Source of the DNA: Akkermansia sp.
GTDB taxonomy: Bacteria; Verrucomicrobiota; Verrucomicrobiia; Verrucomicrobiales; Akkermansiaceae
Assembly (NCBI GenBank): GCA_017409465.1
Contig: JAFQSQ010000006.1
Coordinates: 1 to 64,000, forward strand
Direction: 5' to 3'
Length of the DNA: 64,000 nucleotides
In this document: one piece after another, positions 1 through 64,000 of the stretch
How the letters are laid out: the number at the start of each line of letters is the position of its first letter
How positions within the stretch are numbered: the stretch's first letter is position 1
The notes under the pieces: generated by a model
Seen by the model: only the letters and a program-made list of their open reading frames with translations
What the model was told of the DNA's origin: nothing
Database searches by the model: none
Program-made: the position numbers and the translations under genes

Positions 1-110
1 CAAAATCGTTGGCAAGAATGAGAAAACAAGCCGCATGGAATACACAAGTACTGGAGGAAATCCTCTTTAGTGCATTCGGCACAAAAAACGAAACAGAGGA
101 AAGTCAATAA
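1..110 (+). CDS. C-terminal end of an unidentified protein (cut by window start)
   Basis: An open frame entering from the left edge (codons from base 3) runs 35 residues to a TAA at 108-110. The visible tail is charged and helical (KSLARMRKQAAWNTQVLEE, then ILFSAFGTKNETEESQ). It is the only one of the three forward frames that stays open this far. The family cannot be named from so short a tail. It ends about 40 bases before the -35 of the pflB promoter, so pflB probably has its own transcription start. Confidence 0.45.
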   Translation, partial: KSLARMRKQAAWNTQVLEEILFSAFGTKNETEESQ

Positions 111-150
111 GAAATCCCGACATCGAAATGCGTTTGCCCTGGGAATACAC

Positions 151-180
151 TTGACAGAGTGAGCGGTTTCAGAGTATGAT
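151..180 (+). promoter_or_regulatory. sigma-70-type promoter of pflB
   Basis: TTGACA at 151-156 and TATGAT at 175-180, 18 bases apart, are close to the sigma-70 consensus. The expected start near 187 gives a leader of about 70 bases before pflB. No Shine-Dalgarno sequence precedes the pflB ATG. Confidence 0.6.
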
Positions 181-256
181 ATTCGGTGACAAGAAAGCCT
201 TTAACAGGCAGGATAAGCAAAAATAATTTGTAAGAGTTCCAAAAATCATTCGAAAT

Positions 257-2521
257 ATGAGCACAACAACAGACGAACAGGTAGAGGCCTGCACTCCCGA
301 GGGATGGCAGGGGTTCAAGCCGGGTGTGTGGCAGAATGAAATCAATGTGCGCGATTTCATTCAGCAGAACTACACGCCGTATACCGGTGGCGACGATTTC
401 CTGGCCGGCCCGACCACCCGCACGGAGAAGCTGTGGGACACGGTGAAGGACCTGCTCAAGAAAGAGATTGAAGCCGGCGGCGTGCTGGATGCTGATACCG
501 AGGTGGTGTCCTCCATCATTTCCCATGCTCCGGGCTATATCGACAAGGAACTGGAGACCATCGTCGGTCTGCAGACGGATGCTCCGCTGAAGCGTGCCCT
601 CATGCCTTTCGGCGGTGTGCGTATGGCACACCATGCGCTGGAGGCATACGGCTATACCATGAGCAAGAAGACGCTGGATGCGTTCAAGAAGTTGCGCAAG
701 ACTCACAATGACGGTGTGTTCGATGCCTACACTTCCTCCATTCGTGCGGCTCGCTCTGCCGGTATTGTGACCGGTCTGCCGGATGCCTATGGCCGCGGCC
801 GTATCATCGGTGACTACCGCCGTGTGGCGCTGTACGGTATTGACAAGCTGATAGCCTGCCGCCGCAAGGATTTGAAGGAACGCGAGAATCTGGTGCTGAC
901 GGATGATGTCATCCGCCTGCGCGAGGAGCTCAACGAGCAGATTCGCGCCCTGGATGAGTTGGCACAGATGGGTGAGTCCTACGGCTGCGACCTGCGCCGC
1001 CCGGCCACGAACTCCCGCGAGGCGGTGCAGTGGACCTACCTCGGCTATCTGGCCGCAGTGAAGGAGCAGAACGGTGCCGCCATGTCCCTGGGGCGTGTGT
1101 CCACCTTCTTTGATATCTACTTCACCCGTGATTTGGAGCAGGGCACTATCACGGAAGCCGAAATCCAGGAGCTCATGGATCATTTCGTCATGAAGCTGCG
1201 CATGGTGCGTTTCATCCGCACCACGGAGTACAACAACCTCTTCTCCGGTGACCCCACCTGGGTGACGGAATCCATCGGCGGTATGGGCGAGGACGGCCGC
1301 ACGCTGGTGACCCGCAGCTCTTTCCGCATGCTGCAGACGCTCTACAATCTGGGGCCGGCTCCGGAGCCGAACCTGACGGTGCTGTGGTCCACGCAGCTGC
1401 CGGAGGGCTTCAAGCGCTTCTGCGCCAAGGTGTCCATCGAGACTTCCTCCGTGCAGTATGAGAACGATGACCTGATGCGCCCGTACTGGGGTGATGACTA
1501 TGGCATTGCCTGTTGTGTATCCGCCATGCGCATCGGCAAGCAGATGCAGTTCTTCGGCGCCCGTGCGAACCTGGCCAAGTGTCTGCTCTACGCCCTCAAC
1601 GGCGGTGTGGACGAGGTCAAGTTCAAGCAGGTGGCTCCCGTTTCCCCGCGCTACGAGGGCGATGTGCTGGAGTACGACAAGGTGATGGAGCTCTTCGACA
1701 AGATGCAGGACTGGCTTGCCAAGACCTATATCGACGCGCTCAACGTCATCCACTACATGCACGATAAGTACTGCTACGAGCGCATCGAGATGGCCCTGCA
1801 TGACCCGGAAATCCTGCGCACCATGGCCTGCGGTATCGCCGGTCTCTCCGTGGCGGCAGACTCCCTGTCGGCCATCAAGTATGGCAAGGTGACAGCCATC
1901 CGCAATGAGGAAGGCTATATCGTGGACTTCAAGACGGAGGGTGACTTCCCCTGCTACGGCAACAACGACCCGCGTGTGGACGAGATTGCCTGCTCGCTTG
2001 TGACTAACTTCATGAACAAGATTCGCAAGCTGCACACCTACCGCAACTCCATGCCCACGCAGTCCATCCTCACCATCACCTCCAACGTGGTGTATGGCAA
2101 GAAGACCGGCAACACCCCGGACGGTCGCCGCGCCGGCGAACCCTTCGCCCCCGGTGCCAACCCCATGCACGGGCGTGACAAGAACGGCTCCGTGGCCTCC
2201 ATGCTCTCCGTGGCCAAGCTTTCCTACGATGACTCGCAGGACGGTATCTCCTACACCTTCTCCATCGTGCCCGGCGCACTGGGTAAGGACGAGGCGGAGC
2301 GCGAGGGCAAGCTGGTTTCCCTGCTGGATGCCTACTTTGCCGCCACCGGCCACCACATCAACGTGAACGTGCTGGAGCGTGAGACGCTCATGGATGCCAT
2401 GGAGCACCCGGAGAAGTACCCGCAGCTCACCATCCGTGTGTCCGGCTATGCGGTGAACTTCATCAAGCTTACCCGTGAGCAGCAGCTGGAAGTCATCAGC
2501 CGTACCTTCCACACCAAGTAA
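257..2521 (+). CDS. pflB: Formate acetyltransferase (pyruvate formate-lyase)
   Basis: Glycyl-radical enzyme that converts pyruvate and CoA to acetyl-CoA and formate in anaerobic fermentation; cytosolic. At 754 residues it has normal family length. The adjacent catalytic cysteines are at 419-420 (GIACCVSAM), and the radical glycine is G730 in RVSGYAV near the C-terminus. The activase gene pflA follows 148 bases downstream on the same strand, as in many genomes, but a strong hairpin with a T-run lies between them, so the two are probably not fully co-transcribed. The ATG at 257 has no Shine-Dalgarno sequence. A consensus-like promoter lies about 75 bases upstream. Confidence 0.97.
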
Positions 2522-2543
2522 TTGGTAACGCAATTCTGAATCA

Positions 2544-2610
2544 GGAAGCTCGGAGCGCAGGCTCAGGTGGTAACACCTGCGGGGAGTGACCCCGCCGAGC
2601 TTCCTTTTTT
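2544..2610 (+). terminator. Multi-branched hairpin with T-run between pflB and pflA
   Basis: Outer stem GGAAGCTCGG (2544-2553) pairs perfectly with CCGAGCTTCC (2595-2604) and is followed by six T (2605-2610), a classic intrinsic terminator end. Inside are three further hairpins: GAGC/GCTC (2553-2564), CAGGTG/CACCTG closed by a GTAA (GNRA-type) loop (2564-2579), and CGGGG/CCCCG (2580-2594). A plain terminator does not need this branched interior, so a regulatory or processed RNA is possible. Confidence 0.8.
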
Positions 2611-2634
2611 CATTCCTTCCATTCCCTGCGCTCC

Positions 2635-2665
2635 ATTCGTAAATCGTAAATCGTAACTCGTCATT
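2635..2665. repeat. Degenerate heptanucleotide repeat upstream of pflA
   Basis: Reads as successive 7-mers ATTCGTA, AATCGTA, AATCGTA, ACTCGTC, directly before the pflA start. It belongs to the same 7-base family as the arrays at 13.3, 37.3, 39.0-39.2 and 45.3 kb. Confidence 0.6.
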
Positions 2666-2669
2666 CCAT

Positions 2670-3398
2670 ATGGGTCTTGTTCACTCAGTCGAATCCTGCG
2701 GCACCGTGGATGGGCCGGGAATTCGCTTTATTCTGTTTTTGTCCGGGTGCAGCCTGCGCTGCCGTTATTGCCACAATCCGGACGCTTCCTACAAGCGCTG
2801 TGGCACGGAGCGGAGTGCGGAGGATGTGCTGGAGGAAATATCCCGCTACCGCGATTTCCTGGTAAATGCAGGCGGTGGTGTGACCATCTCCGGCGGTGAT
2901 CCCCTCTTCCAGCCGGAATTTACCCGTGCCATCCTGCGGGGCTGCAAGGCCATGGGACTGCACACCTGTCTGGACACCTCCGGGCATCTGGGATGCAACG
3001 CGGACGAGGAAATCCTCTCCCTCACGGATCTGGTACTGCTGGATATCAAAGCCTGGAATCCGGAGCAGTACCGGCTGGTAACGGCCCAGCCCCTCCAACC
3101 CACGCTGGACTTTGCCGAGCGTCTGGCCGCCCTGGGGAAGCCCGTCTGGCTGCGCTATGTACTCGTACCCGGGCTCACCGACCAGCTGGACGACATTGAG
3201 GCGCTGGCTCGCTATGCCTCCGGTCTGGGCAATATTCAGCGTGTGGACGTGCTGCCCTTCCACCAGATGGGGCGTTACAAATGGCAGAACCTTGGCCTCG
3301 ACTACACTCTGGCAGACACCGAGCCCCCCGAGCCCGAACTCACCGACCGCGTTCGCACCATCTTCCGTGTCAACGGCTTTGCCGACCGCACTTATTAA
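2670..3398 (+). CDS. pflA: Pyruvate formate-lyase activating enzyme (radical SAM)
   Basis: Uses a 4Fe-4S cluster and S-adenosylmethionine to abstract hydrogen from the PflB glycine (G730 of the upstream gene product), switching it on under anaerobiosis. At 242 residues it has family length. The cluster cysteines are C27, C31 and C34 in GCSLRCRYCHNPD, preceded by the typical N-terminal GTVDGPGIRF. Its position right after pflB fits. A weak start context and the terminator upstream suggest lower, separately controlled expression than pflB. Confidence 0.96.
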   Translation: MGLVHSVESCGTVDGPGIRFILFLSGCSLRCRYCHNPDASYKRCGTERSAEDVLEEISRYRDFLVNAGGGVTISGGDPLFQPEFTRAILRGCKAMGLHTCLDTSGHLGCNADEEILSLTDLVLLDIKAWNPEQYRLVTAQPLQPTLDFAERLAALGKPVWLRYVLVPGLTDQLDDIEALARYASGLGNIQRVDVLPFHQMGRYKWQNLGLDYTLADTEPPEPELTDRVRTIFRVNGFADRTY

Positions 3399-3427
3399 GT
3401 CGGCAAAACGCCCCTAAACTCCATCAT

Positions 3428-3517
3428 CCGTGGAAAATGTGCATGAGGAGCACAAAACTCCCGTGGAAAATGTGCACGAGAAGTACAAAACTCCCGTGAA
3501 AAATGTGCATGAGAAGC
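3428..3517. repeat. 33-bp tandem repeat, about 2.7 copies
   Basis: Units start at 3428, 3461 and 3494, each beginning CCGTGGAAAATGTGCA or a one-base variant and ending CACAAAACT or TACAAAACT; the third is partial. The period of 33 bases is a multiple of three, but the overlapping short frame does not look like a real protein. Confidence 0.8.
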
Positions 3518-3809
3518 TTGACCGAATGGTGGCATAGGGCATAATGTCAACGAAAGAGGGGAAGATGAAACGTTATTTGCTCACAGCTCTTGCCGATTGG
3601 AAAAAAAGTGTGTGCCGCAAGCCTTAAATCCTATTGTCAGAAATTTGAACCGACCATTTCCATTCGCACCTCCATGGCAAATTATCATGTGCAACAGATT
3701 CCGCTGAACGGGACAAAACGCAGCTATACTCAGCTGGATATCCCGTTGTATGCTCTCTCGCAGTTAGCCCGTGAGAGTGAAAGGTGGATGCCGTAAATGG
3801 GTAAGAGAT

Positions 3810-3899
3810 TCACTTCAGCTCATTGAGAATGAGCCGGGGCTTGGCGAGGCTGGAGTGAAAGCTGTCGAACTCGGTGCCGAGGCCGAGAGGATTCCTCCG
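3810..3899 (-). pseudogene. Remnant of a bioG C-terminus (29 codons plus stop)
   Basis: On the minus strand this encodes a 29-residue tail with NPLGLGTEFDSFH and LILNEL, ending in TGA. About 21 of the 29 residues equal the end of the intact bioG at 5746-6393, and 29 bases in a row are identical (GCTGTCGAACTCGGTGCCGA and flanks). Stops interrupt the frame immediately upstream. It includes the position of the catalytic His region (FDSFH). The two copies are direct repeats flanking the gene at 3988-5448, which suggests duplication or insertion at the bioG 3' end. Confidence 0.8.
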
Positions 3900-3987
3900 G
3901 CCTCGCCTGTTGGTGTCTCCCGGGCTCTACTATCCGCAGTCGCGGCTCGGCTAGCGAGCGAATGGCGGCAGGTATGGGGTGCTGCCT

Positions 3988-5448
3988 TTATTCCGGGGAT
4001 GTTGATTTCAGCATTTCTTCGATAGCGGGGATGGCGTTCTTGATATCGGCGTCAATGCTCCCGTGGTACCGGCATCTGCCGGTTCGATCGTAAATCGATA
4101 TCCCATCTTCCGGTACGGAGTCGTTATCCAGCGTGACATTTTTTGCCTGAGTAACAGGTGCTTTGAGTTTCAGTATCTTAGCATACTGCTTTGCCTTCTT
4201 CATATCAGCACCCTGTTCTACGATGTACAGAGTCGTAACCCCCTTTAACTTCTGAATTTTCTGTAGATTTTTGATAACTCCCTCTTTCTTGAAGTGTGCT
4301 TCCCATTCCTGGGGCGATGTTGAGTCGAGCATGCTATGCAGGGCCAGTTCCGAGACACAGACGAGGACAAAAACGTCTGCGTTCCAATTCGGTTTGCCGG
4401 AGGTGAACTTCAGTGCTTGTAGGGCCGAGACTCCCCGGGAGGCAAACTGTTCATTTTCTTTCGCTTCTTCCCGATATTTTTTCATCAGCTCCTTCATGTC
4501 ATCGTGACTCGCCTTCGTATTGGTCATCTCAAGCGTTTTCGCCTTCCTGTCATAGGAAACCGAGGCGCCTTCGGGGAACGTGAACCCTAAGCCTTTCATA
4601 TTGAATAAAACCGATTCCGCCTTACTAATGTCGGTATCTTTGTAAAAAAAGTCGCGGCCGATGTTCTTGTATTTTTGGGTAATCAATTCCTGCCCCTGGT
4701 GGTAGCGCCCCTCCGTTTGCTGGGTTTTGCTGAGGAGACTTTTATCCGGGACTGCCTTATAGAGAGCCAAGTGGGGGTGTGTGCCCTTAAGTACAGCTTT
4801 TGCATAGGCTCTCGTAGCTTTTTCACCGGCTTTCGCCGCAGTATCGTAATTCGTTTCTGCTGTTTGCCGAATGAAGGATAATTCATGCTCGTTACGAGTT
4901 CTGCCTTCCTTGATTGCTCTTTCCCGGTCGTAACGCACAGCTGCTTCGGCGACGGATTCTCTCTCTATGAATGCCTTTGCTTCGGGATGCCCTGCATCGG
5001 CAGCTTTTTTCATGGCATTAAGCTCCTCTTCCTGCAAAAGCTGGATTTGAGCACGGTCTTTCGCGATGGTTTCGCCCAGCCTTGCGATTGTTGCAGCATA
5101 CTTGGCCTCTTCGGTCTCCGCCTGTTGCAGTTCCTGAAAAGCCTTTTGTGCCGCGGCTTGCGCGGTGGCCTTATCCTGCTCAGTCGATGATTCTACGGCG
5201 TCTGAAGCTTCGCGATGCTTTTTTGTGGCCTGATGCCTTTTCTCTGCCGCAATCTCTTGCTTCTCTACGAGTTGAACCGAGTTGTCACATGCTTCCTTCA
5301 GCTGCACCATCAGCTTTTCGTATTTTTGCTTAGCCTCCCTGGCTCGGGCTACATCGGCAGCACCATCTGTGGCATAGGCGCCGGGGGTGATGATACTGCA
5401 AGTCAGAAATACGGCAGATGCTAAGAAAGGGAGTGCACGATTCTTCAT
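3988..5448 (-). CDS. Secreted coiled-coil protein with thioredoxin-like C-terminus, function unknown
   Basis: 486 residues. Residues 1-26 form a signal peptide (hydrophobic LPFLASAVFLTCSIITPGAYA). Residues about 30-160 are rich in Lys, Glu, Gln and Ala and predicted coiled coil. The last 130 residues resemble a thioredoxin-like fold (VFVLVCVSELALH, TLYIVEQGADMKKA, GISIYDRTGRCRYHGSID) but lack a CXXC pair, so a redox role is doubtful. The gene stands alone between two copies of the bioG 3' end. A perfect 9-3-9 palindrome lies 12 bases upstream of its ATG and a second palindrome of the same sequence 130 bases further up. The same pair occurs upstream of the lipoprotein island at 35.9 kb. It may be envelope stress or surface related; this is inference. 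Confidence 0.75.
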   Translation of the reverse strand: MKNRALPFLASAVFLTCSIITPGAYATDGAADVARAREAKQKYEKLMVQLKEACDNSVQLVEKQEIAAEKRHQATKKHREASDAVESSTEQDKATAQAAAQKAFQELQQAETEEAKYAATIARLGETIAKDRAQIQLLQEEELNAMKKAADAGHPEAKAFIERESVAEAAVRYDRERAIKEGRTRNEHELSFIRQTAETNYDTAAKAGEKATRAYAKAVLKGTHPHLALYKAVPDKSLLSKTQQTEGRYHQGQELITQKYKNIGRDFFYKDTDISKAESVLFNMKGLGFTFPEGASVSYDRKAKTLEMTNTKASHDDMKELMKKYREEAKENEQFASRGVSALQALKFTSGKPNWNADVFVLVCVSELALHSMLDSTSPQEWEAHFKKEGVIKNLQKIQKLKGVTTLYIVEQGADMKKAKQYAKILKLKAPVTQAKNVTLDNDSVPEDGISIYDRTGRCRYHGSIDADIKNAIPAIEEMLKSTSPE

Positions 5449-5459
5449 AGGGGTGAGTG

Positions 5460-5480
5460 TATCGCATTCCTAATGCGATA
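5460..5480. promoter_or_regulatory. Palindromic operator candidate P1
   Basis: TATCGCATT-CCT-AATGCGATA, a perfect 9-3-9 palindrome, 12 bases before the start codon of the 3988-5448 gene on the minus strand. Its half-site matches P2, P3 and P4. Confidence 0.6.
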
Positions 5481-5612
5481 GCAAGTCTTTTCACCCCGAA
5501 ATACTGCTGGTCAGCCCATTGCGCATTGGGTACGTACGATATCTTTCAGCGAACATTGCTCGTTATAAGGAAACCTTCCGATTGCGTTCAATGAACAATC
5601 TGTAATCCTGCT

Positions 5613-5631
5613 ATCGCATTTGAAATGCGAT
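5613..5631. promoter_or_regulatory. Palindromic operator candidate P2
   Basis: ATCGCATTT-G-AAATGCGAT, perfect 9-1-9 palindrome about 152 bases (centre to centre) from P1. It is the best copy of the motif shared with the 35.9-36.1 kb region. Confidence 0.6.
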
Positions 5632-5745
5632 GACGTATATATCATTGCCCTTGCTGAAATAAGTTTTTTTGTCAGCCTCTGAGTGAGGGTGAAAACCTGA
5701 TGCTCACCATCTCAGCTGCTGTGAAAAAAAGGTGCGAGATGGGCG

Positions 5746-6393
5746 TTATTGCAACTCGTTGAGGATGAGCTGAGGGTCTGCGAAGGGGTAGTGGAAGCTG
5801 TCGAACTCGGTGCCGAGGCCGAGGGGATTCCACCAGGCGCGCATGTTGTCCGGGGGGAAGATTTCATCGCGGGTGGCGATGTAGGCAGCATCCCATCGGA
5901 GGTGGGGAGTGGAGTCTTTGGCGGCGCGCTCGGCCAGCAGGTTGAGCTCATCGAGCTTTTCCTCAGCCGTGCGGTCAGGGTAGGATCCGGTGGGGATATA
6001 GCGTCCTTCTTCTCCTGCGGCGGCGAAGGGGTTGGCGCCGCCGCTGCGAATCATGCCGCGCATACTGCGCAGGACAACCCGCAGGCGCATGCCATAGCGT
6101 GGGTCGACGGGGCAGGGGGTGCCGTTGAGCGCTACGGCGCGGTGCAGGGGAAGCTCGCGGCAGCATTGCTCGCTCACCCACACGCCGAATGACCAGGCAA
6201 AGAGGTAGATGCGGCGGTAGCGGGCGAAGCGGGCAGGCTCCAGCGGCGCGAGGCTGCGGTGGTCGTAGCAGGCCAGCACATCGCAGCCCGGCGGGTCGAT
6301 GTGGCACACGGCATTGGGCGTGGCGGCCCAACCGAGCATGAAGATGACCAGATCCGGGTTGGAGTCATCGCGCTTGAGCCAGGCTTCCTGCAT
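5746..6393 (-). CDS. bioG: BioG-family pimeloyl-ACP methyl ester esterase (DUF452)
   Basis: Alpha/beta hydrolase expected to cleave pimeloyl-ACP methyl ester in biotin precursor synthesis. 215 residues, family length. Supporting motifs: N-terminal FMLGWAATPNAV (oxyanion region), CYDHRSL, the nucleophile serine S68 in FAWSFGVW, and a C-terminal His (H201) in FDSFHYPF. No other biotin gene lies nearby. It is the last gene of a tight minus-strand run (queD 14 bases upstream). The terminal 29 codons are duplicated at 3.8 kb. The family assignment is good; the substrate is inferred from the family. Confidence 0.85.
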   Translation of the reverse strand: MQEAWLKRDDSNPDLVIFMLGWAATPNAVCHIDPPGCDVLACYDHRSLAPLEPARFARYRRIYLFAWSFGVWVSEQCCRELPLHRAVALNGTPCPVDPRYGMRLRVVLRSMRGMIRSGGANPFAAAGEEGRYIPTGSYPDRTAEEKLDELNLLAERAAKDSTPHLRWDAAYIATRDEIFPPDNMRAWWNPLGLGTEFDSFHYPFADPQLILNELQ

Positions 6394-6407
6394 GGTCGCG
6401 TAAATGC

Positions 6408-6872
6408 TTATTCGCCGTATTCTGCCCAGGAGGAGCTGGTTTCCCAGACGCGTACGCGCTCCAGTTTCACGCAGTCGCGCACCGGGTAGCGGAGCGCACC
6501 GGATTTGGCTTTGTTGAGAGCCGCCTGCGCATGCCGGAACACAGCGTGAGCCATGGCCTCGCTGGTGGGATCCATCTGCTCAAAGGGGATGATGCGGTCG
6601 CCGTAGATGCTGCGAAAGACGGCATAATTCGGGTCGGCGGTGTTCATGCAGAGCGCGTGGTCGAACTGCTCCAGGAACTCGTTCATCATTTCCCCGATGG
6701 CCTTGAAATCCATCACCATTTCGTGGTCATCCAGCGTCTCAGCGGCAAAGACCAGCTCCACGCTGCGGGTGTGACCGTGCGGGAACTGGCAGTTGCCGGG
6801 GTGTTTGGAGAGCAGGTGCCCGCTCTCCAGCTCTATGCATTTGCAGATGCGGTACATGGAAGTATCAGGCAA
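6408..6872 (-). CDS. queD: 6-pyruvoyl-tetrahydropterin synthase / 6-carboxytetrahydropterin synthase family
   Basis: Converts dihydroneopterin triphosphate to a tetrahydropterin, usually 6-carboxytetrahydropterin for queuosine (preQ0) synthesis. The CxxxHGH signature (C28, H32, H34) supplies the catalytic Cys and zinc ligands; H19 (SGHLL) is the third likely ligand. The C-terminal [13 protein letters not shown] carries the conserved Glu. 154 residues from the first start, which overlaps fucU by 8 bases; the ATG at 6857 (MYRICKC) would remove the overlap. The other queuosine genes are not in the window, so a PTPS paralogue with a different product is possible. Confidence 0.88.
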
Positions 6873-7284
6873 TCGGGGTGACGCCTTTCTTCAGAATGAT
6901 GTTGCCGTACTTGGCCGTCTCACCGGTAATCACCACGGCATAGGCAGCCTTGGCGCGGTCGTAGAAAGCATAGCGCTCCATGCGCTCGATGTCGCCCTCA
7001 TAGCCGAGAGCGGCGCGGTACTTGGCCTCTACGGCGGGGTCAAGGGTATCGCCCGGCACGGCAGCCATCATGATGACCGGGGTGGCGTAAGCATCCAGTT
7101 CAAAGAGGGGAATCATGCCTGCCAGGATGGCATCAGCCCCCACGCCGTCGGCGCGCACCACGGTGTCGTTGAAGGTGTGGGCGGGGAAATGAGCGTCGGA
7201 GATGACGATTTCATCACCATGGCCCATTTCGGCCATAATCTTGAGCAGATTCGGAGAGATGACAGGAGAAATACCTTTTAACAT
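6865..7284 (-). CDS. fucU: L-fucose mutarotase (RbsD/FucU family)
   Basis: Interconverts the anomers of fucose so it can enter catabolism; cytosolic decamer in known members. 139 residues, with the family signature [15 protein letters not shown] (H22 and D30 in the active site) and the C-terminal [11 protein letters not shown] carrying the conserved Tyr. Fucose is a main mucin sugar, which fits a mucin-degrading lifestyle. It sits 49 bases after an iron alcohol dehydrogenase that might reduce fucose-derived lactaldehyde; that link is inference. Confidence 0.93.
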
Positions 7285-7333
7285 AACACGTGTATCATGC
7301 CATAATTGATGCCGCGAGTCAATCTAAATGCCA

Positions 7334-8503
7334 TCAGAGACTATTTTCCAGGATGCGTCGAACGTCAGCCGTGGTAAGGTTTTTGGCGTACCCGCCGCGC
7401 AGCAGGAAGGTGCCTTCGGCGATGCCGTCCAGCATCTCCGGGGTGGCGCCCAGTTCGCGGAGACTCAGCACCAGCCCGATTTCCTGCATCCAGGCTTTCA
7501 GCGCGTCCAGCCCTTCCAGCGCGGTTTGTTCATCGGTCTTGCCTTCCGGGGAAATCCCCCAGACCTGGGTGGCAAAGCGCTTGAATTTGGGCAGGCTATA
7601 CGGCAGGATATGGCGGAAATAGGGAAGGGTGACGGCGGCGAGCGTCATGCCGTGGGTGGCATCGGTGAACGCCCCGACGGATTGCCCCATCATGTGTACC
7701 ATCCAGTCGGTGGATTTCCCCTTCGCGATGAGGGTGTTGAGTGCCCAGGTAGCGGTCCACATGATGTTGCTGCGGGCTTCATAATCCTGCGGATTCCGGG
7801 CGGCGATGCGGCTGCTGTGGATGAGCGAGCGCATGAGCCCTTCGGCCAGGTAATCGCTGGTGTTGTCATCGGTGCCGGAGAGGTATTGCTCCAGGATGTG
7901 CGACATGATGTCGAAGCATCCGGCTACCATCTGGTACGGCGGGAGGGTGAGGGTCAGCTCCGGGTTGAGGATGGAGAAGCGCGGGTAGACTGCATCCCCG
8001 AACACGCGTCCGATTTTGCGTTTGGTGGTATGGTTGGTGATGACGGAACCGCCGTTCATCTCGCTGCCGGTGCCGGCCATGGTGAGGACGCAGCCCACGG
8101 GGATGATGGCGTTATCCACGGGCTCCATGCGCACGTAGTATTTTTCCCACGGGTCATCCGTGCAGTAGGCCGCCACGGAAACACCCTTGGCGTAGTCACA
8201 GACGGAGCCGCCGCCCACGGCAAGGATGAGATCTACCTTGTTCTCCCGTGCCAGACGTGCACCCTCTGCCAGCTTCTCCACGGTGGGGTTGGGCATGACG
8301 CCGGGGTCTTCTACGATGGTTTTGCCGGCGGCTTGCAGGATGGTAATGATTTTATCATACAGACCGGAGCGTTTGATGGACTGCTTGCCGTAGGACAGCA
8401 GGACGGTGGAGCCGTACTGTTGCAGTTCGCTGCTCAGGGCGTTGAGGGAATCAGGCCCGAAGTGCAGACGCGTGGGGTTGGAATAAGTAAAAGTGCCTTG
8501 CAT
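7334..8503 (-). CDS. Iron-containing alcohol dehydrogenase (BdhA/YqhD type)
   Basis: NAD(P)-dependent group III alcohol dehydrogenase, 389 residues. The nucleotide loop is VGGGSVCDYAKG and metal ligands lie in GCFDIMSHILEQY and TDATHGMTLA, as in butanol dehydrogenases and YqhD. These enzymes reduce aldehydes such as butyraldehyde, methylglyoxal or lactaldehyde to dispose of electrons. Its place before fucU suggests L-lactaldehyde reduction to 1,2-propanediol as one possible job. It is 38 bases after the histidine kinase gene. Confidence 0.92.
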   Translation of the reverse strand: MQGTFTYSNPTRLHFGPDSLNALSSELQQYGSTVLLSYGKQSIKRSGLYDKIITILQAAGKTIVEDPGVMPNPTVEKLAEGARLARENKVDLILAVGGGSVCDYAKGVSVAAYCTDDPWEKYYVRMEPVDNAIIPVGCVLTMAGTGSEMNGGSVITNHTTKRKIGRVFGDAVYPRFSILNPELTLTLPPYQMVAGCFDIMSHILEQYLSGTDDNTSDYLAEGLMRSLIHSSRIAARNPQDYEARSNIMWTATWALNTLIAKGKSTDWMVHMMGQSVGAFTDATHGMTLAAVTLPYFRHILPYSLPKFKRFATQVWGISPEGKTDEQTALEGLDALKAWMQEIGLVLSLRELGATPEMLDGIAEGTFLLRGGYAKNLTTADVRRILENSL

Positions 8504-8541
8504 AAGGGTGAGAGTGTTGTTGTTGTTCTTTTGGTTGAAAA

Positions 8542-9678
8542 TCAGGATGGCAGCAGCCGCACCACGCGGTCGGCGCGGGGCAGGGTGATGGTCACGGTGG
8601 TGCCGGTGCCTTCCTTGGAGGCGAAGGTGAGCGAGCCGCCGTGTTCCTTGATGATACGCCGCACGATGAGCAGCCCCAGCCCGTGTCCTTTCTTTCGCGT
8701 GGTGCGGAAGGGTTCGTACATGGTGCCCATGACCTCGTGGGAGATGCCGCTGCCGGTATCGCTCACGATGATGCGTACGTCTGTGTCGTTGAAATCCGTC
8801 TGGATGAAGATGCCGCCATCGGAGCCGGGGATGGACTGGTAGGCGTTGCGGATGATGTTGTAGAAGGCCTGGAAGAGCTGGGTGGAATCCGCATTGAGCT
8901 CCGGCAGTTTGTCGTGGAATGCCAGGTGAACGCCGATGCCGCGGGCGGCAATCTCCGGGTCGAGTGCCTCCAGTACGCGGTTGAGCAGCTCGTTGAGCCG
9001 CACGGCCTCACGCTGCAATTGTGAGGGGCGCATGGATTGCAGGAACTGGTGCAGCAGGGTGTCCAGACGCTGCGTTTCCTCCAGCGCGCTCTCCAACAGG
9101 GGAGCCAGCGGGCGTTGGTCGGCTTCTGTCAGCTTGGAAAGCTTGCGCTGCAGCAGTTGCAGATTCAGCCCGAGGGAGTTGAGCGGATTGCCGATTTCAT
9201 GTGCTACGGCGCTGGCCATGAAGGAGAGCAGGTTGAACTGCTCTGCCTCGGCATCTTCTTCGCCTGCCGCGCGTGTTTCCGTATCATCATGCACCAGCAG
9301 GAGGTACTCCGAGCCGTTGGTGACGGGGCTCATGAAGAAGTGGTAGTGGCGTGGCTCCGGGTAGTTGACCTGCAAATCACGGCTGATGGCGATACCGCTT
9401 TCCTTCAGGTCTTCCCAGGTGCAGGTGTTGCCCACCAGCACCTCAAAGGGGACGCTGAGCAGCTCGCGAAGCGGCCGCCCGTAGATGGTGGCGGCGGCTT
9501 TGTTGGCGAAGCGGGCCTGTCCCTCGCTGTCGAAGAGGATGAGCCCATCCCGCAACGCATCAAACACATCCTGCAACAGCCCCTTGTCGGAGGCGAGCCG
9601 CAGGAATACCTGGCGCAGTTCTTCCTTGTCCAGCGAGTCCAGTCGATTGACGATTTTATCTATGGTGTCGCGTTTCAC
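8542..9678 (-). CDS. Soluble PAS-domain sensor histidine kinase
   Basis: 378 residues with no membrane segment, so cytosolic. Order: short helical N-terminus (1-40), PAS domain (about 40-135, ALRDGLILFDSEGQARFANK), HisKA dimerisation region with the phospho-acceptor H160 in SAVAHEIGNPLNSLG, then HATPase_c with N-box (YNIIRNAYQ), G1 (VSDTGSGIS) and G2 (GHGLGLLIV) motifs. Its ATG overlaps the stop of the GH31 gene by 4 bases (ATGA), so translation is probably coupled. No response regulator is encoded in the window, which makes it an orphan kinase. Confidence 0.92.
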   Translation of the reverse strand: MKRDTIDKIVNRLDSLDKEELRQVFLRLASDKGLLQDVFDALRDGLILFDSEGQARFANKAAATIYGRPLRELLSVPFEVLVGNTCTWEDLKESGIAISRDLQVNYPEPRHYHFFMSPVTNGSEYLLLVHDDTETRAAGEEDAEAEQFNLLSFMASAVAHEIGNPLNSLGLNLQLLQRKLSKLTEADQRPLAPLLESALEETQRLDTLLHQFLQSMRPSQLQREAVRLNELLNRVLEALDPEIAARGIGVHLAFHDKLPELNADSTQLFQAFYNIIRNAYQSIPGSDGGIFIQTDFNDTDVRIIVSDTGSGISHEVMGTMYEPFRTTRKKGHGLGLLIVRRIIKEHGGSLTFASKEGTGTTVTITLPRADRVVRLLPS

Positions 9679-12047
9679 AGTCCGATTTCCAGACGGTTGA
9701 AGGTGGTGGGAATGGTGACTCTGTATACACGCGCCGCATCGAATTCTCCCTCGCAGGGGAGGCCGTCTGCCAGTACGGTCGGGTGGGCATTGAGCGGCAG
9801 CGCGTGCAGGGCAAGTGTGGCGCTGTCCTGTGAGGGGGGGAGGAGCCCTTCCCGCGTGTTGGTTATCTGCATGGTGCGCAGACCGGAGCTGTAGTGGAAG
9901 TGCATGTGGCAGAAATCGCCCAGACGGTGGGCGCGGCCTTCACCCGCATCATCGTAGAGGTAGCTGTCGGCCTCAGTCTCCGGTGCCCACCATAAATCCA
10001 GCGTCAGCTCCGGGTAGGGGAGTTCGCCCACGTACTGCTGCACCGGCCAGCGGGGGATGATGTGGCCGCCCCGCACAAAGACGGGGATGCGATCCATGGG
10101 GGTGGAGACCCAGACTTCTTCCCCCGCTGTGGCGGCGGGCTGGTCTGTCCACAGGGAATACCAGTGGCCGCGCGGCAGGTAGAGGAAGCGTCCGCTCTCC
10201 CCGGGATGGTGTACCGGCACGATGTAGAGCGCATCGCCCAGGAAGAACTCGCTGCTGCGCCAATACATGTCGGGGTCTTCCGGGTACATGAGCGCGAGCG
10301 AGCGGATGATGGGCAGCCCCCGGCTGTGATAGCGGTAGAACTGGGTGTAGAAGTACGGCAGGAGGCGGTAGCGCTCTTCAATGGCGCGGCGGGTGATATC
10401 CTCTGTTGTTTTGCCGAAGCACCAGGGCTCCTGTCCGCCGAACTCGCCATTGTTGTGGTTGCGGAAAAAGACGTGGAAGGCAGCCATCTGCATCCAGCGG
10501 CAGAACAGTTCTGCTGAGGGATGCCCCAGGAAGCCCCCTGTATCTGCCCCGCAGAAGGAGACACCGCTGGTGCTCAGTCGCTGCACCATGAGGTTGGCCA
10601 TCTTCAGGTTTTCCCAGTCAGAGCTGTTGTCGCCGGTCCAGGTGGCGGCCCAGCGCTGCAAGCCGGCAAAACCGGCGCGGGAGAGCACAAAGGGCCGTCT
10701 GTCCGGCGCGTGCATCTCCATGCCCTCGCGTGTGGCGCGGGCCATGCATTGGCCGTACACGTTGTGCGCCTTCAGATGCGAGCAGGAAAAGCCGTCGAAA
10801 TCATGCCGCGTGTCGTCCGGGAAGGTCTTGTCCGGGAACATGACCGGCTCGTTCATGTCCGTCCAGATACCGCGCACGCCGTATTCTCCCACCTGGCGTT
10901 GGAAGAGCCGCGCCCACCAGCGGCGGGTGGTCGGGTTGGTGAAATCCGGGAAGGTGCAGTTGCCCGGCCATACGTTGCCCTGCAGCAGGGCGCCGTCGTG
11001 CCGACGGCAGAAGATATTGCGCTCAAAGCCACTGCGCCAGACGTAGTTGTCCGGGTTGATCTTGATACCGGGGTCTACGATGGTCACCACCTTGAAGCCC
11101 TGTTGCCCCAGCCGCTCTATCATGCCGGGCGGGTCGGGGAAGCGCTCTCTGTCCCAGGTGAGCGCCTGGTAGTTCTTCATGTGGTGGATATCCAGATGGA
11201 TGGCATCGCAGGGGATGCGGCGGGTGCGGAACTCTTCTGCCAGCTCGTTGACGGTGTTCTCCGGGTAGTAGCTCCACTTGCTCTGGTGGTAGCCCAGCGA
11301 CCAGAGCGGCGGCATAGGCGGCAGCCCGGTCAGCCTGGTATAGGTGGCCACGGTGTCCAGCGCATCCTCGCCCACAATGAAATAGTAGTCCATGACGCCG
11401 CCGTCCGCGCCGAAGAGAAGGCGGTCTTCGCGCTCTTTGCCGAAGTCAAAGTAGCAGCGCATGGTATTGTCAAAGAAGATGCCGTACTGCGCGCCATTGT
11501 TGAGGCAGAGGAAAAAGGGGATGCTCTTGTAGAGCGGGTCGCTTTCCGGCGTGAACTTGTAGGCATCAGAGCCCCACATCTCGTGGCGGCGGCCGCGCAG
11601 GTTCAGGGCACAGGGCTTATCCCCCAGCCCGAAGAAGTGAGCCTGCTCCGGCATGTGCTTGAGCACCCATACCAGGTGGTCGCCGGTGCGCTCCTGCAGG
11701 CGGTGCCCCATGCCCTCGGCATCTGCACAGAGCAACCTGCGGCTGCGGCGATCGTAAAACTCCAGCCCGGCATCTTCCTTGCGGATACGGACGGTGAGCC
11801 GAGGGGTGCTGATTTCGTAGCAGGACAGCGACTCTATCTCGGTGAGCTCCGGCGGTGCAGGGGTATACTCCGGAGCTACGCCATAGCTGGGGATTTTCTC
11901 AAAGACGGCAGAGACAACGTAGCGACAGCGGATGATACCCGCCTCCTTGAAGCAGAGGCGGAGTCGCGTGTCCGGCAGCTCCAGCTCCAGGGTGTAGTCA
12001 TTCACCCATTCGTAGCTGCGGATGCTCGGCTGACCATCGGTATTCAC
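9675..12047 (-). CDS. Glycoside hydrolase family 31 (alpha-glucosidase type)
   Basis: 790 residues. The GH31 catalytic nucleophile is D397 in GIWTDMNEP and the acid/base is D473 in WTGDNSSDW; LGYHQSKWSYYPE is the typical start of the barrel. GH31 enzymes release alpha-linked glucose, galactose or xylose from oligosaccharides. No signal peptide is apparent, so it probably acts on imported oligosaccharides in the cytosol. It lies 12 bases after the HIT gene and overlaps the histidine kinase gene downstream. The exact sugar specificity cannot be read from the sequence. Confidence 0.93.
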   Translation of the reverse strand: MNTDGQPSIRSYEWVNDYTLELELPDTRLRLCFKEAGIIRCRYVVSAVFEKIPSYGVAPEYTPAPPELTEIESLSCYEISTPRLTVRIRKEDAGLEFYDRRSRRLLCADAEGMGHRLQERTGDHLVWVLKHMPEQAHFFGLGDKPCALNLRGRRHEMWGSDAYKFTPESDPLYKSIPFFLCLNNGAQYGIFFDNTMRCYFDFGKEREDRLLFGADGGVMDYYFIVGEDALDTVATYTRLTGLPPMPPLWSLGYHQSKWSYYPENTVNELAEEFRTRRIPCDAIHLDIHHMKNYQALTWDRERFPDPPGMIERLGQQGFKVVTIVDPGIKINPDNYVWRSGFERNIFCRRHDGALLQGNVWPGNCTFPDFTNPTTRRWWARLFQRQVGEYGVRGIWTDMNEPVMFPDKTFPDDTRHDFDGFSCSHLKAHNVYGQCMARATREGMEMHAPDRRPFVLSRAGFAGLQRWAATWTGDNSSDWENLKMANLMVQRLSTSGVSFCGADTGGFLGHPSAELFCRWMQMAAFHVFFRNHNNGEFGGQEPWCFGKTTEDITRRAIEERYRLLPYFYTQFYRYHSRGLPIIRSLALMYPEDPDMYWRSSEFFLGDALYIVPVHHPGESGRFLYLPRGHWYSLWTDQPAATAGEEVWVSTPMDRIPVFVRGGHIIPRWPVQQYVGELPYPELTLDLWWAPETEADSYLYDDAGEGRAHRLGDFCHMHFHYSSGLRTMQITNTREGLLPPSQDSATLALHALPLNAHPTVLADGLPCEGEFDAARVYRVTIPTTFNRLEIGL

Positions 12048-12059
12048 AGAAGCAGCAGG

Positions 12060-12404
12060 TTAACCCGGGGGCCATTGCAGGGAGCGGCCGCCGATGATGT
12101 GGATGTGCAGGTGCGGAACGGTCTGCCCGGCCTGCTCTCCGGTATTCATCACGGTGCGGAATCCGCCCTCGGCCAGGCCTTCAGCCCGTGCAATATCGCC
12201 TACCTTGAGCATGAGGTGAGCCAGCAGGGCGGCATCCTCTGCCGTGGCGGCGGCTATGTCCGGTATCGGTTTGCGCGGCACCAGCAGGACGTGCACCGGT
12301 GCGGCCGGAGCAATATCCCGGAATGCTACGCACAGCTCATCTTCGTACACGATTGCCGCCGGGATTTCCTTGTCGGCAATTTTCTGAAAGAGTGTCTTTT
12401 GCAT
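12060..12404 (-). CDS. HIT-family nucleotide-binding protein (HinT-like)
   Basis: 114 residues. Histidine triad H98-L-H100-I-H102 (PHLHIHIIGG), with N-terminal FQKIADKEIPAAIVYEDEL typical of HinT/PKCI proteins that hydrolyse adenosine phosphoramidates or acyl-adenylates. First gene of the minus-strand run that continues into GH31. A divergent RibD-like gene starts about 100 bases away. Confidence 0.93.
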   Translation of the reverse strand: MQKTLFQKIADKEIPAAIVYEDELCVAFRDIAPAAPVHVLLVPRKPIPDIAAATAEDAALLAHLMLKVGDIARAEGLAEGGFRTVMNTGEQAGQTVPHLHIHIIGGRSLQWPPG

Positions 12405-12511
12405 CGCACCCCCTATTTACCACATGCCGCGCCCGCCTGCAATAAGAATTTGCCCTGTCGGGGCGCTTTTGCCTCATTTTGGGCTTGCGAGGCCGCTTCC
12501 CCGTGGTTATC

Positions 12512-13219
12512 ATGGCCGTTATGGATGATTCCCGCCCCTTCGTTGTGTGCCACATGCTGGTTTCTCAGAATGGCCGTGTGACCGGTGATTTCCTGGCCGA
12601 TGCTGCCTGTGCAGATGCCTGCGAAGCGTATTACGACCTGAACCGCGATGACTCCGCGCAGGCTTTTGCCTGCGGGCGGGTGACAATGGAGGGGAGCTTT
12701 ACCGGCGGCTGGCAGCCGGAGTGGGAGCAATGGGAAACCGTAGCGGTGTCGCCCGGTGATTTTGTGGCTCCTGCGGCGGCCGGGGCGCGCCGGTTGGCCG
12801 TGGCCTTCGACCGCTGCGGCCGACTGGGGTGGAAAGCGGCCTGTATCGAAGATGCTGACCCGGGATACGGTGGAGCTCATGTGGTAGAGGTTCTTTCATC
12901 TGCCGTTGCTCCGGCGCATCTGGCCTATTTTCGGGAAGTGGGCGTTTCCTATATTATAGCGGATAACCTGTGCGAGGCGCTGGTGCGCCTGCACACGCTC
13001 TTTGGGGTGGAGCGCCTCCTGCTGGAGGGTGGGGCTGTGCTCAATGAGGCGTTTCTGACCGCCGGACTGGTGGATGAACTGAGTCTGGTGCATGCCCCGC
13101 TCATGGCAGAGCCCGGAGATGCCCCGCTCTTTGCAGCGGCTCCGCTGCCCCCCGTAGCAGATGAAGTGACCCGCTATGTTCGCGGAATCAGCTGCACTTC
13201 CTCCCGGCTGCTGCGCTGA
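12512..13219 (+). CDS. RibD C-terminal domain (dihydrofolate-reductase-like) protein
   Basis: 235 residues from the ATG at 12512 (MAVMDDSRPFVVCHMLVSQNG); an upstream TTG at 12479 is in frame but adds a non-family leader. Motifs of the RibD_C reductase fold: N-terminal CHMLVSQNGRVTGDF, central FACGRVTMEGS and C-terminal RLLLEGGAVLNEAFL, which binds NADPH. Relatives reduce the riboflavin intermediate 2,5-diamino-6-ribosylamino-pyrimidinone phosphate or act on unknown pterin-like substrates. No deaminase domain and no riboflavin genes nearby, so the substrate is open. Confidence 0.85.
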   Translation: MAVMDDSRPFVVCHMLVSQNGRVTGDFLADAACADACEAYYDLNRDDSAQAFACGRVTMEGSFTGGWQPEWEQWETVAVSPGDFVAPAAAGARRLAVAFDRCGRLGWKAACIEDADPGYGGAHVVEVLSSAVAPAHLAYFREVGVSYIIADNLCEALVRLHTLFGVERLLLEGGAVLNEAFLTAGLVDELSLVHAPLMAEPGDAPLFAAAPLPPVADEVTRYVRGISCTSSRLLR

Positions 13220-13268
13220 AGCGTTCAAGTAAATAAGGGACTCTGATAAATCGCCGGATGGGGCTTTA

Positions 13269-13299
13269 ATGGACAAGGAACAAAGGACGATGGACAAGG
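13269..13299. repeat. Degenerate heptanucleotide repeat
   Basis: Reads ATGGACA, AGGAACA, AAGGACG, ATGGACA, AGG, that is period 7. A second short run (TTCGTCATTCGTCAATTGTAC, in the reverse form) lies at 13400-13420. The 290-base gap between the RibD-like gene and rplT holds only this and the rplT hairpin. Confidence 0.6.
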
Positions 13300-13445
13300 T
13301 GCAGAATTCCGCTCGGCTTGCTCGCAAGATGAACGATGAAGAACGCTTAGCGTTAGTTGAAACCATCTGCGCGCAGCGTAGCGAACTTTTCACTCGTACT
13401 TCGTCATTCGTCAATTGTACTTTTTAGGTTTTCACCTGAATGAAG

Positions 13446-13473
13446 CAGGCTGCCGGGAATGCCCGACAGCCTG
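13446..13473. terminator. Hairpin after rplT
   Basis: CAGGCTG-C-CGGG, loop AATG, CCCG-A-CAGCCTG: a strong GC-rich stem 36 bases beyond the rplT stop. No T-run follows on the minus strand, so termination may need Rho or be weak. Confidence 0.5.
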
Positions 13474-13508
13474 TGTTAAACGGTTATCTAATCAGTGGGG
13501 TTGCCTCT

Positions 13509-13883
13509 TCAGCATGCGCCCTCTTTGGCATCAATCGCCTTCTTGGCCTGCTCGAACACAGCCTTGAAAGCCTCCGGATTGGCGATAGCCAGCTCGGAGA
13601 GGGACTTGCGGTCCAGATCGATGTTAGCAGCCTTGAGACCCTCCATGAAGCGGGAGTAGGTCAGGCCCAGGGGACGCACAGCGGCAGAGATACGAGCGGT
13701 CCAGAGACGGCGGAACTGACCCTTCCTTCTCTTGCGATCGCGGTACTCATACTGCCATGCCTTGTAGACGGCATCCTTGGCGTAGCGGAAGAGTTTGCTG
13801 CGGAAACCGCGGAAACCCTTGGCGCGAAGCAGGATGCGCTTGCGGCGGGCGCGAGAAGCCGGCCCATTTGTAGCACGTGCCAT
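13509..13883 (-). CDS. rplT: Ribosomal protein bL20
   Basis: 124 residues, highly basic N-terminus (MARATNGPASRARRKRIL) and the conserved DRKRRKGQFRRLWTARI and LDRKSLSELAI. Binds 23S rRNA early in 50S assembly; in other bacteria it represses its own operon by binding the leader mRNA. It is downstream of rpmI with a 148-base gap that contains a strong hairpin, possibly part of such control. The usual infC gene is absent upstream. Confidence 0.98.
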   Translation of the reverse strand: MARATNGPASRARRKRILLRAKGFRGFRSKLFRYAKDAVYKAWQYEYRDRKRRKGQFRRLWTARISAAVRPLGLTYSRFMEGLKAANIDLDRKSLSELAIANPEAFKAVFEQAKKAIDAKEGAC

Positions 13884-13984
13884 AGTTCTTTATCTATATA
13901 CCTGAACGAACTGTTCTTCCTCACCTCCCTGCAGTCTCGTTCGTTCTATCCTTTGCGTGTGTTGAAAGGAAGGCTGCATGAAGG

Positions 13985-14003
13985 CCGCCCGATATGCGGG
14001 CGG
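13985..14003 (-). promoter_or_regulatory. Hairpin between rpmI and rplT, possible bL20 control element
   Basis: CCGCCCG / CGGGCGG, a perfect 7-bp stem with a 5-base loop, about 100 bases before rplT. The 148-base gap is long for an rpmI-rplT pair. Autoregulation by bL20 is known in other bacteria; here it is only inferred from position. Confidence 0.35.
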
Positions 14004-14031
14004 GACTTGGCTTGTGGCCATGTTCCTTGGC

Positions 14032-14241
14032 TTAAGCGAAGGGCAGGTTCTGCTTGACAGCCCAAACCTGGGTGGCGTCCACCAGAGCGGGTTTGCCCAG
14101 AGCGCGCTTGCGCTTGCTGGACTTCTTCTGGAGAATGTGACGCTTACCCTGCTTGCGGCGCAGGACCTTGCCCGAGCCGGTCACCTTGAAACGCTTGGCA
14201 ACAGCCTTACGTGTCTTGTTGATACCACCTTTGCGGGTCAT
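14032..14241 (-). CDS. rpmI: Ribosomal protein bL35
   Basis: 69 residues from the ATG at 14241 (MTRKGGINKTRKAVAKRF), very basic, with the family core KVTGSGKVLRRKQGKRH. The longer frame starting at GTG 14259 overlaps the -10 element and is unlikely. A near-consensus promoter lies so close (9 bases between the -10 and the ATG) that the mRNA should be leaderless or nearly so. The neighbour upstream is a divergent autotransporter gene, so this gene must start the operon. infC, normally in front, is missing. Confidence 0.96.
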   Translation of the reverse strand: MTRKGGINKTRKAVAKRFKVTGSGKVLRRKQGKRHILQKKSSKRKRALGKPALVDATQVWAVKQNLPFA

Positions 14242-14250
14242 GGTGGGGGG

Positions 14251-14278
14251 ATTATACACACCTTTTCCCCTTTGGCAA
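14251..14278 (-). promoter_or_regulatory. Promoter of rpmI-rplT (leaderless arrangement)
   Basis: On the minus strand TTGCCA (14278-14273), 16-base spacer, TATAAT (14256-14251), a perfect -10. Nine bases separate it from the rpmI ATG, so transcription should start within 1-3 bases of the ATG. Confidence 0.65.
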
Positions 14279-14393
14279 GAAAAATATCGATGCTATTTTA
14301 ACTTTTTTTTGTAATTTTTTTCTGCTCGCGCGGGCGTGTACCGATGCGTCTGTTTTTTTACGTCAATTTTGTGCCCGGAAATGAAAAATCCCC

Positions 14394-14426
14394 TTGACTT
14401 CCTGCGCCGGATGCTGTAACTATAAA
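14394..14426 (+). promoter_or_regulatory. Possible promoter of the autotransporter gene
   Basis: TTGACT at 14394-14399. The best -10 by sequence is TATAAA at 14421-14426, but the 21-base spacer is long; TAACTA at 14417 gives 17 bases but a poor match. The call is tentative. Confidence 0.35.
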
Positions 14427-14489
14427 GGGTCTCGTAGTAACGTCATCGAGATCTGTCTCTGTATATACAAGATTTTCCTATCTAATACC

Positions 14490-17400
14490 ATGAAATTACA
14501 TCTCCCCGGCAAACTTCGTGCAGCGCTCCTGGCGTGCTACGCCATCAGCGCTTCGCTTGTAACTACCGTTTCCTCCGGTTCCTTTATCGGAGGTGCGTTT
14601 GTGGCCACCGCGGCCGCGATTGCTGCCTCGCAACAGGCTACGGCTGCCACCACTATCCTCTATACCGGTGGTGTGATTGAGAACTTCAACTACGGTACCG
14701 TCATTTCTGACCCCGAAATCGGCGATATTTCCTTCAATAAGGGAGATAATATCACGTTTACGGGCGATACGTCTCTGGCTCTGGCCGGTAATGTCGAGGG
14801 CGGTATCTTCTCCATTGCCGAGAATACCGTGCTGGATCTCAGCAGCAACGGGTATCGCCTCGATGCCGCTTTTGAGCTGCGTGACGGTGTGTTGCGCCTC
14901 AGCAACGAGGCTCTGGCTGAGACTGCTGAGGTGTATCGTTCCAATACCGGCAGGGTAGAGCTTGCATGGGAGAGCACCTCTGCCAATCTGGTGAAGCAGC
15001 TGGCCAACTTCTCCGGCGTGCTGGATATCAACGGCGCAGCCTATGAAATCAGCGGTGAGGAAAATAATTATGCTCTGGTGACGCTTCATGGTGAAGACGC
15101 TACGCTGATGACGCAGGAGGCCACGTATACGCGCCCGCTGGTTTCCGTCGGGGACACCACCATTGATACCGGAGAGTTCTCTTCCGTCCATGTCGGCGCT
15201 GTTACCGGGTTCGGTTCCATCACCAAGCTGGGGGAGGGTACCTGGACTCTCAGGGCTAACCACGCCTACCATTACGGTGACATCATCGTGAAGGAAGGCA
15301 TACTCCGCTGGGGTGTCGAGACGGATGATGCAAACGAGGCCCCCGCTGCTGTCAATAAGCTCTCTTTTGCCAACATCATCGTCGAGGAAGGTGCCATGTT
15401 TGTCGATAGCCACCTGGGACGTGATATGGGGACGACCACCTCTATCACGCTCAAGAATAGCACGCTTCGTGCTCTGTCTACGGCAATCGTCGGGTTTGCG
15501 CCTGCAATCGAGGATGTCATGGCCAATACCTACAAGGCCTTGTATGTGCAGGGTGCCGGTGATCTGACCACGGATAACGCTTCCGGCCGCCGTTTCCACC
15601 TTCTCTCTTCCCTGAATACGGATGCGCATGTGGAAGGGGCGGCCCCCGATGCTACGACCCTGACGATTAATCACGGTACGCAGTATACCTATACGATTTT
15701 CGACCGCATCGAGAACTATGCCGGGGACATCGTGGTGCCCACCTCCCGTAACAACCTGGACTATGCGTTCTACGTCAACGAGATTCATCAGGACGCAGAT
15801 TACGATCTGACCATTACGACGAACAATATCCCCACCTCGGCATTCGGTATCGTCAAGACCGGTGAGGGCTCGGCAACTATCGCCGGTGCTGTCAGCGCCG
15901 AAGACGAAATCGCAGTGAAGGAGGGTATGCTTGCTATTCAAGGCAAGGTGACAGCAGAGCAAATTCATGTCAGTGGCGGCGTGCTGGAGACCCAGACGAA
16001 TCCTGCGTTGGACGCAAGTGAGGCAGTCGTCGGTACGGTGAAGGTCAGCGGCGGTCAGTATGTCATCGGTGACCGTACGCTGGAGTACGCTGTGGATGAT
16101 CTCCTCGAGGTCACCGGCGGTGAGCTTCTCGTATCCAATGAAGTGACAACGGTCAATGCCCGACGCGATGTGAAAATCAAGGGTGGTACTGTCACGGTGA
16201 ACGGTATTCTGACGGCCGGTAATGTCGAAATCTCTGCCGATGCTGATACGACCTTCACCGTCAAGGGTGCGATGACCACGAAGTCGCTCTCCAAGCGCGG
16301 GGCGGCCGAGTTCTATTTCTCCGATGATACCGAGGCTGCCAATCTGCTGTCGGTGACGGATAACCTGACGATGAACTACGGCGGTACGGAGGCCTCGTTC
16401 AACGGCGGTGATTTCAGCAAGCTTTCCATCAAGGACGGTATTGTTCTGAGCTACTATTCCACGGCTGACGGCTCTGCTCCGAATGTCATCAGGATTCCCT
16501 ATCAGAAGGGTGCAGGCGAGCGTGATGTCGAGTATCTCTTCGCTGATGTATTCGATGTGACGGCGGCGGATCTCTACAAGGGTATCAACCTGGGTATCGA
16601 GAGCGACCGCTCGGGCAGTGCGGCTTCTCGTGTCAACCATCTCTATGCCGCTACCCTCGGTGTCAAGGGAGTGGATTATATCATCGAGGAGCGCAACGGC
16701 TACTACTACCTCAAGACGCTCAATCCGGATACGGTAGCCACGACAAACTGGGATATCAACTGGGGTACCGTCGAGGTGTCTTCCGCTCCCGAGACGGTGC
16801 GCCAGTGGAGCACCGGTTCCATTGATAACACGAGCCTCTGGGAAGACCTGTATCATGAGGCCGACGGGTATTTCATCGCGGCCGAGATTGTGGGTACCAG
16901 CGAAAAGGGCTCTTCTGTCTACGGTGGTGCATACGCTTCTGCTCCCATGGATCCTGAGGGTGACGACATTCAGCGCGATATCTGGCTGAAGGCTACCGGC
17001 GGCGACTTTATCCTCATTGCCGGCGGCAGCATGTGTGCTCCCACGGCGAATGCCGGCTGGAGCCTCTCCGGCGATACGCACATCTTCGTGGGCAGCGAGG
17101 TGAACTCGGTCGGCACGGTGCTGGGTGGTAACTTCCTGGATGGTTTTGCCCCCACCTGGGTGGGTGATGGCTTTATCACCATCGATACGGACAAGCTGAC
17201 CGGCTCCGTGGCCGGCAGCGGTTACTGCGCCGTGACCCACGAGGGCGACAGTACGATATACGTATACAAGTCACTGAAGACCAACACGCAAACGGAGGTG
17301 CTGGATTATACGATGGGCGATACGGAGGATGGCGTGTTCGAGCCGATTAACAGCAACACGATTGCGGCCGGCATGATTGCTACCTCGGCCTACTGGATTG

Positions 17401-20400
17401 GTGATGGTAAGGTGGTGATTGATCTCAAGAATGATAAGACCACCAACCGCATGACCAAGTCGATTGTCGGTGGCAGCTTCACGCCTAACTCGGCTTCCAT
17501 CGGTACCGGCGACACAGATCTGCTGCAGCACGTGGGTAATAACCGGGTGGTGCTGACCAACCTCTGCGAGGGTGATGAGCGCCTGTTCACGAACTACATT
17601 GTCGGCGGTGACGTGCTGATCAACGCCGGCAGTACGGCTATGGAGGGGGATACTTATGTGGAATTCAGCCACCTGGGTACCTACACCATTATCGGCAGCA
17701 AGACCTACAGCGAGGATAATGTCTTCGTGACCGCCGGTCACATGGGCCTCAATATCAGCCCGCTGGCCGGTCCTTACACCACGCAGAACCGCTATACGCT
17801 CAACGGTAATACCCACCTCTCTGTGATGGATGCCGAAAATGCCGTCTTCAACGTGACGATGGTGGCCGGTCATGCGGTCTCCCGAGATGTGAGCTGGGAT
17901 GGTGCTACTGTTATCGTTGCTACCAATGAGTTCGAGCGTCAGTGGGTGGGTACCATCAGCGGCGATACCTACGTCGATATCGACAGCGGTACCTACCGCG
18001 GTATGATTGTCGGCGGTCACTACTATGAGGACTTCATCCACGACTCCGCTCCCGCGAATCCCGGTCAGGTGCCGCCGCATCCGGCACAGGGTACCGAACT
18101 GGATACGCTGACCGTCACCGGTACGTCCCACATCACCCTGACCGGCGGTACCTATCGCAATACCATCCTGGGTGCTTCGTACTACGACGGCTGGGATGAT
18201 GTGAACATGATGCACGGGGCGGTTGAAATCAACGCCGCCAACAGTGAGTTGGTCGGTACCAACAACGACTATGGCTATGCCGTTGTCGGCGGTTACTATA
18301 TCGATGAGTACTTCCACGAGGAGGATGTGGATCAGCCCTACCAGAGTACCAACCCGCACGGGCCTCGTACGTCTGCCACGGTGGGCGATATCCACCTGAC
18401 CTTTGCCAACAATACGACCGATGGTATCATCCTGGGTGGTTCGCATATCCTGCGTGCGCAGTCCGGCGGAGACGTCCGTCAGGGTAAGATTACGCTTGAC
18501 CTGCTCAGTGGTACCTTCAATGGCAATATCTATGCCGCCGGTTGTCAGATGTCCGCCGTTGAGCTCCTCACCGAGAGTACGACGGTTCGCATAGCAGACG
18601 CGGTTGAGTTCGGTAAGGACGTGACGGTTTCCGGTGGCTATATGGGCAGTGGTACTTCCTCTGTGCATGGTGATGCTACCCTCGAGTTCGTGAGTGCCTC
18701 CAAATACGAGAATCTGGGGGAGACGAACTTTATCTTCTTCGATGTAATCAAGGTGACGGAGAAGGAAGGTCACGTGGTGCTGCCGCACAATGCCACCCTG
18801 CTGGGTGACTATGTGACGCAGCGCGGCGCCGGTACGGTCGAGCTGTCTGTTCACAATGACCTCGATATGTATACGGTGGCAGAGGGTACGCTCAAGCTGG
18901 CGGCCAACAGCGGCAACAACAGCGAGGGTACAAAGATTATCCAGCTGAATCTCTGCAAGGGTGCGACCCTGGATATGTCTGCCGGTAACTGCGGTATCAA
19001 CGGTACTCTCGTGGTGGAGGGTGGCTCGTCCATCGTCGCCTCTGCCGGTAATGCCCCCACTGCCCTTGAGCGCCTTATCTGGGATGACAGTGAGCTGGTC
19101 ATGCTGACGCTCAATTCTGTGCCGAATACGGCAGAATCCTACGTAGTGGAGCTCTTCTCCGGTATCTCCAAGGCGGATATCATCGGTATCGATATGCGTG
19201 ACCTCGAGGAGCTTGGCTACGGTGTGCGCGCCTCTCAGTACATCTCCAGCAATGTTGACCTGACCAACACCTACCTCTTGCTGCAGGGCGATACGCTGGT
19301 GCTTTCCCGTGCTCCGCGTCGTTCCATCTACTGGGAATATGAGGGCGGCGGCAGCGGCTACTGGATTGCTGAGGATGCCTGGTCCAAGACGGATGAGGGT
19401 ACTCCTAATACGGTGTTCAACAACGAGCCCGGTTCCGATAATGTCGTGTTCTCCAACTATGGAGCGGACAATGGTGCCGTGGCCTACATTTCCGTCGGCG
19501 AGGAGGTCATGCCCTATGATATCTACGTGCAGAACGGTAACTACGAATTCATCGCTTCCAGCCCGGAAGCCGTCATTACCCCCTATGGCAGTATCATCCT
19601 TTCTGATGGTGCTTCTGCCGTCTTTGCCGACACGGTCAAGCTCAATACCAGCGCGGAGACGACACTGATTGCTGTGCAGGATGAAGCCAGCTATCTCGAG
19701 GTGAACAACGATATCAGCATCTATCAGCTGCAGAACCAGGGTCGTGTTCGCGTGGTGGGTAATCTGGCCATGACCAACGGTACCAATGCCGGTGGCGTGC
19801 TCGAGGTAACGGAAGACCTGACCGTGGGCGGCAGCTCCTCCTTCACTGAGCTGACAGTTAAAGGTGCCGTCAAGGGGAATGCTGACTATACTCTGGCCGT
19901 GGACGGCAAGAGCAGCATCGGCTCGATTGATGGCGGTGTTGTTTCCGTGGCCAAGGGTGGTGAGCTCATCATCAACCCCGAAGGCGATTCTGAGACAACG
20001 ACGCTGAAGGCTCTGCAGGGCGCCGGCTCGCTGAATACGCAGAACGACCTCGTGCTGACCGATGCCAGCAAGATTGGTAACCTGGATGTGCAGTCGCTGG
20101 ACCTCGGCAGCACGCTGGATGTCAGCGGTAACATCCTTGTCAGGGAGGATATGGCCGTGGCTGACTCGGTGAATGTGACTGGCACGCTTTCGAGCGGTTC
20201 CATCACCTACAAGAACCTCATCCTGAAGAGCAATTATGCCATGATTGACGTCGAGGGGAATGTGTACTCCTCCTCCGATTCCGGGCAGATTCAGATGAAT
20301 GTCGATACTTCTCTGATTGCCACCAAGATTCTGAGCAATGGGCAGGAGTACTACCTGCTGAAGTGCGATGAGGGTGGCCTGGACGGTCAGGTGGTGTTCG

Positions 20401-21683
20401 ATGTGAAGGAGGGTGAGGATCCCACCATCAAGTACGCCAGCAATGACCGCTACGACTATTCCGTCTACTCCGTATCGGACGGCGTTGTGCTGAAGGCTGA
20501 CCTGACTTTCCCGGATCTCTTCGAGAACTACGTGGCTGAGACGCCCAATGGAATGGCCGGTGGTAAGCTTCTTGATGAGCTCTACATCAATTCGACCATT
20601 CTGGAGAAGTATCCCAATGGTGATCTGGCTCTGACGATGGAGGCAATCAACCAGCAGCTCCTGGTGAATAACAGCAAGGCCGGTCTGGATGAGCTCTTCG
20701 CGGCTGTTGCAGGTTCATCCATTCCTTCCATGGGTATGGCCTTTACCGATGATATCAATCGTCAGCTCAAGGCTGTTCGCAACCGTACGACAACCATGGG
20801 TGTGGATCAGAGTGCTGTGAATGAGGATATGCCCTATTTCAATGCCTGGATTAATGCCGAAGGCGGCAGCCAGCGCCTGGATCAGGACAGCACCGCTTCC
20901 GGCTATGAGCTGAACAACTGGGGCGGCACGGTCGGTTTCGATGTTGACTTCTCGCCGCGCATGACCGCCGGTCTTGCCATTTCGGCCATGTATGGTGACT
21001 ACACTGCCGAATCTCCGGATCGTGCAGAGGGCGATATGGATACTCAGTATGTGACGGCCTTTGCCCGCTATGGCTATCGTTCCTGGATTCATACCTTCGT
21101 AGTCAGCTATGGCCGCATGGATGCTACGCTTGAGCGTACGGTTTCCCACGCCTATGGTAACTACACGACTAAGGGTGAGACGGAAGGCAGCGGCTTTGGC
21201 CTCATGTACGAGGTCGGCTATGTTGCCGCGCTCAATGAGTCGGGTTCTGCCTGCATCCAGCCTGTCGTGAACTTCACTCTGGCCAAGAGCACCATCGATG
21301 GCTACACGGAAGAGAACAGCGATGCCGCTCTGACAGTGGGTGATATCGAGATGACCTCCTTCACGGTGGGTGCCGGTGCTCGTATACAGGCAGTCATCGG
21401 TGAGAGTCTCTACAACCGCGCTTCCATCTTCGAATGCCGTGCTCTGGCCAAGTTCTATGCCGGTGATCGCCAGGGTGAGGCTGAGGTAGGCTTCGCGGCT
21501 GCCGATATGGGGCGTGCTGATGTGGTGAGCGCTGAGATGGGTGCCGTGGGTATCGAACTCGGTGCCGGTGTAGTGGTTCCGCTGGGCGCTCAGCACCACA
21601 GCATCTTCGCTGATGTCTCCGCTGAGATTAACTCCGGTTATACGGGTATCAACGGTACTGTTGGCTATCGTATCAACTTCTGA
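14490..21683 (+). CDS. Giant autotransporter (type V secretion), outer-membrane barrel protein
   Basis: 2397 residues from the ATG at 14490; the longer frame from TTG 14394 starts inside the promoter region. Extended signal sequence MKLHLPGKLRAALLACYA plus a second hydrophobic stretch to about residue 55. The passenger (about 60-2090) is rich in Gly, Thr, Asp and Val with repeated short beta strands of the pattern typical of parallel beta-helices (for example KTGEGSATIAGAVSAED, KLGEGTWTL). The last 290 residues form an autotransporter beta-barrel (AWINAEGGSQRLDQDS, GGTVGFDVDFSPRMTAGLAI) ending in an aromatic (GYRINF), the outer-membrane insertion signal. The passenger probably sits on the cell surface, perhaps in adhesion; its ligand is unknown. 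It is followed by a strong terminator, so it is transcribed alone. Confidence 0.9.
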   Translation: MKLHLPGKLRAALLACYAISASLVTTVSSGSFIGGAFVATAAAIAASQQATAATTILYTGGVIENFNYGTVISDPEIGDISFNKGDNITFTGDTSLALAGNVEGGIFSIAENTVLDLSSNGYRLDAAFELRDGVLRLSNEALAETAEVYRSNTGRVELAWESTSANLVKQLANFSGVLDINGAAYEISGEENNYALVTLHGEDATLMTQEATYTRPLVSVGDTTIDTGEFSSVHVGAVTGFGSITKLGEGTWTLRANHAYHYGDIIVKEGILRWGVETDDANEAPAAVNKLSFANIIVEEGAMFVDSHLGRDMGTTTSITLKNSTLRALSTAIVGFAPAIEDVMANTYKALYVQGAGDLTTDNASGRRFHLLSSLNTDAHVEGAAPDATTLTINHGTQYTYTIFDRIENYAGDIVVPTSRNNLDYAFYVNEIHQDADYDLTITTNNIPTSAFGIVKTGEGSATIAGAVSAEDEIAVKEGMLAIQGKVTAEQIHVSGGVLETQTNPALDASEAVVGTVKVSGGQYVIGDRTLEYAVDDLLEVTGGELLVSNEVTTVNARRDVKIKGGTVTVNGILTAGNVEISADADTTFTVKGAMTTKSLSKRGAAEFYFSDDTEAANLLSVTDNLTMNYGGTEASFNGGDFSKLSIKDGIVLSYYSTADGSAPNVIRIPYQKGAGERDVEYLFADVFDVTAADLYKGINLGIESDRSGSAASRVNHLYAATLGVKGVDYIIEERNGYYYLKTLNPDTVATTNWDINWGTVEVSSAPETVRQWSTGSIDNTSLWEDLYHEADGYFIAAEIVGTSEKGSSVYGGAYASAPMDPEGDDIQRDIWLKATGGDFILIAGGSMCAPTANAGWSLSGDTHIFVGSEVNSVGTVLGGNFLDGFAPTWVGDGFITIDTDKLTGSVAGSGYCAVTHEGDSTIYVYKSLKTNTQTEVLDYTMGDTEDGVFEPINSNTIAAGMIATSAYWIGDGKVVIDLKNDKTTNRMTKSIVGGSFTPNSASIGTGDTDLLQHVGNNRVVLTNLCEGDERLFTNYIVGGDVLINAGSTAMEGDTYVEFSHLGTYTIIGSKTYSEDNVFVTAGHMGLNISPLAGPYTTQNRYTLNGNTHLSVMDAENAVFNVTMVAGHAVSRDVSWDGATVIVATNEFERQWVGTISGDTYVDIDSGTYRGMIVGGHYYEDFIHDSAPANPGQVPPHPAQGTELDTLTVTGTSHITLTGGTYRNTILGASYYDGWDDVNMMHGAVEINAANSELVGTNNDYGYAVVGGYYIDEYFHEEDVDQPYQSTNPHGPRTSATVGDIHLTFANNTTDGIILGGSHILRAQSGGDVRQGKITLDLLSGTFNGNIYAAGCQMSAVELLTESTTVRIADAVEFGKDVTVSGGYMGSGTSSVHGDATLEFVSASKYENLGETNFIFFDVIKVTEKEGHVVLPHNATLLGDYVTQRGAGTVELSVHNDLDMYTVAEGTLKLAANSGNNSEGTKIIQLNLCKGATLDMSAGNCGINGTLVVEGGSSIVASAGNAPTALERLIWDDSELVMLTLNSVPNTAESYVVELFSGISKADIIGIDMRDLEELGYGVRASQYISSNVDLTNTYLLLQGDTLVLSRAPRRSIYWEYEGGGSGYWIAEDAWSKTDEGTPNTVFNNEPGSDNVVFSNYGADNGAVAYISVGEEVMPYDIYVQNGNYEFIASSPEAVITPYGSIILSDGASAVFADTVKLNTSAETTLIAVQDEASYLEVNNDISIYQLQNQGRVRVVGNLAMTNGTNAGGVLEVTEDLTVGGSSSFTELTVKGAVKGNADYTLAVDGKSSIGSIDGGVVSVAKGGELIINPEGDSETTTLKALQGAGSLNTQNDLVLTDASKIGNLDVQSLDLGSTLDVSGNILVREDMAVADSVNVTGTLSSGSITYKNLILKSNYAMIDVEGNVYSSSDSGQIQMNVDTSLIATKILSNGQEYYLLKCDEGGLDGQVVFDVKEGEDPTIKYASNDRYDYSVYSVSDGVVLKADLTFPDLFENYVAETPNGMAGGKLLDELYINSTILEKYPNGDLALTMEAINQQLLVNNSKAGLDELFAAVAGSSIPSMGMAFTDDINRQLKAVRNRTTTMGVDQSAVNEDMPYFNAWINAEGGSQRLDQDSTASGYELNNWGGTVGFDVDFSPRMTAGLAISAMYGDYTAESPDRAEGDMDTQYVTAFARYGYRSWIHTFVVSYGRMDATLERTVSHAYGNYTTKGETEGSGFGLMYEVGYVAALNESGSACIQPVVNFTLAKSTIDGYTEENSDAALTVGDIEMTSFTVGAGARIQAVIGESLYNRASIFECRALAKFYAGDRQGEAEVGFAAADMGRADVVSAEMGAVGIELGAGVVVPLGAQHHSIFADVSAEINSGYTGINGTVGYRINF

Positions 21684-21705
21684 TGTGATTCCCTGAGTGT
21701 TTTCT

Positions 21706-21746
21706 CGTCGCATGTGCCGTAAGCGGTGCATGCGACGATTTTTTTT
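21706..21746 (+). terminator. Intrinsic terminator of the autotransporter gene
   Basis: CGTCGCATG-TG-CCG, loop TAAG, CGG-TG-CATGCGACG, followed by a run of eight T (21739-21746). Confidence 0.85.
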
Positions 21747-21853
21747 CAGGGGGTGACCGCCGCGATAGGCGCACTGCGGTGCGGGTGCCGCGCGGAGCCG
21801 CGATGCTGCAGAAGCCCGCGGTTGAAGAACAAGGAAGCCGTTAGCGACAGGGC

Positions 21854-22774
21854 TTAGCGGCGTCTTGCCAGTTCGCTTTCGTAGGTGCGCCCCAGTGTGT
21901 CGGCATGCTGCCGCACCCACCGGCTCAGCGGGCGGATTCCGATGCCGCTGCCGGGGACGGCGAGTCGGTTCTCGCAGAGCCCGCTTATTTCATCTCGTGT
22001 GAGCATGATGTCGTTCATGAAATACCCCAGCACTGTGGTGGCGGCATAGCCGATGCCTGCCGGTACGGGCAGGATGAGCCGCCGGATACCCATGGCCTCT
22101 GCCAGCAGTTTCCACAGCGCGCGGAAGCTGTAGGTCTCTGTCCCGGTGGCGTGGATGATGCGGTGCTGCTCTTCTTGCCCGGCTTCTCTCAGTGCGGCTT
22201 CGGCAAAATCCTGTACGTGTAGTGGTTGCAGCTGATACTTGCCCTGGCCGAAGGTTGCCACGGCGGGCAGGTGTCGCAGGCTCCACGCCATGTTGTTGAT
22301 GAGGATGGACTCCTGCGGGCTGTCGCCGAACAATACTGCCGGCCGCAGGATGCTGTGCGGTATTCCTGTGGCTTCCAGCGCCGTTTCCAGTTCTGCTTTT
22401 CCCCGGAAATAGGGAAGGGGGCTTGCGGCATCCGGGCAGGTGATGCTTGTGTGTATGATGCGGCGCACGCCGGCGCGCTGCGCTGCTGAAAAGAGTGTCT
22501 TTGTGTTCCGAACAGCTTCTTCGTGGCTGAAGGCGGCATGTCTCCCGCCCGCATAGCTGAATCGTACCCAGTAGGTGTTCACCAGCACATCTACATCTGA
22601 GAGGACTTCCTCCTGCGTGCTCCAGGGCATAGGTCGCAGCTCCCAGCCCTCAGCATTGGGCAGTCGCCCTGCGGAATTGGTCAGCCCGATGACGCGCCAA
22701 CCTTGCTTTGCCGCTTCCCGCGCTATGTAGCGCCCGCTGTAACCCAACACTCCTGTTATAGCGATTGTTTTCAT
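21854..22774 (-). CDS. NAD(P)-binding atypical SDR / epimerase-like protein
   Basis: 306 residues from the ATG at 22774 (MKTIAITGVLGYSGRYIA); the frame stays open further upstream but that part overlaps the regulator gene. The Rossmann motif is TGVLGYSGRYIAREAAKQGW, and RIIHTSITCP and SILRPAVLFGD resemble complex-I NDUFA9-like and NmrA-like SDRs rather than classical sugar epimerases (no YxxxK triad is clear). Function may be redox sensing or ubiquinone/lipid related; unknown. A GbsR/MarR-type regulator lies directly upstream, and half of that regulator's operator sequence overlaps this start. Confidence 0.8.
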   Translation of the reverse strand: MKTIAITGVLGYSGRYIAREAAKQGWRVIGLTNSAGRLPNAEGWELRPMPWSTQEEVLSDVDVLVNTYWVRFSYAGGRHAAFSHEEAVRNTKTLFSAAQRAGVRRIIHTSITCPDAASPLPYFRGKAELETALEATGIPHSILRPAVLFGDSPQESILINNMAWSLRHLPAVATFGQGKYQLQPLHVQDFAEAALREAGQEEQHRIIHATGTETYSFRALWKLLAEAMGIRRLILPVPAGIGYAATTVLGYFMNDIMLTRDEISGLCENRLAVPGSGIGIRPLSRWVRQHADTLGRTYESELARRR

Positions 22775-22794
22775 ATTTCTGAAATGAGAGAAAT
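22775..22794. promoter_or_regulatory. Partial operator copy before the SDR gene
   Basis: ATTTCTGAAAT-GAG-AGAAAT shares TTTCTGAAAT with the perfect palindrome at 23347-23368. It lies immediately upstream of the SDR ATG, so the regulator probably controls both genes. Confidence 0.45.
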
Positions 22795-22818
22795 TAATAG
22801 ATAAATAAAAAGTTTGTA

Positions 22819-23340
22819 TTATAATTTGGCGATGAGCCCCAGCAATTTGCCACCCATGAGCGCGGCCTTGCGGAAAAGGGAGGTGGGGTATCGGCGGGCG
22901 GCATCCGCCACGTTTTCGGCTGTGCTGAGCAACTCCTGCATGGCTTCCATGCGTGTGGCGGTAAAGGTATCGCCTTCTTCTTTTGCCGCGAGGAGACATT
23001 CGTTCACCGCTGCAACAGCTCCTTCCGTTTCGCGGCGGCGCCGTTCTTCCAGGATGCGGCGTGCCATTTCCCAGACATCGCTCACCGCCACGTAAAAGGT
23101 TCTTCTGTCGCCCGCTTTGCTTTCGCGTTCGACCAGTCGGAACTGTTCCAGTTCTTTCAGACTGGTGGAGACATTCGAGCGTGCCAACTCCAGCGCGCTG
23201 CAGATATCCTCGGCATTTACCGCTTCCCGGCACAGATACAGATAGCCATGCACCATGGCCGTGGAGCGGGCAATCCCCCACCGGGTACCCATCTCTCCCC
23301 AGCGGCGGATGAAACGCTTCTGTGTATCCGAAATCTGCAT
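22819..23340 (-). CDS. GbsR/MarR-family transcriptional regulator
   Basis: 173 residues. N-terminal FIRRWGEMGTRWGIARSTA followed by a winged helix-turn-helix (AEDICSALELARSNVSTSLKELEQFRLVERES, in pieces) is typical of the GbsR family, which represses small operons in response to osmolytes or redox compounds. A perfect 22-bp palindrome occupies its own promoter spacer, so it almost certainly represses itself; a partial copy precedes the SDR gene 44 bases downstream. Confidence 0.88.
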   Translation of the reverse strand: MQISDTQKRFIRRWGEMGTRWGIARSTAMVHGYLYLCREAVNAEDICSALELARSNVSTSLKELEQFRLVERESKAGDRRTFYVAVSDVWEMARRILEERRRRETEGAVAAVNECLLAAKEEGDTFTATRMEAMQELLSTAENVADAARRYPTSLFRKAALMGGKLLGLIAKL

Positions 23341-23345
23341 GCCCC

Positions 23346-23374
23346 TATTTTCTGAAATTTCAGAAAATTGTCAA
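23346..23374 (-). promoter_or_regulatory. Promoter and operator of the GbsR-like gene
   Basis: On the minus strand TTGACA (23374-23369), 17 bases, AAAATA (23351-23346). The perfect palindrome ATTTTCTGAAATTTCAGAAA-AT (23347-23368) fills the spacer, the best place for a repressor to block polymerase. Only five bases lie between the -10 and the ATG, so the mRNA may be leaderless. Confidence 0.6.
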
Positions 23375-23432
23375 GTATAAATCACTTATCGAGTAAAATA
23401 AATAGGCGCTCTCCCATTGCCCGGTATTAGTT

Positions 23433-23771
23433 TTACAGCAGTCTGCTCTGTTCTGCGGCGCGGGCGCGTATTTTCTCCACCACCGGGGCGCAGATGCTGC
23501 ACAGGCAGTCATCCGCAAAGTAGTACAGGGTGCGGCCTCCCTCTGTCTTTTTGCAGACCACTCCGTGCTCTGTCATCAATTTCATGTGTCGGGAAACGAC
23601 ACTCTGGCACAGCCCCAGACGCTCGGTCAGCTCGCCTATCGTGGCTGCTCCCTCGCTGCAAATCGACCCCAACATATGCAGACGTACCGGCTCGGAGAGC
23701 ATTTTGAAATAGCCCGCTACCTCTTCTGTCATTTGCGGGCTGAACTTGATTGATGTTAATTTTTTCGTCAC
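23433..23771 (-). CDS. ArsR/SmtB-family repressor, cysteine-rich
   Basis: 112 residues from GTG 23771; ATG at 23732 is an alternative start. Winged helix with ATIGELTERLGLCQSVVSRHM as recognition helix. Cysteines at 38, 55, 73, 89, 91 and 94 (DDCLCSIC near the C-terminus). The gene is divergent from a rhodanese and a CoA-disulfide reductase, so it may sense sulfane sulfur or persulfide through a disulfide or tetrasulfide link, like BigR/SqrR, rather than a metal. The trailing CxCxxC could equally bind a metal. Confidence 0.9.
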   Translation of the reverse strand: MTKKLTSIKFSPQMTEEVAGYFKMLSEPVRLHMLGSICSEGAATIGELTERLGLCQSVVSRHMKLMTEHGVVCKKTEGGRTLYYFADDCLCSICAPVVEKIRARAAEQSRLL

Positions 23772-23777
23772 GCCCGC

Positions 23778-23806
23778 ATTTTATCGTTGACAGAATGAAA
23801 AGTCAA
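23778..23806 (-). promoter_or_regulatory. Promoter of the arsR-type gene
   Basis: Minus-strand TTGACT (23806-23801), 17 bases, TAAAAT (23783-23778). Six bases separate it from the GTG start, so either the mRNA is leaderless or translation starts at ATG 23732. Confidence 0.6.
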
Positions 23807-23815
23807 GTGTATTTT
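23787..23815 (+). promoter_or_regulatory. Promoter of the rhodanese/CoA-disulfide reductase operon
   Basis: TTGACA (23787-23792), exactly 17 bases, TATTTT (23810-23815). It overlaps the divergent arsR promoter. Confidence 0.6.
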
Positions 23816-23835
23816 ACGCATATCGCAATATACAC
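23807..23835. promoter_or_regulatory. Operator dyad in the divergent ArsR promoter region
   Basis: GTGTATTTT ... AATATACAC, inverted arms matching at 8 of 9 positions, covering the plus-strand -10 and lying just upstream of the arsR -35. It is the obvious site for ArsR to repress both directions. Confidence 0.5.
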
Positions 23836-23843
23836 ATATAGAC

Positions 23844-24350
23844 ATGAACGCAACAATATTACAAGAAAGAATCAGGGCGGGAACCGCGCGGGTGCTGGAT
23901 GTGCGAACCGGGGCAGAATGGCGCTCGGGGCACATTGCCGGAGCAGAACACTTGCCGTTGGACGCATTGCAGCGCGGGGAGATGCCGACCAATGATATCG
24001 GTAACGCCGAATTAGTCATCGTGTGCCAGAGCGGGATTCGTGCCGCAAAGGCTCAGCTCGTGCTTCAGTCCCGCGGCATGGAAGCAGCGGTACTGGAAGG
24101 TGGGATGAATGCCTGGAGCGCCGCCGGGCTGCCGCAGGAGCAAGAGGCGGGTGGGCACGGTATCTCGCTCATGCGCCAGGTGCAGCTTATCGTGGGCAGT
24201 ATGAATCTGCTCGGGGTGGGGCTTGGCCTGAGTATCAACCCATGGTGGCTGGTCATCCCGGTATTCACCGGTGTCGGGCTGCTGGTTGCCGGAGCCACCG
24301 GTACCTGTGGGTTGGCTCTCCTCCTGGCGCGTATGCCCTGGAACAGATAG
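23844..24350 (+). CDS. Rhodanese domain fused to a small membrane domain (YgaP-like)
   Basis: 168 residues. Residues 1-100 are a rhodanese domain with active-site C61 in IVCQSGIRAA and LDVRTGAEWRSGHIAGA at the start, so it carries or transfers sulfane sulfur. Residues 110-165 contain two membrane helices with a DUF2892-like pattern (INPWWLVIPVFTGVGLLVAG), as in YgaP, placing the rhodanese at the inner face of the membrane. It is followed 35 bases later by a CoA-disulfide reductase and is under probable ArsR control. Confidence 0.92.
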   Translation: MNATILQERIRAGTARVLDVRTGAEWRSGHIAGAEHLPLDALQRGEMPTNDIGNAELVIVCQSGIRAAKAQLVLQSRGMEAAVLEGGMNAWSAAGLPQEQEAGGHGISLMRQVQLIVGSMNLLGVGLGLSINPWWLVIPVFTGVGLLVAGATGTCGLALLLARMPWNR

Positions 24351-24385
24351 AAAGAAAATAGAAACACTTAACCCGACATAGACTT

Positions 24386-26023
24386 ATGAGCAGAAAGAGA
24401 ACAATCATCGTAGGGGGCGTGGCCGGTGGTGCCACGGCGGCAGCGCGGTTGAGCCGACTGGGAGTCGACCGCGAAATGATCATCATCGAGCGAGGGGAGC
24501 ACGTTTCATTCGCGAATTGCGGGTTGCCGTACTACATTGGCGGCGTGATAGAGAAAGAAAGCTCTCTGCTGCTGGCCACGCCGGAACTTTTTCGCACGCG
24601 CTACGGTATAGATGTGCTGTTGCGGCATGAGGTCCGAGCCATCGACCCGCAGCAGAGAACGGTCAGTGTCACCAATCTGGAAACGGGTGAACAATTGCAG
24701 CTCAGTTACAATGAACTGATTCTGTCTCCGGGGGCGGCTCCGCTCCGCCCGCCTATGCCGGGTATAGACCTGCCGGGGGTGATGACGCTGCGCACCGTGC
24801 CGGATGCCAACGCTATCCGCCGATATATTGCAGAACACGGCGTGCGCCGTGCCCTGGTGATTGGGGCGGGCTTTATCGGGCTGGAAGTAGCGGAAAATCT
24901 GCACCACGCCGGTATTGAAGTCAGTATAGTAGAAGGCGGCAGCCACGTCCTGCCTCCGCTGGATGCCCACATGTCCAGCTATGTGGAGGAGTTGCTGGCA
25001 GCTCACGGGATAAGTGTTGAAGTCGGACGGATAGCAACGGGAATTCGCCGCTGTGAAAATGGGCGGCTGCAGGCGTACAGCGACACCTGGAGCAGTGCCG
25101 AGGCAGATTTAATTTTACTTTCCATAGGTGTGCGACCGGAGACTACTCTGGCGCAGAGCGCGGGGCTTCGCATAGGTGAGACCGGGGGAATATGGGTAGA
25201 TGAGCACATGCGCACCAGCGTTCCCGGCATCTGGGCGGTGGGAGATGCCGTGCAGACCACGAATCGCCTTACCGGGAAGCCCACAAGGTTAGCCCTGGCG
25301 GGCGTGGCTCAAAAGCAGGCCAGAGTGGCGGCAGATGATATCGCGGGGCGCTCGGCCGAGTTCCGGGGTGTGCTGGGAACTGCCGTGCTGAGGCTTTTCG
25401 GAACCACGATTGCCATGACCGGACTGAATATCGACACGCTGGCGCGCAGCGGTGAGACTGATTATGAGTACGTAGACGGGCATCACACTCAGCATGTAGG
25501 CTATTACCCGGGGGCAAGTCCCATCCATGCGCGTCTGGTATACCGCCGCAGCGATGGGAAATTGCTGGGCTACACTGCCATAGGCGAGGAAGGAGCCGCG
25601 CGGAGGACAGATGTGGTAGCCGCTCTGATGGGGAACAATGGCACAGTGTATCATCTGGCGGAATCTGAGTTATGCTACTCCCCGCAGGAAGGCGCGGCAA
25701 AGGATGCCGTCAATCAGCTTGCGCTGGCGGCGGTGAACAATCTGCAAGGGCTGCATCCGATTGCTCATCGGGAGGATATTCGCCCGGAGAGTTTCCTGCT
25801 CGATGTGCGGGAACGCGCGGAAGTGGCTCGAGCTCCTTATCCCGGGGCGATCAATATACCGCTCTCAGAGCTGCGCGATCGCGTGGCAGAACTACCGCAG
25901 GAGCAAGAGCTGCTGGTGTTCTGCCAAAGCGGAGTGCGTGGTCACACCGCCACCGCGTTGTTGAATAACCTCAACTTCCGTGCTCGGCATCTCAGTGGGG
26001 GATATCTTACCCTTTCTCATTAA
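24386..26023 (+). CDS. CoA-disulfide reductase-like flavoprotein with C-terminal rhodanese domain
   Basis: 545 residues. FAD motif IIVGGVAGGATAAARLSRLG; single redox cysteine C45 in SFANCGLPYYIGG, the hallmark of CoA-disulfide or CoA-persulfide reductases; NAD motif VIGAGFIGLEVAE; then a dimerisation domain and a C-terminal rhodanese with C513 in FCQSGVRGHTA. The fused form is known to reduce CoA persulfide and polysulfide. With the preceding rhodanese and the ArsR repressor it forms a sulfur-handling operon, useful in a sulfide-rich gut. Confidence 0.94.
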   Translation: MSRKRTIIVGGVAGGATAAARLSRLGVDREMIIIERGEHVSFANCGLPYYIGGVIEKESSLLLATPELFRTRYGIDVLLRHEVRAIDPQQRTVSVTNLETGEQLQLSYNELILSPGAAPLRPPMPGIDLPGVMTLRTVPDANAIRRYIAEHGVRRALVIGAGFIGLEVAENLHHAGIEVSIVEGGSHVLPPLDAHMSSYVEELLAAHGISVEVGRIATGIRRCENGRLQAYSDTWSSAEADLILLSIGVRPETTLAQSAGLRIGETGGIWVDEHMRTSVPGIWAVGDAVQTTNRLTGKPTRLALAGVAQKQARVAADDIAGRSAEFRGVLGTAVLRLFGTTIAMTGLNIDTLARSGETDYEYVDGHHTQHVGYYPGASPIHARLVYRRSDGKLLGYTAIGEEGAARRTDVVAALMGNNGTVYHLAESELCYSPQEGAAKDAVNQLALAAVNNLQGLHPIAHREDIRPESFLLDVRERAEVARAPYPGAINIPLSELRDRVAELPQEQELLVFCQSGVRGHTATALLNNLNFRARHLSGGYLTLSH

Positions 26024-26154
26024 CCGTATGGGCTCGAGAACGCGAAATTGACCTCCGCGCTGCTGAGAGCTTCTTCGCTGGGCTCTCAGCACCGGGGGGG
26101 GTGACTTTATTGCTCCGGCAATTAAAGGATGTTGCTCTGCCGATACGTCAAATG

Positions 26155-26181
26155 GAAATTTGTCGGGCAGAAAGCCCGAGG
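26155..26181. repeat. Repeat with hairpin, shared with 37166-37192
   Basis: AAATTTGTCGGGC-A-GAAAGCCCG-AGG here and AAATTTGTCGGGC-T-GAAAGCCCG-CGG after dus differ at only two positions. The core CGGGC...GCCCG forms a small hairpin. It looks like a REP-type intergenic element. Confidence 0.65.
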
Positions 26182-26185
26182 AATT

Positions 26186-26422
26186 TTGAGCCCGGAGGGC
26201 GGTATAATCGTAGCGAGGGGAGGAGACGCGTAGCGGCGGAGCCCCTCGTTATGCACAAAAAATTATAAGGAGCCCTGAGCGCAGGCGATAGGGCGGCATA
26301 AAGCGTTGTCTCCATATAGGACATCGCTTTATGCCGCCCGCTTTCGCGGGCTCAGCATTCTCTTTGTCTTCTACGAGGCCCTGACGGGCCTCGCTACGAT
26401 TATGCCGCCCATACGGGCTCAA
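26186..26422. repeat. Nested inverted-repeat element of about 237 bp
   Basis: Outer arms 26186-26218 and 26389-26422 match at about 31 of 34 positions (TTGAGCCC...GGGCGG, then TATAATCGTAGCGAGG or CATAATCGTAGCGAGG). Within lie GAGGGG/CCCCTC (26215-26247), a perfect 15-bp hairpin GGGCGGCATAAAGCG / CGCTTTATGCCGCCC (26291-26339) and AGGCCC/GGGCCT (26375-26391). The word GGGCGG(C/T)ATAA recurs in both arms and in the inner hairpin. No coding sequence is present. It could be a compound REP/BIME or a non-autonomous mobile element. Confidence 0.8.
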
Positions 26423-26605
26423 CTTTTGCTGCGTTGAGGATTGCGTCGGCGGGATGCCGGGCGGTTTTGGTATTCATCACTATTCAGCTGAGCAGCTTCT
26501 TCCGGGTGTGTGGCGTACCTGCCGAGAAAAAATCACGGTGCAGCCACATAAAACGGTTTTTCTAACCCCTTGCCTATAGGGGCGGTATCATGCATGATAG
26601 CCGAC

Positions 26606-27670
26606 ATGCACGAATCACCCATCAATCCTCAGCATCGAGGGCGAGGCGCCCACATGAGCAATGTACACGGCTGGAATATGCCCCATTCCTTCAGCAGTCT
26701 GCACGAGGAGCATACGGCTTGCCGGACCGCATGTGGGATATTCGATATCTCCCACATGGGAAAATTCCATATAGGCGGCAGTGGGGCTCTGGAATGGATA
26801 GAGAGCGTCCTGAGCAACACGGCCACCGACTGCCCCGATGGCTGCGGGCAGACCAGTTTTCTGCTGCGGGAGAACGGCAGCGTCATGGATCGCCTTCTTC
26901 TCTTTCGTGAAAATGATCACAGCCTTTACCTGCTGGGGCATGCCGCCCGGGCCGACTGCACCTTTGCCTGCCTGCTTTACCTCGCGACCGGCAGCGCCCT
27001 GCAACTGCAGGATATGACCCGCCGCCGCAGCGGCATGGCTCTCAGCGGGCCGGATGCCGAACGCATCATCCGGCGTGTCCTGCCGGGCGTCTCCCTGCCC
27101 GGAGACATGGAAATCCGGCATCTCAAATCAGGCGGTGACGAGGTCATCATCACCCACGCCGGAATCATCGGCGGCAGCAGCTATGAGATATGGGTACCGT
27201 CGGCATCGGGTATCCGCTACTATGAACAATTCATCAGCCTGGGAGCCGTCCCCTGCGGCACAGCCACGCAAGACTACCTGCGGCACGAAGCCGGTATCGC
27301 CGATGCAGAGCTTGACCTGCGGCAAGGTCGCACCCCCATACAGGCCGGGCTGGGCTGCTACTGTTCCCCCCACAAGGACTACCCCGGTGCCGAACGCTTA
27401 CGGTTGCAACGCCTCCAGGCTCCCCTGCTCAGGCTTGTCAGCATGGAATGCAAGGCGCGGTATCGGGTACCGCTCGGCGGTGATTCCGTGACCGACGGTG
27501 CAGGACTGATCGTAGGCAGCATCACCAGCGCCAGTTATACCCCCGACGCGAAAGGACACCTCGCGCTGGCCTACCTGCTCCGCAGACTCTGCAGCCCCGG
27601 CTCGAAGCTTTACGTCCTGATGCAGGGGCACAGCATCCCCGCCGTCGTCCGCCAACAGACCATTCGATGA
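26606..27670 (+). CDS. gcvT: Aminomethyltransferase (glycine cleavage T protein) family
   Basis: 354 residues from the ATG at 26606 (MHESPINPQHRGRGAHMSNVHG); the ORF can be extended 12 codons but nothing supports it. Typical of GcvT: EHTACRTACGIFDISHMGKF at the N-terminus (folate-binding fold), GMALSGPDA in the middle, GLGCYCSPHKDYPGAERL and a C-terminal beta-barrel domain (VGSITSASYTPDAKGHLALA). GcvT moves a methylene group from aminomethylated H protein to tetrahydrofolate. The H and P genes are not adjacent, so a stand-alone folate-dependent protein of the family is possible. Confidence 0.85.
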   Translation: MHESPINPQHRGRGAHMSNVHGWNMPHSFSSLHEEHTACRTACGIFDISHMGKFHIGGSGALEWIESVLSNTATDCPDGCGQTSFLLRENGSVMDRLLLFRENDHSLYLLGHAARADCTFACLLYLATGSALQLQDMTRRRSGMALSGPDAERIIRRVLPGVSLPGDMEIRHLKSGGDEVIITHAGIIGGSSYEIWVPSASGIRYYEQFISLGAVPCGTATQDYLRHEAGIADAELDLRQGRTPIQAGLGCYCSPHKDYPGAERLRLQRLQAPLLRLVSMECKARYRVPLGGDSVTDGAGLIVGSITSASYTPDAKGHLALAYLLRRLCSPGSKLYVLMQGHSIPAVVRQQTIR

Positions 27671-27712
27671 CCGACGGCAGGATGCAGGACCTTCTCCGGC
27701 TTCAGCGCCAGC

Positions 27713-29818
27713 TCAGTCAGGAATTTTTTTCAGCCACTGTCTGGCGGTCTCATTTCCCTTGTCGGCAGCTTTTCGTAACCACTTCTTCGCCTCTTGCCGG
27801 TCGCGCTTTACCCCCTCGCCGTTGTAGTAACATACACCCAGGCAGGCCTGTGCAGCAGCATCCCCCTGCTCCGCGGCCGGGCGGAACCACTTCACCGCCT
27901 CCTGTCGGTCGCGCTTTACCCCCTCGCCGTGGTAGTAACATATACCCAGGTTGCTCTGAGCCGCAGCATTCCCCTGCTCCGCGGCCAGGCGGAACCACTT
28001 CACCGCCTCCTTCCAGTCGCGTCTCTCGTAGTACCATGCACCCAGGTTGTTCTGAGCCGCAGCATTCCCCTGCTCCGCGGCCGGGCGATACCACTTCACC
28101 GCCTCCTCAGCATCTTTCTCCACACCCTCGCCTCTGGCATAGCACAAGGCCAGGCTGTACTGCGCCGGGGCATTCCCCTGCTCTGCGGCCGCGCGATACC
28201 ACTTCACTGCCTCCGCGGCATCTTTCGGAACGCCATATCCCTTGGCATAGCACGCGCCCAGGTTGGTCTGCGCCTGGGCATCTCCCTGCTCCGCTGCCGC
28301 GTGATACCACTTCACCGCCTCCGTTAAGTCTTTCGCCACGCCAGCACCGAACTCATAGCACCAGCCCAGGTTACACTGCGCCTGGGCATTCCCCTGCTCT
28401 GCGGCCGCGCGATACCACTTCACCGCCTCCTCAGCATCTTTCTCCACGCCGTTGCCATTGGCATAGCACACGCCCAGAAAATACTGAGCCCCCGCATTGC
28501 CCTGAGCCGCAGCCCTCTGCCACAGCTCAAAAGCTCGACGTTGATCTACCGACACACCACCCAATCCTTTATCATAATAGACCCCCAGATTATGCAAGGC
28601 TCCGGAATGGTTCTGCTCTGCCGCAAGATGATACCACCCGGCGGCCTCTATATCATCCTCCGGCACGCCGTGTCCAAAATCATAACAGCAGCCCAATCGG
28701 CACTGCCCATCAGCATGCCCCTGCTCCGCTGCCGCGCGGTACCACTTCACCGCTTCCGTTAAGTCCCTCGCCACACCCGCTCCGGACTCATAGCACACAC
28801 CCAGCAGCACTTGAGCCTCGGCATAGCCCTGCTCTGCAGGCCGCCGCAGCAGCTTGACCGTTTTGCCGAAGTCGCGCTTATCCAGATACTCCTTTGCCTG
28901 CCGGATCTGCTCTTCTGCCTCCGCGCGGCGACGTTCTTTCGCATCGTCAGCCAACCATTGTTTCGCAGCGTCATTCCCCTGCGCGGCGGCCAGGCCATAC
29001 CACTTTGCCGCCTCGGCGGTATCTTTCGCCACGCCCTCGCCCCTCGCATAGCACGCACCCAGCAGGCACTGAGCCTCGGCATAGCCCTGCTCTGCAGGCC
29101 GCCGCAGCAGCTCGACCGCTTTGCCGAAGTCACGCTTATCCAGACACGCCTTTGCCTGCCGGATCTGTTCCTCCGTCTCCGCGCGGCGACGCGCTTCCGC
29201 ATAATCAGCCAGCCATTGTTTCGCCGTTTCATTCCCCTGCGCGGCGGCCAGGCCATACCACTTCTCTGCCTGCTGCGGGTCTTTATCCATACCAAATCCC
29301 TCAGCGCAGTATTGCCCCAGCAGCAGCTGTGCCTCCGTCAGCCCTTTCTCCGCCGCAGTCCAGATGTACTTTACCGCCTCGCGACTATCTTTCGGCACGC
29401 CGTTGCCATTGGCATAGCAGAGCCCCAGTCGGTAATGCGCCTCGGGGGCTCCCTGTTCCACCGCCGCGCGATACCACTGCACCGCCTCCACCGCATCCCG
29501 CGCTGCCCCCTCGCCCTGCTCCAGGCAGTGCCCCAGCAGCAGCTGTGCAGGGGTGTAGCCCGCCTCAGCCGCGCGGCGCAGCAGCTCCAGAGCCCGCTCC
29601 GGTTCCTTCTCGCGCCCCTCACCCACCAGCAGCTGCCGCCCGAGAGAATATTCCTCCTCCTCCGAGGCAAACAGCAGCCCTGCCGCCTCGCGACCGCTCT
29701 TCGTGCTCAGAGTCATCCCCAACCCACCGAGCAGCAGCCCCGCAAGCCCTATTCCACATCCGGTGAGCACCATTCTTTTCTTCCCGCCCCGTCGCTGTTC
29801 CGTCGTTTGTGTTTCCAT
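27713..29818 (-). CDS. Membrane-anchored Sel1-repeat protein (701 aa)
   Basis: A membrane helix at about 17-37 (MVLTGCGIGLAGLLLGGLGM) anchors a long array of 36-residue Sel1 (TPR-like) repeats of the form AEQGNAxAQxxLGxCYxxGxGV.KD..EAVKWYRxA. Twice an 86-residue module is inserted with a charged helix (RRRAETEEQIRQAK and RRRAEAEEQIRQAK), repeated in the DNA at exactly 258 bp. Such alpha-solenoids bind other proteins or peptides. The topology suggests a periplasmic or extracytoplasmic scaffold. It follows the 858-residue paralogue by 22 bases. Recent repeat expansion is evident. Confidence 0.88.
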   Translation of the reverse strand: METQTTEQRRGGKKRMVLTGCGIGLAGLLLGGLGMTLSTKSGREAAGLLFASEEEEYSLGRQLLVGEGREKEPERALELLRRAAEAGYTPAQLLLGHCLEQGEGAARDAVEAVQWYRAAVEQGAPEAHYRLGLCYANGNGVPKDSREAVKYIWTAAEKGLTEAQLLLGQYCAEGFGMDKDPQQAEKWYGLAAAQGNETAKQWLADYAEARRRAETEEQIRQAKACLDKRDFGKAVELLRRPAEQGYAEAQCLLGACYARGEGVAKDTAEAAKWYGLAAAQGNDAAKQWLADDAKERRRAEAEEQIRQAKEYLDKRDFGKTVKLLRRPAEQGYAEAQVLLGVCYESGAGVARDLTEAVKWYRAAAEQGHADGQCRLGCCYDFGHGVPEDDIEAAGWYHLAAEQNHSGALHNLGVYYDKGLGGVSVDQRRAFELWQRAAAQGNAGAQYFLGVCYANGNGVEKDAEEAVKWYRAAAEQGNAQAQCNLGWCYEFGAGVAKDLTEAVKWYHAAAEQGDAQAQTNLGACYAKGYGVPKDAAEAVKWYRAAAEQGNAPAQYSLALCYARGEGVEKDAEEAVKWYRPAAEQGNAAAQNNLGAWYYERRDWKEAVKWFRLAAEQGNAAAQSNLGICYYHGEGVKRDRQEAVKWFRPAAEQGDAAAQACLGVCYYNGEGVKRDRQEAKKWLRKAADKGNETARQWLKKIPD

Positions 29819-29840
29819 GAATTCTCTTTCTTAGGGTGTC

Positions 29841-32417
29841 TCAATAATATTGTTTCAATATCCTTTTAGCATTCTCATCCCCCCCGTCTGCTGCTTTGCG
29901 AAACCACTTCTTCGCCTCCTGTCGGTCACGCTTCACCCCCTCGCCGTTGTAGTAGCACGCACCCAGGTTATGCTGAGCCTCGACAATTCCCTGCTCCGCA
30001 GCTGCGCGATACCACTTCACCGCCTCCTCAGCATCTTTCGCCACGCCATCGCCCATGTCATAGCACACGCCCAGGTTGAACTGCGCCCGGTCATGCCCCT
30101 GCTCCGCGGCCTGCCGATACCACTTCACTGCCTCGGCATCATCCTCCGGCACGCCATCACCCATGCTATAGCAAAAGCCCAAGCGGAACTGTGCCTCAGC
30201 ATTCCCCTGCTCTGCGGCCAGGCGATACCACTTCACTGCCTCCGCTGCATCTTTCGGCACGCCATCGCCCACGGAGTAACTCATGCCCAATAGGAGCTGT
30301 GCCTTGGCATGCCCCTGCTCTGCGGCCTGCCGATACCACTTCACTGCCTCGGCATCATCCTCCGGCACGCCATCACCCATGCTATAGCAAAAGCCCAAGC
30401 GGAACTGTGCCTCAGCATTCACCTGCTCTGCGGCCAGGCGATACCACTTCACCGCCTCCGCGGCATCTTTCGGCACGCCCTCGCCCACAGAGTAACTCAT
30501 GCCCAAAAGGAGCTGCGCCTCGGCTTGCCCCTGCTCCGCGGCCTGCCGATACCACTTCACAGCCTCAGCATCATCCTCCGGCACGCCCTCGCCATTATCA
30601 TAACACAAGCCCAAGACGCACTGCGCCTGGACATGCCCCTGCTCCGTGGCCAAGCGGTACCATTTCACAGCCTCGGCATCATCCTCCGCCACGCCCTCGC
30701 CGTCAGCATAGCACACGCCCAGGTTGTACTGCGCCTCGGCATGCCCCTGCTCTGCTGCCGCGCGATACCACTTCACAGCTTCCACAGCATCTTTCGCCAC
30801 GCCATCGCCGTTAACATAGCACGCGCCCAGGCTACACTGCGCATCGGCATCCCCTTGCTCCGCTGCCGCGCGATACCACTTCACAGCCTCCACAGCATCT
30901 TTCGGCACGCCATCTCCCTTGGCATAACACACGCCCAGGTTGTTCTGCGCCTCGGCATGCCCCTGCTCTGCAGCCGCGCGAAACCACTTCACCGCCTCCG
31001 CAACATCTTTCGCCACGCCATCGCCGTTAGCATAGCACACGCCCAAGTTACACTGCGCCTCGGCATGCCCTTGCTCCGCTGCCGCGCGATACCACTTCGC
31101 CGCCTCGGTATCATCCTCCGGCACGCCATCGCCTTTGTCATAACACGAGCCCAGGTTGTACTGCGCCCGGGCATAGCCCTGCTCCGCTGCCGCGCGATAC
31201 CACTTCACAGCTTCCACAGCATCTTTCGCCACGCCATCGCCTTTGTCATAACACGAGCCCAGGTTGTACTGCGCCTGGTCATGCCCCTGCTCTGCTGCCG
31301 CGCGATACCACTTCGCCGCCTCGGTATCATCCTCCGGCACGCCATATCCATCGGCATAGCACGCGCCCAAAATATACTGTGCCATAGCATTCCCCTGCTC
31401 TGCAGCCGCGCGAAACCACTTCACTGCCTCCGCATCATCCTCCGGCATGCCATATCCATTAGCATAACACACGCCCATGTTGTACTGCGCCTCAGCATCC
31501 CCCTGCTCTGCGGCCAAGCGACACCACTTCACCGCCTCCACGGCATCTTTCGCCACGCCGTTGCCATTAGCATAGCACACGCCCATGTTGTACTGCGCCT
31601 TGGCATGCCCCTGCTCTGCGGCCGCGCGAAACCACTTCACCGCCTCCGCAGCATCCTCCGGCACGCCCGCCCCCTTGGCATAATGCTCGCCCAGCTTGTA
31701 CTGTGCATCGGCGTGCCCCAGCTCGGCTGCCAGTCGATACCACTTTACCGCCTTAGCATCATCCTTCTGTGCGACCGCGCCATTAAGATAGAGCATACTC
31801 AGTCGGGACTTCATTCCGGCAGGATCGCGCTCCGCTGCTGCGCGGAACCACTTCATCGCCTCGGCATCATCTTCCGGCACTACCCTGCCCTCAGCATAGA
31901 ACAAGCCCAGGAAGAACTGCGCATCGGCATCCCCCAGCTCTGCTGCCGTGCGATACCACTTCACCGCTTCGGCTTCATCCTCCGGCACGCCATCGCCTTT
32001 ATCATAGCAGAAGCCCAGAAGATACTGCGCCCGGGCATAGCCCTGCTCCGCTGCCGCGCGATACCACTTCACCGCCTCCGCAGCATCTTGCCCCACCCCT
32101 GTACCGGCGCTGAAACACTGCCCCAGCAGCTGCTGCGCCGGAGCATAGCCCGCCTCTGCCGCCTTCCTCAGCAGCTCCACGGCCTTTGACGGATTCGCCG
32201 CTGCACCCTCCCCGCTCAGCAATTGCTGCGCCTCGGCATACTGCGCTTCGGCAGAAGAAAACCAGGAGCATACCTCCTGTCGTATATCACCGGAAAGAGC
32301 CAATACACCGCCGGCTCCCAGGCACACACTGCCCACCGCCACCCCGGCCACCGCGAGGATGAATGGCGCCCTGCTCTTTCGAGCCGCTGACTGCTGTTGA
32401 TTATCTGCTTGTTGCAT
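29841..32417 (-). CDS. Membrane-anchored Sel1-repeat protein (858 aa)
   Basis: N-terminal basic segment, a membrane helix at about 19-42 (FILAVAGVAVGSVCLGAGGV), then about 22 Sel1 repeats of 36 residues (108 bp) to the C-terminus. Many repeats are nearly identical; bases 30129-30338 and 30345-30554 repeat at exactly 216 bp (two Sel1 units), a recent tandem duplication. Probably an extracytoplasmic protein-binding solenoid. It is in tandem with the 701-aa paralogue and downstream of a five-gene lipoprotein operon that contains two more Sel1 proteins. Confidence 0.88.
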   Translation of the reverse strand: MQQADNQQQSAARKSRAPFILAVAGVAVGSVCLGAGGVLALSGDIRQEVCSWFSSAEAQYAEAQQLLSGEGAAANPSKAVELLRKAAEAGYAPAQQLLGQCFSAGTGVGQDAAEAVKWYRAAAEQGYARAQYLLGFCYDKGDGVPEDEAEAVKWYRTAAELGDADAQFFLGLFYAEGRVVPEDDAEAMKWFRAAAERDPAGMKSRLSMLYLNGAVAQKDDAKAVKWYRLAAELGHADAQYKLGEHYAKGAGVPEDAAEAVKWFRAAAEQGHAKAQYNMGVCYANGNGVAKDAVEAVKWCRLAAEQGDAEAQYNMGVCYANGYGMPEDDAEAVKWFRAAAEQGNAMAQYILGACYADGYGVPEDDTEAAKWYRAAAEQGHDQAQYNLGSCYDKGDGVAKDAVEAVKWYRAAAEQGYARAQYNLGSCYDKGDGVPEDDTEAAKWYRAAAEQGHAEAQCNLGVCYANGDGVAKDVAEAVKWFRAAAEQGHAEAQNNLGVCYAKGDGVPKDAVEAVKWYRAAAEQGDADAQCSLGACYVNGDGVAKDAVEAVKWYRAAAEQGHAEAQYNLGVCYADGEGVAEDDAEAVKWYRLATEQGHVQAQCVLGLCYDNGEGVPEDDAEAVKWYRQAAEQGQAEAQLLLGMSYSVGEGVPKDAAEAVKWYRLAAEQVNAEAQFRLGFCYSMGDGVPEDDAEAVKWYRQAAEQGHAKAQLLLGMSYSVGDGVPKDAAEAVKWYRLAAEQGNAEAQFRLGFCYSMGDGVPEDDAEAVKWYRQAAEQGHDRAQFNLGVCYDMGDGVAKDAEEAVKWYRAAAEQGIVEAQHNLGACYYNGEGVKRDRQEAKKWFRKAADGGDENAKRILKQYY
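30129..30554. repeat. 216-bp tandem duplication inside the Sel1 gene
   Basis: Two copies of a two-unit Sel1 block, offset exactly 216 bases (2 x 108), with few differences over more than 180 bases. Such repeats will recombine readily and change protein length. Confidence 0.85.
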
Positions 32418-32693
32418 ATGTAGAATGGCTTGTTAGTGTTGGTAAAGAGTTTGGAGAAACATCTCTTATTATGTGTACTGAACGTTTTTCATTCAGCATC
32501 TCCTGAATAAAACACCGACACCCCCGTGTCAACAGGGTACACAGGGGCATCGGGCGATTGATATCCACCGTTTATCTGATTACTGCACATGAGTTGAAAG
32601 ATAAAGGAGAAAATGATTTTTTACGATGAATCAACCGGGAGAAGAAGCTGCATCGGCAGAACCATGTCACGGAATTTCACCACGACGACGCTA

Positions 32694-33428
32694 CTAGTTG
32701 CCATATTGAGCTTTATGCCTGTCAATCAAATCCTGTTTGATGGACATTTCCTGCTCATAATCGGCAGAATAGTTGTTCGGGGCAGATGAGTTAATAGCAC
32801 GATCAAGGGAACCAGTTGCTCGTGCATGCTCTACCCCATCGTTAAACGCCGACAGCAAAGCCACTACAACCATCAACGAACTCTGTGTCACAGTAATAGG
32901 AAAGTCCACAAGCATCCAGTCGAAGACTGCAGCCGTCCACAGCCACCCCGAGTTGGGGCTATTATAATCATAGAGAGCTCGCATCGCCCCCGACATGTTC
33001 ACAATGGGTTTACGGGGATAGGTGCGAACCAAATCCGGATTCTCCGCCATCTTCACCTTACCATTCAAATCGAAGTAATCCGTACTCTCCCCCGTCAGGT
33101 AACGAGCGAAATCCGCAGGCACCTCCACCATGACTGAGCCGCTCTTTCGCGTAGCCTTGGTAGAGGTACTGCGGGAGTGGTCTCTACTGTCGAATGCACT
33201 ATACTGCAACACAACCGGGGAGTCAAAACGAACATGCGGAATCTCCAGATAATAATTGACTCCGTTTGTGTAGACAGCCTGTCCGATCTTCAATTCGGAA
33301 GTATCCATCAGAGCCGTATGAGAAGCGGCATCAGTGATGAATCCGGCAGAGTTGAAATAGCAGCTGTTGAGAGCAACGCTGCTCAACGCTGCCATAGCAG
33401 CTAACGTTGTAATTGGTTTTGGAATCAT
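32694..33428 (-). CDS. Lipoprotein of the 'SCYFNS' family, short form
   Basis: 244 residues. Signal peptide with lipobox ending at C23 (SVALNSCYFNSAG). It is paralogous to the N-terminal part of the next gene upstream: shared CYFNS, DAASH, NYYLEIPHVRFDS / NYYIYLRRYRYDT, and WTAAVFDWMLVDFPITV / YTAGVFNWLCVDLPITC near the end. No known domain recognised. Last gene of a five-lipoprotein operon; the stop of the upstream gene is 14 bases away. Confidence 0.8.
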   Translation of the reverse strand: MIPKPITTLAAMAALSSVALNSCYFNSAGFITDAASHTALMDTSELKIGQAVYTNGVNYYLEIPHVRFDSPVVLQYSAFDSRDHSRSTSTKATRKSGSVMVEVPADFARYLTGESTDYFDLNGKVKMAENPDLVRTYPRKPIVNMSGAMRALYDYNSPNSGWLWTAAVFDWMLVDFPITVTQSSLMVVVALLSAFNDGVEHARATGSLDRAINSSAPNNYSADYEQEMSIKQDLIDRHKAQYGN

Positions 33429-33442
33429 TTTCTGTAAATAAA

Positions 33443-34435
33443 TTAACGATTAGTAACACAGCCCATAGAACGCATCACCCGTGCGCACTCATAATGCCCT
33501 TGGCGAATAGCTACATCCAAGGGAGTTTCCCCGGAGGCCGCGAGCAGATTCTTATCTATACCGGCCTCAATCAAGTATGCACAGCACGCTGTCTGTCCTT
33601 TGTTAGCAGCCCAATGTAAAGCATTGGCAGAGAAGCGATCCAAATCTCTTCCCGGTTTCGATACGGCATTAATATTCGCCCCATGCTTCACCAATAGCTT
33701 ACAGATTTCAAGATTTCCGGTGTTAGCCGCATACATCAGCGGGGTCCAACCTTGTGTATCCGTCAGATTCACATCCACACCTTCCTCCAGAAGACCTTTC
33801 ACCTGGTAGTAATCACCACTTTTGGCAGCATCGCGCAGGCTGTTGCCGGCAATGAGGTCGGAGGGGGTCTGACCGGTGAGCAGCACGAAGGGAATCGCGA
33901 GTGAGTTCTCTACACAGGTGATGGGCAGGTCCACGCAGAGCCAGTTGAACACACCCGCCGTATACAGCCACGGAGCTGCGGAGCTGCGGTAGCGGAACTC
34001 GGTCAGGTCATCATCCGGCACCGCGCGAACGGCGGTATAGGTGGTCGAGCATTTCTCTTTAATCGACTCATCAGCCTGCTCAACGGTACTGACCGGTATC
34101 TTATCACTGATTCCCCGCATATAATCGGCCATCTCAGCCGAAATCTTCACAAATTGCTCCTCGCCGGAGTTGCTCAGACGCTTCACTCCGTCAGAATCGC
34201 GCATACCACCGGCTGAGTACTGGGTAATCACCTTGGTATCATAGCGGTAGCGACGGAGATAGATGTAGTAGTTGCTGCCATCGAACCAGATAGTCTGCCC
34301 CGCCTCGACTAGCCCGGTCATGACAGCAGCGTTGTGAGAAGCGGCGTCGAAGATATGCCCCGTGGAGTTGAAGTAGCAGCTATTCAATGCCAGCATCAAA
34401 GCTGCTGATAATACAATACGTTTCATATTTGTCAT
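33443..34435 (-). CDS. Lipoprotein of the 'SCYFNS' family fused to ankyrin repeats
   Basis: 330 residues; ATG at 34426 (MKRIVLSAALMLALNSC) is an alternative start. Lipobox LNSC with C20. Residues 20-190 match the 32694-33428 protein. Residues about 192-325 hold four ankyrin repeats (GWTPLMYAANTGNLEICKLL, NALHWAANKGQTACCAYLI, GETPLDVAIRQGHYECARVM). So the same lipoprotein body exists with and without a protein-binding module, side by side, an arrangement that suggests a duplication followed by domain gain. Middle of the lipoprotein operon. Confidence 0.85.
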   Translation of the reverse strand: MTNMKRIVLSAALMLALNSCYFNSTGHIFDAASHNAAVMTGLVEAGQTIWFDGSNYYIYLRRYRYDTKVITQYSAGGMRDSDGVKRLSNSGEEQFVKISAEMADYMRGISDKIPVSTVEQADESIKEKCSTTYTAVRAVPDDDLTEFRYRSSAAPWLYTAGVFNWLCVDLPITCVENSLAIPFVLLTGQTPSDLIAGNSLRDAAKSGDYYQVKGLLEEGVDVNLTDTQGWTPLMYAANTGNLEICKLLVKHGANINAVSKPGRDLDRFSANALHWAANKGQTACCAYLIEAGIDKNLLAASGETPLDVAIRQGHYECARVMRSMGCVTNR

Positions 34436-34451
34436 TAATCAGTTATATCTA

Positions 34452-34922
34452 TCAGAAGACATATTTTCTAAAGAATTCGTCACGGAAGGCCTCATTCTCC
34501 TCTTTTTCGCTCAACACGGATTCACCGCGCCCCTCCAGAACCATGACGGCCGCCTTGTTCCCTCTTCTGGCCGCACGTCGGAAATATCGGGTGGCTTTCT
34601 CCTGATTCATCAGTCGCCCGGTGCCGTTTGCGTAGGCCACACCAAGCTGGAAATAGGCATTGCTATGCCCCTTCTTAGCGGCTAATTCCCAGGCATCGGC
34701 GGCCTTCCATGCATCTTTCGGAAAACCATTCCAGCCCCACTTATAATAAAGTCCTACCGAATAAAGAGCCTCAATATCACCGGCAAGTGCCTTCTCATAC
34801 AAAGCTATGGCTTGAGGATGAGTAACCGAACTCGGCGGTTGAGGATCGAGCATGGGAGCGCAGGCGCTCATCATGAACAAAGCCGACAACATCAAGAAGA
34901 ATGAACGATATGTCCTTTTCAT
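34452..34922 (-). CDS. Small Sel1-repeat lipoprotein
   Basis: 156 residues. Lipobox MSAC (C21) then PMLDPQPPSSVTHPQA, and about three Sel1-like repeats (ALYSVGLYYKWGWNGFPKD, AYFQLGVAYANGTGRLMN, RYFRRAARRGNKAAVMVL). Paralogous to the 34948-35433 protein, which has the same Pro-rich stretch after the Cys. Sixteen bases separate it from the ankyrin lipoprotein gene downstream. Confidence 0.83.
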   Translation of the reverse strand: MKRTYRSFFLMLSALFMMSACAPMLDPQPPSSVTHPQAIALYEKALAGDIEALYSVGLYYKWGWNGFPKDAWKAADAWELAAKKGHSNAYFQLGVAYANGTGRLMNQEKATRYFRRAARRGNKAAVMVLEGRGESVLSEKEENEAFRDEFFRKYVF

Positions 34923-34947
34923 AATGTGAAACTATTGCATCATTGCT

Positions 34948-35433
34948 TTACTGAGCGAAGGGATTCAGCTGCATGGCTTTATTCCAGTCATTGATTACGC
35001 GCGTCCTGCGAGCCTCCTCTTCGGCACGAATGCGAGCCTCCACTCGCTTGACACCTTGCGCTGCGTCACGGGATCCACCTGCACTGGCTCGGCGATAATA
35101 ATCGAGCGCTTTGGAATTACTCTGCAAACGCCCTCGGCCCGACTCATAAAAGAGAGCAATCATCGCCTGAGCCTGAGTATGACCGAGCTTTGCAGCCGTC
35201 TCAAACGCATTGGCGGCCATACGTTCATCTTTCGGGAATCCCGAAGTCCCCATCAAATAATACTCCCCGATTTTCATCAGTGCTGCGGTATCGCCACCGA
35301 TGGCGTTCCGGTAGGTCTGCAACGCCCCGGCATTGGTGACCGATGGGGGTGGAGTGGGTGAAAGAGTCTGTGAACAGGATACCAGGCAGACCGGCACCAT
35401 CGCAGCAACCGCAAGAAAATGAACCAGCTTCAT
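34948..35433 (-). CDS. Small Sel1-repeat lipoprotein
   Basis: 161 residues from the ATG at 35433 (MKLVHFLAVAAMVPVCLVSC); the frame is open to 35517 but the extra 28 residues are not signal-peptide-like. Lipobox LVSC, then SQTLSPTPPPSVTNAGALQT, Sel1-like repeats (ALMKIGEYYLMGTSGFPKD, AQAMIALFYESGRGRLQ) and a charged helical tail (EARIRAEEEARRTRV). Paralogue of the next gene. Second gene of the lipoprotein operon. Confidence 0.83.
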   Translation of the reverse strand: MKLVHFLAVAAMVPVCLVSCSQTLSPTPPPSVTNAGALQTYRNAIGGDTAALMKIGEYYLMGTSGFPKDERMAANAFETAAKLGHTQAQAMIALFYESGRGRLQSNSKALDYYRRASAGGSRDAAQGVKRVEARIRAEEEARRTRVINDWNKAMQLNPFAQ

Positions 35434-35527
35434 ATGCATCAAAAAAAGGAAGTTAACCCTGCAATGCTGCTGTATCACCAAAGGCGACACAGCAGCATCT
35501 GACGAGTTACTGTTCAAATATATGTCT

Positions 35528-35896
35528 TTACAGATAGCGAGCCTTGCTCAGCGTCAGCCGCACCTGATCGGAGTTGAAGTAATTACGCTGTACAATGCGA
35601 CGCAGAGCCTTGTTGTAGGCCTTCTTGGCGCTCTCGGGCACATCCATCTTGATAGCCTGAGCCGCCTCGATAGCCGTCAGCAACGTATCCATATCATCAG
35701 CCAGGTCTTCAGCCTGTTCCGCTGATTCAACGCTATCAACGCAACCGGTAATCTCATTGACGGCGAGATCGATAGTCTTACCAATCATGCACTCTTCCAT
35801 ATTGGAGGAAAGAGCACACTCCAGATAAGAGCACGAGGAAAAGCTGCACAGCGCAACGACCGGCAGCACAAGCTGTTTGAGAAATGTAGTTTTCAT
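35528..35896 (-). CDS. Small lipoprotein, unknown function; first gene of the island operon
   Basis: 122 residues. Lipobox FSSC (C22) after MKTTFLKQLVLPVVALCSF. The rest is helical, with extra cysteines (ECALSSNMEECMIG, TGCVDS) and ends RLTLSKARYL. No family recognised. Two copies of the ATCGCATTT-type palindrome lie 36-55 and 170-190 bases upstream of its ATG, so this is the promoter-proximal gene of the operon. Confidence 0.75.
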   Translation of the reverse strand: MKTTFLKQLVLPVVALCSFSSCSYLECALSSNMEECMIGKTIDLAVNEITGCVDSVESAEQAEDLADDMDTLLTAIEAAQAIKMDVPESAKKAYNKALRRIVQRNYFNSDQVRLTLSKARYL

Positions 35897-35932
35897 AGCT
35901 AAGTTGTTGTGTTAGGCAACGTCTTCATGTAT

Positions 35933-35951
35933 ACAGCATTTCAAATGCGAT
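35933..35951. promoter_or_regulatory. Palindromic operator candidate P3
   Basis: ACAGCATTT-C-AAATGCGAT; the right arm is identical to P2 and the left arm matches 7 of 9. It lies 36 bases upstream of the first lipoprotein gene, the same relative place as P1. Confidence 0.6.
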
Positions 35952-36065
35952 ATACGGGAGTCAACTAAGAGTGAAAGTATTATGCTGACATTCGTTTGCA
36001 CGACGTCCCTTTGAAACTCCCTTTTTTCGGATGCTAACTCTTTATTTTTTCCGTTTTTCCTTGAT

Positions 36066-36084
36066 ATCGCATTTGAAATACGAT
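36066..36084. promoter_or_regulatory. Palindromic operator candidate P4
   Basis: ATCGCATTT-G-AAATACGAT, one mismatch from P2, 133 bases (centre to centre) from P3. It lies between the lipoprotein operon and the divergent dus gene (ATG 103 bases away) and could affect either. Confidence 0.6.
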
Positions 36085-36187
36085 ATACACGAGTTCCCAA
36101 CGTTGTACCCCATCGTGATGCTAACACACACGTGCGATTTTTGCCCCGCGGCTTGCCAGCGGAGGGAGACTGTGGTATGATGCGGGC

Positions 36188-37156
36188 ATGGCGTTGCCTG
36201 ATTTCTCCGCATTTCCCCTGTACCTGGCTCCCATGGCGGGAGTGACTGACCCCATCTTCCGCTCGCTCTGCAAGGAGGAGGGAGCGGATGTGATGGTGAC
36301 GGAGTTTGTCTCCTCCGAGGGGGTACTGCAAGCCTGGGCGCGCAACAGACGCTACGTGGAATTCTGCGAGGAGCACCGCCCGCTGGGTATTCAGATTTTC
36401 GGCTCCGTCCCGGAACACATGGCGGCGGCAGCCCGCATCATCACGGATGCCATGCACCCGGATTTTCTCGATATCAACGCCGGATGCCCTGTGCCGAAAG
36501 TGGTGGGCAAGAACGGGGGCTCTTCCCTGTTGAAGGATTTACCGCTGTTGCAACGCATCGCCACCGCTGTGGTACAGGAGCTGGGGGAGGACTGCCCCGT
36601 GACGGTCAAAATACGCATCGGGTGGGATGCGGAGCATATCTGCGCACTCGAAGCCGCCCGACGGCTTCAGGATGCCGGGGTACAGGCACTGGCCATCCAC
36701 GGCCGCACCCGCTCCCAGCAATACGGAGGAAAGGCTGACTGGGATATCATCGATGCCTGCGCCCGCGCCGTCAGCATCCCGGTCATCGGCAATGGCGATA
36801 TCACGACACCGCAGGATGTACAGCGAGCCCGGGAGACCACGGCCGTGGCGGGCGTGATGATAGGACGCGCCGCCATGAATGCCCCCTGGCTCTTCCGGCA
36901 GGCGCGTGAATATCTGAATACCGGGATTATCCCTCCCTCCCCTACCCCGGAGCAACGCCTCGACTTCATGCTGCGCCACTGCCGCCTGGCCATCGCCAGC
37001 GGACACTATGGCGATGAACTCGTCACCATGCGCGCCATGCGGGCCCGTATCCTGGCCTATGCCAAGGGTATACCCGGCACCAAGCCGCTGCGTCCCGCCC
37101 TCTCGCGGGTGGCTTCCTATGAGGAACTGCAGCAGATACTCCGACAGGTGAATTGA
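36188..37156 (+). CDS. dus: tRNA-dihydrouridine synthase
   Basis: Flavoprotein reducing uridine to dihydrouridine in tRNA. 322 residues. Motifs: APMAGVTDPIFRSLCKEEGA (FMN barrel start, 14-33), INAGCPVPKVVGKNGGSSLL with catalytic C100, KIRIGWD, and IHGRTRSQQYGGKADW. The motif pattern is closest to DusB, but the subclass is not certain. It is monocistronic and divergent from the lipoprotein operon. Confidence 0.95.
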   Translation: MALPDFSAFPLYLAPMAGVTDPIFRSLCKEEGADVMVTEFVSSEGVLQAWARNRRYVEFCEEHRPLGIQIFGSVPEHMAAAARIITDAMHPDFLDINAGCPVPKVVGKNGGSSLLKDLPLLQRIATAVVQELGEDCPVTVKIRIGWDAEHICALEAARRLQDAGVQALAIHGRTRSQQYGGKADWDIIDACARAVSIPVIGNGDITTPQDVQRARETTAVAGVMIGRAAMNAPWLFRQAREYLNTGIIPPSPTPEQRLDFMLRHCRLAIASGHYGDELVTMRAMRARILAYAKGIPGTKPLRPALSRVASYEELQQILRQVN

Positions 37157-37165
37157 CGAATTCAA

Positions 37166-37192
37166 AATTTGTCGGGCTGAAAGCCCGCGGAA
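37166..37192. repeat. REP-like hairpin repeat after dus
   Basis: Second copy of AAATTTGTCGGGC-N-GAAAGCCCG (see 26155-26181), ten bases after the dus stop; it may serve as a transcription end. Confidence 0.65.
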
Positions 37193-37343
37193 ACGCTTTG
37201 CGCGCGCCTCTTACGTTGTTCTTCAAATATACACTAAAAATCGAAACGTTTTGTCAAATCCCCCCCGGTGGGGTATCATGCAGCCCATTCATTGGCAGAA
37301 GTTCCCGTTTGTTTTTAATGCCGACGTAAGTCGTTTACTTTTA

Positions 37344-37379
37344 ATTCGTCAATCGTCAATCGTCATTCGTAAATCAACG
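37344..37379. repeat. Degenerate heptanucleotide repeat
   Basis: ATTCGTC, AATCGTC, AATCGTC, ATTCGTA, AATCAAC: five 7-mers, the clearest array in the window. Confidence 0.75.
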
Positions 37380-37477
37380 TGTCTCCAATCGTTGGGACAC
37401 GTATATCCGCGATGGTCTGACGGTCAATCTGCTTGCAGGGGGCATGTATTTCTGCTAGAATAGTGCTCGCAACAGTT

Positions 37478-38326
37478 ATGGTTACCACCGAATATCCCTA
37501 CGGAGAAGATTTTCCCATCATCCGCATCGACACACCGCTCTGCACGGCTGAAGTATCGGTATATGGCGCACACGTCCTCAGCTGGGCACCGAAAGGCCAG
37601 CAACCGGTCATCTACATGAGCCCGAAAGCCGTCTTCCGCAGCGGCAAGGCACTGCGCGGCGGTATCCCCCTGTGCTGGCCATGGTTCGGCAAGAACACGG
37701 AGGATGCCTCGCTGCCGGCTCACGGAGTGGCACGCATCTCCCTCTGGCAGGTAGCCCACTGCGAGGAAGCAGCTGATGGGCGTGTCCACCTGCTCCTGGC
37801 TCTGCCCCCTCAGCAGGAGCTGATGCCCAGCGGCGCTGTGGCCATGGAGATAGGTGACGAGCTCACCATCAGCCTGATGACGATGGATGTCCCGCGCACC
37901 ATGCCGTTCTCAGCAGCCATGCACACCTATTTTGCCGTCAGTGACTACGAAACCGTCGCCGTCACCGGACTGGAGGAGGCGGATTTCACTGAATTCGCCA
38001 CCGATGCCGTGCCGCACCCGGAAGACCCACTCATCCCCCTGGGGCATATCGACCGTATCTACCACCCGGTGCAGGAGAACCAGGAAATCACCATCCACGA
38101 TCCCGCCTGGCAGCGCAGTATCCGCATCTGCCGAGCCGGCTCGGGCTCCTGCGTGGTGTGGAATCCCGGTGCCCGGCTTGCCGCCGACATGGGCGACCTG
38201 GGAGCCGGCAACGAACGCGGCTTCCTGGCCGTAGAGACCTCCGTCGTGCCGGCAGAAAACATCATGCTGCGCTGCGGTGAGCAACACGAGCTGACCACCC
38301 GAATCCAGGTTATCCGCATCGACTAA
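37478..38326 (+). CDS. D-hexose-6-phosphate mutarotase (YeaD type)
   Basis: 282 residues from the ATG at 37478 (MVTTEYPYGEDFP); the longer frame starts within the upstream intergenic repeat region. Aldose-1-epimerase fold with YGAHVLSWAPKGQQPVIYMS, GGIPLCWPWFG, PAHGVARIS (likely catalytic His) and the late ERGFLAVETSVV with Glu. Interconverts anomers of glucose-6-phosphate and similar sugars. Eighteen bases before a SanA-like gene, so the two are probably co-transcribed. Confidence 0.9.
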   Translation: MVTTEYPYGEDFPIIRIDTPLCTAEVSVYGAHVLSWAPKGQQPVIYMSPKAVFRSGKALRGGIPLCWPWFGKNTEDASLPAHGVARISLWQVAHCEEAADGRVHLLLALPPQQELMPSGAVAMEIGDELTISLMTMDVPRTMPFSAAMHTYFAVSDYETVAVTGLEEADFTEFATDAVPHPEDPLIPLGHIDRIYHPVQENQEITIHDPAWQRSIRICRAGSGSCVVWNPGARLAADMGDLGAGNERGFLAVETSVVPAENIMLRCGEQHELTTRIQVIRID

Positions 38327-38344
38327 CTCCCACTTTGGTTCTCC

Positions 38345-38995
38345 ATGGCTTTTCTTCGTAAAGTATTCCGCTGGTCACTGCTCTGTCTGCTGCTCGGCTG
38401 TGGTATCATCGCCTCCGTCGAGGTGTGGACAGCGCTGCACTCGGCCAGATACTGCCACGAAGACCTCACGGCACTGGGGAGCAACCGAGTGGCCGTCGTG
38501 CTGGGCTGCAGCAAGTACTTCACCTCCGGCAAGCCCAATGCCTACTTCCACGGGCGCATGAAGGCCGCCGCTGAGCTGTGGAAGAGCGGGAAGATTCGCG
38601 GTATCATCGTCTCCGGTGATAACAGTGACCGCTATTACAACGAACCCCGTGACATGCGTGCCGCGCTGGTACGCCTCGGTGTGCCGGATGATAAAATCGT
38701 CTCCGACTTCGCCGGGCTGCGCACCTTCGATTCCGTGGTGCGTGCCGAGAGCATCTTCCGCGCCGGCGCCGTCATCTACATCAGCCAGCGAGACCACGTA
38801 GCCCGCGCGGTAGCCATCGCCCGTGGTATGGGTATCGATGCCGAAGGGTACGAAGCCCCGCTTCCCCCGGTCACCCGCCGAACTCGATTCACCCAGTTCC
38901 TGCGCGAGCGTGCCGCCAGGCTCTCCATGGCCGCCGATCTCATCATCCACCGCAAACCGGCGCACCTCGGCAATCCGGAGGTCCTGCCGTTCTGA
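38345..38995 (+). CDS. SanA/YdcF-family (DUF218) membrane protein
   Basis: 216 residues. N-terminal membrane helix (8-28, WSLLCLLLGCGIIASVEVW), then a DUF218 domain: RVAVVLGCSKYFTSGKPN, GIIVSGDNSDRYYNEPRDM, RTFDSVVRAESIF and VIYISQRDHVARAVAIARG. In E. coli SanA affects the envelope barrier to vancomycin at high temperature; the enzymatic role is not settled. The DUF218 domain should face the periplasm. Confidence 0.9.
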   Translation: MAFLRKVFRWSLLCLLLGCGIIASVEVWTALHSARYCHEDLTALGSNRVAVVLGCSKYFTSGKPNAYFHGRMKAAAELWKSGKIRGIIVSGDNSDRYYNEPRDMRAALVRLGVPDDKIVSDFAGLRTFDSVVRAESIFRAGAVIYISQRDHVARAVAIARGMGIDAEGYEAPLPPVTRRTRFTQFLRERAARLSMAADLIIHRKPAHLGNPEVLPF

Positions 38996-39026
38996 CAGGG
39001 CTGATTAGCGCGGCAAATTGAAATTC

Positions 39027-39059
39027 AAAGGACAAAGGACGAAAAACAATGGACGAAGG
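39027..39059. repeat. Degenerate heptanucleotide repeat
   Basis: Reads AAAGGAC, AAAGGAC, GAAAAAC, AATGGAC, GAAGG: period 7, same word family as the array at 13269-13299. Confidence 0.65.
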
Positions 39060-39145
39060 AAAGGTTCGGCGAGCCACCGGCTCGCAGCAGGACAAAAAGC
39101 CGGGTACAAAGCATTTGCATGCGAGCAAAGCGAGTGAAATTCTGA

Positions 39146-39209
39146 CTTTGTCCATCGCCCGTTCTACTTTGTACTCTTTGAGCCATTTCAATATGTCGAT
39201 TTATTAGAA
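39146..39209. repeat. 64-bp intergenic repeat, copy A
   Basis: About 57 of 64 bases identical to 45260-45323 in the same orientation. The left half is a heptanucleotide run (TTGTCCATCGCCCGTT, then CTACTTTGTACT); the right half is GAGCCATTTCAATATGTCGA and ATTTATTAGAA. Ends 27 bases before the MenD-like start codon. Confidence 0.8.
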
Positions 39210-39236
39210 ATCAAATATCCATCAAACTCCCACCCC

Positions 39237-40778
39237 ATGTTCTCTCTCGTCTCCTGCACCGCCATGGCCGGCGTCGCCGAATGGGTCTGCTGCCCGGGTC
39301 TCCATAACGCCGCGCTCTACGAAGCCCTGGCAGACTGCCCGATTATCCACCGCTGGACCTCGTCCGATGACCGCTCGGCAGCCTATTTCGCACTGGGCAG
39401 AGTACAGGCGACAGCCCGACCGGTCATCGTCGTGGCCGGCAGCGGTGCGGCAGCGGCGGCCATGTACCCCGCCGTGGTCGATGCCTATTACCATCGGAGG
39501 CCACTCGTGGTGCTGACGATCGACGACACGATGGATACCGGAGGTACCGGCGCCCCCATGAGCATGGAGCAGGAGGGAATCTTCGGCAGTTTTGCCCCGA
39601 CCGTTGAGCTCAACCTCCCCTGCGCCGTTTCCGACCTGCCTGATATGCCCGGTCTGCTGGCAGAAGGCTTCCCCCTCCACCTGCGTGTGCGGATGGAGGG
39701 CGACGGCTCCCCCGGACGCGGCGATTTCAGTGCACTGGAGATAGGCGATATACCGACACCGCCGCCCTTCCGAGGCTCACTGGTAGCGCTGTCGCAGATG
39801 CTGCGATTCCGAGCCATCGAAGGCCTGGTTCTGATGCTGGGCGCGCTGGAGCCGACCGAGCAGGAACCCGCCCTCTGGCTTGCACAGACCCTCCGGGTGC
39901 CGGTGGTGGCTGAGGCGGCCAGCGGCCTGCGCGAAGAGTTGGCGGGGCTGCTGCTGCACCATGCGGATGAGCTGCTGATGCAGTATCCGCCCCGCTATGT
40001 CCTGCGCGTGGGCGATGTCCCCACCGGGCGATTCTGGCAGGCTCTGGAGCAGCTGCCTCAGACGGAGGTATTCTCCATCACCCGTACCGGCTTCTCCGGG
40101 CTCTGCCGCAAGAGCACCGTCATCGAAGGAGAGGCTGAGCAAATCATGAAATCACTGGGCGATGTCCCCCACATCGGCGATACGGAGCGACTGCTTCCCC
40201 GCAGTCGCCACGCCGCCGGGCGCAGCGAAGAACGCCTCCTGGCCTCGCCGGAGTCCGCAGAGGCGCTGGTGCGCGCCGTCTCTGTGCATGCCGCGCTGGC
40301 CGATGTCATCTGCCTGGGCAGCAGCACCGTCACCGAACTGTGGAATCGCTACGCGCAGAACCACGTACCCACCCTCTATCTGAGAGATTTGCACACCACC
40401 GGAGCCGATGGCGTCATCTCAGCCTTCCTGGGCAACGCCGCCGATGCCACCACCGCGTTCTGCCTGGTGGGCGACCTGACGCTGCTGCGCGATATCAACG
40501 CCGCCGCACTCGTACCCCAGCTGCCGCCCGGCAAACGCATCATCGCCGTACTCAACAACGAGGGAGCCCGCGGTGCCGCCTACGCCGCCGGAGGTGACCC
40601 GGAATTGCACCGGCTCCTGGTTCAGCCCCCCGAATTTGAACCGGAGAACATCGCACGACTCTGGGGCGCAGAGTACTACCGAATCCGCAGTGAGGCGGAT
40701 CTCGAAGTGCTGGAGACCGTGGATGAATCCGCTCTGGTACTGCTGGATATCATCCCGGAGGGTGATTGGGGGCGCTGA
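39237..40778 (+). CDS. MenD-like thiamine-diphosphate enzyme, divergent
   Basis: 513 residues, three-domain ThDP enzyme. Shared with MenD (SEPHCHC synthase of menaquinone synthesis): CCPGLHNAALYEAL at 18-31, DDRSAAYFALG at 44-54, VIVVAGSGAAAAAMYPAVVDAYY, and the C-terminal cofactor loop LVGDLTLLRDINA. Two unusual points: the catalytic Glu of the DER motif is Asp (D45), and the loop after the ThDP motif is LNNEGARGAAYAAGG instead of the usual NNNGGGIF. No other men gene is in the window. It may be a true but divergent MenD or a related enzyme with another substrate. Confidence 0.75.
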   Translation: MFSLVSCTAMAGVAEWVCCPGLHNAALYEALADCPIIHRWTSSDDRSAAYFALGRVQATARPVIVVAGSGAAAAAMYPAVVDAYYHRRPLVVLTIDDTMDTGGTGAPMSMEQEGIFGSFAPTVELNLPCAVSDLPDMPGLLAEGFPLHLRVRMEGDGSPGRGDFSALEIGDIPTPPPFRGSLVALSQMLRFRAIEGLVLMLGALEPTEQEPALWLAQTLRVPVVAEAASGLREELAGLLLHHADELLMQYPPRYVLRVGDVPTGRFWQALEQLPQTEVFSITRTGFSGLCRKSTVIEGEAEQIMKSLGDVPHIGDTERLLPRSRHAAGRSEERLLASPESAEALVRAVSVHAALADVICLGSSTVTELWNRYAQNHVPTLYLRDLHTTGADGVISAFLGNAADATTAFCLVGDLTLLRDINAAALVPQLPPGKRIIAVLNNEGARGAAYAAGGDPELHRLLVQPPEFEPENIARLWGAEYYRIRSEADLEVLETVDESALVLLDIIPEGDWGR

Positions 40779-40792
40779 GCGGCTCGACGGAA

Positions 40793-41269
40793 TCAGATTT
40801 CCGAGAAATCATAAGGGCTGTTCTCCGGGTTCCACACCCCGATGCGCCGACGGCGCGAATCCCACACCAGCAAGAGCATCCCCCCCACCAACAGCAGCCT
40901 GAGTGAGGTATCCAGCGGGTAGTTCTCGATCTGATGCGTCACCCCGGTGCAGTTGCAGCTCAGCTCCAGCCCCCGAGCCCAGGCCTGCGCGTACAGGAAC
41001 AGAAAGACGCTGCACATCACAACACCCCATAGCGTTGCCCCCCGGTAGCTGCGGCGGCTTATCAGACACACGGCTACAATCAGCTCCATCGCTACCCCGA
41101 TACAGGCCAGAGGCAGTGAACACCACTCCGGCAGCAATGCGCTGCGTGTCAGAAAATCAGCCGTCTCTCCCAGGCCGCCCACCTTGAGCACTCCCGTAAT
41201 AAGAAAAAAAATACCCAGCCCCACCCTCAGCAGAGCCAGCAGAAAATCAATGAAACGAGAATGCCCCAT
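40793..41269 (-). CDS. DoxX/MauE-like four-helix membrane protein
   Basis: 158 residues with four membrane helices. N-terminal LLRVGLGIFFLITGVLKVGG is typical of the MauE/DoxX group, which is often linked to thiol-disulfide transfer. A Cys pair lies in the loop LELSCNCTGVTHQ. Last gene of the grpE-dnaJ-rsmE side run and convergent with the MenD-like gene. The substrate is unknown. Confidence 0.75.
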   Translation of the reverse strand: MGHSRFIDFLLALLRVGLGIFFLITGVLKVGGLGETADFLTRSALLPEWCSLPLACIGVAMELIVAVCLISRRSYRGATLWGVVMCSVFLFLYAQAWARGLELSCNCTGVTHQIENYPLDTSLRLLLVGGMLLLVWDSRRRRIGVWNPENSPYDFSEI

Positions 41270-41322
41270 AGCGCAGTGCCAGTGTACCCCATGGCGGCGA
41301 TTTCTTCAAGCCCTAATTCTCC

Positions 41323-42078
41323 TCAATACAGCGACAGCATGGAGCAGACTATCCACATCAGCGGCAGGAGCAGCCCGGTCAGCAGCGCCATCAGCAGCGA
41401 CCCGCGGACGGAAAAATGCAGCATCCCCCAGCACGCCCAGAAGCTGATGAACGCCGGCACACCGATGACCCCGCCCCAGGTCAGCGCTGTATGCCAGGCG
41501 GGCAGGTAATGCCGCAGCATCACACAGCAGAAGACTGCCAGCCAATACACGGACGTCTCCGAAAATGCCAAACGCACCATTCCCCAGTGCGTAAGTGTAC
41601 GGTGAGTATTATTGGCCACCAGCCCCGGCAGGTAGAAACTCAGGAAACACGCCGTCAGCGATACCAGCATCACGCCGATATCATAGCCGCGGAGGTACAG
41701 GGCAAGCAGTATCGCCGGCAGGAGCAGCCCTACCGCCTCATATGCTCTGCCGGCAGATGCCCTCATCCCCCGCCAGGCCAGCAGGAACACCGCCGGCAGA
41801 GGCAGCAGCACCAGCACCGTCAACACCGGATCAAACCCTCGCATCCCGCCATCGGCAGCATCTTGCCACACGACGGAGAGAAGCGCCAGCTGCAGCACAG
41901 CCAACCCTACAGCCAGCATCGCCGCCCTCCACGCCGCGCGGCGCTCCCACGCCACCCACCACAGGGCAAGAAACACCACCGAAGCCTGCCCTGCAACCGG
42001 CAGCAACGCTTCATTCGCTAATGTAACAGACGGGGGCATATGGTGGTGATGGTCAAAGGGTCCCTTATCTCGCCCCAT
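41323..42078 (-). CDS. Polytopic membrane protein, unknown
   Basis: 251 residues with about seven membrane helices (for example VLTVLVLLPLPAVFLLAW, VYWLAVFCCVMLRHY, LLMALLTGLLLPLMWIVC). No family recognised. The start at 42078 gives an N-terminus with HHHH; ATG at 42039 (MPPSVTLANEAL) is an alternative. It lies between rsmE (89 bases) and the DoxX/MauE-like gene (53 bases), probably in one transcript. Confidence 0.65.
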   Translation of the reverse strand: MGRDKGPFDHHHHMPPSVTLANEALLPVAGQASVVFLALWWVAWERRAAWRAAMLAVGLAVLQLALLSVVWQDAADGGMRGFDPVLTVLVLLPLPAVFLLAWRGMRASAGRAYEAVGLLLPAILLALYLRGYDIGVMLVSLTACFLSFYLPGLVANNTHRTLTHWGMVRLAFSETSVYWLAVFCCVMLRHYLPAWHTALTWGGVIGVPAFISFWACWGMLHFSVRGSLLMALLTGLLLPLMWIVCSMLSLY

Positions 42079-42167
42079 CTTACATGATTTACTCCGTCAA
42101 TAAAAGAAAAATCGAGACAATCCGGCGTTTTGTGTCGCACCCACCCGGTTCTCCCGAGCTTCGGGCA

Positions 42168-42902
42168 TCAATCCAAAGCATAGCGGGCAGATGACAGAGC
42201 CATGAATACGGCCGTCTCGACACGCAGGATGATAGGCCCCAGCGAAACCGGGGCATAACCGGCAGCGATGGCTGCCGCGTACTCTGCCGGGCTGAAATCG
42301 CCCTCCGGTCCGATGAGCACCACCACCTCGCGGCGCCCGGCGGTGCGAGCCGTCTCCAGCACCTGACGCATGGGCTGAGCCTCAGGCAGAATGGCACACA
42401 CCAGCCTGAGCTCAGGGATATCGCCCTGCTTCAAAAACTCGGCGTAAGCCCGGGGCTGCTCTACCACAGGCAGGGTATTGACCCCACACTGCTTGCAGGC
42501 CTCCAGTGCCGTGCGCTGCCACTTGGCTGCCTTGGCCGCGGCTTCTTTGGCATTGAGCCTCACTATCGTGCGCTCCGTCACCAGGGGGATGATACGGCGG
42601 GCTCCCAGCTCCACGGCCTTCTGAACGATAAGCTCCATATTCCCCCCCTTGGGGATGGCCAGAGCCAGCGTCATATCCGCCACCGGCGGCAGCGGCGGCA
42701 GAGGGCGCAACTCCCCCAGGCTCAGGGTTCCGCCTCCGGCGGTGAGGATTCGGCCGCGAACAGCCTGCCCCTTGCCGTCGAACACCTCGCACTCCTCCCC
42801 GACGCGCAGGCGCATCACCCGCAAAGCGTGGTGCGCCTCCTCGCCCTCCAGCGTCAGTACCGGAGCCGTGAAATCAGCATCGGGAAGGTAGCAGCGGTGC
42901 AT
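42168..42902 (-). CDS. rsmE: 16S rRNA (uracil-1498-N3)-methyltransferase
   Basis: 244 residues. SPOUT methyltransferase with the C-terminal knot VLIGPEGDFSPAEYAAAI and SLGPIILRVETA, which bind S-adenosylmethionine, and an N-terminal PUA-like region (EEAHHALRVMRLRVGEE). Modifies the decoding region of the small subunit. Starts 2 bases after dnaJ, a very common neighbour pair. Confidence 0.96.
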   Translation of the reverse strand: MHRCYLPDADFTAPVLTLEGEEAHHALRVMRLRVGEECEVFDGKGQAVRGRILTAGGGTLSLGELRPLPPLPPVADMTLALAIPKGGNMELIVQKAVELGARRIIPLVTERTIVRLNAKEAAAKAAKWQRTALEACKQCGVNTLPVVEQPRAYAEFLKQGDIPELRLVCAILPEAQPMRQVLETARTAGRREVVVLIGPEGDFSPAEYAAAIAAGYAPVSLGPIILRVETAVFMALSSARYALD

Positions 42903-42904
42903 CT

Positions 42905-44044
42905 TTACTTCAGGAACCGGGCGGCTCGCTTGCGGAAGTCATTGACCTCCGGCTGATTATTATCCTTAAGGCTCTCGGCAAAGGCACGGAGCGACTTCTC
43001 CTGGCTCGAGCTGAGGCGGGTGGGGGTCTCCACCTGCACCTCTACCAGCAAATCACCGCGCCCGCCACCCTTGAGGGTGGGCACACCCTGGCTGCGCATG
43101 CGGAAGATGGTTCCGCTCTGCGTTCCGGCGGGAATCTTGAGCTTGGCAGGGCCATCCAGCGTCGGCGCTGTCAGCACACAGCCAAGGGCAGCATCCGCAA
43201 AGGAAATCGGCATCGTGCACAGTAGATCCGCCCCCTCACGCGTGAAGATATCGTGCGGAGCCACCTCGATGAAGACGTACAAATCGCCCGTTTCACCGCC
43301 GTGCACACCGGCATCGCCGTTGCCGGTAGAGCGCAGCTTGGTACCGGTATCCACCCCGGCAGGCACATGGAGCGTAATCTTGACATCCTTGTGGACGCGC
43401 CCCTCGCCGTGGCAGTGGGAACAGGGGTTGCTGATGGTCTGCCCGGCACCGTGACAGCTCGGGCAGGTGCTCTGCTGCACGAAGAACCCACTCTGGCGCG
43501 TCACGACACCCGTACCGTGGCAGGTGGGGCACTGCTTGAACCCGGAAGCGCCGTCCTTCGAGCCGCTGGCACCACACTTATCACACGGCACCATACGTTC
43601 AATCTCCAGCGTCTTCTCGCAGCCGCGTGCCGCCTCTTCCAGCGTCAGGTCCAGGTCATAGCGCAGATCCGACCCGGGGCGACGCGGGTCGGCCTGCCGA
43701 CGCGCACCGCCGCCAAAACCGCCGAAGCCACCGAAGCCTCCGCCGAACATCTGGGCAAAGATGTCCATGGGATCGGTAAACCCACCGAAGCCACCGCCAC
43801 CGGCGCCATTCATCCCGCCGTTCTTGAAGGCCTCGTGCCCCATGCGGTCATACGCAGCGCGCTTATCCGCATCGCTGAGCACCTCATAGGCCTCGCCTAT
43901 TTCCTTGAATTTCTCCTCGGCCGCCTTATCATCCGGATTGCGATCCGGGTGATACTTCATGGCCAGCTTACGGTACGCTTTTTTGATGGCGGCCTCGTCA
44001 GCATTGCGCTCGACCCCCAGCACAGAGTAATAATCCTGAGACAT
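42905..44044 (-). CDS. dnaJ: Chaperone DnaJ (Hsp40)
   Basis: 379 residues, type I. J-domain with HPD at 32-34 (MKYHPDRNP), Gly/Phe-rich linker (about 75-120, [14 protein letters not shown]), four CxxCxGxG zinc modules ([32 protein letters not shown]) and C-terminal substrate-binding domains. Delivers unfolded clients to DnaK. grpE is 18 bases upstream; dnaK is elsewhere. I see no CIRCE element upstream of grpE. Confidence 0.98.
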
Positions 44045-44062
44045 CGTCTGCTCCCCCTTCTA

Positions 44063-44626
44063 TCAGTCTTTCTTCTCCTCGCTCTCAGGAGCGGCTGCCG
44101 TCACTACATTGGCGGGACGCAGCAAACGCCCACGGAGGTTGTAACCCTTACGCAGAACACGCAGAATCGTCCCTTCGGGCTGCTCCGACGGCTCACTCAT
44201 GATAGCCTCGTGGATATTGTGGTCAAACATCTGACCCACCTCTGTGGCAATGGGCTGCACGCCCTGCCCCTCCAGGAAATCCGTCAGTTGCTTCTGCACC
44301 ATGCTCATGCCGATATAAATCATGGACGATGTATCCTGACCGGCCATCTGCATCCCCATCTCGAAATTATCAATCACCGGCAGCAGCTCTTCGAGCAGGC
44401 TGCGGTTGGCATACTTCATGAAATCCTCGCGATCCTTCACACAGCGCTTGCGGTAGTTGTCGTACTCCGCGGCTGTACGCATCGCCAGGTCCCGCCACTT
44501 GGTCAGCTCATCTACAGGAGTCTCCTCGGCAGGCTGAGTTTCCTCAGCGGCAGCAGCCGTCTGCTCCTCATTCAGCGGCTTCTCTTCATCAGGTTGGGGC
44601 TGATTGTTCGTTTCTTCCTTGCTCAT
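44063..44626 (-). CDS. grpE: Nucleotide exchange factor GrpE
   Basis: 187 residues. Acidic N-terminal tail (NNQPQPDEEKPLNEEQTAAA), long coiled-coil (KWRDLAMRTAAEYDNYRKR) and the C-terminal beta domain with VGQMFDHNIHEAIMSEPSEQ and LRKGYNLRGRLLRPANVVTA. Releases ADP from DnaK. First gene of the grpE-dnaJ-rsmE transcript. Confidence 0.97.
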   Translation of the reverse strand: MSKEETNNQPQPDEEKPLNEEQTAAAAEETQPAEETPVDELTKWRDLAMRTAAEYDNYRKRCVKDREDFMKYANRSLLEELLPVIDNFEMGMQMAGQDTSSMIYIGMSMVQKQLTDFLEGQGVQPIATEVGQMFDHNIHEAIMSEPSEQPEGTILRVLRKGYNLRGRLLRPANVVTAAAPESEEKKD

Positions 44627-44692
44627 GGCACTATCCTACTGCAAAAAGCGCCCGGAGTCAACCCCTGCATGTGACAGCTCAATCAGCTTACT

Positions 44693-45061
44693 TCACGATA
44701 CCAGCAGGGCTTCGCGGTTCACAAAATACACCGCCCCCATCACGCACAGCAGCGCCCACAGATAATCCCATTTCCACTGTTCACCCATGTAAAACAGCAT
44801 GAACGGCACAAAAATGCACAGAGTGATGGCCTCCTGCATGATTTTCAGCTGTGCCAGCGACAACCCCACCGAGCGGCCGATGTGGTTGGCCGGCACCATG
44901 AAGCAGTACTCGAAAAATGCCAGCCCCCAGCTCAGCAACACCAGCTTCCACCACGCATGGTCTGCCCCTTCGCCCGGCTTCTTCAGGAAACCATACCAGG
45001 CAAAGGTCATGAAAAGGTTGCTGATACACAGCATGCCTATCGATAAAGCCAGCTTGTACAT
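44693..45061 (-). CDS. DUF486-family membrane protein
   Basis: 122 residues with four membrane helices and the family pattern NLFMTFAWYGFLKKP, WGLAFFEYCFMVPANHIG and LKIMQEAITLCIFVPF. Small transporter-like (DMT superfamily) proteins of unknown cargo. It is 66 bases upstream of grpE on the same strand and may be a separate transcript. Confidence 0.9.
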   Translation of the reverse strand: MYKLALSIGMLCISNLFMTFAWYGFLKKPGEGADHAWWKLVLLSWGLAFFEYCFMVPANHIGRSVGLSLAQLKIMQEAITLCIFVPFMLFYMGEQWKWDYLWALLCVMGAVYFVNREALLVS

Positions 45062-45432
45062 AGACGGAATTGTTGCGCGCGCATCATACTCCGCACGTAC
45101 CCCACTGTCAAGGCATTATTGATTCGGCCATTTTTGAGGTCGCTCCTCAGGCTGAGCGAAGCGCCAAATGGGAAGTCGATGGAAAGTACGATTGACGAAT
45201 GACCCGTCTCCGCCGAAGGCTTCGCCGTGGCAGGCGACTTACGAATGAAAAATTCCGCACCTTGTCCATCGTCCATTTGACTTTGTACTTTTTGAGCCAT
45301 TTCAATATATCGATTTATTAGAAGTGCTCTCTAATTATTACTCAAACATCTTGTACAGCAGCTGCCGGAGTGCTACGCTGAGCCCCGGAGACACCTGATA
45401 CTCCCATTCACCCACCACCACACACGCCCACC
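45062..45432. other. Intergenic region before the GH16 gene
   Basis: About 370 bases with no gene. Contains copy B of the 64-bp repeat with heptanucleotide runs. I see no other structure that I can support. Confidence 0.55.
45260..45323. repeat. 64-bp intergenic repeat, copy B
   Basis: Direct-orientation partner of 39146-39209 (seven differences). Left half TTGTCCATCGTCCATTTGAC is a 7-base periodic run; right half GAGCCATTTCAATATATCGA continues ATTTATTAGAA. It lies 109 bases upstream of the GH16 start. Confidence 0.8.
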
Positions 45433-46362
45433 ATGAAAACACCCCTTACCCGCTACCTGTTACCCGGGCTCGCACTGCTGACAAGCGCCGCCACAGCCGA
45501 TGATTATACCGGCTGGCAAAGCTCCCACCCGGAGTGGAGTCTCGTCTTTTCCGATGATTTCAACGGCTCCACCCTCGATACCAACAAATGGCACCGGATT
45601 GACTACGTCGGCTGGAATGTAGCGGACTGGCGCCAATACCAATCGCGCGATGCAGAACTCGTCACCATGAATGGCGATGGTACCGTCTCGCTCTGGGGAA
45701 AATACGGCGACTTCACCAGCCAGGCCGACCAGACCGGAGCCGCCGACACCTACGCCTGCGGCGGTATCTTTACCCAGAACACATTCACCTTTCAATACGG
45801 CTATGTGGAGGTACGCGCCAAATTCGACAGTGCCAAGGGTGCCTGGCCTGCTATCTGGATGTTGCCTACCTCCGGCACCTGGCCACAGAACGGAGAAATC
45901 GACCTCATGGAGCACCTCAACTACGAAGGCATCGTCCACCAGACGCTCCACTACAACAACGCCGCAGGCAACAAGACCACCTCCGGCACGGTCAACTCCT
46001 CGGGCAACAGCACCGCCTATTTCTCCGACCTCGCCGACAAGGCCGACTACCACACCTATGGCGTGGAATGGGCGCCGGACCATGTCAGCTTCCTGATGGA
46101 CGGGCGGAAAACCCTCACCGTCAACGCTGACCCGAACAACCCCAACTGGCCGTTCAACAAGGAGAACAATCCCTATTACCTCCTGCTGGATATGCAGTTG
46201 GGCGGCGATTGGGTCGGCGATATAGGCGACATCGGCGACGGAGTCGCCATGACGGTCGATTACGTGCGGGTCTACTCTGCAGCGCCTGTGCCCGAACCGG
46301 CTACCGCCTCGCTGAGCCTGCTGGCGCTGTCTGCCCTGCTCATGCGGCGCCGTCGGCCATAG
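45433..46362 (+). CDS. Secreted GH16 endo-glucanase/galactanase-type enzyme with PEP-CTERM tail
   Basis: 309 residues. Signal peptide (1-22), GH16 beta-jelly-roll with catalytic ExDxxE at E155, D157, E160 (GEIDLMEHL), and a C-terminal sorting tail VPEPATASLSLLALSALLM followed by arginines. GH16 enzymes cleave beta-1,3/1,4-glucans, porphyran-type galactans or, in Akkermansia, mucin O-glycan chains. The PEP-CTERM tail implies exosortase processing and surface attachment; the exosortase is not in the window. Confidence 0.93.
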   Translation: MKTPLTRYLLPGLALLTSAATADDYTGWQSSHPEWSLVFSDDFNGSTLDTNKWHRIDYVGWNVADWRQYQSRDAELVTMNGDGTVSLWGKYGDFTSQADQTGAADTYACGGIFTQNTFTFQYGYVEVRAKFDSAKGAWPAIWMLPTSGTWPQNGEIDLMEHLNYEGIVHQTLHYNNAAGNKTTSGTVNSSGNSTAYFSDLADKADYHTYGVEWAPDHVSFLMDGRKTLTVNADPNNPNWPFNKENNPYYLLLDMQLGGDWVGDIGDIGDGVAMTVDYVRVYSAAPVPEPATASLSLLALSALLMRRRRP

Positions 46363-46390
46363 CGCAGCAGCTCCCCGGCTGCCGGAAGGG

Positions 46391-47407
46391 TTACTTCGCA
46401 GCCGGGGCACCCGCTTTCCCGGTCTTGAGCGGCACCGCATGGAACGGCTGCGGAGCCGCGCCGGAAAACTTCGGGCTCATGGATGCTATCATCTCGTTGC
46501 TCACTGTAAACGAGAACGTACCGCCTCGTGCCTCATCACCGGCGTCGATGATGTGGTCAAACACGCACACCGGCTTGTTACCCGGAGTCTCCGGCATCAC
46601 AAAGAGCCCGATAGCCATCGTCGGGCGAGTCTTTTCGTTCGGCGTCCTGATGGTATAGGTGATAGTATTGAGCCCTCGCTTCAGCCCGCCGGAGATGACA
46701 TCCGCGCGGCGTTCGTCAACAAACTCATGCTCCGACACACCATTGATGCGCATCTCAATGTCGCGCCCCTGGGCATCGACAAACACCTTGCCAATCAGCT
46801 GCGGATAGGGACAGGCTGCGGGCACCTTGGGAGGCGCCGTGTAGGGATGGAAGCCATCCTGCTCTTTCAGCACACTCAAATCGCCGGCCTTGAGCCGCTT
46901 CTCCACCTGTGGCAGCTGCGAGAGGTTGAAGAATCGGCTCTGGTCAAAACGCCATTTCCCCCCCTCGTGTACAAACTCCAGCACATACGCATTCATCGCG
47001 GGTTTACCGTCCCCGAGCTGCAGCGTCCCCAGATAAGTCGCCGCCAGGGTGCGGTTCGTGGGGCCGGCCAGTGCCCCGACAAAGGCAAAGTTCTCCAGCG
47101 CGGGGGGAGCCGGCTGATTGCGGAAGATATCGCGGGGGAATTGCCCCTTCTGCGAGATGATCAGATTGCGCACCTTGACCTGCCGCGCCTGAGTCGTCAC
47201 CCCGCGCCAGGAGCTCTCGTTGCCGCTGAGCATGGACACACGCCAGGTGTTGTAGATGGTATCGGCGATATTACGAGCCAGCTTCTGATCGGGCACATGG
47301 AGAACAGGCTTTGCCTCCGCAGCCCCGGCAGCAGGCTGTTGCGCCCCGACCTGCCCCATCAGCAACAGTGCCGACACCCCCACGACTGAAAAAATGGCTT
47401 TCTTCAT
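46391..47407 (-). CDS. Secreted protein, unknown function
   Basis: 338 residues with signal peptide MKKAIFSVVGVSALLLMGQV and cleavage near GAQQ. The N-terminal half contains a small alpha/beta region (TIYNTWRVSMLSGNESSW, YVLEFVHEGGKWRFDQSRFF) reminiscent of SnoaL-like scaffolds. The C-terminal part has beta-rich stretches (FVDAQGRDIEMRINGVSEHE, RPTMAIGLFVMPETPGNKP). No family named with confidence. Convergent with GH16, 28 bases apart. Confidence 0.75.
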   Translation of the reverse strand: MKKAIFSVVGVSALLLMGQVGAQQPAAGAAEAKPVLHVPDQKLARNIADTIYNTWRVSMLSGNESSWRGVTTQARQVKVRNLIISQKGQFPRDIFRNQPAPPALENFAFVGALAGPTNRTLAATYLGTLQLGDGKPAMNAYVLEFVHEGGKWRFDQSRFFNLSQLPQVEKRLKAGDLSVLKEQDGFHPYTAPPKVPAACPYPQLIGKVFVDAQGRDIEMRINGVSEHEFVDERRADVISGGLKRGLNTITYTIRTPNEKTRPTMAIGLFVMPETPGNKPVCVFDHIIDAGDEARGGTFSFTVSNEMIASMSPKFSGAAPQPFHAVPLKTGKAGAPAAK

Positions 47408-47470
47408 GATTTAGAACCTACATCAGACTTGCCTTTCTGGCAAGAAAATTGCATACTATCGCTATATTTT

Positions 47471-48358
47471 ATGACGAGTTTTGCGCGCAAGCATCGCAGT
47501 GCCGAGGAGGCACACTACCGCCGACTGCTGGACAAGGCACCCGCCTTTGTCTGGAAGCGCTTTGCGGATGGTGTGAGCCTGCGCGTGCGGATGTTTGCCC
47601 CGGCAAATCACAGCCCGGAAGCCTTTGCTCCGGCGGTGCTCTTCTTTTTCGGCGGCATGTGGGCACTGGATACCAGTGCCGAGTTCGTCGCCTGGGCCAT
47701 GCACCTCTCGCGCCGCGGCATCGTCTGCTTCATCCCCGAATACCGCACCCATGCCCGCTATGAGGTAGAATCCGAGGATATCATCCGAGACGGTCTTGAT
47801 GCCTGGAAGTGGCTGCACCACAACGCCGATGGGCTGGGAGTAGACAAAAACCGCATCACCGTTGCCGGCACAGATGCCGGCGGCCTGATGGCGCTCAACT
47901 GCGGGATGCAGCCCCTGGTATTCGAAAAGCGCTGGTGGCAATTCCGCCGCGAAGACGTCCTGCCGCTGCAGCCGGCCTGCATCGCCATTCTTCGCGGCAT
48001 TGTAGACCCGGCAGCCCCGGAGGCTCGCGCACTGCACATCGCCACCGGCAACACCCCGCCCCCGGAAAGCATCAACCCCTGCGCCCTGCTGCGCCGCAAG
48101 CTGCCCCCGCTCTTCTGCGCCCACGGGATGCAGGATCCCCTGCTGGACTATGAGATGCGCCAGTGGTTCTGCGATGAGTGGGAGGGCTTCGGCAATACCG
48201 CTGAGCTGGTACTCTGTCCCCACGGCGACCACACCCTGCCGCAGTTCTCGGTCAATCCGGCGGTCTTTGAGCAGGTTCTCCTGGCCTGGGATGCCTTCAT
48301 GGTCGAGCACGGGCTCTGGCCCGAATGCGACGACTCGCAGGATGCCATGATGGTCTGA
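47471..48358 (+). CDS. Alpha/beta hydrolase with Asp at the nucleophile position
   Basis: 295 residues from the ATG at 47471 (MTSFARKHRSAEEAHY). Related to the GDXG esterase/lipase group: AVLFFFGGMWAL is the oxyanion region (HGGG in relatives), ITVAGTDAGGLMALNCG the nucleophile elbow, AHGMQDPLLDYEM and CPHGDHTLPQ supply Asp222 and His254. The elbow reads GTDAGG where esterases have GDSAGG, so Ser is replaced by Asp135. The enzyme may be inactive as an esterase or use an Asp nucleophile. No signal peptide, cytosolic. Confidence 0.82.
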   Translation: MTSFARKHRSAEEAHYRRLLDKAPAFVWKRFADGVSLRVRMFAPANHSPEAFAPAVLFFFGGMWALDTSAEFVAWAMHLSRRGIVCFIPEYRTHARYEVESEDIIRDGLDAWKWLHHNADGLGVDKNRITVAGTDAGGLMALNCGMQPLVFEKRWWQFRREDVLPLQPACIAILRGIVDPAAPEARALHIATGNTPPPESINPCALLRRKLPPLFCAHGMQDPLLDYEMRQWFCDEWEGFGNTAELVLCPHGDHTLPQFSVNPAVFEQVLLAWDAFMVEHGLWPECDDSQDAMMV

Positions 48359-48596
48359 CCCGCATCTCATTCGCGCCAAATAGTTATTGTGGGAACTTCC
48401 GGACTTTCATGTCCCGAGGGAATCCGCCGCCGCTCCTGCGGAGCTTTGGCGGGACAAGCAAATGGACAAGGGAGAAGTCAGGCGGGCAAAGCGAGCGAAA
48501 TTCTGCACCACTTAGAAATTCCCCTAATTTCTGCATCGCTCAATAAAAATTCGCTCGCCATCCGTCTATTTTGGTGTAAAATGTCACCGAACGCGT

Positions 48597-49766
48597 ATGA
48601 AACTCAAGGATATTGAACAAATGCAGAGTGCAGGGCTCATCAGCCCGGAACAGGCGACTGCCATCGCCGAGCATTTCAAGCTCTCCGGCAACCGCCTTCA
48701 ATGGTGGTTGCTCTTCAGCGTCTCTGCCCTGGCCGGAGCTCTGATTCTGGGCGGTATCATCATGCTGATTTCAGCTAACTGGGAGAGCATCCCGAGTGCC
48801 GTGAAGATGGGCAGCGGTATCGCACTCATGGTGGGTTTCTGGGCGGCATACGCCTGTCTGCGGGACAAATACCCCATACTGGCCGAGAACATGGGTCTGC
48901 TGGGCGGCGGCATGTGGCTGGCCAACATAGCCCTCTACGGTCAGATTTTTCAGCTTCAGAATCCCTTTGTCGAGGGCTGCGCGCTCTTCTTCTGCGGCAT
49001 TGTGCTGCTGCCGTTTCTGACCCGGCAGCGGCTGCTCATCGGCGTCGTCATCATCACCTCCTTTATCCTGCTGTCTGAGCTCTGTACTGACCGGGACAGT
49101 CCGCTGCATCTGCCTCTGACGATCGATGAAATGCTCAACTGCATGATGCTGCTCACGGTGTGCTGGTGGTTATTTGCCGAATTCTGCCGCAGCTCGCAAC
49201 GCGCCATCCACTCATACGTCTGGGTGGGCTACGGACTTTCCGGCTTCGCCATCGTCGCCGCGCAGGGGTTCATTCTGTATGGTGAGGGCTTCAATGCCAC
49301 CCCCATCGAGCTGGGCACAACAGGTGCCGCCCTGCTTCTGCTGCTGGTGTTCAAGCCAAAGAACGCTGCCCGTCTGCCCTGGATTCTCTTTGCCCTGATG
49401 ACCGCCGGCATCATCCCCGCCGCGGATTTCTTCAACAACTTCGGGGAATGGACGCTCCGCTGGGGCGACAGCAGCTGGTCGGGTGTCGAACTGACACTGC
49501 CGCGTATCCTGTATTGCTTCATCTATGCCCTGCTGTGGATATGGAACGGTTGCTGTGCCCGGCGAATCGACTGGATTAACTATGGCAGCATCATGGTCTG
49601 TTTCGCCGGCATAGGCGTGATGAGCAACATGATGGAATCTCTCACCGAATCGGGACTGGTTCTCATCTTTGCCGGTTTGCTGATGCTGGCGGGAGCCATC
49701 GTCCTGGAGAAACAACGCCGCCGACTCATCAGCACCATCAAGGCCGAATCCACGAAAACAAACTAA
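48597..49766 (+). CDS. DUF2157 membrane protein
   Basis: 389 residues. N-terminal cytosolic part (KDIEQMQSAGLISPEQATAI) then about eleven membrane helices. DUF2157 proteins are frequently encoded with a GDYXXLXY-domain protein, as here (next gene 15 bases downstream). Their function is unknown; an envelope role is supposed from the membrane location. Confidence 0.88.
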   Translation: MKLKDIEQMQSAGLISPEQATAIAEHFKLSGNRLQWWLLFSVSALAGALILGGIIMLISANWESIPSAVKMGSGIALMVGFWAAYACLRDKYPILAENMGLLGGGMWLANIALYGQIFQLQNPFVEGCALFFCGIVLLPFLTRQRLLIGVVIITSFILLSELCTDRDSPLHLPLTIDEMLNCMMLLTVCWWLFAEFCRSSQRAIHSYVWVGYGLSGFAIVAAQGFILYGEGFNATPIELGTTGAALLLLLVFKPKNAARLPWILFALMTAGIIPAADFFNNFGEWTLRWGDSSWSGVELTLPRILYCFIYALLWIWNGCCARRIDWINYGSIMVCFAGIGVMSNMMESLTESGLVLIFAGLLMLAGAIVLEKQRRRLISTIKAESTKTN

Positions 49767-49781
49767 CCCTTTTACCTCATC

Positions 49782-50639
49782 ATGATGAAAAAAATATTTC
49801 CCTGGCTTGTCTTCGTTGTCGTGGCCGCTCAAGTCGCCTGGCTGGGATGGAACTACCACGCCCGCAGCCTCGAGTTTGCCACCGCTCCCCGCTGTCGTAT
49901 CGCCGTCAGCACCTATGATCCACGTGACCTGACGCGGGGGTACTACCAGAGATTACAGTTGAACCGACGCTATGCGCTGGCCGATGCCGCAGCGCTCTTC
50001 GGCGCCTCCGTTGACCAGCGTGGCCTCCGGGAGGAAATGATGCAACAGTGCAGCAAGGAAGAACCCTACCTCCACTACGGCGTTGCTCTGCGCAAGGACT
50101 ATACGCCCGACATTCACCACTCGGCCACGGCCACAACAATCAGTCGCGATAGTTTCTGCGAATTCACACTCATCTCATTCTGGAAGAAGCAGGAATCCGG
50201 GCTGTGGCAAATCTGCCGTCTGGAGCACGAAAACAGCCCGGAAGACTCCCCGCACGAAGGCGAGATCCGCATTCCCATGGAGGCTCATTGGCGGGTGGAA
50301 GATGAAGTTAACCACAGCCAACAGAAATACATCATATCACCCGAGCTGAGGCTCAACATCATCGGCATACGCAATCTCCGGTACTATTACCCGGAGAAAG
50401 CAGGCGATTTCTTTTCCCTCCTCCACAAAAAAACTGCTGAGGCACAGGAGAACGACACCGCTCCCCGACACGTCGACATCACCGTCGAGCTGCTTATCCG
50501 CCCCCGCTGCAATATCATCCCGACCCAGCTTTATCTGAATGACATCCCCTACAACGAGGCCGCAGAACTGCTGAAACAGGATAAGTTCCCCTTCCGCTCC
50601 TCGCCTGCACCCGCCACCTCGGAGCAGCCCTCAGAATAG
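49782..50639 (+). CDS. GDYXXLXY-domain protein with altered motif
   Basis: 285 residues. N-terminal membrane helix (5-23, FPWLVFVVVAAQVAWLGW), then the family region STYDPRDLTRGYYQRLQLNR, where the name-giving GDY reads GYY (Asp to Tyr). The rest is a soluble domain with no known activity. Partner of the upstream DUF2157 gene; the flippase gene starts 16 bases later, so the three probably form one operon. Confidence 0.82.
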   Translation: MMKKIFPWLVFVVVAAQVAWLGWNYHARSLEFATAPRCRIAVSTYDPRDLTRGYYQRLQLNRRYALADAAALFGASVDQRGLREEMMQQCSKEEPYLHYGVALRKDYTPDIHHSATATTISRDSFCEFTLISFWKKQESGLWQICRLEHENSPEDSPHEGEIRIPMEAHWRVEDEVNHSQQKYIISPELRLNIIGIRNLRYYYPEKAGDFFSLLHKKTAEAQENDTAPRHVDITVELLIRPRCNIIPTQLYLNDIPYNEAAELLKQDKFPFRSSPAPATSEQPSE

Positions 50640-50655
50640 TATCCGCCTGCCATCA

Positions 50656-52143
50656 GTGAGCGAAATCCGCAAAGGAGCCGTATTGAACTATCTGCTGGTG
50701 TTTCTGCAGATAGGCGTGCCGCTTGTGCTCACGCCGCTCATCATGGAGAAACTGGGGACGGCGGAGTTCGGCGTGTACATGCTGGCGGGCACGGTCATGG
50801 CGCGGCTCTATATGAGCGATTTGGGCCGCACCACTACCACCCGGTTTCTGAGCGAATACCACAGCCGAGGAGACTCCGCCGGGGCGGCTGCCTTTCTGGG
50901 AAATCTGACGGTGCTCTACACCGGAATCGGCCTGCTCATCCCGCTTCTGGGGCTGTGCATTTACCCCTGGCTGGGCGAGCTTTTCCCGAAATTCACGCCG
51001 GAGGAACTGAGGCTGTACCGTGTGCTGTACCTGCTGATGCTGGGGAATGCCGCGCTCATGTTCCCGGCGCGCAGCCTCATCGGCGTGGCAGATGCCCGGC
51101 AGAAGTTCACCATCCCCGCGCTCATAGCCGTGCTTACCGCCGTGGCAAACGCTGTCGGCACCGTAGTTCTTCTGGCGCTGGGGGGGCGTTCCGTGGCGCT
51201 CATGGTGTTCACCATCAGCAGCGGCCTCATCGCCATGCTCTGCAATGTGGCGTATTGCTTCATCGGGTTAAAAGCACGCATCAACCTGCGGGGGTGGAGT
51301 CTGCGGCTCACCCGCGGGCTGCTGATTTTTTCCGGGTGGATGTTCCTCAACCAGCTCATCAACCTGCTGAACGCCGGGACGGGTAACTACATCGTCGCCA
51401 TCACCCGCGGTCCGGCAGAAACCGGCATCTACACCAACGGCTTGCAGATATACGGTCACTATTTCATGCTCTCTGCCGTGCTGACGGCACTCTTCCTGCC
51501 GCGCGTGGTCAACATGGTTGCACGCGGCGGCAGCCCGACCCGGCAGACAGATGCCATGATTCTGCTGGGGCGCAGCCAGCTGCGCATTCTGGGCGGAGTC
51601 CTCTTCGGTATCCTCTTCTTCGGACAGGAGTTTTTCCGGCTCTGGGTGGGGCATATCCCCGGTGCCGCCCCGGAGCTGAGCTGGTTCATCACCGTGGCGC
51701 TTGTGGTGCCGCACACCTTTGTGCTGGTGCAATCTCTGGGCTGGCAGATTACTCAGGCACGCGATGCCCTGCGTGAGCGAGTCATCATCACCGGGCTGGT
51801 GAGCCTGCTCTTCATCGCAGGCAGCTTTGTGGTCTGCTCATCTTTCAACCTGCGCGCCCAGGCACTCTGGGGAGCTTTCACCATCCTGCTCCAGCTGCTG
51901 CTCATCAACCTCATCCACTACCGCGGATTAGGGCTGCAAATCGGCCGATTCTATCGCGAGACCTTCCGCGGCACGCTTCCCTGCGTCCTGCTGCTGTCCG
52001 CCATCTGCCTGCTGCTCAACTTCCTGTTACCCGCAGCAGAAACCTGGTCAGCCCTGCTGCTCAAGCTGATTCTCTTCACCGCTGCCTACCTTCCCGTGGT
52101 CTTCCTCCTCTTCCCGGCTGTCTCCAGGAAAAGCGTGCATTGA
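50656..52143 (+). CDS. Polysaccharide/oligosaccharide flippase (Wzx/MATE-like)
   Basis: 495 residues from a GTG start, with about 12-14 membrane helices. N-terminal LNYLLVFLQIGVPLVLTPL and KLGTAEFGVYMLAGTVMARL, then GLGRTTTTRF-like DLGRTTTTRFLSEY, are typical of the polysaccharide transporter family that flips lipid-linked glycans across the inner membrane. No glycosyltransferases are next to it, so its glycan is unknown. Confidence 0.9.
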   Translation: MSEIRKGAVLNYLLVFLQIGVPLVLTPLIMEKLGTAEFGVYMLAGTVMARLYMSDLGRTTTTRFLSEYHSRGDSAGAAAFLGNLTVLYTGIGLLIPLLGLCIYPWLGELFPKFTPEELRLYRVLYLLMLGNAALMFPARSLIGVADARQKFTIPALIAVLTAVANAVGTVVLLALGGRSVALMVFTISSGLIAMLCNVAYCFIGLKARINLRGWSLRLTRGLLIFSGWMFLNQLINLLNAGTGNYIVAITRGPAETGIYTNGLQIYGHYFMLSAVLTALFLPRVVNMVARGGSPTRQTDAMILLGRSQLRILGGVLFGILFFGQEFFRLWVGHIPGAAPELSWFITVALVVPHTFVLVQSLGWQITQARDALRERVIITGLVSLLFIAGSFVVCSSFNLRAQALWGAFTILLQLLLINLIHYRGLGLQIGRFYRETFRGTLPCVLLLSAICLLLNFLLPAAETWSALLLKLILFTAAYLPVVFLLFPAVSRKSVH

Positions 52144-52147
52144 GGCA

Positions 52148-53125
52148 CTAAGAGGCAGCAGACTTTCTGCGCAGCAGCCCCAGTACAGCCAGCACACAGA
52201 GAAGCGTGATTCCCACGCCATATTCCCACGGCTCTGTATCATAAACAAGAGTCCGGCTACGGAGCTCCCCCAACAATATCAGGCAAAAAGCTCCCACCAA
52301 CAGCGCCAGTGCCGGCCAAACAGCGGCTACACAAAACAGGCGAAATCCGCCGGATGCCACCTGTACCCCGCTATTCCCCACCCATACCGCCGCAAACAAT
52401 ATCACATACGCCCCCGCAAGCAAAAAAGCAGCTTTCCACAACCCGCGCCGCGCCGTTTCCGCTCCCGTCTGCCACCACTGCCGCCAATACACCAGATTGT
52501 TTACCTCACTATCCACCAACAGCGCCCCGTTCATCTGGCGGCCGATGTAGCTGATACGGGCTCCGGACTGCACTCCATAGTATACCGGTGACAGCACACC
52601 ATGTTCCGGCAGATGAAACGACGGCGTTTCCGTTGCCTGACGATACGGGAGCAAGGCTTCCGGAATGCGTGAAACACGTACGGGCAGTTCCTCTGCCCTC
52701 ACCAGGCTCCGGGCCTGCTTACCTATGGCCCGATAAGGCCCGACTCGAAACTCCGGAGCTGCGGCTGACCACTGCATCTCCACATCACCTATCCTTTCGG
52801 GTGTCAGGCGTTTATTCTCCTCTGCCTTATTCCAGTGCCGCCGCATAAATGCGGCTCGTGCACTCACCCCGAAAGCCTCATCCTCCAGTATGGTATCACT
52901 CTGCACAGGCGCATGGAGCACCTCCACCAGGCTCCCCTCCAGCGCAGGGTCAACAGCCGCCGGATTGTCCAGCACCGTCACCTGCGAAGGGGGAAAACTC
53001 ATCACCCAGGGAAACACATACTCCTCCACCGCCTCCGTCATGACACACAGCCCGAACCCAAGCACAAACAGGGATATCAGCCCCATCAGCACGCCTGCCA
53101 CAAAACGCTTGATATACCTTATCAT
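52148..53125 (-). CDS. TMEM43-like membrane protein
   Basis: 325 residues from the ATG at 53125 (MIRYIKRFVAGVLMG); the frame is open to 53239 but the added part overlaps the next gene's end. One N-terminal membrane helix, a large extracytoplasmic domain, and about three C-terminal helices, the TMEM43 topology. The stretch DPALEGSLVEVLHAP, FGVSARAAFMRRHW matches the conserved EGxLV...YGV....L.R pattern of TMEM43. Bacterial relatives exist but have no assigned role. Convergent with the flippase gene, 4 bases apart. Confidence 0.65.
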   Translation of the reverse strand: MIRYIKRFVAGVLMGLISLFVLGFGLCVMTEAVEEYVFPWVMSFPPSQVTVLDNPAAVDPALEGSLVEVLHAPVQSDTILEDEAFGVSARAAFMRRHWNKAEENKRLTPERIGDVEMQWSAAAPEFRVGPYRAIGKQARSLVRAEELPVRVSRIPEALLPYRQATETPSFHLPEHGVLSPVYYGVQSGARISYIGRQMNGALLVDSEVNNLVYWRQWWQTGAETARRGLWKAAFLLAGAYVILFAAVWVGNSGVQVASGGFRLFCVAAVWPALALLVGAFCLILLGELRSRTLVYDTEPWEYGVGITLLCVLAVLGLLRRKSAAS

Positions 53126-53189
53126 CTGTCGCCCATTATATCCATGTCTACAAGTATAGCAAGTGCAAATCTCATGCGGATTTTTCTGA

Positions 53190-53711
53190 CTACGGTCGCT
53201 TTGCCTTATCAAACAAGAGACGGATAAAGGCATAGTCATCTGCCGGCACCACTCCGCAGGCCAATCCGCTGATACCTAAATGGTCATCACAATCCGTCCG
53301 GGAGCTATCGGTCAAATCAAGGCTGTTCATCTGCAGTATTTCTTTTCCGGCGGCATCCGGAAAAGACAGATGACTGAGGTAGGCCCAACTGATATCAGAA
53401 TCACACGGCGGGCCGGAATACGGTTTCAAACGTTCGCAAAGGATTTCCCGCACACGCCAAACCTCAGCAGTGGTAAGCGGCGTTGTACACACCTCATCCG
53501 TATCAATCGACCACACCTGTATGTGCATGGACGTACAGATCTGCGCAGCCCGAGCCAATTTCCGGCACTCTTCCTCATTCTTCACGGTCTGTATGCGGCG
53601 CTCCTCAATCTGCGGAACGTCCGCAGCCGTTACGCAGGCGTTCAGCGGCATCACCGGCAGAAACACCCAAGCTATCTTGTATATCCGTCTCATCATTTCT
53701 CTTACTATCAT
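53190..53711 (-). CDS. Small cysteine-rich lipoprotein, unknown
   Basis: 173 residues (or 168 from the internal ATG MMRRIYKIAW). Signal peptide with lipobox LNAC (MPLNACVTAADV) and several further cysteines (EECRKLARAAQIC, REILCERL, GPPCDSD, TDCDDH, GLACGV). No family recognised. Sixty-four bases upstream of the TMEM43-like start on the same strand. Confidence 0.7.
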   Translation of the reverse strand: MIVREMMRRIYKIAWVFLPVMPLNACVTAADVPQIEERRIQTVKNEEECRKLARAAQICTSMHIQVWSIDTDEVCTTPLTTAEVWRVREILCERLKPYSGPPCDSDISWAYLSHLSFPDAAGKEILQMNSLDLTDSSRTDCDDHLGISGLACGVVPADDYAFIRLLFDKAKRP

Positions 53712-53775
53712 CCACCAAAAGCCCCATTCCGCAAGTTTTTTTGCAGATTTTCAAAAAAACCTCTTGAAAGCCATT

Positions 53776-53797
53776 TTCATTCCCGTGCGGGAATGAA
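53776..53797. promoter_or_regulatory. HipB operator candidate 1
   Basis: TTCATTCCCG-TG-CGGGAATGAA, perfect 10-2-10 inverted repeat, the best of three related sites upstream of hipB. Confidence 0.65.
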
Positions 53798-53826
53798 TCG
53801 CAATTTTTTCCACATTTTCACACATT

Positions 53827-53844
53827 TCTTTCCCGTTCGGTAAT
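53827..53844. promoter_or_regulatory. HipB operator candidate 2
   Basis: TCTTTCCCG-TT-CGGTAAT, matching the CCCG-NN-CGG core; it ends 7 bases before the hipB -35. Confidence 0.55.
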
Positions 53845-53850
53845 AAAAAC

Positions 53851-53878
53851 TTGATTACGAAAAAAAAACTTGTAAAAT
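53851..53878 (+). promoter_or_regulatory. Promoter of hipBA
   Basis: TTGATT (53851-53856), 16 bases, TAAAAT (53873-53878). Operator 2 abuts its upstream side and operator 3 covers the start point. Confidence 0.55.
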
Positions 53879-53896
53879 ATTACCGAGCGGGAGTAA
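53879..53896. promoter_or_regulatory. HipB operator candidate 3
   Basis: ATTACCG-AG-CGGGAGTAA directly downstream of the -10, so HipB bound here would block initiation. Confidence 0.6.
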
Positions 53897-53903
53897 AAAA
53901 ACA

Positions 53904-54140
53904 ATGACTCAATTCGGAAAAAAATTACGAACAGCGGCAGACATTGGCCAACTTGTGCGGGAAACGCGCAAGGCGCAGGGGATTTCACAAGAGCAGCTGG
54001 CCGGAGTGGCCGGCACGGGAATACGTCTCGTATCAGATTTGGAAAACGGGAAAGGAACCATCCAGGTCGATAAAATGATAAAGGTGGTGGAAGCCCTCGG
54101 GCTGGGCATATACGCGCTGAACAGATGGGAGGTGAAATGA
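53904..54140 (+). CDS. hipB: HipB-type antitoxin (XRE helix-turn-helix)
   Basis: 78 residues. HTH in IGQLVRETRKAQGISQEQLA and VAGTGIRLVSDLENGKGTIQ. Expected to bind HipA and repress the operon through the three inverted repeats upstream. Its stop overlaps the hipA start in ATGA, so the two are translationally coupled with the toxin in slight deficit. Confidence 0.92.
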   Translation: MTQFGKKLRTAADIGQLVRETRKAQGISQEQLAGVAGTGIRLVSDLENGKGTIQVDKMIKVVEALGLGIYALNRWEVK

Positions 54141-55372
54141 TGGAAACGCTGTACGTCTATCTGCATGGTGTACGAGTTGGCTCTCTATTGAGCGAAAAAG
54201 GACGCCTGAAATTCATCTATGAAGATGACTACCTGAACCAACCGGGAGCCACCGCGCTGTCCTACACATTACCTACGGAAGAAAAAGAACATCGTGGCGG
54301 AAATGTCATTTCGTTCTTCTCCAATCTCTTACCGGATGAAGGCGTCCGTACCAGAGCAGCTCATTATCTGGGAATATCTCCGGGGAATATCTTTGCCCTT
54401 CTGAAGCGCATTGGTGAAGATTGCGCCGGAGCAGTAGCACTGGTCCCCCCGGAGAGAGAACCCATTGGCACCCCCACAGAAGAATACAGAGCATTAACGG
54501 AGGATGAAGCGCATGAGGTGCTGAGAAACCTGCCGGAACGTCCCTTATGCGTCGGGGCGGCAGGCGTTCACATATCCGGGGCCGGAGCGCAGGACAAATT
54601 AGTAGCCTGCCTGCGGGGAAGCACGCTGGCGCTACCGTTGAATGGCACGCCCTCCACGCATATTATCAAACCCGGTATGGAACGATTCCCGGAAAGCGTC
54701 TTCAACGAGTTTTACTGCATGAAGCTGGCGCAGGCCTGCGGAATTCACACAGCAGATTGTGATATTCTGAGAGTAAAGGGCATCCCCTACTACATCACAA
54801 CCCGATATGACCGTACCCGAGTGGCCGGGAAATGGAAGCGGCTGCATCAGGAAGATTTCTGCCAGCTACTCGGCTTCGAACCCACAGTCAAATATGAATC
54901 TGAGGGTGGCCCGCGATTATTGCAATGCTTTCAGCTTCTCCGCGACCTTGAGTTGCCGGCGAGCGATGTCATTGAATTTCTGAGACGCATACTCTTCATC
55001 TTTCTGATTGGTAATGGTGATGCCCATGCCAAGAATTTTTCTATTCTGTACCAGGAGGAAGGCGCGAGACTCGCTCCGGCCTACGATTTGCTCTCCACCA
55101 CCGTCTACCGGAATCTTCCCCCAAGACTTGCCATGAAAATCGAAGGCCGTAACAACTTCAACTGGATAAGCAGGGCAAAGCTTCTCCGCATGGGCAGCAA
55201 AGCCGGATTAACAGAACGTCTGGTCAACACCGAAATAGATAAACTCATCCGGCAACTGGATAAAAAATTGCATACGTTTACATCCAAACTTCGACAGACT
55301 GAACCTTCTCCGGTTTATGAGTCACTGGAATCCGGAATACAGCAGCGCATGCAACAACTGAAACATCATTAG
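54137..55372 (+). CDS. hipA: HipA-type serine/threonine kinase toxin
   Basis: 411 residues from the ATG at 54137, which has the only clear Shine-Dalgarno I noted (GGAGGTG at 54128-54134, inside hipB). Full-length HipA: N-subdomain (YVYLHGVRVGSLLSEKGRL), P-loop-like GAGAQDKLVAC near 148-158 with S147, HIIKPGM, catalytic GNGDAHAKNFSI with D295, and PAYDLLST magnesium motif. HipA phosphorylates glutamyl-tRNA synthetase in E. coli and causes growth arrest and persistence. All catalytic residues are present, so it should be active. Confidence 0.93.
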   Translation: MMETLYVYLHGVRVGSLLSEKGRLKFIYEDDYLNQPGATALSYTLPTEEKEHRGGNVISFFSNLLPDEGVRTRAAHYLGISPGNIFALLKRIGEDCAGAVALVPPEREPIGTPTEEYRALTEDEAHEVLRNLPERPLCVGAAGVHISGAGAQDKLVACLRGSTLALPLNGTPSTHIIKPGMERFPESVFNEFYCMKLAQACGIHTADCDILRVKGIPYYITTRYDRTRVAGKWKRLHQEDFCQLLGFEPTVKYESEGGPRLLQCFQLLRDLELPASDVIEFLRRILFIFLIGNGDAHAKNFSILYQEEGARLAPAYDLLSTTVYRNLPPRLAMKIEGRNNFNWISRAKLLRMGSKAGLTERLVNTEIDKLIRQLDKKLHTFTSKLRQTEPSPVYESLESGIQQRMQQLKHH

Positions 55373-55436
55373 TTCCGAGCATGGCCAAAACACCGGCTTA
55401 ATTGAACCGAAGCGATGCCTGACATGTCGCAACAAT

Positions 55437-56438
55437 ATGTCTCTCCGCGCCCTGCTACTACTGACCTTTCTCCTGCTGCCGATGGTTTCTGCCGACCATA
55501 TCAGCCGGAAGCACGGCACGCATTACCCGGTTATTCGCCACAAACTGACAGACGAGGAAAAAAACGCTTTCTCCTGCTTCTTCGAGCCACTTCCCACAAC
55601 AGCCGGCAAGGCCTGCATCCAATGGGATGCCGCCGCCCGCACACTCACCACACGGAGTTGGAGCCGCGGCAACAAGGACGGTACAGCGCGCTATACGGAA
55701 AAAATTCAGAAGCTCAGTGCAGATGGTATGCAGCTCACCACCCTCATGCGCAGCAAACTGCACGGCAGCAATCATTGGGGTGACGGTATCTCCGTCTCTC
55801 ATACCGCGGCTAAACCCTATTTTTTTGTGTACCCGCCCTCTGGTATCGTTGATGAGAAATACTACACATTTGAGACATGGAATCTCCGCCCGGACGGCAC
55901 ACTGAACAATATCCGCGCAGCAAGCTCAGATTCCAAACTTCTGTATTACATCCATACCACAGCCCCGCTCAAAGAGCCGAGTCACAAGCTCATGGACGGT
56001 GTGCAGCCCTTCCCTGCCCCGGCAGATGAGCCCATCCTCACCGGCGGCAACTCATACCACCGCCGCCCCAAAGCCGCCGTCTATGACCCCTCCACCCGCA
56101 TTCTCACCTGGGAATGCCGCCGCCACCCCGGCATAAAACAGAATTACAAAGCTCTCGGCCCCTTCAACATCTATCAATTCCGTGTAGCCCCGGACAACAA
56201 ATCCGTGGAGATTACCCGCCGCATATACTGCAGCGGCTACACGGCACCGCTCCTCAGAACCTGCCGTCTCACGACCGACACCCCCGGGCAATTCTCCGAT
56301 GCGTACGGCGACCTCTACTACTTCACCCTCACGCCGGATGGCCACATCGCCACCTACAGCAGAAGCCCGGGGGCTAATATCAAACGGGATAACGGAAGCA
56401 GAGAACCCATTTTCATCTATCCGCCGAAGCAGAAATAG
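55437..56438 (+). CDS. Secreted protein, unknown function
   Basis: 333 residues with signal peptide MSLRALLLLTFLLLPMVSAD. The mature part is beta-rich with repeated aromatic/charged strands (TFETWNLRPDGTLNNIRAAS, YYFTLTPDGHIATYSRSPG). No catalytic motif is evident. Two cysteines near the end (CRRHPG, CSGY, CRLTTD region). It stands between hipA and GH36 on the same strand, but no operon is obvious. Confidence 0.72.
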   Translation: MSLRALLLLTFLLLPMVSADHISRKHGTHYPVIRHKLTDEEKNAFSCFFEPLPTTAGKACIQWDAAARTLTTRSWSRGNKDGTARYTEKIQKLSADGMQLTTLMRSKLHGSNHWGDGISVSHTAAKPYFFVYPPSGIVDEKYYTFETWNLRPDGTLNNIRAASSDSKLLYYIHTTAPLKEPSHKLMDGVQPFPAPADEPILTGGNSYHRRPKAAVYDPSTRILTWECRRHPGIKQNYKALGPFNIYQFRVAPDNKSVEITRRIYCSGYTAPLLRTCRLTTDTPGQFSDAYGDLYYFTLTPDGHIATYSRSPGANIKRDNGSREPIFIYPPKQK

Positions 56439-56506
56439 GTTTCTGCCGCTAATTTCTTGACTTGCCTGCAGGGCTTGGCTAGACTGGCAGCGTAACACTC
56501 TTTCCC

Positions 56507-58603
56507 ATGTCTGCCTACCATCTTTTTAGCCGCAATCTGCAATTCTCCCTGCGTGTGAATGGGCAGGGCAAGCTCCTCTTCTCCCGACTGGGAGTGCGGC
56601 TGAAGTGCGCGGATGATGCCTTTGCCGCCCCGGCGGCAGAGTGGCCGCTGGTTTCCACGGATTTCGATGCCTGCGGGCTCTGGGGCAATTATTCCGGGGA
56701 GTATGCCCTGCAACTGCGGTGGGCGGACGGCTCCTTGGGCTGCGATTTGAGGGTGGAATCCGTGGAGGTGGATGAAACGGGACTCCGCGCCCGACTGAGC
56801 GACCCGCGCCACCCGGAATTGGGCGTGACCGCCACCATCCGCACCATGGCAGAGGAGGATATCTTCACGCTGAGCACGGTTCTGGAAAACCGAGGGACGG
56901 GCGACATGCTGCTGGTTCGGGCAGACAGCGCAGCGCTGCCGCTGCGCGCCGGGCAATACCACCTCACCACTTTTCGCGGCGGATGGTCCGGGGAGAATTA
57001 CCTGAGCGAGGAACGCATCCGCTGCGGCAACACTCTTTCCGTCGGCAGTACTACCGGGGTCAAGACCGCGCAGGAGGGCACGCCCGGCTTTCTGCTGGCA
57101 ACAGATGCCCCGGCGGATGAAAACCACGGCAACTGCCTGCTGGGTGCGCTGGCCTGGAGCGGCAATTACAAACTGAGCTTCAAACACAGCAGCTACGGCC
57201 ACCTGTTCCTGCGCATGGGACACGATTTTGAGCACAGCCCCTACACCCTCTGCGCGGGCAGAAGCATCACCCTGCCCACCGCCGTGCTGGCATTCAGCTG
57301 CACGGGTTGCGGCACCGCCAGCCGGAATATGCACCGCTACCTGCGCCGCCGGGTTCTGCCGCACGGCACAGAGTGCCGCCGCACCCTGCTCAACAGCTGG
57401 GAGGGCGTACATTTCGATGTGCATGAGGCGACCGTGCAGCAGATGATGGAGCGCACCGCCGCACTCGGCGCAGAACTCTTTGTGCTGGATGACGGCTGGT
57501 TCGGGGAGCGGGATGATGACACCTCCTCGCTGGGTGACTGGCAGGCCAACCCCACCAAACTGCCGCAGGGCTTGCAGGGCTTGGCAGAGCATGCTGCCGC
57601 CTGCGGCATTGATTTCGGTATCTGGATGGAGCCGGAAATGGTCTGCCCAAAGAGTAACCTGTACACCCGCAGCCCGGAGCTGGCGCTCACGCTGCCCGGC
57701 ATACCCCCGCGGGAGGAACGCCACCAACTGGTGCTGGATGTCAGCAACCCCACGCTGCAACTCACCGAGCCGGTAAGCCGCACGCTGCGGGAGACACCCG
57801 GTATCTCCTACGTGAAATGGGACTGCAACCGCAAGATTTCCGACCCCGGTTCCGCGCATCTGCCCCCCTCCCTGCAGGGCAATCTCTATTTCGACTACAT
57901 CACCCGCTACTACGAACAGATGCGGCAACTGCGGCAGGAGTTCCCGGATGTCACCTTCCAATGCTGCAGCGCCGGCGGCGGGCGGCTGGATATCGGCGCG
58001 GCCGCCTTCCATGAGGAATTCTGGCTGAGCGATAACACCGATGCCTGCGACCGCCTCCTCATGCAGTGGTCGGCCTCCTACTTCTTTCCGTCCAACGCCA
58101 TCGGCTGCCACTTCACCGCCAGTCCCAACGGCTACACCCACCGTGAAGCCTCCCTCAAATTCCGCTTTGATGTGGCGCTCGCCGGGAGGCTCGGACTGGA
58201 GCTCGACCCCCGCGCCCTCAGCGATGAGGAAATACGCGACATCCGCGCCCGCGTGGAACTGGCAAAGGAGCTGCGACCCATCATCCAACTGGGCGACCTG
58301 TACCGCCTTGTCTCCCCCTACACCGGGCCGGATTGTGCCCTGCTCTATATCCACGGGCACGATGCACTGCTGCTGGCCTACACCACCCAGCGCGTCTACA
58401 CCGACCAACACACCCGCATCCCCCTCCACGGGCTCAACCCGAATGCCCGCTACCGCATCGAAGAAACGGCACCGGATACCACCGGCTATCACTGCCCTCT
58501 GCAGGGGCAGACGCTCGGTGGTGATGCCCTCCTCGCCTCCGGCATACCCATCCGCTGGACTCACCCTCAGCAATCCTGCATCCTGAGACTCAGGGAGGTG
58601 TAA
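56507..58603 (+). CDS. Alpha-galactosidase, GH36
   Basis: 698 residues. Motifs: LLNSWEGVHFDVHEATVQQM, FVLDDGWFGERDDD, YVKWDCNRKISDP with nucleophile D439, FQCCSAGGGRLDIGAAAF and FWLSDNTDACDRL with the acid/base in D509/D512. Releases terminal alpha-galactose from oligosaccharides such as raffinose or blood-group B glycans. No signal peptide, so cytosolic. Family and activity are well supported; the linkage is not determined. Confidence 0.95.
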   Translation: MSAYHLFSRNLQFSLRVNGQGKLLFSRLGVRLKCADDAFAAPAAEWPLVSTDFDACGLWGNYSGEYALQLRWADGSLGCDLRVESVEVDETGLRARLSDPRHPELGVTATIRTMAEEDIFTLSTVLENRGTGDMLLVRADSAALPLRAGQYHLTTFRGGWSGENYLSEERIRCGNTLSVGSTTGVKTAQEGTPGFLLATDAPADENHGNCLLGALAWSGNYKLSFKHSSYGHLFLRMGHDFEHSPYTLCAGRSITLPTAVLAFSCTGCGTASRNMHRYLRRRVLPHGTECRRTLLNSWEGVHFDVHEATVQQMMERTAALGAELFVLDDGWFGERDDDTSSLGDWQANPTKLPQGLQGLAEHAAACGIDFGIWMEPEMVCPKSNLYTRSPELALTLPGIPPREERHQLVLDVSNPTLQLTEPVSRTLRETPGISYVKWDCNRKISDPGSAHLPPSLQGNLYFDYITRYYEQMRQLRQEFPDVTFQCCSAGGGRLDIGAAAFHEEFWLSDNTDACDRLLMQWSASYFFPSNAIGCHFTASPNGYTHREASLKFRFDVALAGRLGLELDPRALSDEEIRDIRARVELAKELRPIIQLGDLYRLVSPYTGPDCALLYIHGHDALLLAYTTQRVYTDQHTRIPLHGLNPNARYRIEETAPDTTGYHCPLQGQTLGGDALLASGIPIRWTHPQQSCILRLREV

Positions 58604-58660
58604 AAACCTCTGTGTGCATGATGGCTAATTTCCTCGCGTGATTTGCGATTCTGTATGGGC

Positions 58661-58971
58661 TCACAACGCGTTTCTCTTGGATGAACGGCTAAACCCATAG
58701 ACGAAACCGCACAGTGCCAACGCCACCATCAGGTGCAACGCACAGAGCGTCAGTGCAGCCCCCACGGGCAGCGTACGCCCCCGCATGCAGAGGTGAGCCC
58801 AATCAGCACGGCATTCACCCCTCCGGTGCATCAAGCACCTGACCATGCCCCCGTTCCGACCCCATCTGCCCATATTGACAGGCACACCACCAGATAAAAG
58901 AGTGAAACAAGCCCCGCCGGATGCCGCAGCACACGCAGAAGATATCCCGTGAATGTACTTGTTTCTTGCAC
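58661..58971 (-). pseudogene. Possible frameshifted small membrane protein
   Basis: On the minus strand one frame from a GTG at 58971 reads a plausible membrane protein start (TGYLLRVLRHPAGLVSLFY, LVVCLSIWADGVGTGAW) and stops at 58831; another frame, open to 58661, continues with LPVGAALTLCALHLMVALAL and a basic tail. Together they resemble a two-helix protein broken by a frameshift. The longer 172-residue frame that covers this region extends into the sulfatase gene and is less likely to be real. Confidence 0.35.
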
Positions 58972-59002
58972 GGAGGGAATAATAGCACAATCTGCTGACT
59001 GC

Positions 59003-59039
59003 TAAAAGAAAAAAGGCCGCAGATGTTACGCTGCGGCCT
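59003..59039 (-). terminator. Terminator of the sulfatase gene
   Basis: AGGCCGCAG (59014-59022) and CTGCGGCCT (59031-59039) form a 9-bp stem; on the minus strand it is followed by TTTTCTTTT. Confidence 0.8.
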
Positions 59040-59066
59040 GAAAAACGAGCAATGGATTCAACGTCC

Positions 59067-60878
59067 TTACTTTTTGATGCGGTCGTTCTCACCGGTGCCC
59101 CAGGAGGGGAGGTAATCCGGGATGCGATTACCACTGCCGGGGCAATCGGCGGGCACGCGATACTGCGCACGAGCAGCATTGTACTTGTCCATCATCTCTT
59201 TCATGACGCCGGCATAGGCCGGGTTCTGAGAGACATTGTGCATCTGCTGCGGGTCTTTCTCATTGTCAATGAGCAACCACTCGTTCTCCGGCTTGCGCAC
59301 ACCGCTCTTGCGTTCCTCACCCGTGGGAGTCCAGATGCGCGCAAAGGTGTAGCGCTGCGTGCGGATACCATCGTGACGCGGGGCATTGTGCTCACCCGGC
59401 TGCTCATAGAAAGCGTAGTAGAGCGGACGGTCAGCAAACTGCGGAGCCTCGCCGGTCTTGAACAGCGGGGTCAGGGACACGCCCTCCATGGTGCGCGTGT
59501 TCTCCGGCGTATCTGCTCCGGCAACCTCCAGCAGCGTGGGTGCGTAGTCGATGTTCTGCACCATGGCCTGGCTGCGCACACCGGCAGGGATGGTTCCCTT
59601 CCAGCGCATGATGAGCGGCATACGCATGGATTCCTCGAATATCCAGCGCTTGTCGTACAGGCCGTGTTCGCCCAGATAGAAGCTCTGGTCGCCCACGTAG
59701 ATCACAAGGGTGTTTTCGGAGAGGCCGCTCTTGTCCAGGTACTCCATCAGGGCTGAGATGGATTCATCCAGCGAAAGAATGCAGCCGAGGTAGTCCTCCA
59801 TATACCAGCGCCAGCGCTGCTCTGTCATATCCTCCACGGTCTTGTACTTACCGGCACGCATATTGGCCACGAACTCGTCCGTGCGGGTGTTGAAATGATT
59901 GCGATAAACACCCTGCAACCCGGGTTCAATCCAATCCATGCCCCAACCCAGCAGCGTCTTGGGCGCAAACTTCGGCTCATGTTTCTCAATATCGAAATCA
60001 GCGGGGATCTGTCCCTTGAACTCGCCGTTCTTAATCTTGTTGCGCAGCTGGCCCTTGGGCAGTATCTCCTTCATCACGTCGAAAGGAATGCGGTCATACA
60101 CCAGGTGGTTGTCATTCCACGGGCAGAGATCCCAGCCAATGCTCTGTCGATTGTGGCGCAGGAACTCCGGGCGGTCGCTCCAGTCATCGTGCAGGGTTGC
60201 GGGAGGAGTCATCTTGGATACATACTCCTTGATGATATCCAGATGGCGCACGGCAGGCAGCCAGTTGCGGTGCGGGGCCTTGTGACCCACCACCAGAGCA
60301 AAGGGCTTGCTGCGATCGCGGCTCTCCATCCAGGTAATGGCCATGTTGGTGACAACATCTGTCACATAGCCTCGCATGCGGTTGCTGCGGGTGCTGTTGT
60401 TCGGGCCGGCGGAAAGGAACGTAGAGTTCAGGTAATCGCCCTGGCTCGGGAACACCTGCCAGGAATCAAAGCCCGTGGGGCGCGAGATGAGATGCCACTT
60501 ACCCACAATACCGGTCTGATACCCGGCTTTTTGCAGCATCTTGGGATAGGTGGGCTGATCACCGTTGAATGCAGGTCCTCCGTAATTGTACAGGAAGCCA
60601 TTGTTGTGTGAATGACGCCCCGTCAGCATGCAGGCGCGTGACGGCCCGCACAGCGAGTTAGCACAGTAGGCTCGGTCAAAGACCATACCCTCATCTGCCA
60701 GCCTGCGAAAGCCGGGCAGCGGCACAGGACTGTCCTTATCACAAGTACCCAGCGCATTCGTTCCATGATCGTCCGATATGATGAACAGGATGTTCGGGCG
60801 CTCATCCGCCGCAGCAACCACTGCGCACCATCCCAGAAACAGAGCCGCCACAGCGGCAAGTGTACGAGACATAGCCAT
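59067..60878 (-). CDS. Secreted sulfatase (type I, Cys-type)
   Basis: 603 residues from the ATG at 60878 (MAMSRTLAAVAALFLGWCAV); the frame is open to 60917. Signal peptide, then PNILFIISDDHGTNALG with calcium-binding Asp residues, and the modified cysteine in SLCGPSRACMLTGR, which must be converted to formylglycine by an anaerobic sulfatase-maturating enzyme encoded elsewhere. Further family motifs: VGKWHL and NTLVIYVGDQSFYLGEHGLY. Likely removes sulfate from mucin or glycosaminoglycan sugars in the periplasm. It has its own terminator. Confidence 0.95.
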   Translation of the reverse strand: MAMSRTLAAVAALFLGWCAVVAAADERPNILFIISDDHGTNALGTCDKDSPVPLPGFRRLADEGMVFDRAYCANSLCGPSRACMLTGRHSHNNGFLYNYGGPAFNGDQPTYPKMLQKAGYQTGIVGKWHLISRPTGFDSWQVFPSQGDYLNSTFLSAGPNNSTRSNRMRGYVTDVVTNMAITWMESRDRSKPFALVVGHKAPHRNWLPAVRHLDIIKEYVSKMTPPATLHDDWSDRPEFLRHNRQSIGWDLCPWNDNHLVYDRIPFDVMKEILPKGQLRNKIKNGEFKGQIPADFDIEKHEPKFAPKTLLGWGMDWIEPGLQGVYRNHFNTRTDEFVANMRAGKYKTVEDMTEQRWRWYMEDYLGCILSLDESISALMEYLDKSGLSENTLVIYVGDQSFYLGEHGLYDKRWIFEESMRMPLIMRWKGTIPAGVRSQAMVQNIDYAPTLLEVAGADTPENTRTMEGVSLTPLFKTGEAPQFADRPLYYAFYEQPGEHNAPRHDGIRTQRYTFARIWTPTGEERKSGVRKPENEWLLIDNEKDPQQMHNVSQNPAYAGVMKEMMDKYNAARAQYRVPADCPGSGNRIPDYLPSWGTGENDRIKK

Positions 60879-61426
60879 AGCACCTTGACTACTACCACGA
60901 TTCGCCCCTCTAGTCAAGGTTATAATGCTCGTCGACCCGCTGTCGGCACGAATTGACCGATAATCGCCGCAGCGCGTCCGACTTGCCGCCTGTTTTTCAC
61001 AAAAATGAACATTTTTGCTCCAATCCCAAAATTCATTAATCTAACATTTCAGCAGCCTTTCCTGCTCTCTAACAGCAGAAAAAGCACCTCACCCCCTACC
61101 AAGTTTGAGTTAAGTATATATTTCAGTTCAAACATATTTTATGTTCTATAAATATAAATCCTTATACACTGTATTTTATGCGTTTATACAAACGCTCATC
61201 CTTTTGTTTCTGTGAGTCCCCATTGCAAAAACGCCCGTTTTTTTCAGAAAAGAAATAGCTATTCAAGAAACTTTCCAAATGTTGGAAAAGAGTCACAACA
61301 TTTAGAATCCTTCTACAATTTTCACTTGACTAATTACGAATTTTAAATAAAATTCGCGCGGCTCAACGGCTCAACAAAACAGACAATCGCCGCAGCCAAA
61401 CGACAGACCAATAGAAGACCACGACC
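60879..61426. other. AT-rich intergenic region before the AP2-domain gene
   Basis: About 550 bases with no gene, markedly AT-rich from 61080 to 61350, unlike the rest of the window. A perfect 7-3-7 inverted repeat TTTCCAA-ATG-TTGGAAA lies at 61272-61288. A TTGACT at 61326 could be a -35 for the downstream gene. Confidence 0.5.
61272..61288. promoter_or_regulatory. Inverted repeat, possible operator
   Basis: TTTCCAA-ATG-TTGGAAA, perfect 7-3-7, about 140 bases upstream of the AP2-domain gene. Confidence 0.4.
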
Positions 61427-62368
61427 ATGAATTTACGTCACATCACACGATTCACGTATGAATTCACCAACTTCCAGGGTTGGAGAGTCGCCATCAGCCG
61501 CCAGGGAACCACGCTTGCCCGCTATTTCTCGGATAAGCAGTACGGCAGCCCTGAGCTTGCCAGAGACCAGGCACTCGCCTTCCGGGATATGGTGCTGGAT
61601 GAAATCAGCCAGAATCCCGGAATGACGCGTGACATCCTGTACAAGTACCGTGTAAAACCGCGAAAGCTGCAACAGGCCGATTCCCTTTCTGCCCCCATCG
61701 ATACCGCTCACCCTCAAATCTCCGCGCAGTACCCGGTCGGCAATCCCGGCTGTTTGCTGGACAATCTGAAAAAACTCTGCCACTTCCTGCAATTGGACGG
61801 TGCCGGCATGCTGAAGTTCTCCCTGTACCTCTTCATGCTGCAATCCGGCACAGCAAACGCACTCCAGCAAGCCACCGGAGCACCCGCTCCTGCCGATGAG
61901 GAGATAACCAAACTCGTCTCCGAAACCAACCTGCAGCGCATCATCGACCTGCTGGAAAACAACAGCCCGTCAGCAGGCTGCATCAACCATACAGAATCAC
62001 CATTATACACAGCCCCGGAACAGGTCGTCCCCGAATCCCTTGTTCCCGATGAAGAAATACGAGCCAAAGAATCTGAACCAAATATGCACAATACCAGTCC
62101 ACCAACCGATTCCGTTGACGAGGCCTCGCCGCAACAGTCCGGCCACCGGAATGTTGCTCATAATATGATGCCTCCTCGCCCCTCTCCACCATCGTCCTCG
62201 CTTTCTCATCCGGACACTTTCACTACCCAACACCCCACCACGCAGCCCGCCTCGCTGCCTCCACCTTTGAAAAAACGCGGCATTTCCCGCAACATTGCTC
62301 ACAGCAAGCCCGCCCATATTGCCATGGGGCTTGAGTACGCCGATTCACGACCGCCGAACGCTATTTGA
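61427..62368 (+). CDS. AP2-like DNA-binding domain protein with disordered tail
   Basis: 313 residues. Residues 16-58 (FQGWRVAISRQGTTLARYFS, then DKQYGSPELARDQALAFRDM) follow the AP2/ERF pattern: a three-strand sheet with GW.V.I.R.G and a helix after YGS.E.A. The middle (110-180) is helical. Residues 185-290 are rich in Pro, Ser, Thr and His (NTSPPTDSVDEASPQQSGHR) and disordered; the end is basic (PPLKKRGISRNIAHSKPAHI). No nuclease or integrase domain is attached, unlike most bacterial AP2 proteins. Probably DNA-binding; target unknown. Confidence 0.65.
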   Translation: MNLRHITRFTYEFTNFQGWRVAISRQGTTLARYFSDKQYGSPELARDQALAFRDMVLDEISQNPGMTRDILYKYRVKPRKLQQADSLSAPIDTAHPQISAQYPVGNPGCLLDNLKKLCHFLQLDGAGMLKFSLYLFMLQSGTANALQQATGAPAPADEEITKLVSETNLQRIIDLLENNSPSAGCINHTESPLYTAPEQVVPESLVPDEEIRAKESEPNMHNTSPPTDSVDEASPQQSGHRNVAHNMMPPRPSPPSSSLSHPDTFTTQHPTTQPASLPPPLKKRGISRNIAHSKPAHIAMGLEYADSRPPNAI

Positions 62369-62631
62369 AGCAAGACGTCTGCGCTCAGAACATCACGGCA
62401 TACGCACTTTTACACAAACCAGTCACGATAGTCCGCCTGCACCTTTCCATTCGCAGTGCTATCCTATCGCGCCCATCTTCTGTCGACTGGGAGATTAAAC
62501 CCATCACCGTTCCGGCTGTGATGACTCCACCCCTGTGTCTACAGAAAAAACTACCCCCCCTGACGATACAGCAACACACGCTATGCACCCATAGCGTGTG
62601 TCTGCGCTGTGCACGACGAAGCAACTCTGCG

Positions 62632-63501
62632 TCACTTCTGCAAGAAAAAGCCCCCAGGGGAAGAGCTCCCCGCCGGCAGATGTATCAGGGCGGCTCCCCG
62701 CAGCGCATCCATCCCCAGCACAGGCGGCTCACCCTCTCGTCCGAAAATGGGGGTCACGCCCTTCAGCTCCATTTCCGCTGCTACCTCCAGATCCGCCACT
62801 GCCCCCTGCATGATGCTAATGCGGGCGGCCTCATCCACATCCCCCACCTGCACCTCTATCTCCTGCCCGGCACCGGGAGCCCAATCCTCCGCGCGGACGC
62901 GAGTCACACTGCTACCCGTATCAAGCAGCAGCTCCAGTGGTTTATCCTGGCATTTCGCCTCTACAATCAGCCGACCGAACTTATCCTGCTTCCCTCGCAA
63001 GGGCACCGCTTGCACCCCCTCCGGAATCCCCCAGTGAAACTTTCCCACCCGCTGGTCAAAGGTGAAAGACAACCCGCCCAGCACATCCATACCCAGGATA
63101 CCATCGATTTGCTCCGCCATAGCCCCACGCGCGGCCGACAAATCCAGCACCATAAAAAGATGCCGCGACACCGTACTCGGGCCGACATGCAGCGGCGCCA
63201 TCAGCATACCGGGGCGTTGCCGCGAATTCCCCCGAAACTGCATCGCACTCGTATCAACCCATTGCCCCCCCCTCAGCCCGGCGGCGCTCTCCGTGTGCAA
63301 CACCGTATGTGACGCGCCGGTATCAAGCATCATCCGCATCGGTTGATTATTGATGAGACAGGTCACCACTATCTGCTTGCAGCGGGCATCCTGCACCATC
63401 GTCATGACATCAGCCGCATCTCCCCTCGCAGGCGGTGGCTCACTCGCCACCACACATCCGAGCACCAACAACATCGTCATCCCAAGCGCACGCATCTTCA
63501 T
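62632..63501 (-). CDS. Secreted retropepsin-like aspartic protease with two DTG motifs
   Basis: 289 residues. N-terminal signal with a possible lipobox (VLGC, C16). Two homologous halves, each with a DTG and a later GMDxL: D60 (MRMMLDTGASHTVL) with GILGMDVLGG, and D194 (LELLLDTGSSVTRV) with PVLGMDALRG. In retropepsin-like enzymes each DTG lies in one subunit; here both are in one chain, giving a pepsin-like layout. Expected in the envelope or periplasm. The substrate is unknown. Confidence 0.82.
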   Translation of the reverse strand: MKMRALGMTMLLVLGCVVASEPPPARGDAADVMTMVQDARCKQIVVTCLINNQPMRMMLDTGASHTVLHTESAAGLRGGQWVDTSAMQFRGNSRQRPGMLMAPLHVGPSTVSRHLFMVLDLSAARGAMAEQIDGILGMDVLGGLSFTFDQRVGKFHWGIPEGVQAVPLRGKQDKFGRLIVEAKCQDKPLELLLDTGSSVTRVRAEDWAPGAGQEIEVQVGDVDEAARISIMQGAVADLEVAAEMELKGVTPIFGREGEPPVLGMDALRGAALIHLPAGSSSPGGFFLQK

Positions 63502-63570
63502 ACCGACATTGTAGCGATTCCAACCCGAGCGGTCAATTCATTTTCTGCCCCCTGCCCGCTCGACTTCGCG

Positions 63571-64000
63571 TCACAGGCGTCCCGAGTCCATGGGTCTCAA
63601 ATTTCGGGGACACGTATGACACTGCGCCCAGGTCGCCAACTCCGCTTCAAACTCCACCAGCGAATCCTGCCGACGACGCCCGGTCTCAATGGTCACCAGT
63701 GCCCCCTCTGACGGAATAGAGGATACGTAATGAGCCAGATCCAGCGTCCCCTTCCCCAGCGGGGTATGGTCATCTATCAGTTGCGAAGCATCCATCATAT
63801 CGGCCATGTGATACATAGTCGGCCGGAGGGCAAGAAAATCGCGCAGCATGCCCTCCTGAGACTCCCTGTGATAATTCGCCGCACACAGCGCATGCGGAAT
63901 ATCCAGGCAAAATCCGCAGCCGGTCGCCTCCATCACCGTGCGGATTTCCTCCACCGTGGAGCCTCGGCATTCCAGGATATTCCCCTCATGACGGGTAATA
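63571..64000 (-). CDS. Xylose-isomerase-like TIM-barrel protein (N-terminus beyond window)
   Basis: Only the C-terminal 142 residues are inside the window; the frame is open through the right edge (ITRHEGNILECRGSTVEEIR). TIM-barrel pattern of the AP-endonuclease-2 / sugar-isomerase superfamily: CGFCLDIPHALCAANYH, MYHMADMMDASQLIDDHTPL, GKGTLDL and ALVTIETG, with metal-binding Asp, His and Glu. Could be a sugar isomerase/epimerase or an endonuclease-IV-like protein. Ends 69 bases beyond the protease start on the same strand. Confidence 0.75.
   Translation of the reverse strand, partial: ITRHEGNILECRGSTVEEIRTVMEATGCGFCLDIPHALCAANYHRESQEGMLRDFLALRPTMYHMADMMDASQLIDDHTPLGKGTLDLAHYVSSIPSEGALVTIETGRRRQDSLVEFEAELATWAQCHTCPRNLRPMDSGRL

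Follow-up and report, generated by a model that had tools for sequence, protein, structure and literature searches.

A second, decayed bioG 3' end beside a gene for a predicted secreted protein in an Akkermansia genome, read as a possible scar of homology-assisted import

Analysis of a 64,000-nt stretch of an Akkermansia sp. genome (the window; contig JAFQSQ010000006.1 of assembly GCA_017409465.1) revealed two copies of the 3' end of bioG, one belonging to the intact gene and one decayed, on either side of a single gene encoding a predicted secreted protein (gene T, Table 1). This scar is real in the sequence. Its best-supported explanation is import of DNA, which most likely took place and would be an ordinary event of its kind. 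We hold with moderate confidence the more specific view that the two ends are left from a homology-assisted import from another Akkermansia lineage and that T is a member of a phase-variable set. The locus would then be a well-preserved scar of a lineage-specific secreted gene entering a housekeeping neighbourhood, in which the empty site, the likely breakpoint and the dead end can all be read. The host assembly has 2.03 Mb in 61 contigs and is 76.7% complete; the best named matches at the locus were Akkermansiaceae bacterium SIG73 and Akkermansia sp. RGIG4746.

Table 1 Features of the bioG locus, with positions counted from the first letter of the window
Feature	Position	Strand	Description
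pflA-type gene (radical SAM activating enzyme)	2670-3398	+	Pfam Radical_SAM, Fer4_12; left neighbour at the native site
Three tandem repeats, 33 nt each	3428-3526	+	Upstream of the decayed ATPase gene
AAA_14/DUF4143-type ATPase gene, decayed	3565-3796	+	Internal deletion near 3602-3620
bioG 3'-end remnant	3810-3912	-	29 codons, stop and a few further upstream bases
Gene T, 486 aa	3988-5448	-	Signal peptide judged by eye; long helical region; thioredoxin-type fold at the C terminus
Left palindrome of the inverted-repeat pair, ATCGCATT-CCT-AATGCGAT	5461-5479
Promoter-like site TTGAAC-18-TATAAC	5562-5591	-	Weak; aimed at T, inside the palindrome pair
Right palindrome, ATCGCATT-TGA-AATGCGAT	5613-5631		Its spacer and that of the left palindrome are not reverse complements
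Intact bioG (pimeloyl-ACP methyl esterase family)	5746-6393	-	Pfam BioG, 2e-25
Diverged 3' tract of bioG	5746-6150	-	Putatively co-imported with T

Comparison of positions 3816-3912 with 5752-5848 showed a direct repeat in which 78 of 97 bases are equal (19 mismatches), the longest identical run being 29 bases. In a 14-kb self-comparison it was recovered with E = 2e-19 and is therefore far beyond chance. The encoded tails, ...NPLGLGTEFDSFHSSLAKPRLILNELK for the remnant (3810-3899) and ...NPLGLGTEFDSFHYPFADPQLILNELQ for the intact gene (5746-5835), have 21 of 29 residues in common, as counted by eye from the translations. An earlier note on this DNA had reported the same residue count and the same 29-base run, both of which were confirmed; the end that it gave to the intact copy, 5836, is one base too long. 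Its statement that exactly one gene lies between the copies was also borne out, the reading frame at 3988-5448 on the minus strand being the one long frame in the ORF list that is plausible as a gene there. Homology of the remnant to bioG ends near 3912. A protein search match (E 1.3e-8) was drawn out to 3989 across three stops, and a remnant of that length was rejected because past 3912 the alignment is at shuffle level: when bases 3913-3990 were compared with the next part of bioG, 222 of 500 shuffles reached the alignment score. Self-comparisons at other palindrome loci, made in search of further duplicated gene ends (17 own and 12 G014 stretches, and two of the window), also showed other direct repeats.

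Both nearest relatives, G014 and G029, carry the site in its empty form, with one bioG end and no inserted gene, which is the state that the earlier note had proposed to look for. The pflA gene of G014 ends at 13056 of its contig and the bioG stop starts at 13166, leaving a gap of about 110 bp; the corresponding gap in G029 is about 70 bp. Neither T, the ATPase fragment nor a second bioG end was found at the pflA-bioG site of these two genomes. In this assembly the distance from the pflA stop to the bioG stop is about 2.35 kb, and it is taken up by the decayed ATPase gene, the decayed bioG end and T with its palindrome-pair promoter region. The pflA orthologue adjoining bioG has 97% amino acid identity in G014 and 92% in G029. 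Beyond bioG lie genes with PTPS (queD-type) and RbsD_FucU domains, after which synteny with both relatives breaks at 7307 and other genes continue in both; the gene that comes next in G014, of ABC type as named by eye, has its counterpart here on contig C44.

The duplicated end was specific to this genome among those surveyed. A protein search found bioG in 54 of 76 genomes of the genus, own included, and all 53 others gave a single match, a second match being found in the own genome only. The arrangement that would have spoken against an insertion, both copies in all relatives, does not hold. We examined the region downstream of bioG in 29 of these 53 genomes; the own locus (L006) stops short of the remnant and was left out of the count. 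The 33 loci obtained (1.05-5 kb) lacked a second bioG end, T and the ATPase gene, as well as any exact palindrome of the CGCATT or CGGATT type. Among these 29 genomes, pflA was found downstream of bioG only in G014 and G029.

Analysis of divergence along the locus indicated a mosaic. In the genes on the left side, this genome and G014 are the closest pair, and fourfold differences in pflA between them amount to 0.20, against 0.32-0.33. Across bioG, queD and fucU, this genome is nearest to G014 in the middle (about 6151-7030, defined by a two-breakpoint scan with significance from 5000 permutations), with divergence at either edge. Sites private to this genome made up 15% of the variable sites inside 6151-7030 and 50% outside (p = 0.0014). 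G029-private sites were concentrated in 6100-6738 (64% vs 25%; p = 0.0008), and G014-private sites had no comparable clustering (p = 0.31). Within bioG, none of 41 fourfold sites differ from G014 in the first 85 codons and 17 of 62 differ in the rest (Fisher 7.5e-5), and the breakpoint of the diverged tract at the intact end was estimated near 6150. The adh rows were left out of the fourfold comparison, as they are not orthologues and synteny ends at 7307. The left edge of the mosaic adjoins T and the right edge adjoins the synteny break.

Two observations weigh against import. In the other comparisons, fourfold differences are likewise unevenly spread along bioG, and in the same direction (4/39 vs 17/61 against G029; 3/36 vs 16/65 between G014 and G029). 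In addition, 5746-6045 holds 21 sites private to this genome, 22 to G014 and 16 to G029; as it is variable in all three lineages, the bioG tail may simply be a fast region, and this general variability weakens the left edge. It is in 6046-6145 and 6946-7307 that the excess divergence of this genome stands out most.

The four informative sites all group the remnant with G014 and the intact end with G029, and none supports either of the two other groupings. A recent tandem duplication of the own bioG end was rejected, because no informative site groups the remnant with the intact end. These sites fall within 28 bases and may therefore reflect one event; being few and close together, they make the sorting between G014 and G029 suggestive only. 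Over the 103 nt compared, the remnant has 15 unique changes, against 2 in the intact end, 4 in G014 and 7 in G029. The excess of private changes in the remnant over the intact end indicated that the remnant is dead sequence. Its age is perhaps about that of the split from G014 (fourfold divergence 0.17-0.25).

The reading that we prefer is as follows. DNA carrying T, the palindrome pair and the 3' part of bioG would have arrived from another Akkermansia lineage and crossed over inside bioG near the estimated breakpoint, its other side joining beside the native bioG end with no or very little homology. The tail of the intact bioG would then be the imported one, and the native one, severed and useless beside pflA, would have decayed. 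The empty site, the diverged bioG tract and the likeness of the remnant to the G014 end all support recombination with a related strain, one of two origins that the earlier note had offered. Homology-facilitated illegitimate recombination and homologous import of accessory genes are known classes of event. Similarly to homologous import, the locus has an empty site in relatives, and its accessory gene adjoins a conserved gene that contains a diverged tract and a breakpoint; as in imports with a non-homologous junction, the junction on the other side is without homology. It differs from typical homologous import in that no donor was found and the left junction was matched to no donor sequence.

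We consider it unlikely that the remnant, and not the intact tail, is the foreign piece, which would mean that a donor with a bioG end beside T or the ATPase gene supplied 3400-5745 and that the intact tail is native. The remnant is indeed the most diverged copy, with 20-27 differences of 103 to the other three, and the ATPase gene next to it is absent from the empty site. However, all the informative sites are common to the remnant and the sister genome G014, as for a native end, the diverged tract is the one that holds the intact tail, and neither T nor the ATPase gene lies downstream of bioG in any of the 29 other genomes examined (of 53 with bioG).

An old local duplication is a still weaker candidate. 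Under this explanation an ancestor already had two bioG ends, between which T inserted, and recombination between the repeats later removed the insert from G014 and G029. Such direct repeats are able to recombine out, and the remnant is decayed to a degree compatible with an origin around the G014 split (22 of 103 differences between remnant and intact end). The explanation nevertheless requires two independent clean losses, and it too meets the absence of any informative site grouping the remnant with the intact end.

We judged an assembly chimera, in which the bioG loci of two strains were joined in the metagenome assembly, to be very unlikely: the 15 remnant changes are absent from the three other copies compared, the neighbouring ATPase gene is itself decayed, and no identical run longer than 29 bases links the two bioG ends. 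What speaks for it is the incomplete, multi-contig state of the assembly, together with the frequent coincidence of contig ends with palindromes in relatives (in G014, 5 of 24 sites lie within 300 bp of a contig end, 0.3 expected).

Genomic islands integrated at gene 3' ends are a known class, and they resemble this locus in that a duplicated gene end flanks the insert. The other origin offered by the earlier note, a site-specific element that inserts at the 3' end of a gene and supplies a new end for it, would account for the duplicated end and the empty site but is highly improbable and was not supported, because the ORF list shows no integrase between the copies (the genome's 8 PF00589 matches fall on other contigs), the repeats are only 80% alike over 97 nt and thus not near-identical att-type copies, the insert is one gene only, and none of the 29 other genomes has a second bioG end downstream of bioG.

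A decayed ATPase gene, which the earlier note does not mention, also lies at the locus. In G026, the stretches matching positions 3428-3602 and 3620-3762 are about 1.1 kb apart; two-part matches were also found in G031, G035 and G036, and matches of any kind in 9 of 76 genomes, own included. Pfam gave nothing for one fragment and a sub-threshold unrelated match for the other; the identity was settled by the intact gene of G026 (447 aa), which has AAA_14 and DUF4143 domains. G035 also has an intact reading frame (451 aa). Repeats similar to those of Table 1 precede the ATPase gene in these relatives, two in G035 and one, partial, in G026. Since the decayed gene sits between pflA and the remnant, beside the bioG scar, the pflA-bioG gap took up at least two pieces of DNA by more than one insertion.

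T had no Pfam match. Foldseek analysis of its C-terminal domain returned ResA-type thioredoxin folds with probability 1.00 and a best E of 5e-3, and no match at E <= 0.001; target TM values were about 0.46-0.59 in the top rows and the mean pLDDT of the model was 61. The earlier description of T as thioredoxin-like holds for the fold only. No CXXC was seen by eye in the translation, so a thiol-disulfide role is unlikely. By E-value, the nearest relative of T is a paralogue in the same genome (contig C20, 26% identity), which also has a palindrome upstream. Matches elsewhere were partial, at 26-43% identity. Counting the own genome, matches were found in 12 of the 76 genus genomes (E <= 0.001) and in 2 of 288 genomes sampled from the order (E <= 1e-6). 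Among the 76 genus genomes and the 288 sampled from the order there was no close relative of T, and hence no donor. A scan against viral_contigs, which detects close relatives only, gave no indication of a viral origin, and a sequence search for a relative of solved structure gave a lone match at E 0.95, which was discarded.

The palindromes upstream of T form a pair, as described in the earlier note, and this pair proved to be one of many in the genome. Its arms (5461-5483 and 5609-5631) are 23 nt long and 91% complementary with 125 nt between them, within the 10-40 nt of Akkermansia inverton repeats, and 12 bp lie between the T start codon (5448) and the nearer palindrome (5461). The promoter-like site inside the pair scored best on its strand, although interiors of other pairs score alike and a thresholded scan found no promoter inside the T pair. 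The motif ATCGCATT-NNN-AATGCGAT occurs at 34 sites in the genome when up to 2 mismatches are allowed, whereas the reversed control gave 1. Counting palindromes with up to 3 mismatches, as some partners have 3, pairs spaced 124-199 bp apart were found at 14 loci, which take in 27 of the 34 sites; the other 7 had no partner by the rule used. At twelve of the 14 pair loci the gene immediately downstream has a start resembling a signal peptide (ORF starts, by eye). Pfam was run on four such genes, three of them next to pairs and the fourth next to a lone palindrome, and found PEP-CTERM in each. We propose that T belongs to a dispersed set of phase-variable secreted or surface genes, that the palindromes would act as recombinase sites, and that inversion would turn the T promoter toward or away from T. 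The pair is probably an invertible promoter, judging by sequence patterns.

The three-base spacers of the pairs followed a regularity that is our own observation and not a published criterion. They are reverse-complementary in 13 of the 14 own loci, the sole exception being the T pair (CCT vs TCA), and at L067, which has three palindromes, one of the three spacer combinations is mismatched. Spacers matched in 15 of 15 cases in G001 and 12 of 13 in G004 among the sites listed, and in 5 of 7 pairs in G014, the other two being mismatched. The mismatch suggests that the T copy may switch poorly or not at all. If inversion requires matching spacers, an imported cassette whose spacers do not match, such as T, would be fixed in a single state.

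Published invertons of A. muciniphila have CGGATT..AATCCG arms, are seen in both orientations in reads and are tied to capsule switching, and capsule phase variation in Akkermansia is tied to the mucus layer (PMC13343947); a second paper also reports an Akkermansia inverton group (PMC11892184). The published elements are invertible promoters, for example upstream of the capsule locus cps1, and they have a palindromic core in common with the repeats described here, CG.ATT-NNN-AAT.CG (PMC13343947). Similarly to them, the repeats here flank a short intergenic stretch, occur in many copies per genome and lie near surface or secreted genes. They differ in their arms, CGCATT-NNN-AATGCG here (26 exact sites, and 1 exact site of the CGGATT type) against CGGATT..AATCCG in the published elements (PMC13343947). 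The T pair differs further in its mismatched spacers. Among the literature search results, judged by their listings, the CGCATT motif was not named, and a search for AATGCGAT with Akkermansia listed only titles on unrelated topics.

The wider reach of these observations lies in the switch family. Across the 76 genomes, the CGGATT type had 22-88 exact sites in 14 genomes (e.g. G001, G004, G044 and G045); the CGCATT type had 21-26 sites in G000, G014, G022 and G029 and 13-48 in six others; and the CGTATT type had 28 sites in G067, 20 in G071 and 11 in G068. Between groups of Akkermansia genomes the arms thus differ at a single base, and the spacer is mostly matched within a pair and varies between pairs, which opens recombinase specificity and spacer matching to direct tests in a gut genus. 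We put forward, as a speculative and rather doubtful generalisation, that phase-variable surface genes of Akkermansia may be exchangeable cassettes that enter by recombination inside a conserved neighbour and leave dead gene ends, with switches carrying a two-part address made of arms for the recombinase of the lineage (CGGATT, CGCATT or CGTATT) and a private three-base spacer that must match. The contig ends found at palindromes in relatives are only suggestive as a sign that both orientations may be present. In the one case where the interior of a pair was compared with that of a relative (L057 vs L094), the two aligned in neither orientation.

Across the whole genus, inverton-type palindromes fell into three arm types that differ from one another by a single base (CGGATT, CGCATT and CGTATT), and the dominant type varied from genome to genome. 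Two types could be found together; genome G067 carried both CGCATT (n = 32) and CGTATT (n = 28) sites, and genome G045 combined CGGATT (n = 88) with CGCATT (n = 11). One CGCATT-ACG-AATGCG site, or its complement, was detected per genome in 21 out of 21 genomes with a complete list of sites (G001-G021), even in those devoid of further CGCATT-type sites. This site is a conserved single copy among G001-G021.

Analysis of the two nearest relatives indicated that CGCATT-type palindromes lie at contig ends more often than expected. In G014, 5 of 24 were located within 300 bp of a contig end, against 0.3 expected; in G029 this was the case for at least 4 of 24, against 0.6 expected. Such an excess would fit contigs being interrupted during assembly by DNA that inverts or by repeats. 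The G014 palindromes also included two arrays (L089 and L095), each with a single common spacer, which sit among repeated stretches. These arrays are possible clusters for multi-site promoter or gene shuffling.

Repeats and palindromes in the window, in G014 (contigs C26 and C41) and at locus L088
Feature	Position	Details
33-nt repeats	window 3428-3526	contain TGTGC...GCACA
~108-nt tandem repeats, long arrays	window 30001-32163; locus L088	
Inverton-type palindromes	window 5461-5631; 35933-36084	
Palindrome array L089	G014 C26:34000-53000	n = 6; spacer TCG/CGA
Palindrome array L095	G014 C41:4000-22000	n = 5; spacer TCT/AGA

Two repeats similar to the 33-nt ones were found upstream of an intact AAA_14/DUF4143-like gene in genome G035.

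Synteny of both G014 and G029 with the window ended at 7307, just upstream of a fucU-type gene. Beyond this position, the window encodes an alcohol-dehydrogenase-like gene (named by eye); in G014 the break is followed by one gene of 208 aa and another of ABC type, the latter having its counterpart in the window's own genome on contig C44 (10786-12443).

What the first reader, a model, noticed from the sequence alone, without database searches (positions are those of the whole stretch)
27713..35896. A Sel1/ankyrin lipoprotein island: seven envelope proteins, no known pathway
Seven consecutive minus-strand genes encode five lipoproteins (two Sel1, one ankyrin, one shorter paralogue of the ankyrin one, one of no family) and two membrane-anchored Sel1 solenoids of 701 and 858 residues. 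All should face outside the cytoplasm and four or more carry protein-binding repeats. The five lipoprotein genes have 10-25-base gaps or little more and look like one operon. No enzyme is among them, so the island looks like a protein-protein interaction system of the envelope, perhaps surface display, host binding or periplasmic scaffolding. I know of no described system with this make-up.
Basis: partly seen in the sequence, partly recalled or inferred. Interest (0 to 1): 0.68.

Follow-up and report, generated by a model that had tools for sequence, protein, structure and literature searches.

The report
Switchable Sel1/ankyrin lipoprotein operon in Akkermansia
A gut Akkermansia species carries a run of envelope proteins built from protein-binding repeats and an undescribed lipoprotein domain, and the DNA in front of the run looks like a flip switch that this species also places in front of many other surface-protein genes.

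Summary
The seven genes are real: five lipoproteins in a tight run (two Sel1, one with ankyrin repeats, its repeat-less paralogue, one small helical protein), then, 276 bp later, two membrane-anchored Sel1 solenoids. The genome is an Akkermansia MAG. The two 'CYFNS' proteins define a lipoprotein domain of about 170 residues, matched in 30 of 76 Akkermansia species and in no other genus searched. Its model is confident (pLDDT 92) without a convincing PDB match. It carries swappable C-termini: ankyrin, ankyrin plus Sel1, zinc motifs, His/Cys/Asp tails. Sel1 or ankyrin genes lie near 17 of 39 CYFNS loci (14% of control windows), and a Sel1-Sel1-CYFNS lipoprotein triplet recurs in three species: linkage is real but not obligatory. 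New here: the operon is preceded by two inverted 27-bp near-palindromes. Such pairs recur in this genome and relatives, mostly before exported genes (several PEP-CTERM), with central spacers matched in inverted orientation (26 of 33 pairs; shuffles average 5.5). This fits a site-specific-recombination (inverton) switch whose motif differs from the published Akkermansia one. Inversion was not observed; what the proteins bind is unknown.

The parts
35528..35896 (-). Small lipoprotein, 122 aa, helical bundle (model pLDDT 89); relatives in 9 other Akkermansia species, 2-4 of them seen in other small-lipoprotein clusters
34948..35439 (-). Sel1 lipoprotein, 163 aa from the ATG at 35439
   Evidence: Sel1 37.7 bits, cut-off 30.7; lipobox VSC
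34452..34922 (-). Sel1 lipoprotein, 156 aa, paralogue of the preceding one
   Evidence: Sel1 32.3 bits; 36% identity to its neighbour
33443..34435 (-). CYFNS lipoprotein with C-terminal ankyrin repeats, 330 aa
   Evidence: Ank_2 E 8e-32; CYFNS domain model
32694..33428 (-). CYFNS lipoprotein without repeats, 244 aa
   Evidence: 35% identity to the ankyrin paralogue; no Pfam family
32513..32534 (-). Terminator-like hairpin between the lipoprotein run and the large Sel1 genes
   Evidence: consensus scan only
29841..32417 (-). 858-aa Sel1 solenoid with one N-terminal membrane segment
   Evidence: 22 Sel1 stretches; 108-bp tandem array
27713..29818 (-). 701-aa Sel1 solenoid with one N-terminal membrane segment
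   Evidence: 15 Sel1 stretches
35929..35955 (+). Proximal palindromic site, centre C
36062..36088 (-). Distal palindromic site, centre G on + strand, so inverted relative to the proximal one (22 of 27 bases identical when inverted)
35956..36061 (.). 106-bp segment between the sites, proposed invertible promoter segment
   Evidence: inferred from the paired sites; no promoter was identified

Best explanation
The five lipoprotein genes form a phase-variable operon of envelope-anchored interaction proteins. Shown: lipoprotein signals, repeat domains, a genus-restricted CYFNS domain with exchangeable C-terminal modules, recurrent linkage to Sel1 and ankyrin genes, and a pair of inverted, spacer-matched palindromic sites directly upstream, of a kind that recurs next to exported (several PEP-CTERM) protein genes. 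Inferred: the lipid anchors hold the proteins on the outer membrane; the CYFNS domain is a constant membrane-proximal base whose C-terminal ankyrin, Sel1 or metal-binding tip does the binding; a tyrosine recombinase flips the 106-bp segment between the sites, and with it the operon's promoter, so that the set is switched on or off as other surface-protein genes are. The two large Sel1 solenoids are a separate, neighbouring unit that may scaffold partners in the periplasm. The ligands (mucin, host protein, other bacteria, own envelope) are unknown.
For: Domains and lipoboxes. CYFNS restricted to Akkermansia, variable tails. Confident domain model. Linkage 17/39 vs 68/474 control windows; recurrent arrangements in several species. 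Sites: 14 in the genome, 0 in control; spacer identity in inverted orientation in 26 of 33 pairs, shuffle mean 5.5, maximum 14; interiors unrelated between loci, so not one transposon family; 23 of 26 pairs have an exported-type gene start nearby vs 32 of 68 control intervals; PEP-CTERM matches in five of five such proteins tested, three of them above the Pfam cut-off. Invertons control capsule in A. muciniphila (PMC13343947).
Against: No reads were available, so neither orientation switching nor transcription was seen. No promoter was identified between the sites. The recombinase was not identified; eight PF00589 matches exist in the genome, none linked to the island. The two sites here differ at 5 of 27 positions and may be decayed. 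Many CYFNS genes have no Sel1 or ankyrin neighbour. In the one clear orthologous pair of loci the segment is replaced, not inverted.
Confidence: 0.5

Rival explanations
1. Fixed (non-switching) envelope scaffold: the Sel1 and ankyrin lipoproteins act as assembly or regulatory factors of the envelope, as AlgK or ExoR do, and the palindromes are ordinary paired operators bound by a dimeric regulator of exported proteins.
For: NCBIfam matches of the Sel1 proteins to AlgK and ExoR models, though these reflect shared repeats. The sites are palindromic, as operators are.
Against: An operator has no reason to share the same spacer, inverted, within a pair while spacers differ between pairs. All cut-offs for AlgK and ExoR are missed.
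Confidence: 0.22
2. Array of orphan immunity lipoproteins that neutralise toxins delivered by neighbouring bacteria; paralogous tandem lipoproteins with ankyrin or Sel1 domains bind and block incoming effectors.
For: Tandem paralogues with shared base and varied tips. That ankyrin and Sel1 proteins occur as immunity proteins is my own knowledge, not tested here.
Against: No toxin or effector family was found among the genes of the window that were scanned, and a literature search with these terms gave nothing. The shared switch with PEP-CTERM genes fits surface display better.
Confidence: 0.1
3. Accretion: unrelated repeat lipoproteins that happen to lie together in a variable region, with no joint function.
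For: The flank of dus differs in the relatives examined. Sel1 and ankyrin genes are abundant in the genus. Many CYFNS genes are solitary.
Against: Tandem Sel1-Sel1-CYFNS triplet in three species and fused forms; short gaps on one strand.
Confidence: 0.15

Closest known systems
Akkermansia invertons, such as the cps1 capsule switch (motif CGGATT..AATCCG; PMC13343947, PMC11892184)
   Same: Paired inverted repeats with palindromic core upstream of surface genes, in the same genus
   Different: Core here reads CGCATT..AATGCG, 16 of 76 species; inversion not observed; drives lipoprotein and PEP-CTERM genes rather than capsule genes
Sel1-like repeat proteins (PF08238), e.g. AlgK, ExoR, MotX
   Same: Same repeat family; several known members act outside the cytoplasm (own knowledge)
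   Different: No equivalog cut-off is met except that the 858-aa protein exceeds the score of the MerG model through repeat number, not through full-length homology
DUF1375 lipoproteins YceK/YidQ (PF07119)
   Same: Lipoproteins; a short motif, D-[hydrophobic]-P-[ITSMVF]-[TS], followed by a hydrophobic stretch
   Different: Only about 17 residues align, hhalign probability 4%; all Pfam scores of CYFNS proteins are below the cut-off
Ankyrin proteins of Akkermansia (PMC10540074)
   Same: Genus-wide ankyrin content, proposed to mediate surface interaction
   Different: The passages read do not describe CYFNS proteins, Sel1 linkage or switching

Membership tests
Inverton (invertible promoter) | Pair of short inverted repeats flanking a short intergenic segment | tested here: met
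   27-bp sites, 22 of 27 identical when inverted, 106 bp apart
Inverton (invertible promoter) | Recombination sites of a pair share the crossover spacer | tested here: met
   This pair: TTCAA in both when inverted; 26 of 33 pairs overall
Inverton (invertible promoter) | Promoter inside the segment | tested here: inconclusive
   sigma-70 consensus scan lists none inside 35956-36061; Akkermansia promoters may differ
Inverton (invertible promoter) | Both orientations present in a population | not testable with these tools
   no reads available
Inverton (invertible promoter) | Dedicated recombinase | tested here: inconclusive
   eight PF00589 matches in the genome, none shown to act here
Published A. 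muciniphila inverton group | Motif CGGATT..AATCCG | tested here: not met
   sites read CGCATT..AATGCG
DUF1375 / YceK-YidQ | Score above Pfam gathering cut-off 20.3 | tested here: not met
   no CYFNS member reaches it; best E 0.027 for 4 of 38 members
Sel1 repeat proteins | PF08238 above 30.7 bits | tested here: met
   four of the seven proteins
Ankyrin repeat proteins | Ank models above cut-off | tested here: met
   33443-34435 only
Toxin-immunity lipoprotein array | Cognate toxin gene adjacent | tested here: inconclusive
   no toxin family among the window genes scanned; orphan arrays can lack one
Known protein fold for the CYFNS domain | Significant structural match in PDB | tested here: inconclusive
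   model pLDDT 92; best Foldseek E 0.076 with probability 0.07; VIA-align Z at most 2.6; absence of a match does not prove a new fold

The most novel reading that the evidence does not exclude
A clade of animal-gut Akkermansia uses an undescribed family of spacer-matched recombination sites to flip promoters of many surface genes, both PEP-CTERM proteins and an operon of CYFNS/Sel1/ankyrin lipoproteins; the CYFNS domain is a new lipid-anchored base on which binding tips are exchanged in evolution.
Probability: 0.4. Interest if true: 0.7.

Novelty: new variant of a known kind. Interest (0 to 1): 0.52.

Why it matters
Akkermansia is a mucus-dwelling commensal studied for host health, and its surface proteins are little known outside A. 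muciniphila. A shared flip switch would mean that single cells show different surface sets, which affects how host interaction, immune recognition and phage sensitivity should be measured. The CYFNS domain gives an entry point, a genus-restricted lipoprotein base with exchangeable tips, and the site motif makes the candidate switchable genes listable by sequence alone.

Tried and rejected
DUF1375 membership: suggested by a short D-x-P motif, tested with Pfam and hhalign against E. coli YceK/YidQ; rejected as membership, kept as a lead. No DUF1375 match in 57 genomes drawn from the class. PDB match for CYFNS by fold or sequence: none convincing. Anti-phage defence: PADLOC hits are repeat cross-matches. 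Transposon explanation of the palindromes: segments between sites are not homologous except one tandem pair. Empty-site comparison at dus: uninformative, the flank is not syntenic in the genus. Collection scan with P0002 alone found no relatives; the profile did. Direct sign of inversion between orthologous loci G000:C11 and G023:C40: the interior is replaced, not inverted. Pfam/NCBIfam searches failed on a wrong reading frame and were repeated.

Full report
What is there. Seven minus-strand genes lie between a GcvT-like gene and dus. Going downstream from dus: a 122-aa helical lipoprotein, two paralogous Sel1 lipoproteins, a CYFNS lipoprotein with ankyrin repeats, a CYFNS lipoprotein without them, then a 276-bp gap with a terminator-like hairpin, and two membrane-anchored Sel1 solenoids of 858 and 701 aa. 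The five lipoprotein genes are the likely operon; the large Sel1 genes are probably a second unit.

Where it comes from. The window is contig 56 of a 2.03-Mb draft genome, 77% complete. The named relatives found with the CYFNS profile are all Akkermansia or Akkermansiaceae MAGs, many from ruminant and rabbit gut. Within the genus, 30 of 76 species representatives have CYFNS matches at E 0.001 or better, a few of them short and weak; none of the single-contig genomes had one. The collection scan is limited by its back-translated patterns, so absence elsewhere is not proven.

The CYFNS domain. It is about 170 residues after the lipid-anchored Cys. Invariant or nearly invariant positions include C1, Y37, Y38, R43, S132, D150, P152 and N158. 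AlphaFold2 with 38 rows gives pLDDT 92 and pTM 0.78: mostly strands, then one long C-terminal helix that carries the VDLPIT.VEN motif. No PDB match is convincing. The tails differ between members: ankyrin, ankyrin with a weak Sel1 match, CxxCxGxG motifs (sub-threshold zinc-finger matches), His/Cys/Asp-rich, Ser-rich. This constant-base, variable-tip layout is the main structural argument for an interaction role.

Is the neighbourhood conserved? Partly. Within 4 kb, 17 of 39 CYFNS loci have a Sel1 or ankyrin gene, against 68 of 474 overlapping control windows from the same genus (Fisher p 2.9e-5, or 0.003 with a conservative count of independent control blocks). Gene calling and repeat models in that count are my own simple ones. 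Two arrangements recur: Sel1 lipoprotein, Sel1 lipoprotein, CYFNS in the window, G085 (L139) and G079 (L141); and a 209-210-aa lipoprotein beside a CWFNS-type protein in L036, L042 and L158, with Sel1 genes close by. Many other CYFNS genes stand alone.

The upstream switch. The intergenic DNA has two 27-bp near-palindromes, 35929-35955 and 36062-36088, the nearer one 32 bp from the first start codon. Two matches with at most 3 mismatches occur in the window and none in shuffles. The genome has 14 such places and the reversed control none. Sites come in pairs. In 26 of 33 candidate pairs the central five bases are identical in inverted orientation; dealing the right-hand sites out at random gives 5.5 on average and never more than 14 in 20,000 trials. 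A search with free central bases shows further inverted pairs not used in that test, for instance G075:C12 30793/30938 with its own spacer, G033:C20 and G074:C55. Matching spacers within a pair that differ between loci are expected of site-specific recombination. The DNA between sites is unrelated between loci, apart from one tandem pair, so this is not one transposon family. In 23 of 26 pairs a gene for an exported-type protein starts close by, against 32 of 68 control intervals (binomial p 1.3e-5; the export heuristic is loose). Five such proteins tested match PEP-CTERM, three above the Pfam cut-off and two just below. Some pairs lie between two divergent exported genes (L189, L196, L224), an either/or layout. 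A second operon with an ankyrin lipoprotein in the same genome (L191) has the same element.

Relation to known switches. A. muciniphila capsule expression is controlled by an inverton, with motif CGGATT..AATCCG given for the genus, and Akkermansia has many invertons (PMC13343947, PMC11892184). The present sites read CGCATT..AATGCG and occur in 16 of 76 species. I read them as a variant of that known kind. Inversion, promoter position and recombinase remain unproven. Orthologous loci in G000 and G023 share 93.6% identity up to the site and differ beyond it: that fits recombination at the site, but it is replacement, not a seen inversion.

What it does. Best reading: an on/off set of lipid-anchored binding proteins in a probably switchable surface repertoire, with the large Sel1 proteins as neighbouring periplasmic scaffolds. 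The binding partners are unknown. A fixed-scaffold reading, chance accretion and an immunity-array reading remain open at lower odds.

Noticed in passing
window 5457-5635: A second pair of the same sites (5461/5613) lies just upstream of an exported 486-aa protein gene (3988-5448, minus strand); its two spacers do not match, so it may be decayed.
   Followed up: partly
L193 292-452 and L217 2300-2461: Orthologous PEP-CTERM gene loci in two species are 93.6% identical over 1801 bp up to the site; the segment between sites and the far flank are unrelated, so segments seem to be exchanged between loci.
   Followed up: partly
L212 1542-1560 and L216 1474-1492: 95% identical loci diverge about 50 bp past a single site; one species has a PEP-CTERM-like gene there that the other lacks.
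   Followed up: partly
L226 1532, 2053, 4033: Several sites with one shared spacer flank twin PEP-CTERM-like genes in G023:C26, a possible multi-site shuffling locus.
   Followed up: no
window 14394-21683: 2429-aa ORF with an autotransporter beta-domain and an MKLHLP-type signal peptide.
   Followed up: no
L036 2-1591: ORF beside a CYFNS gene that begins FAFISYSRRDEKFAQRL, which reads like a TIR domain; no family search was made.
   Followed up: no
window 29841-32417: The 858-aa Sel1 protein has 22 Cys, 16 of them at one fixed repeat position (LGxC[YF]); the DNA is a 108-bp tandem array of about 20 copies and could vary in length.
   Followed up: no
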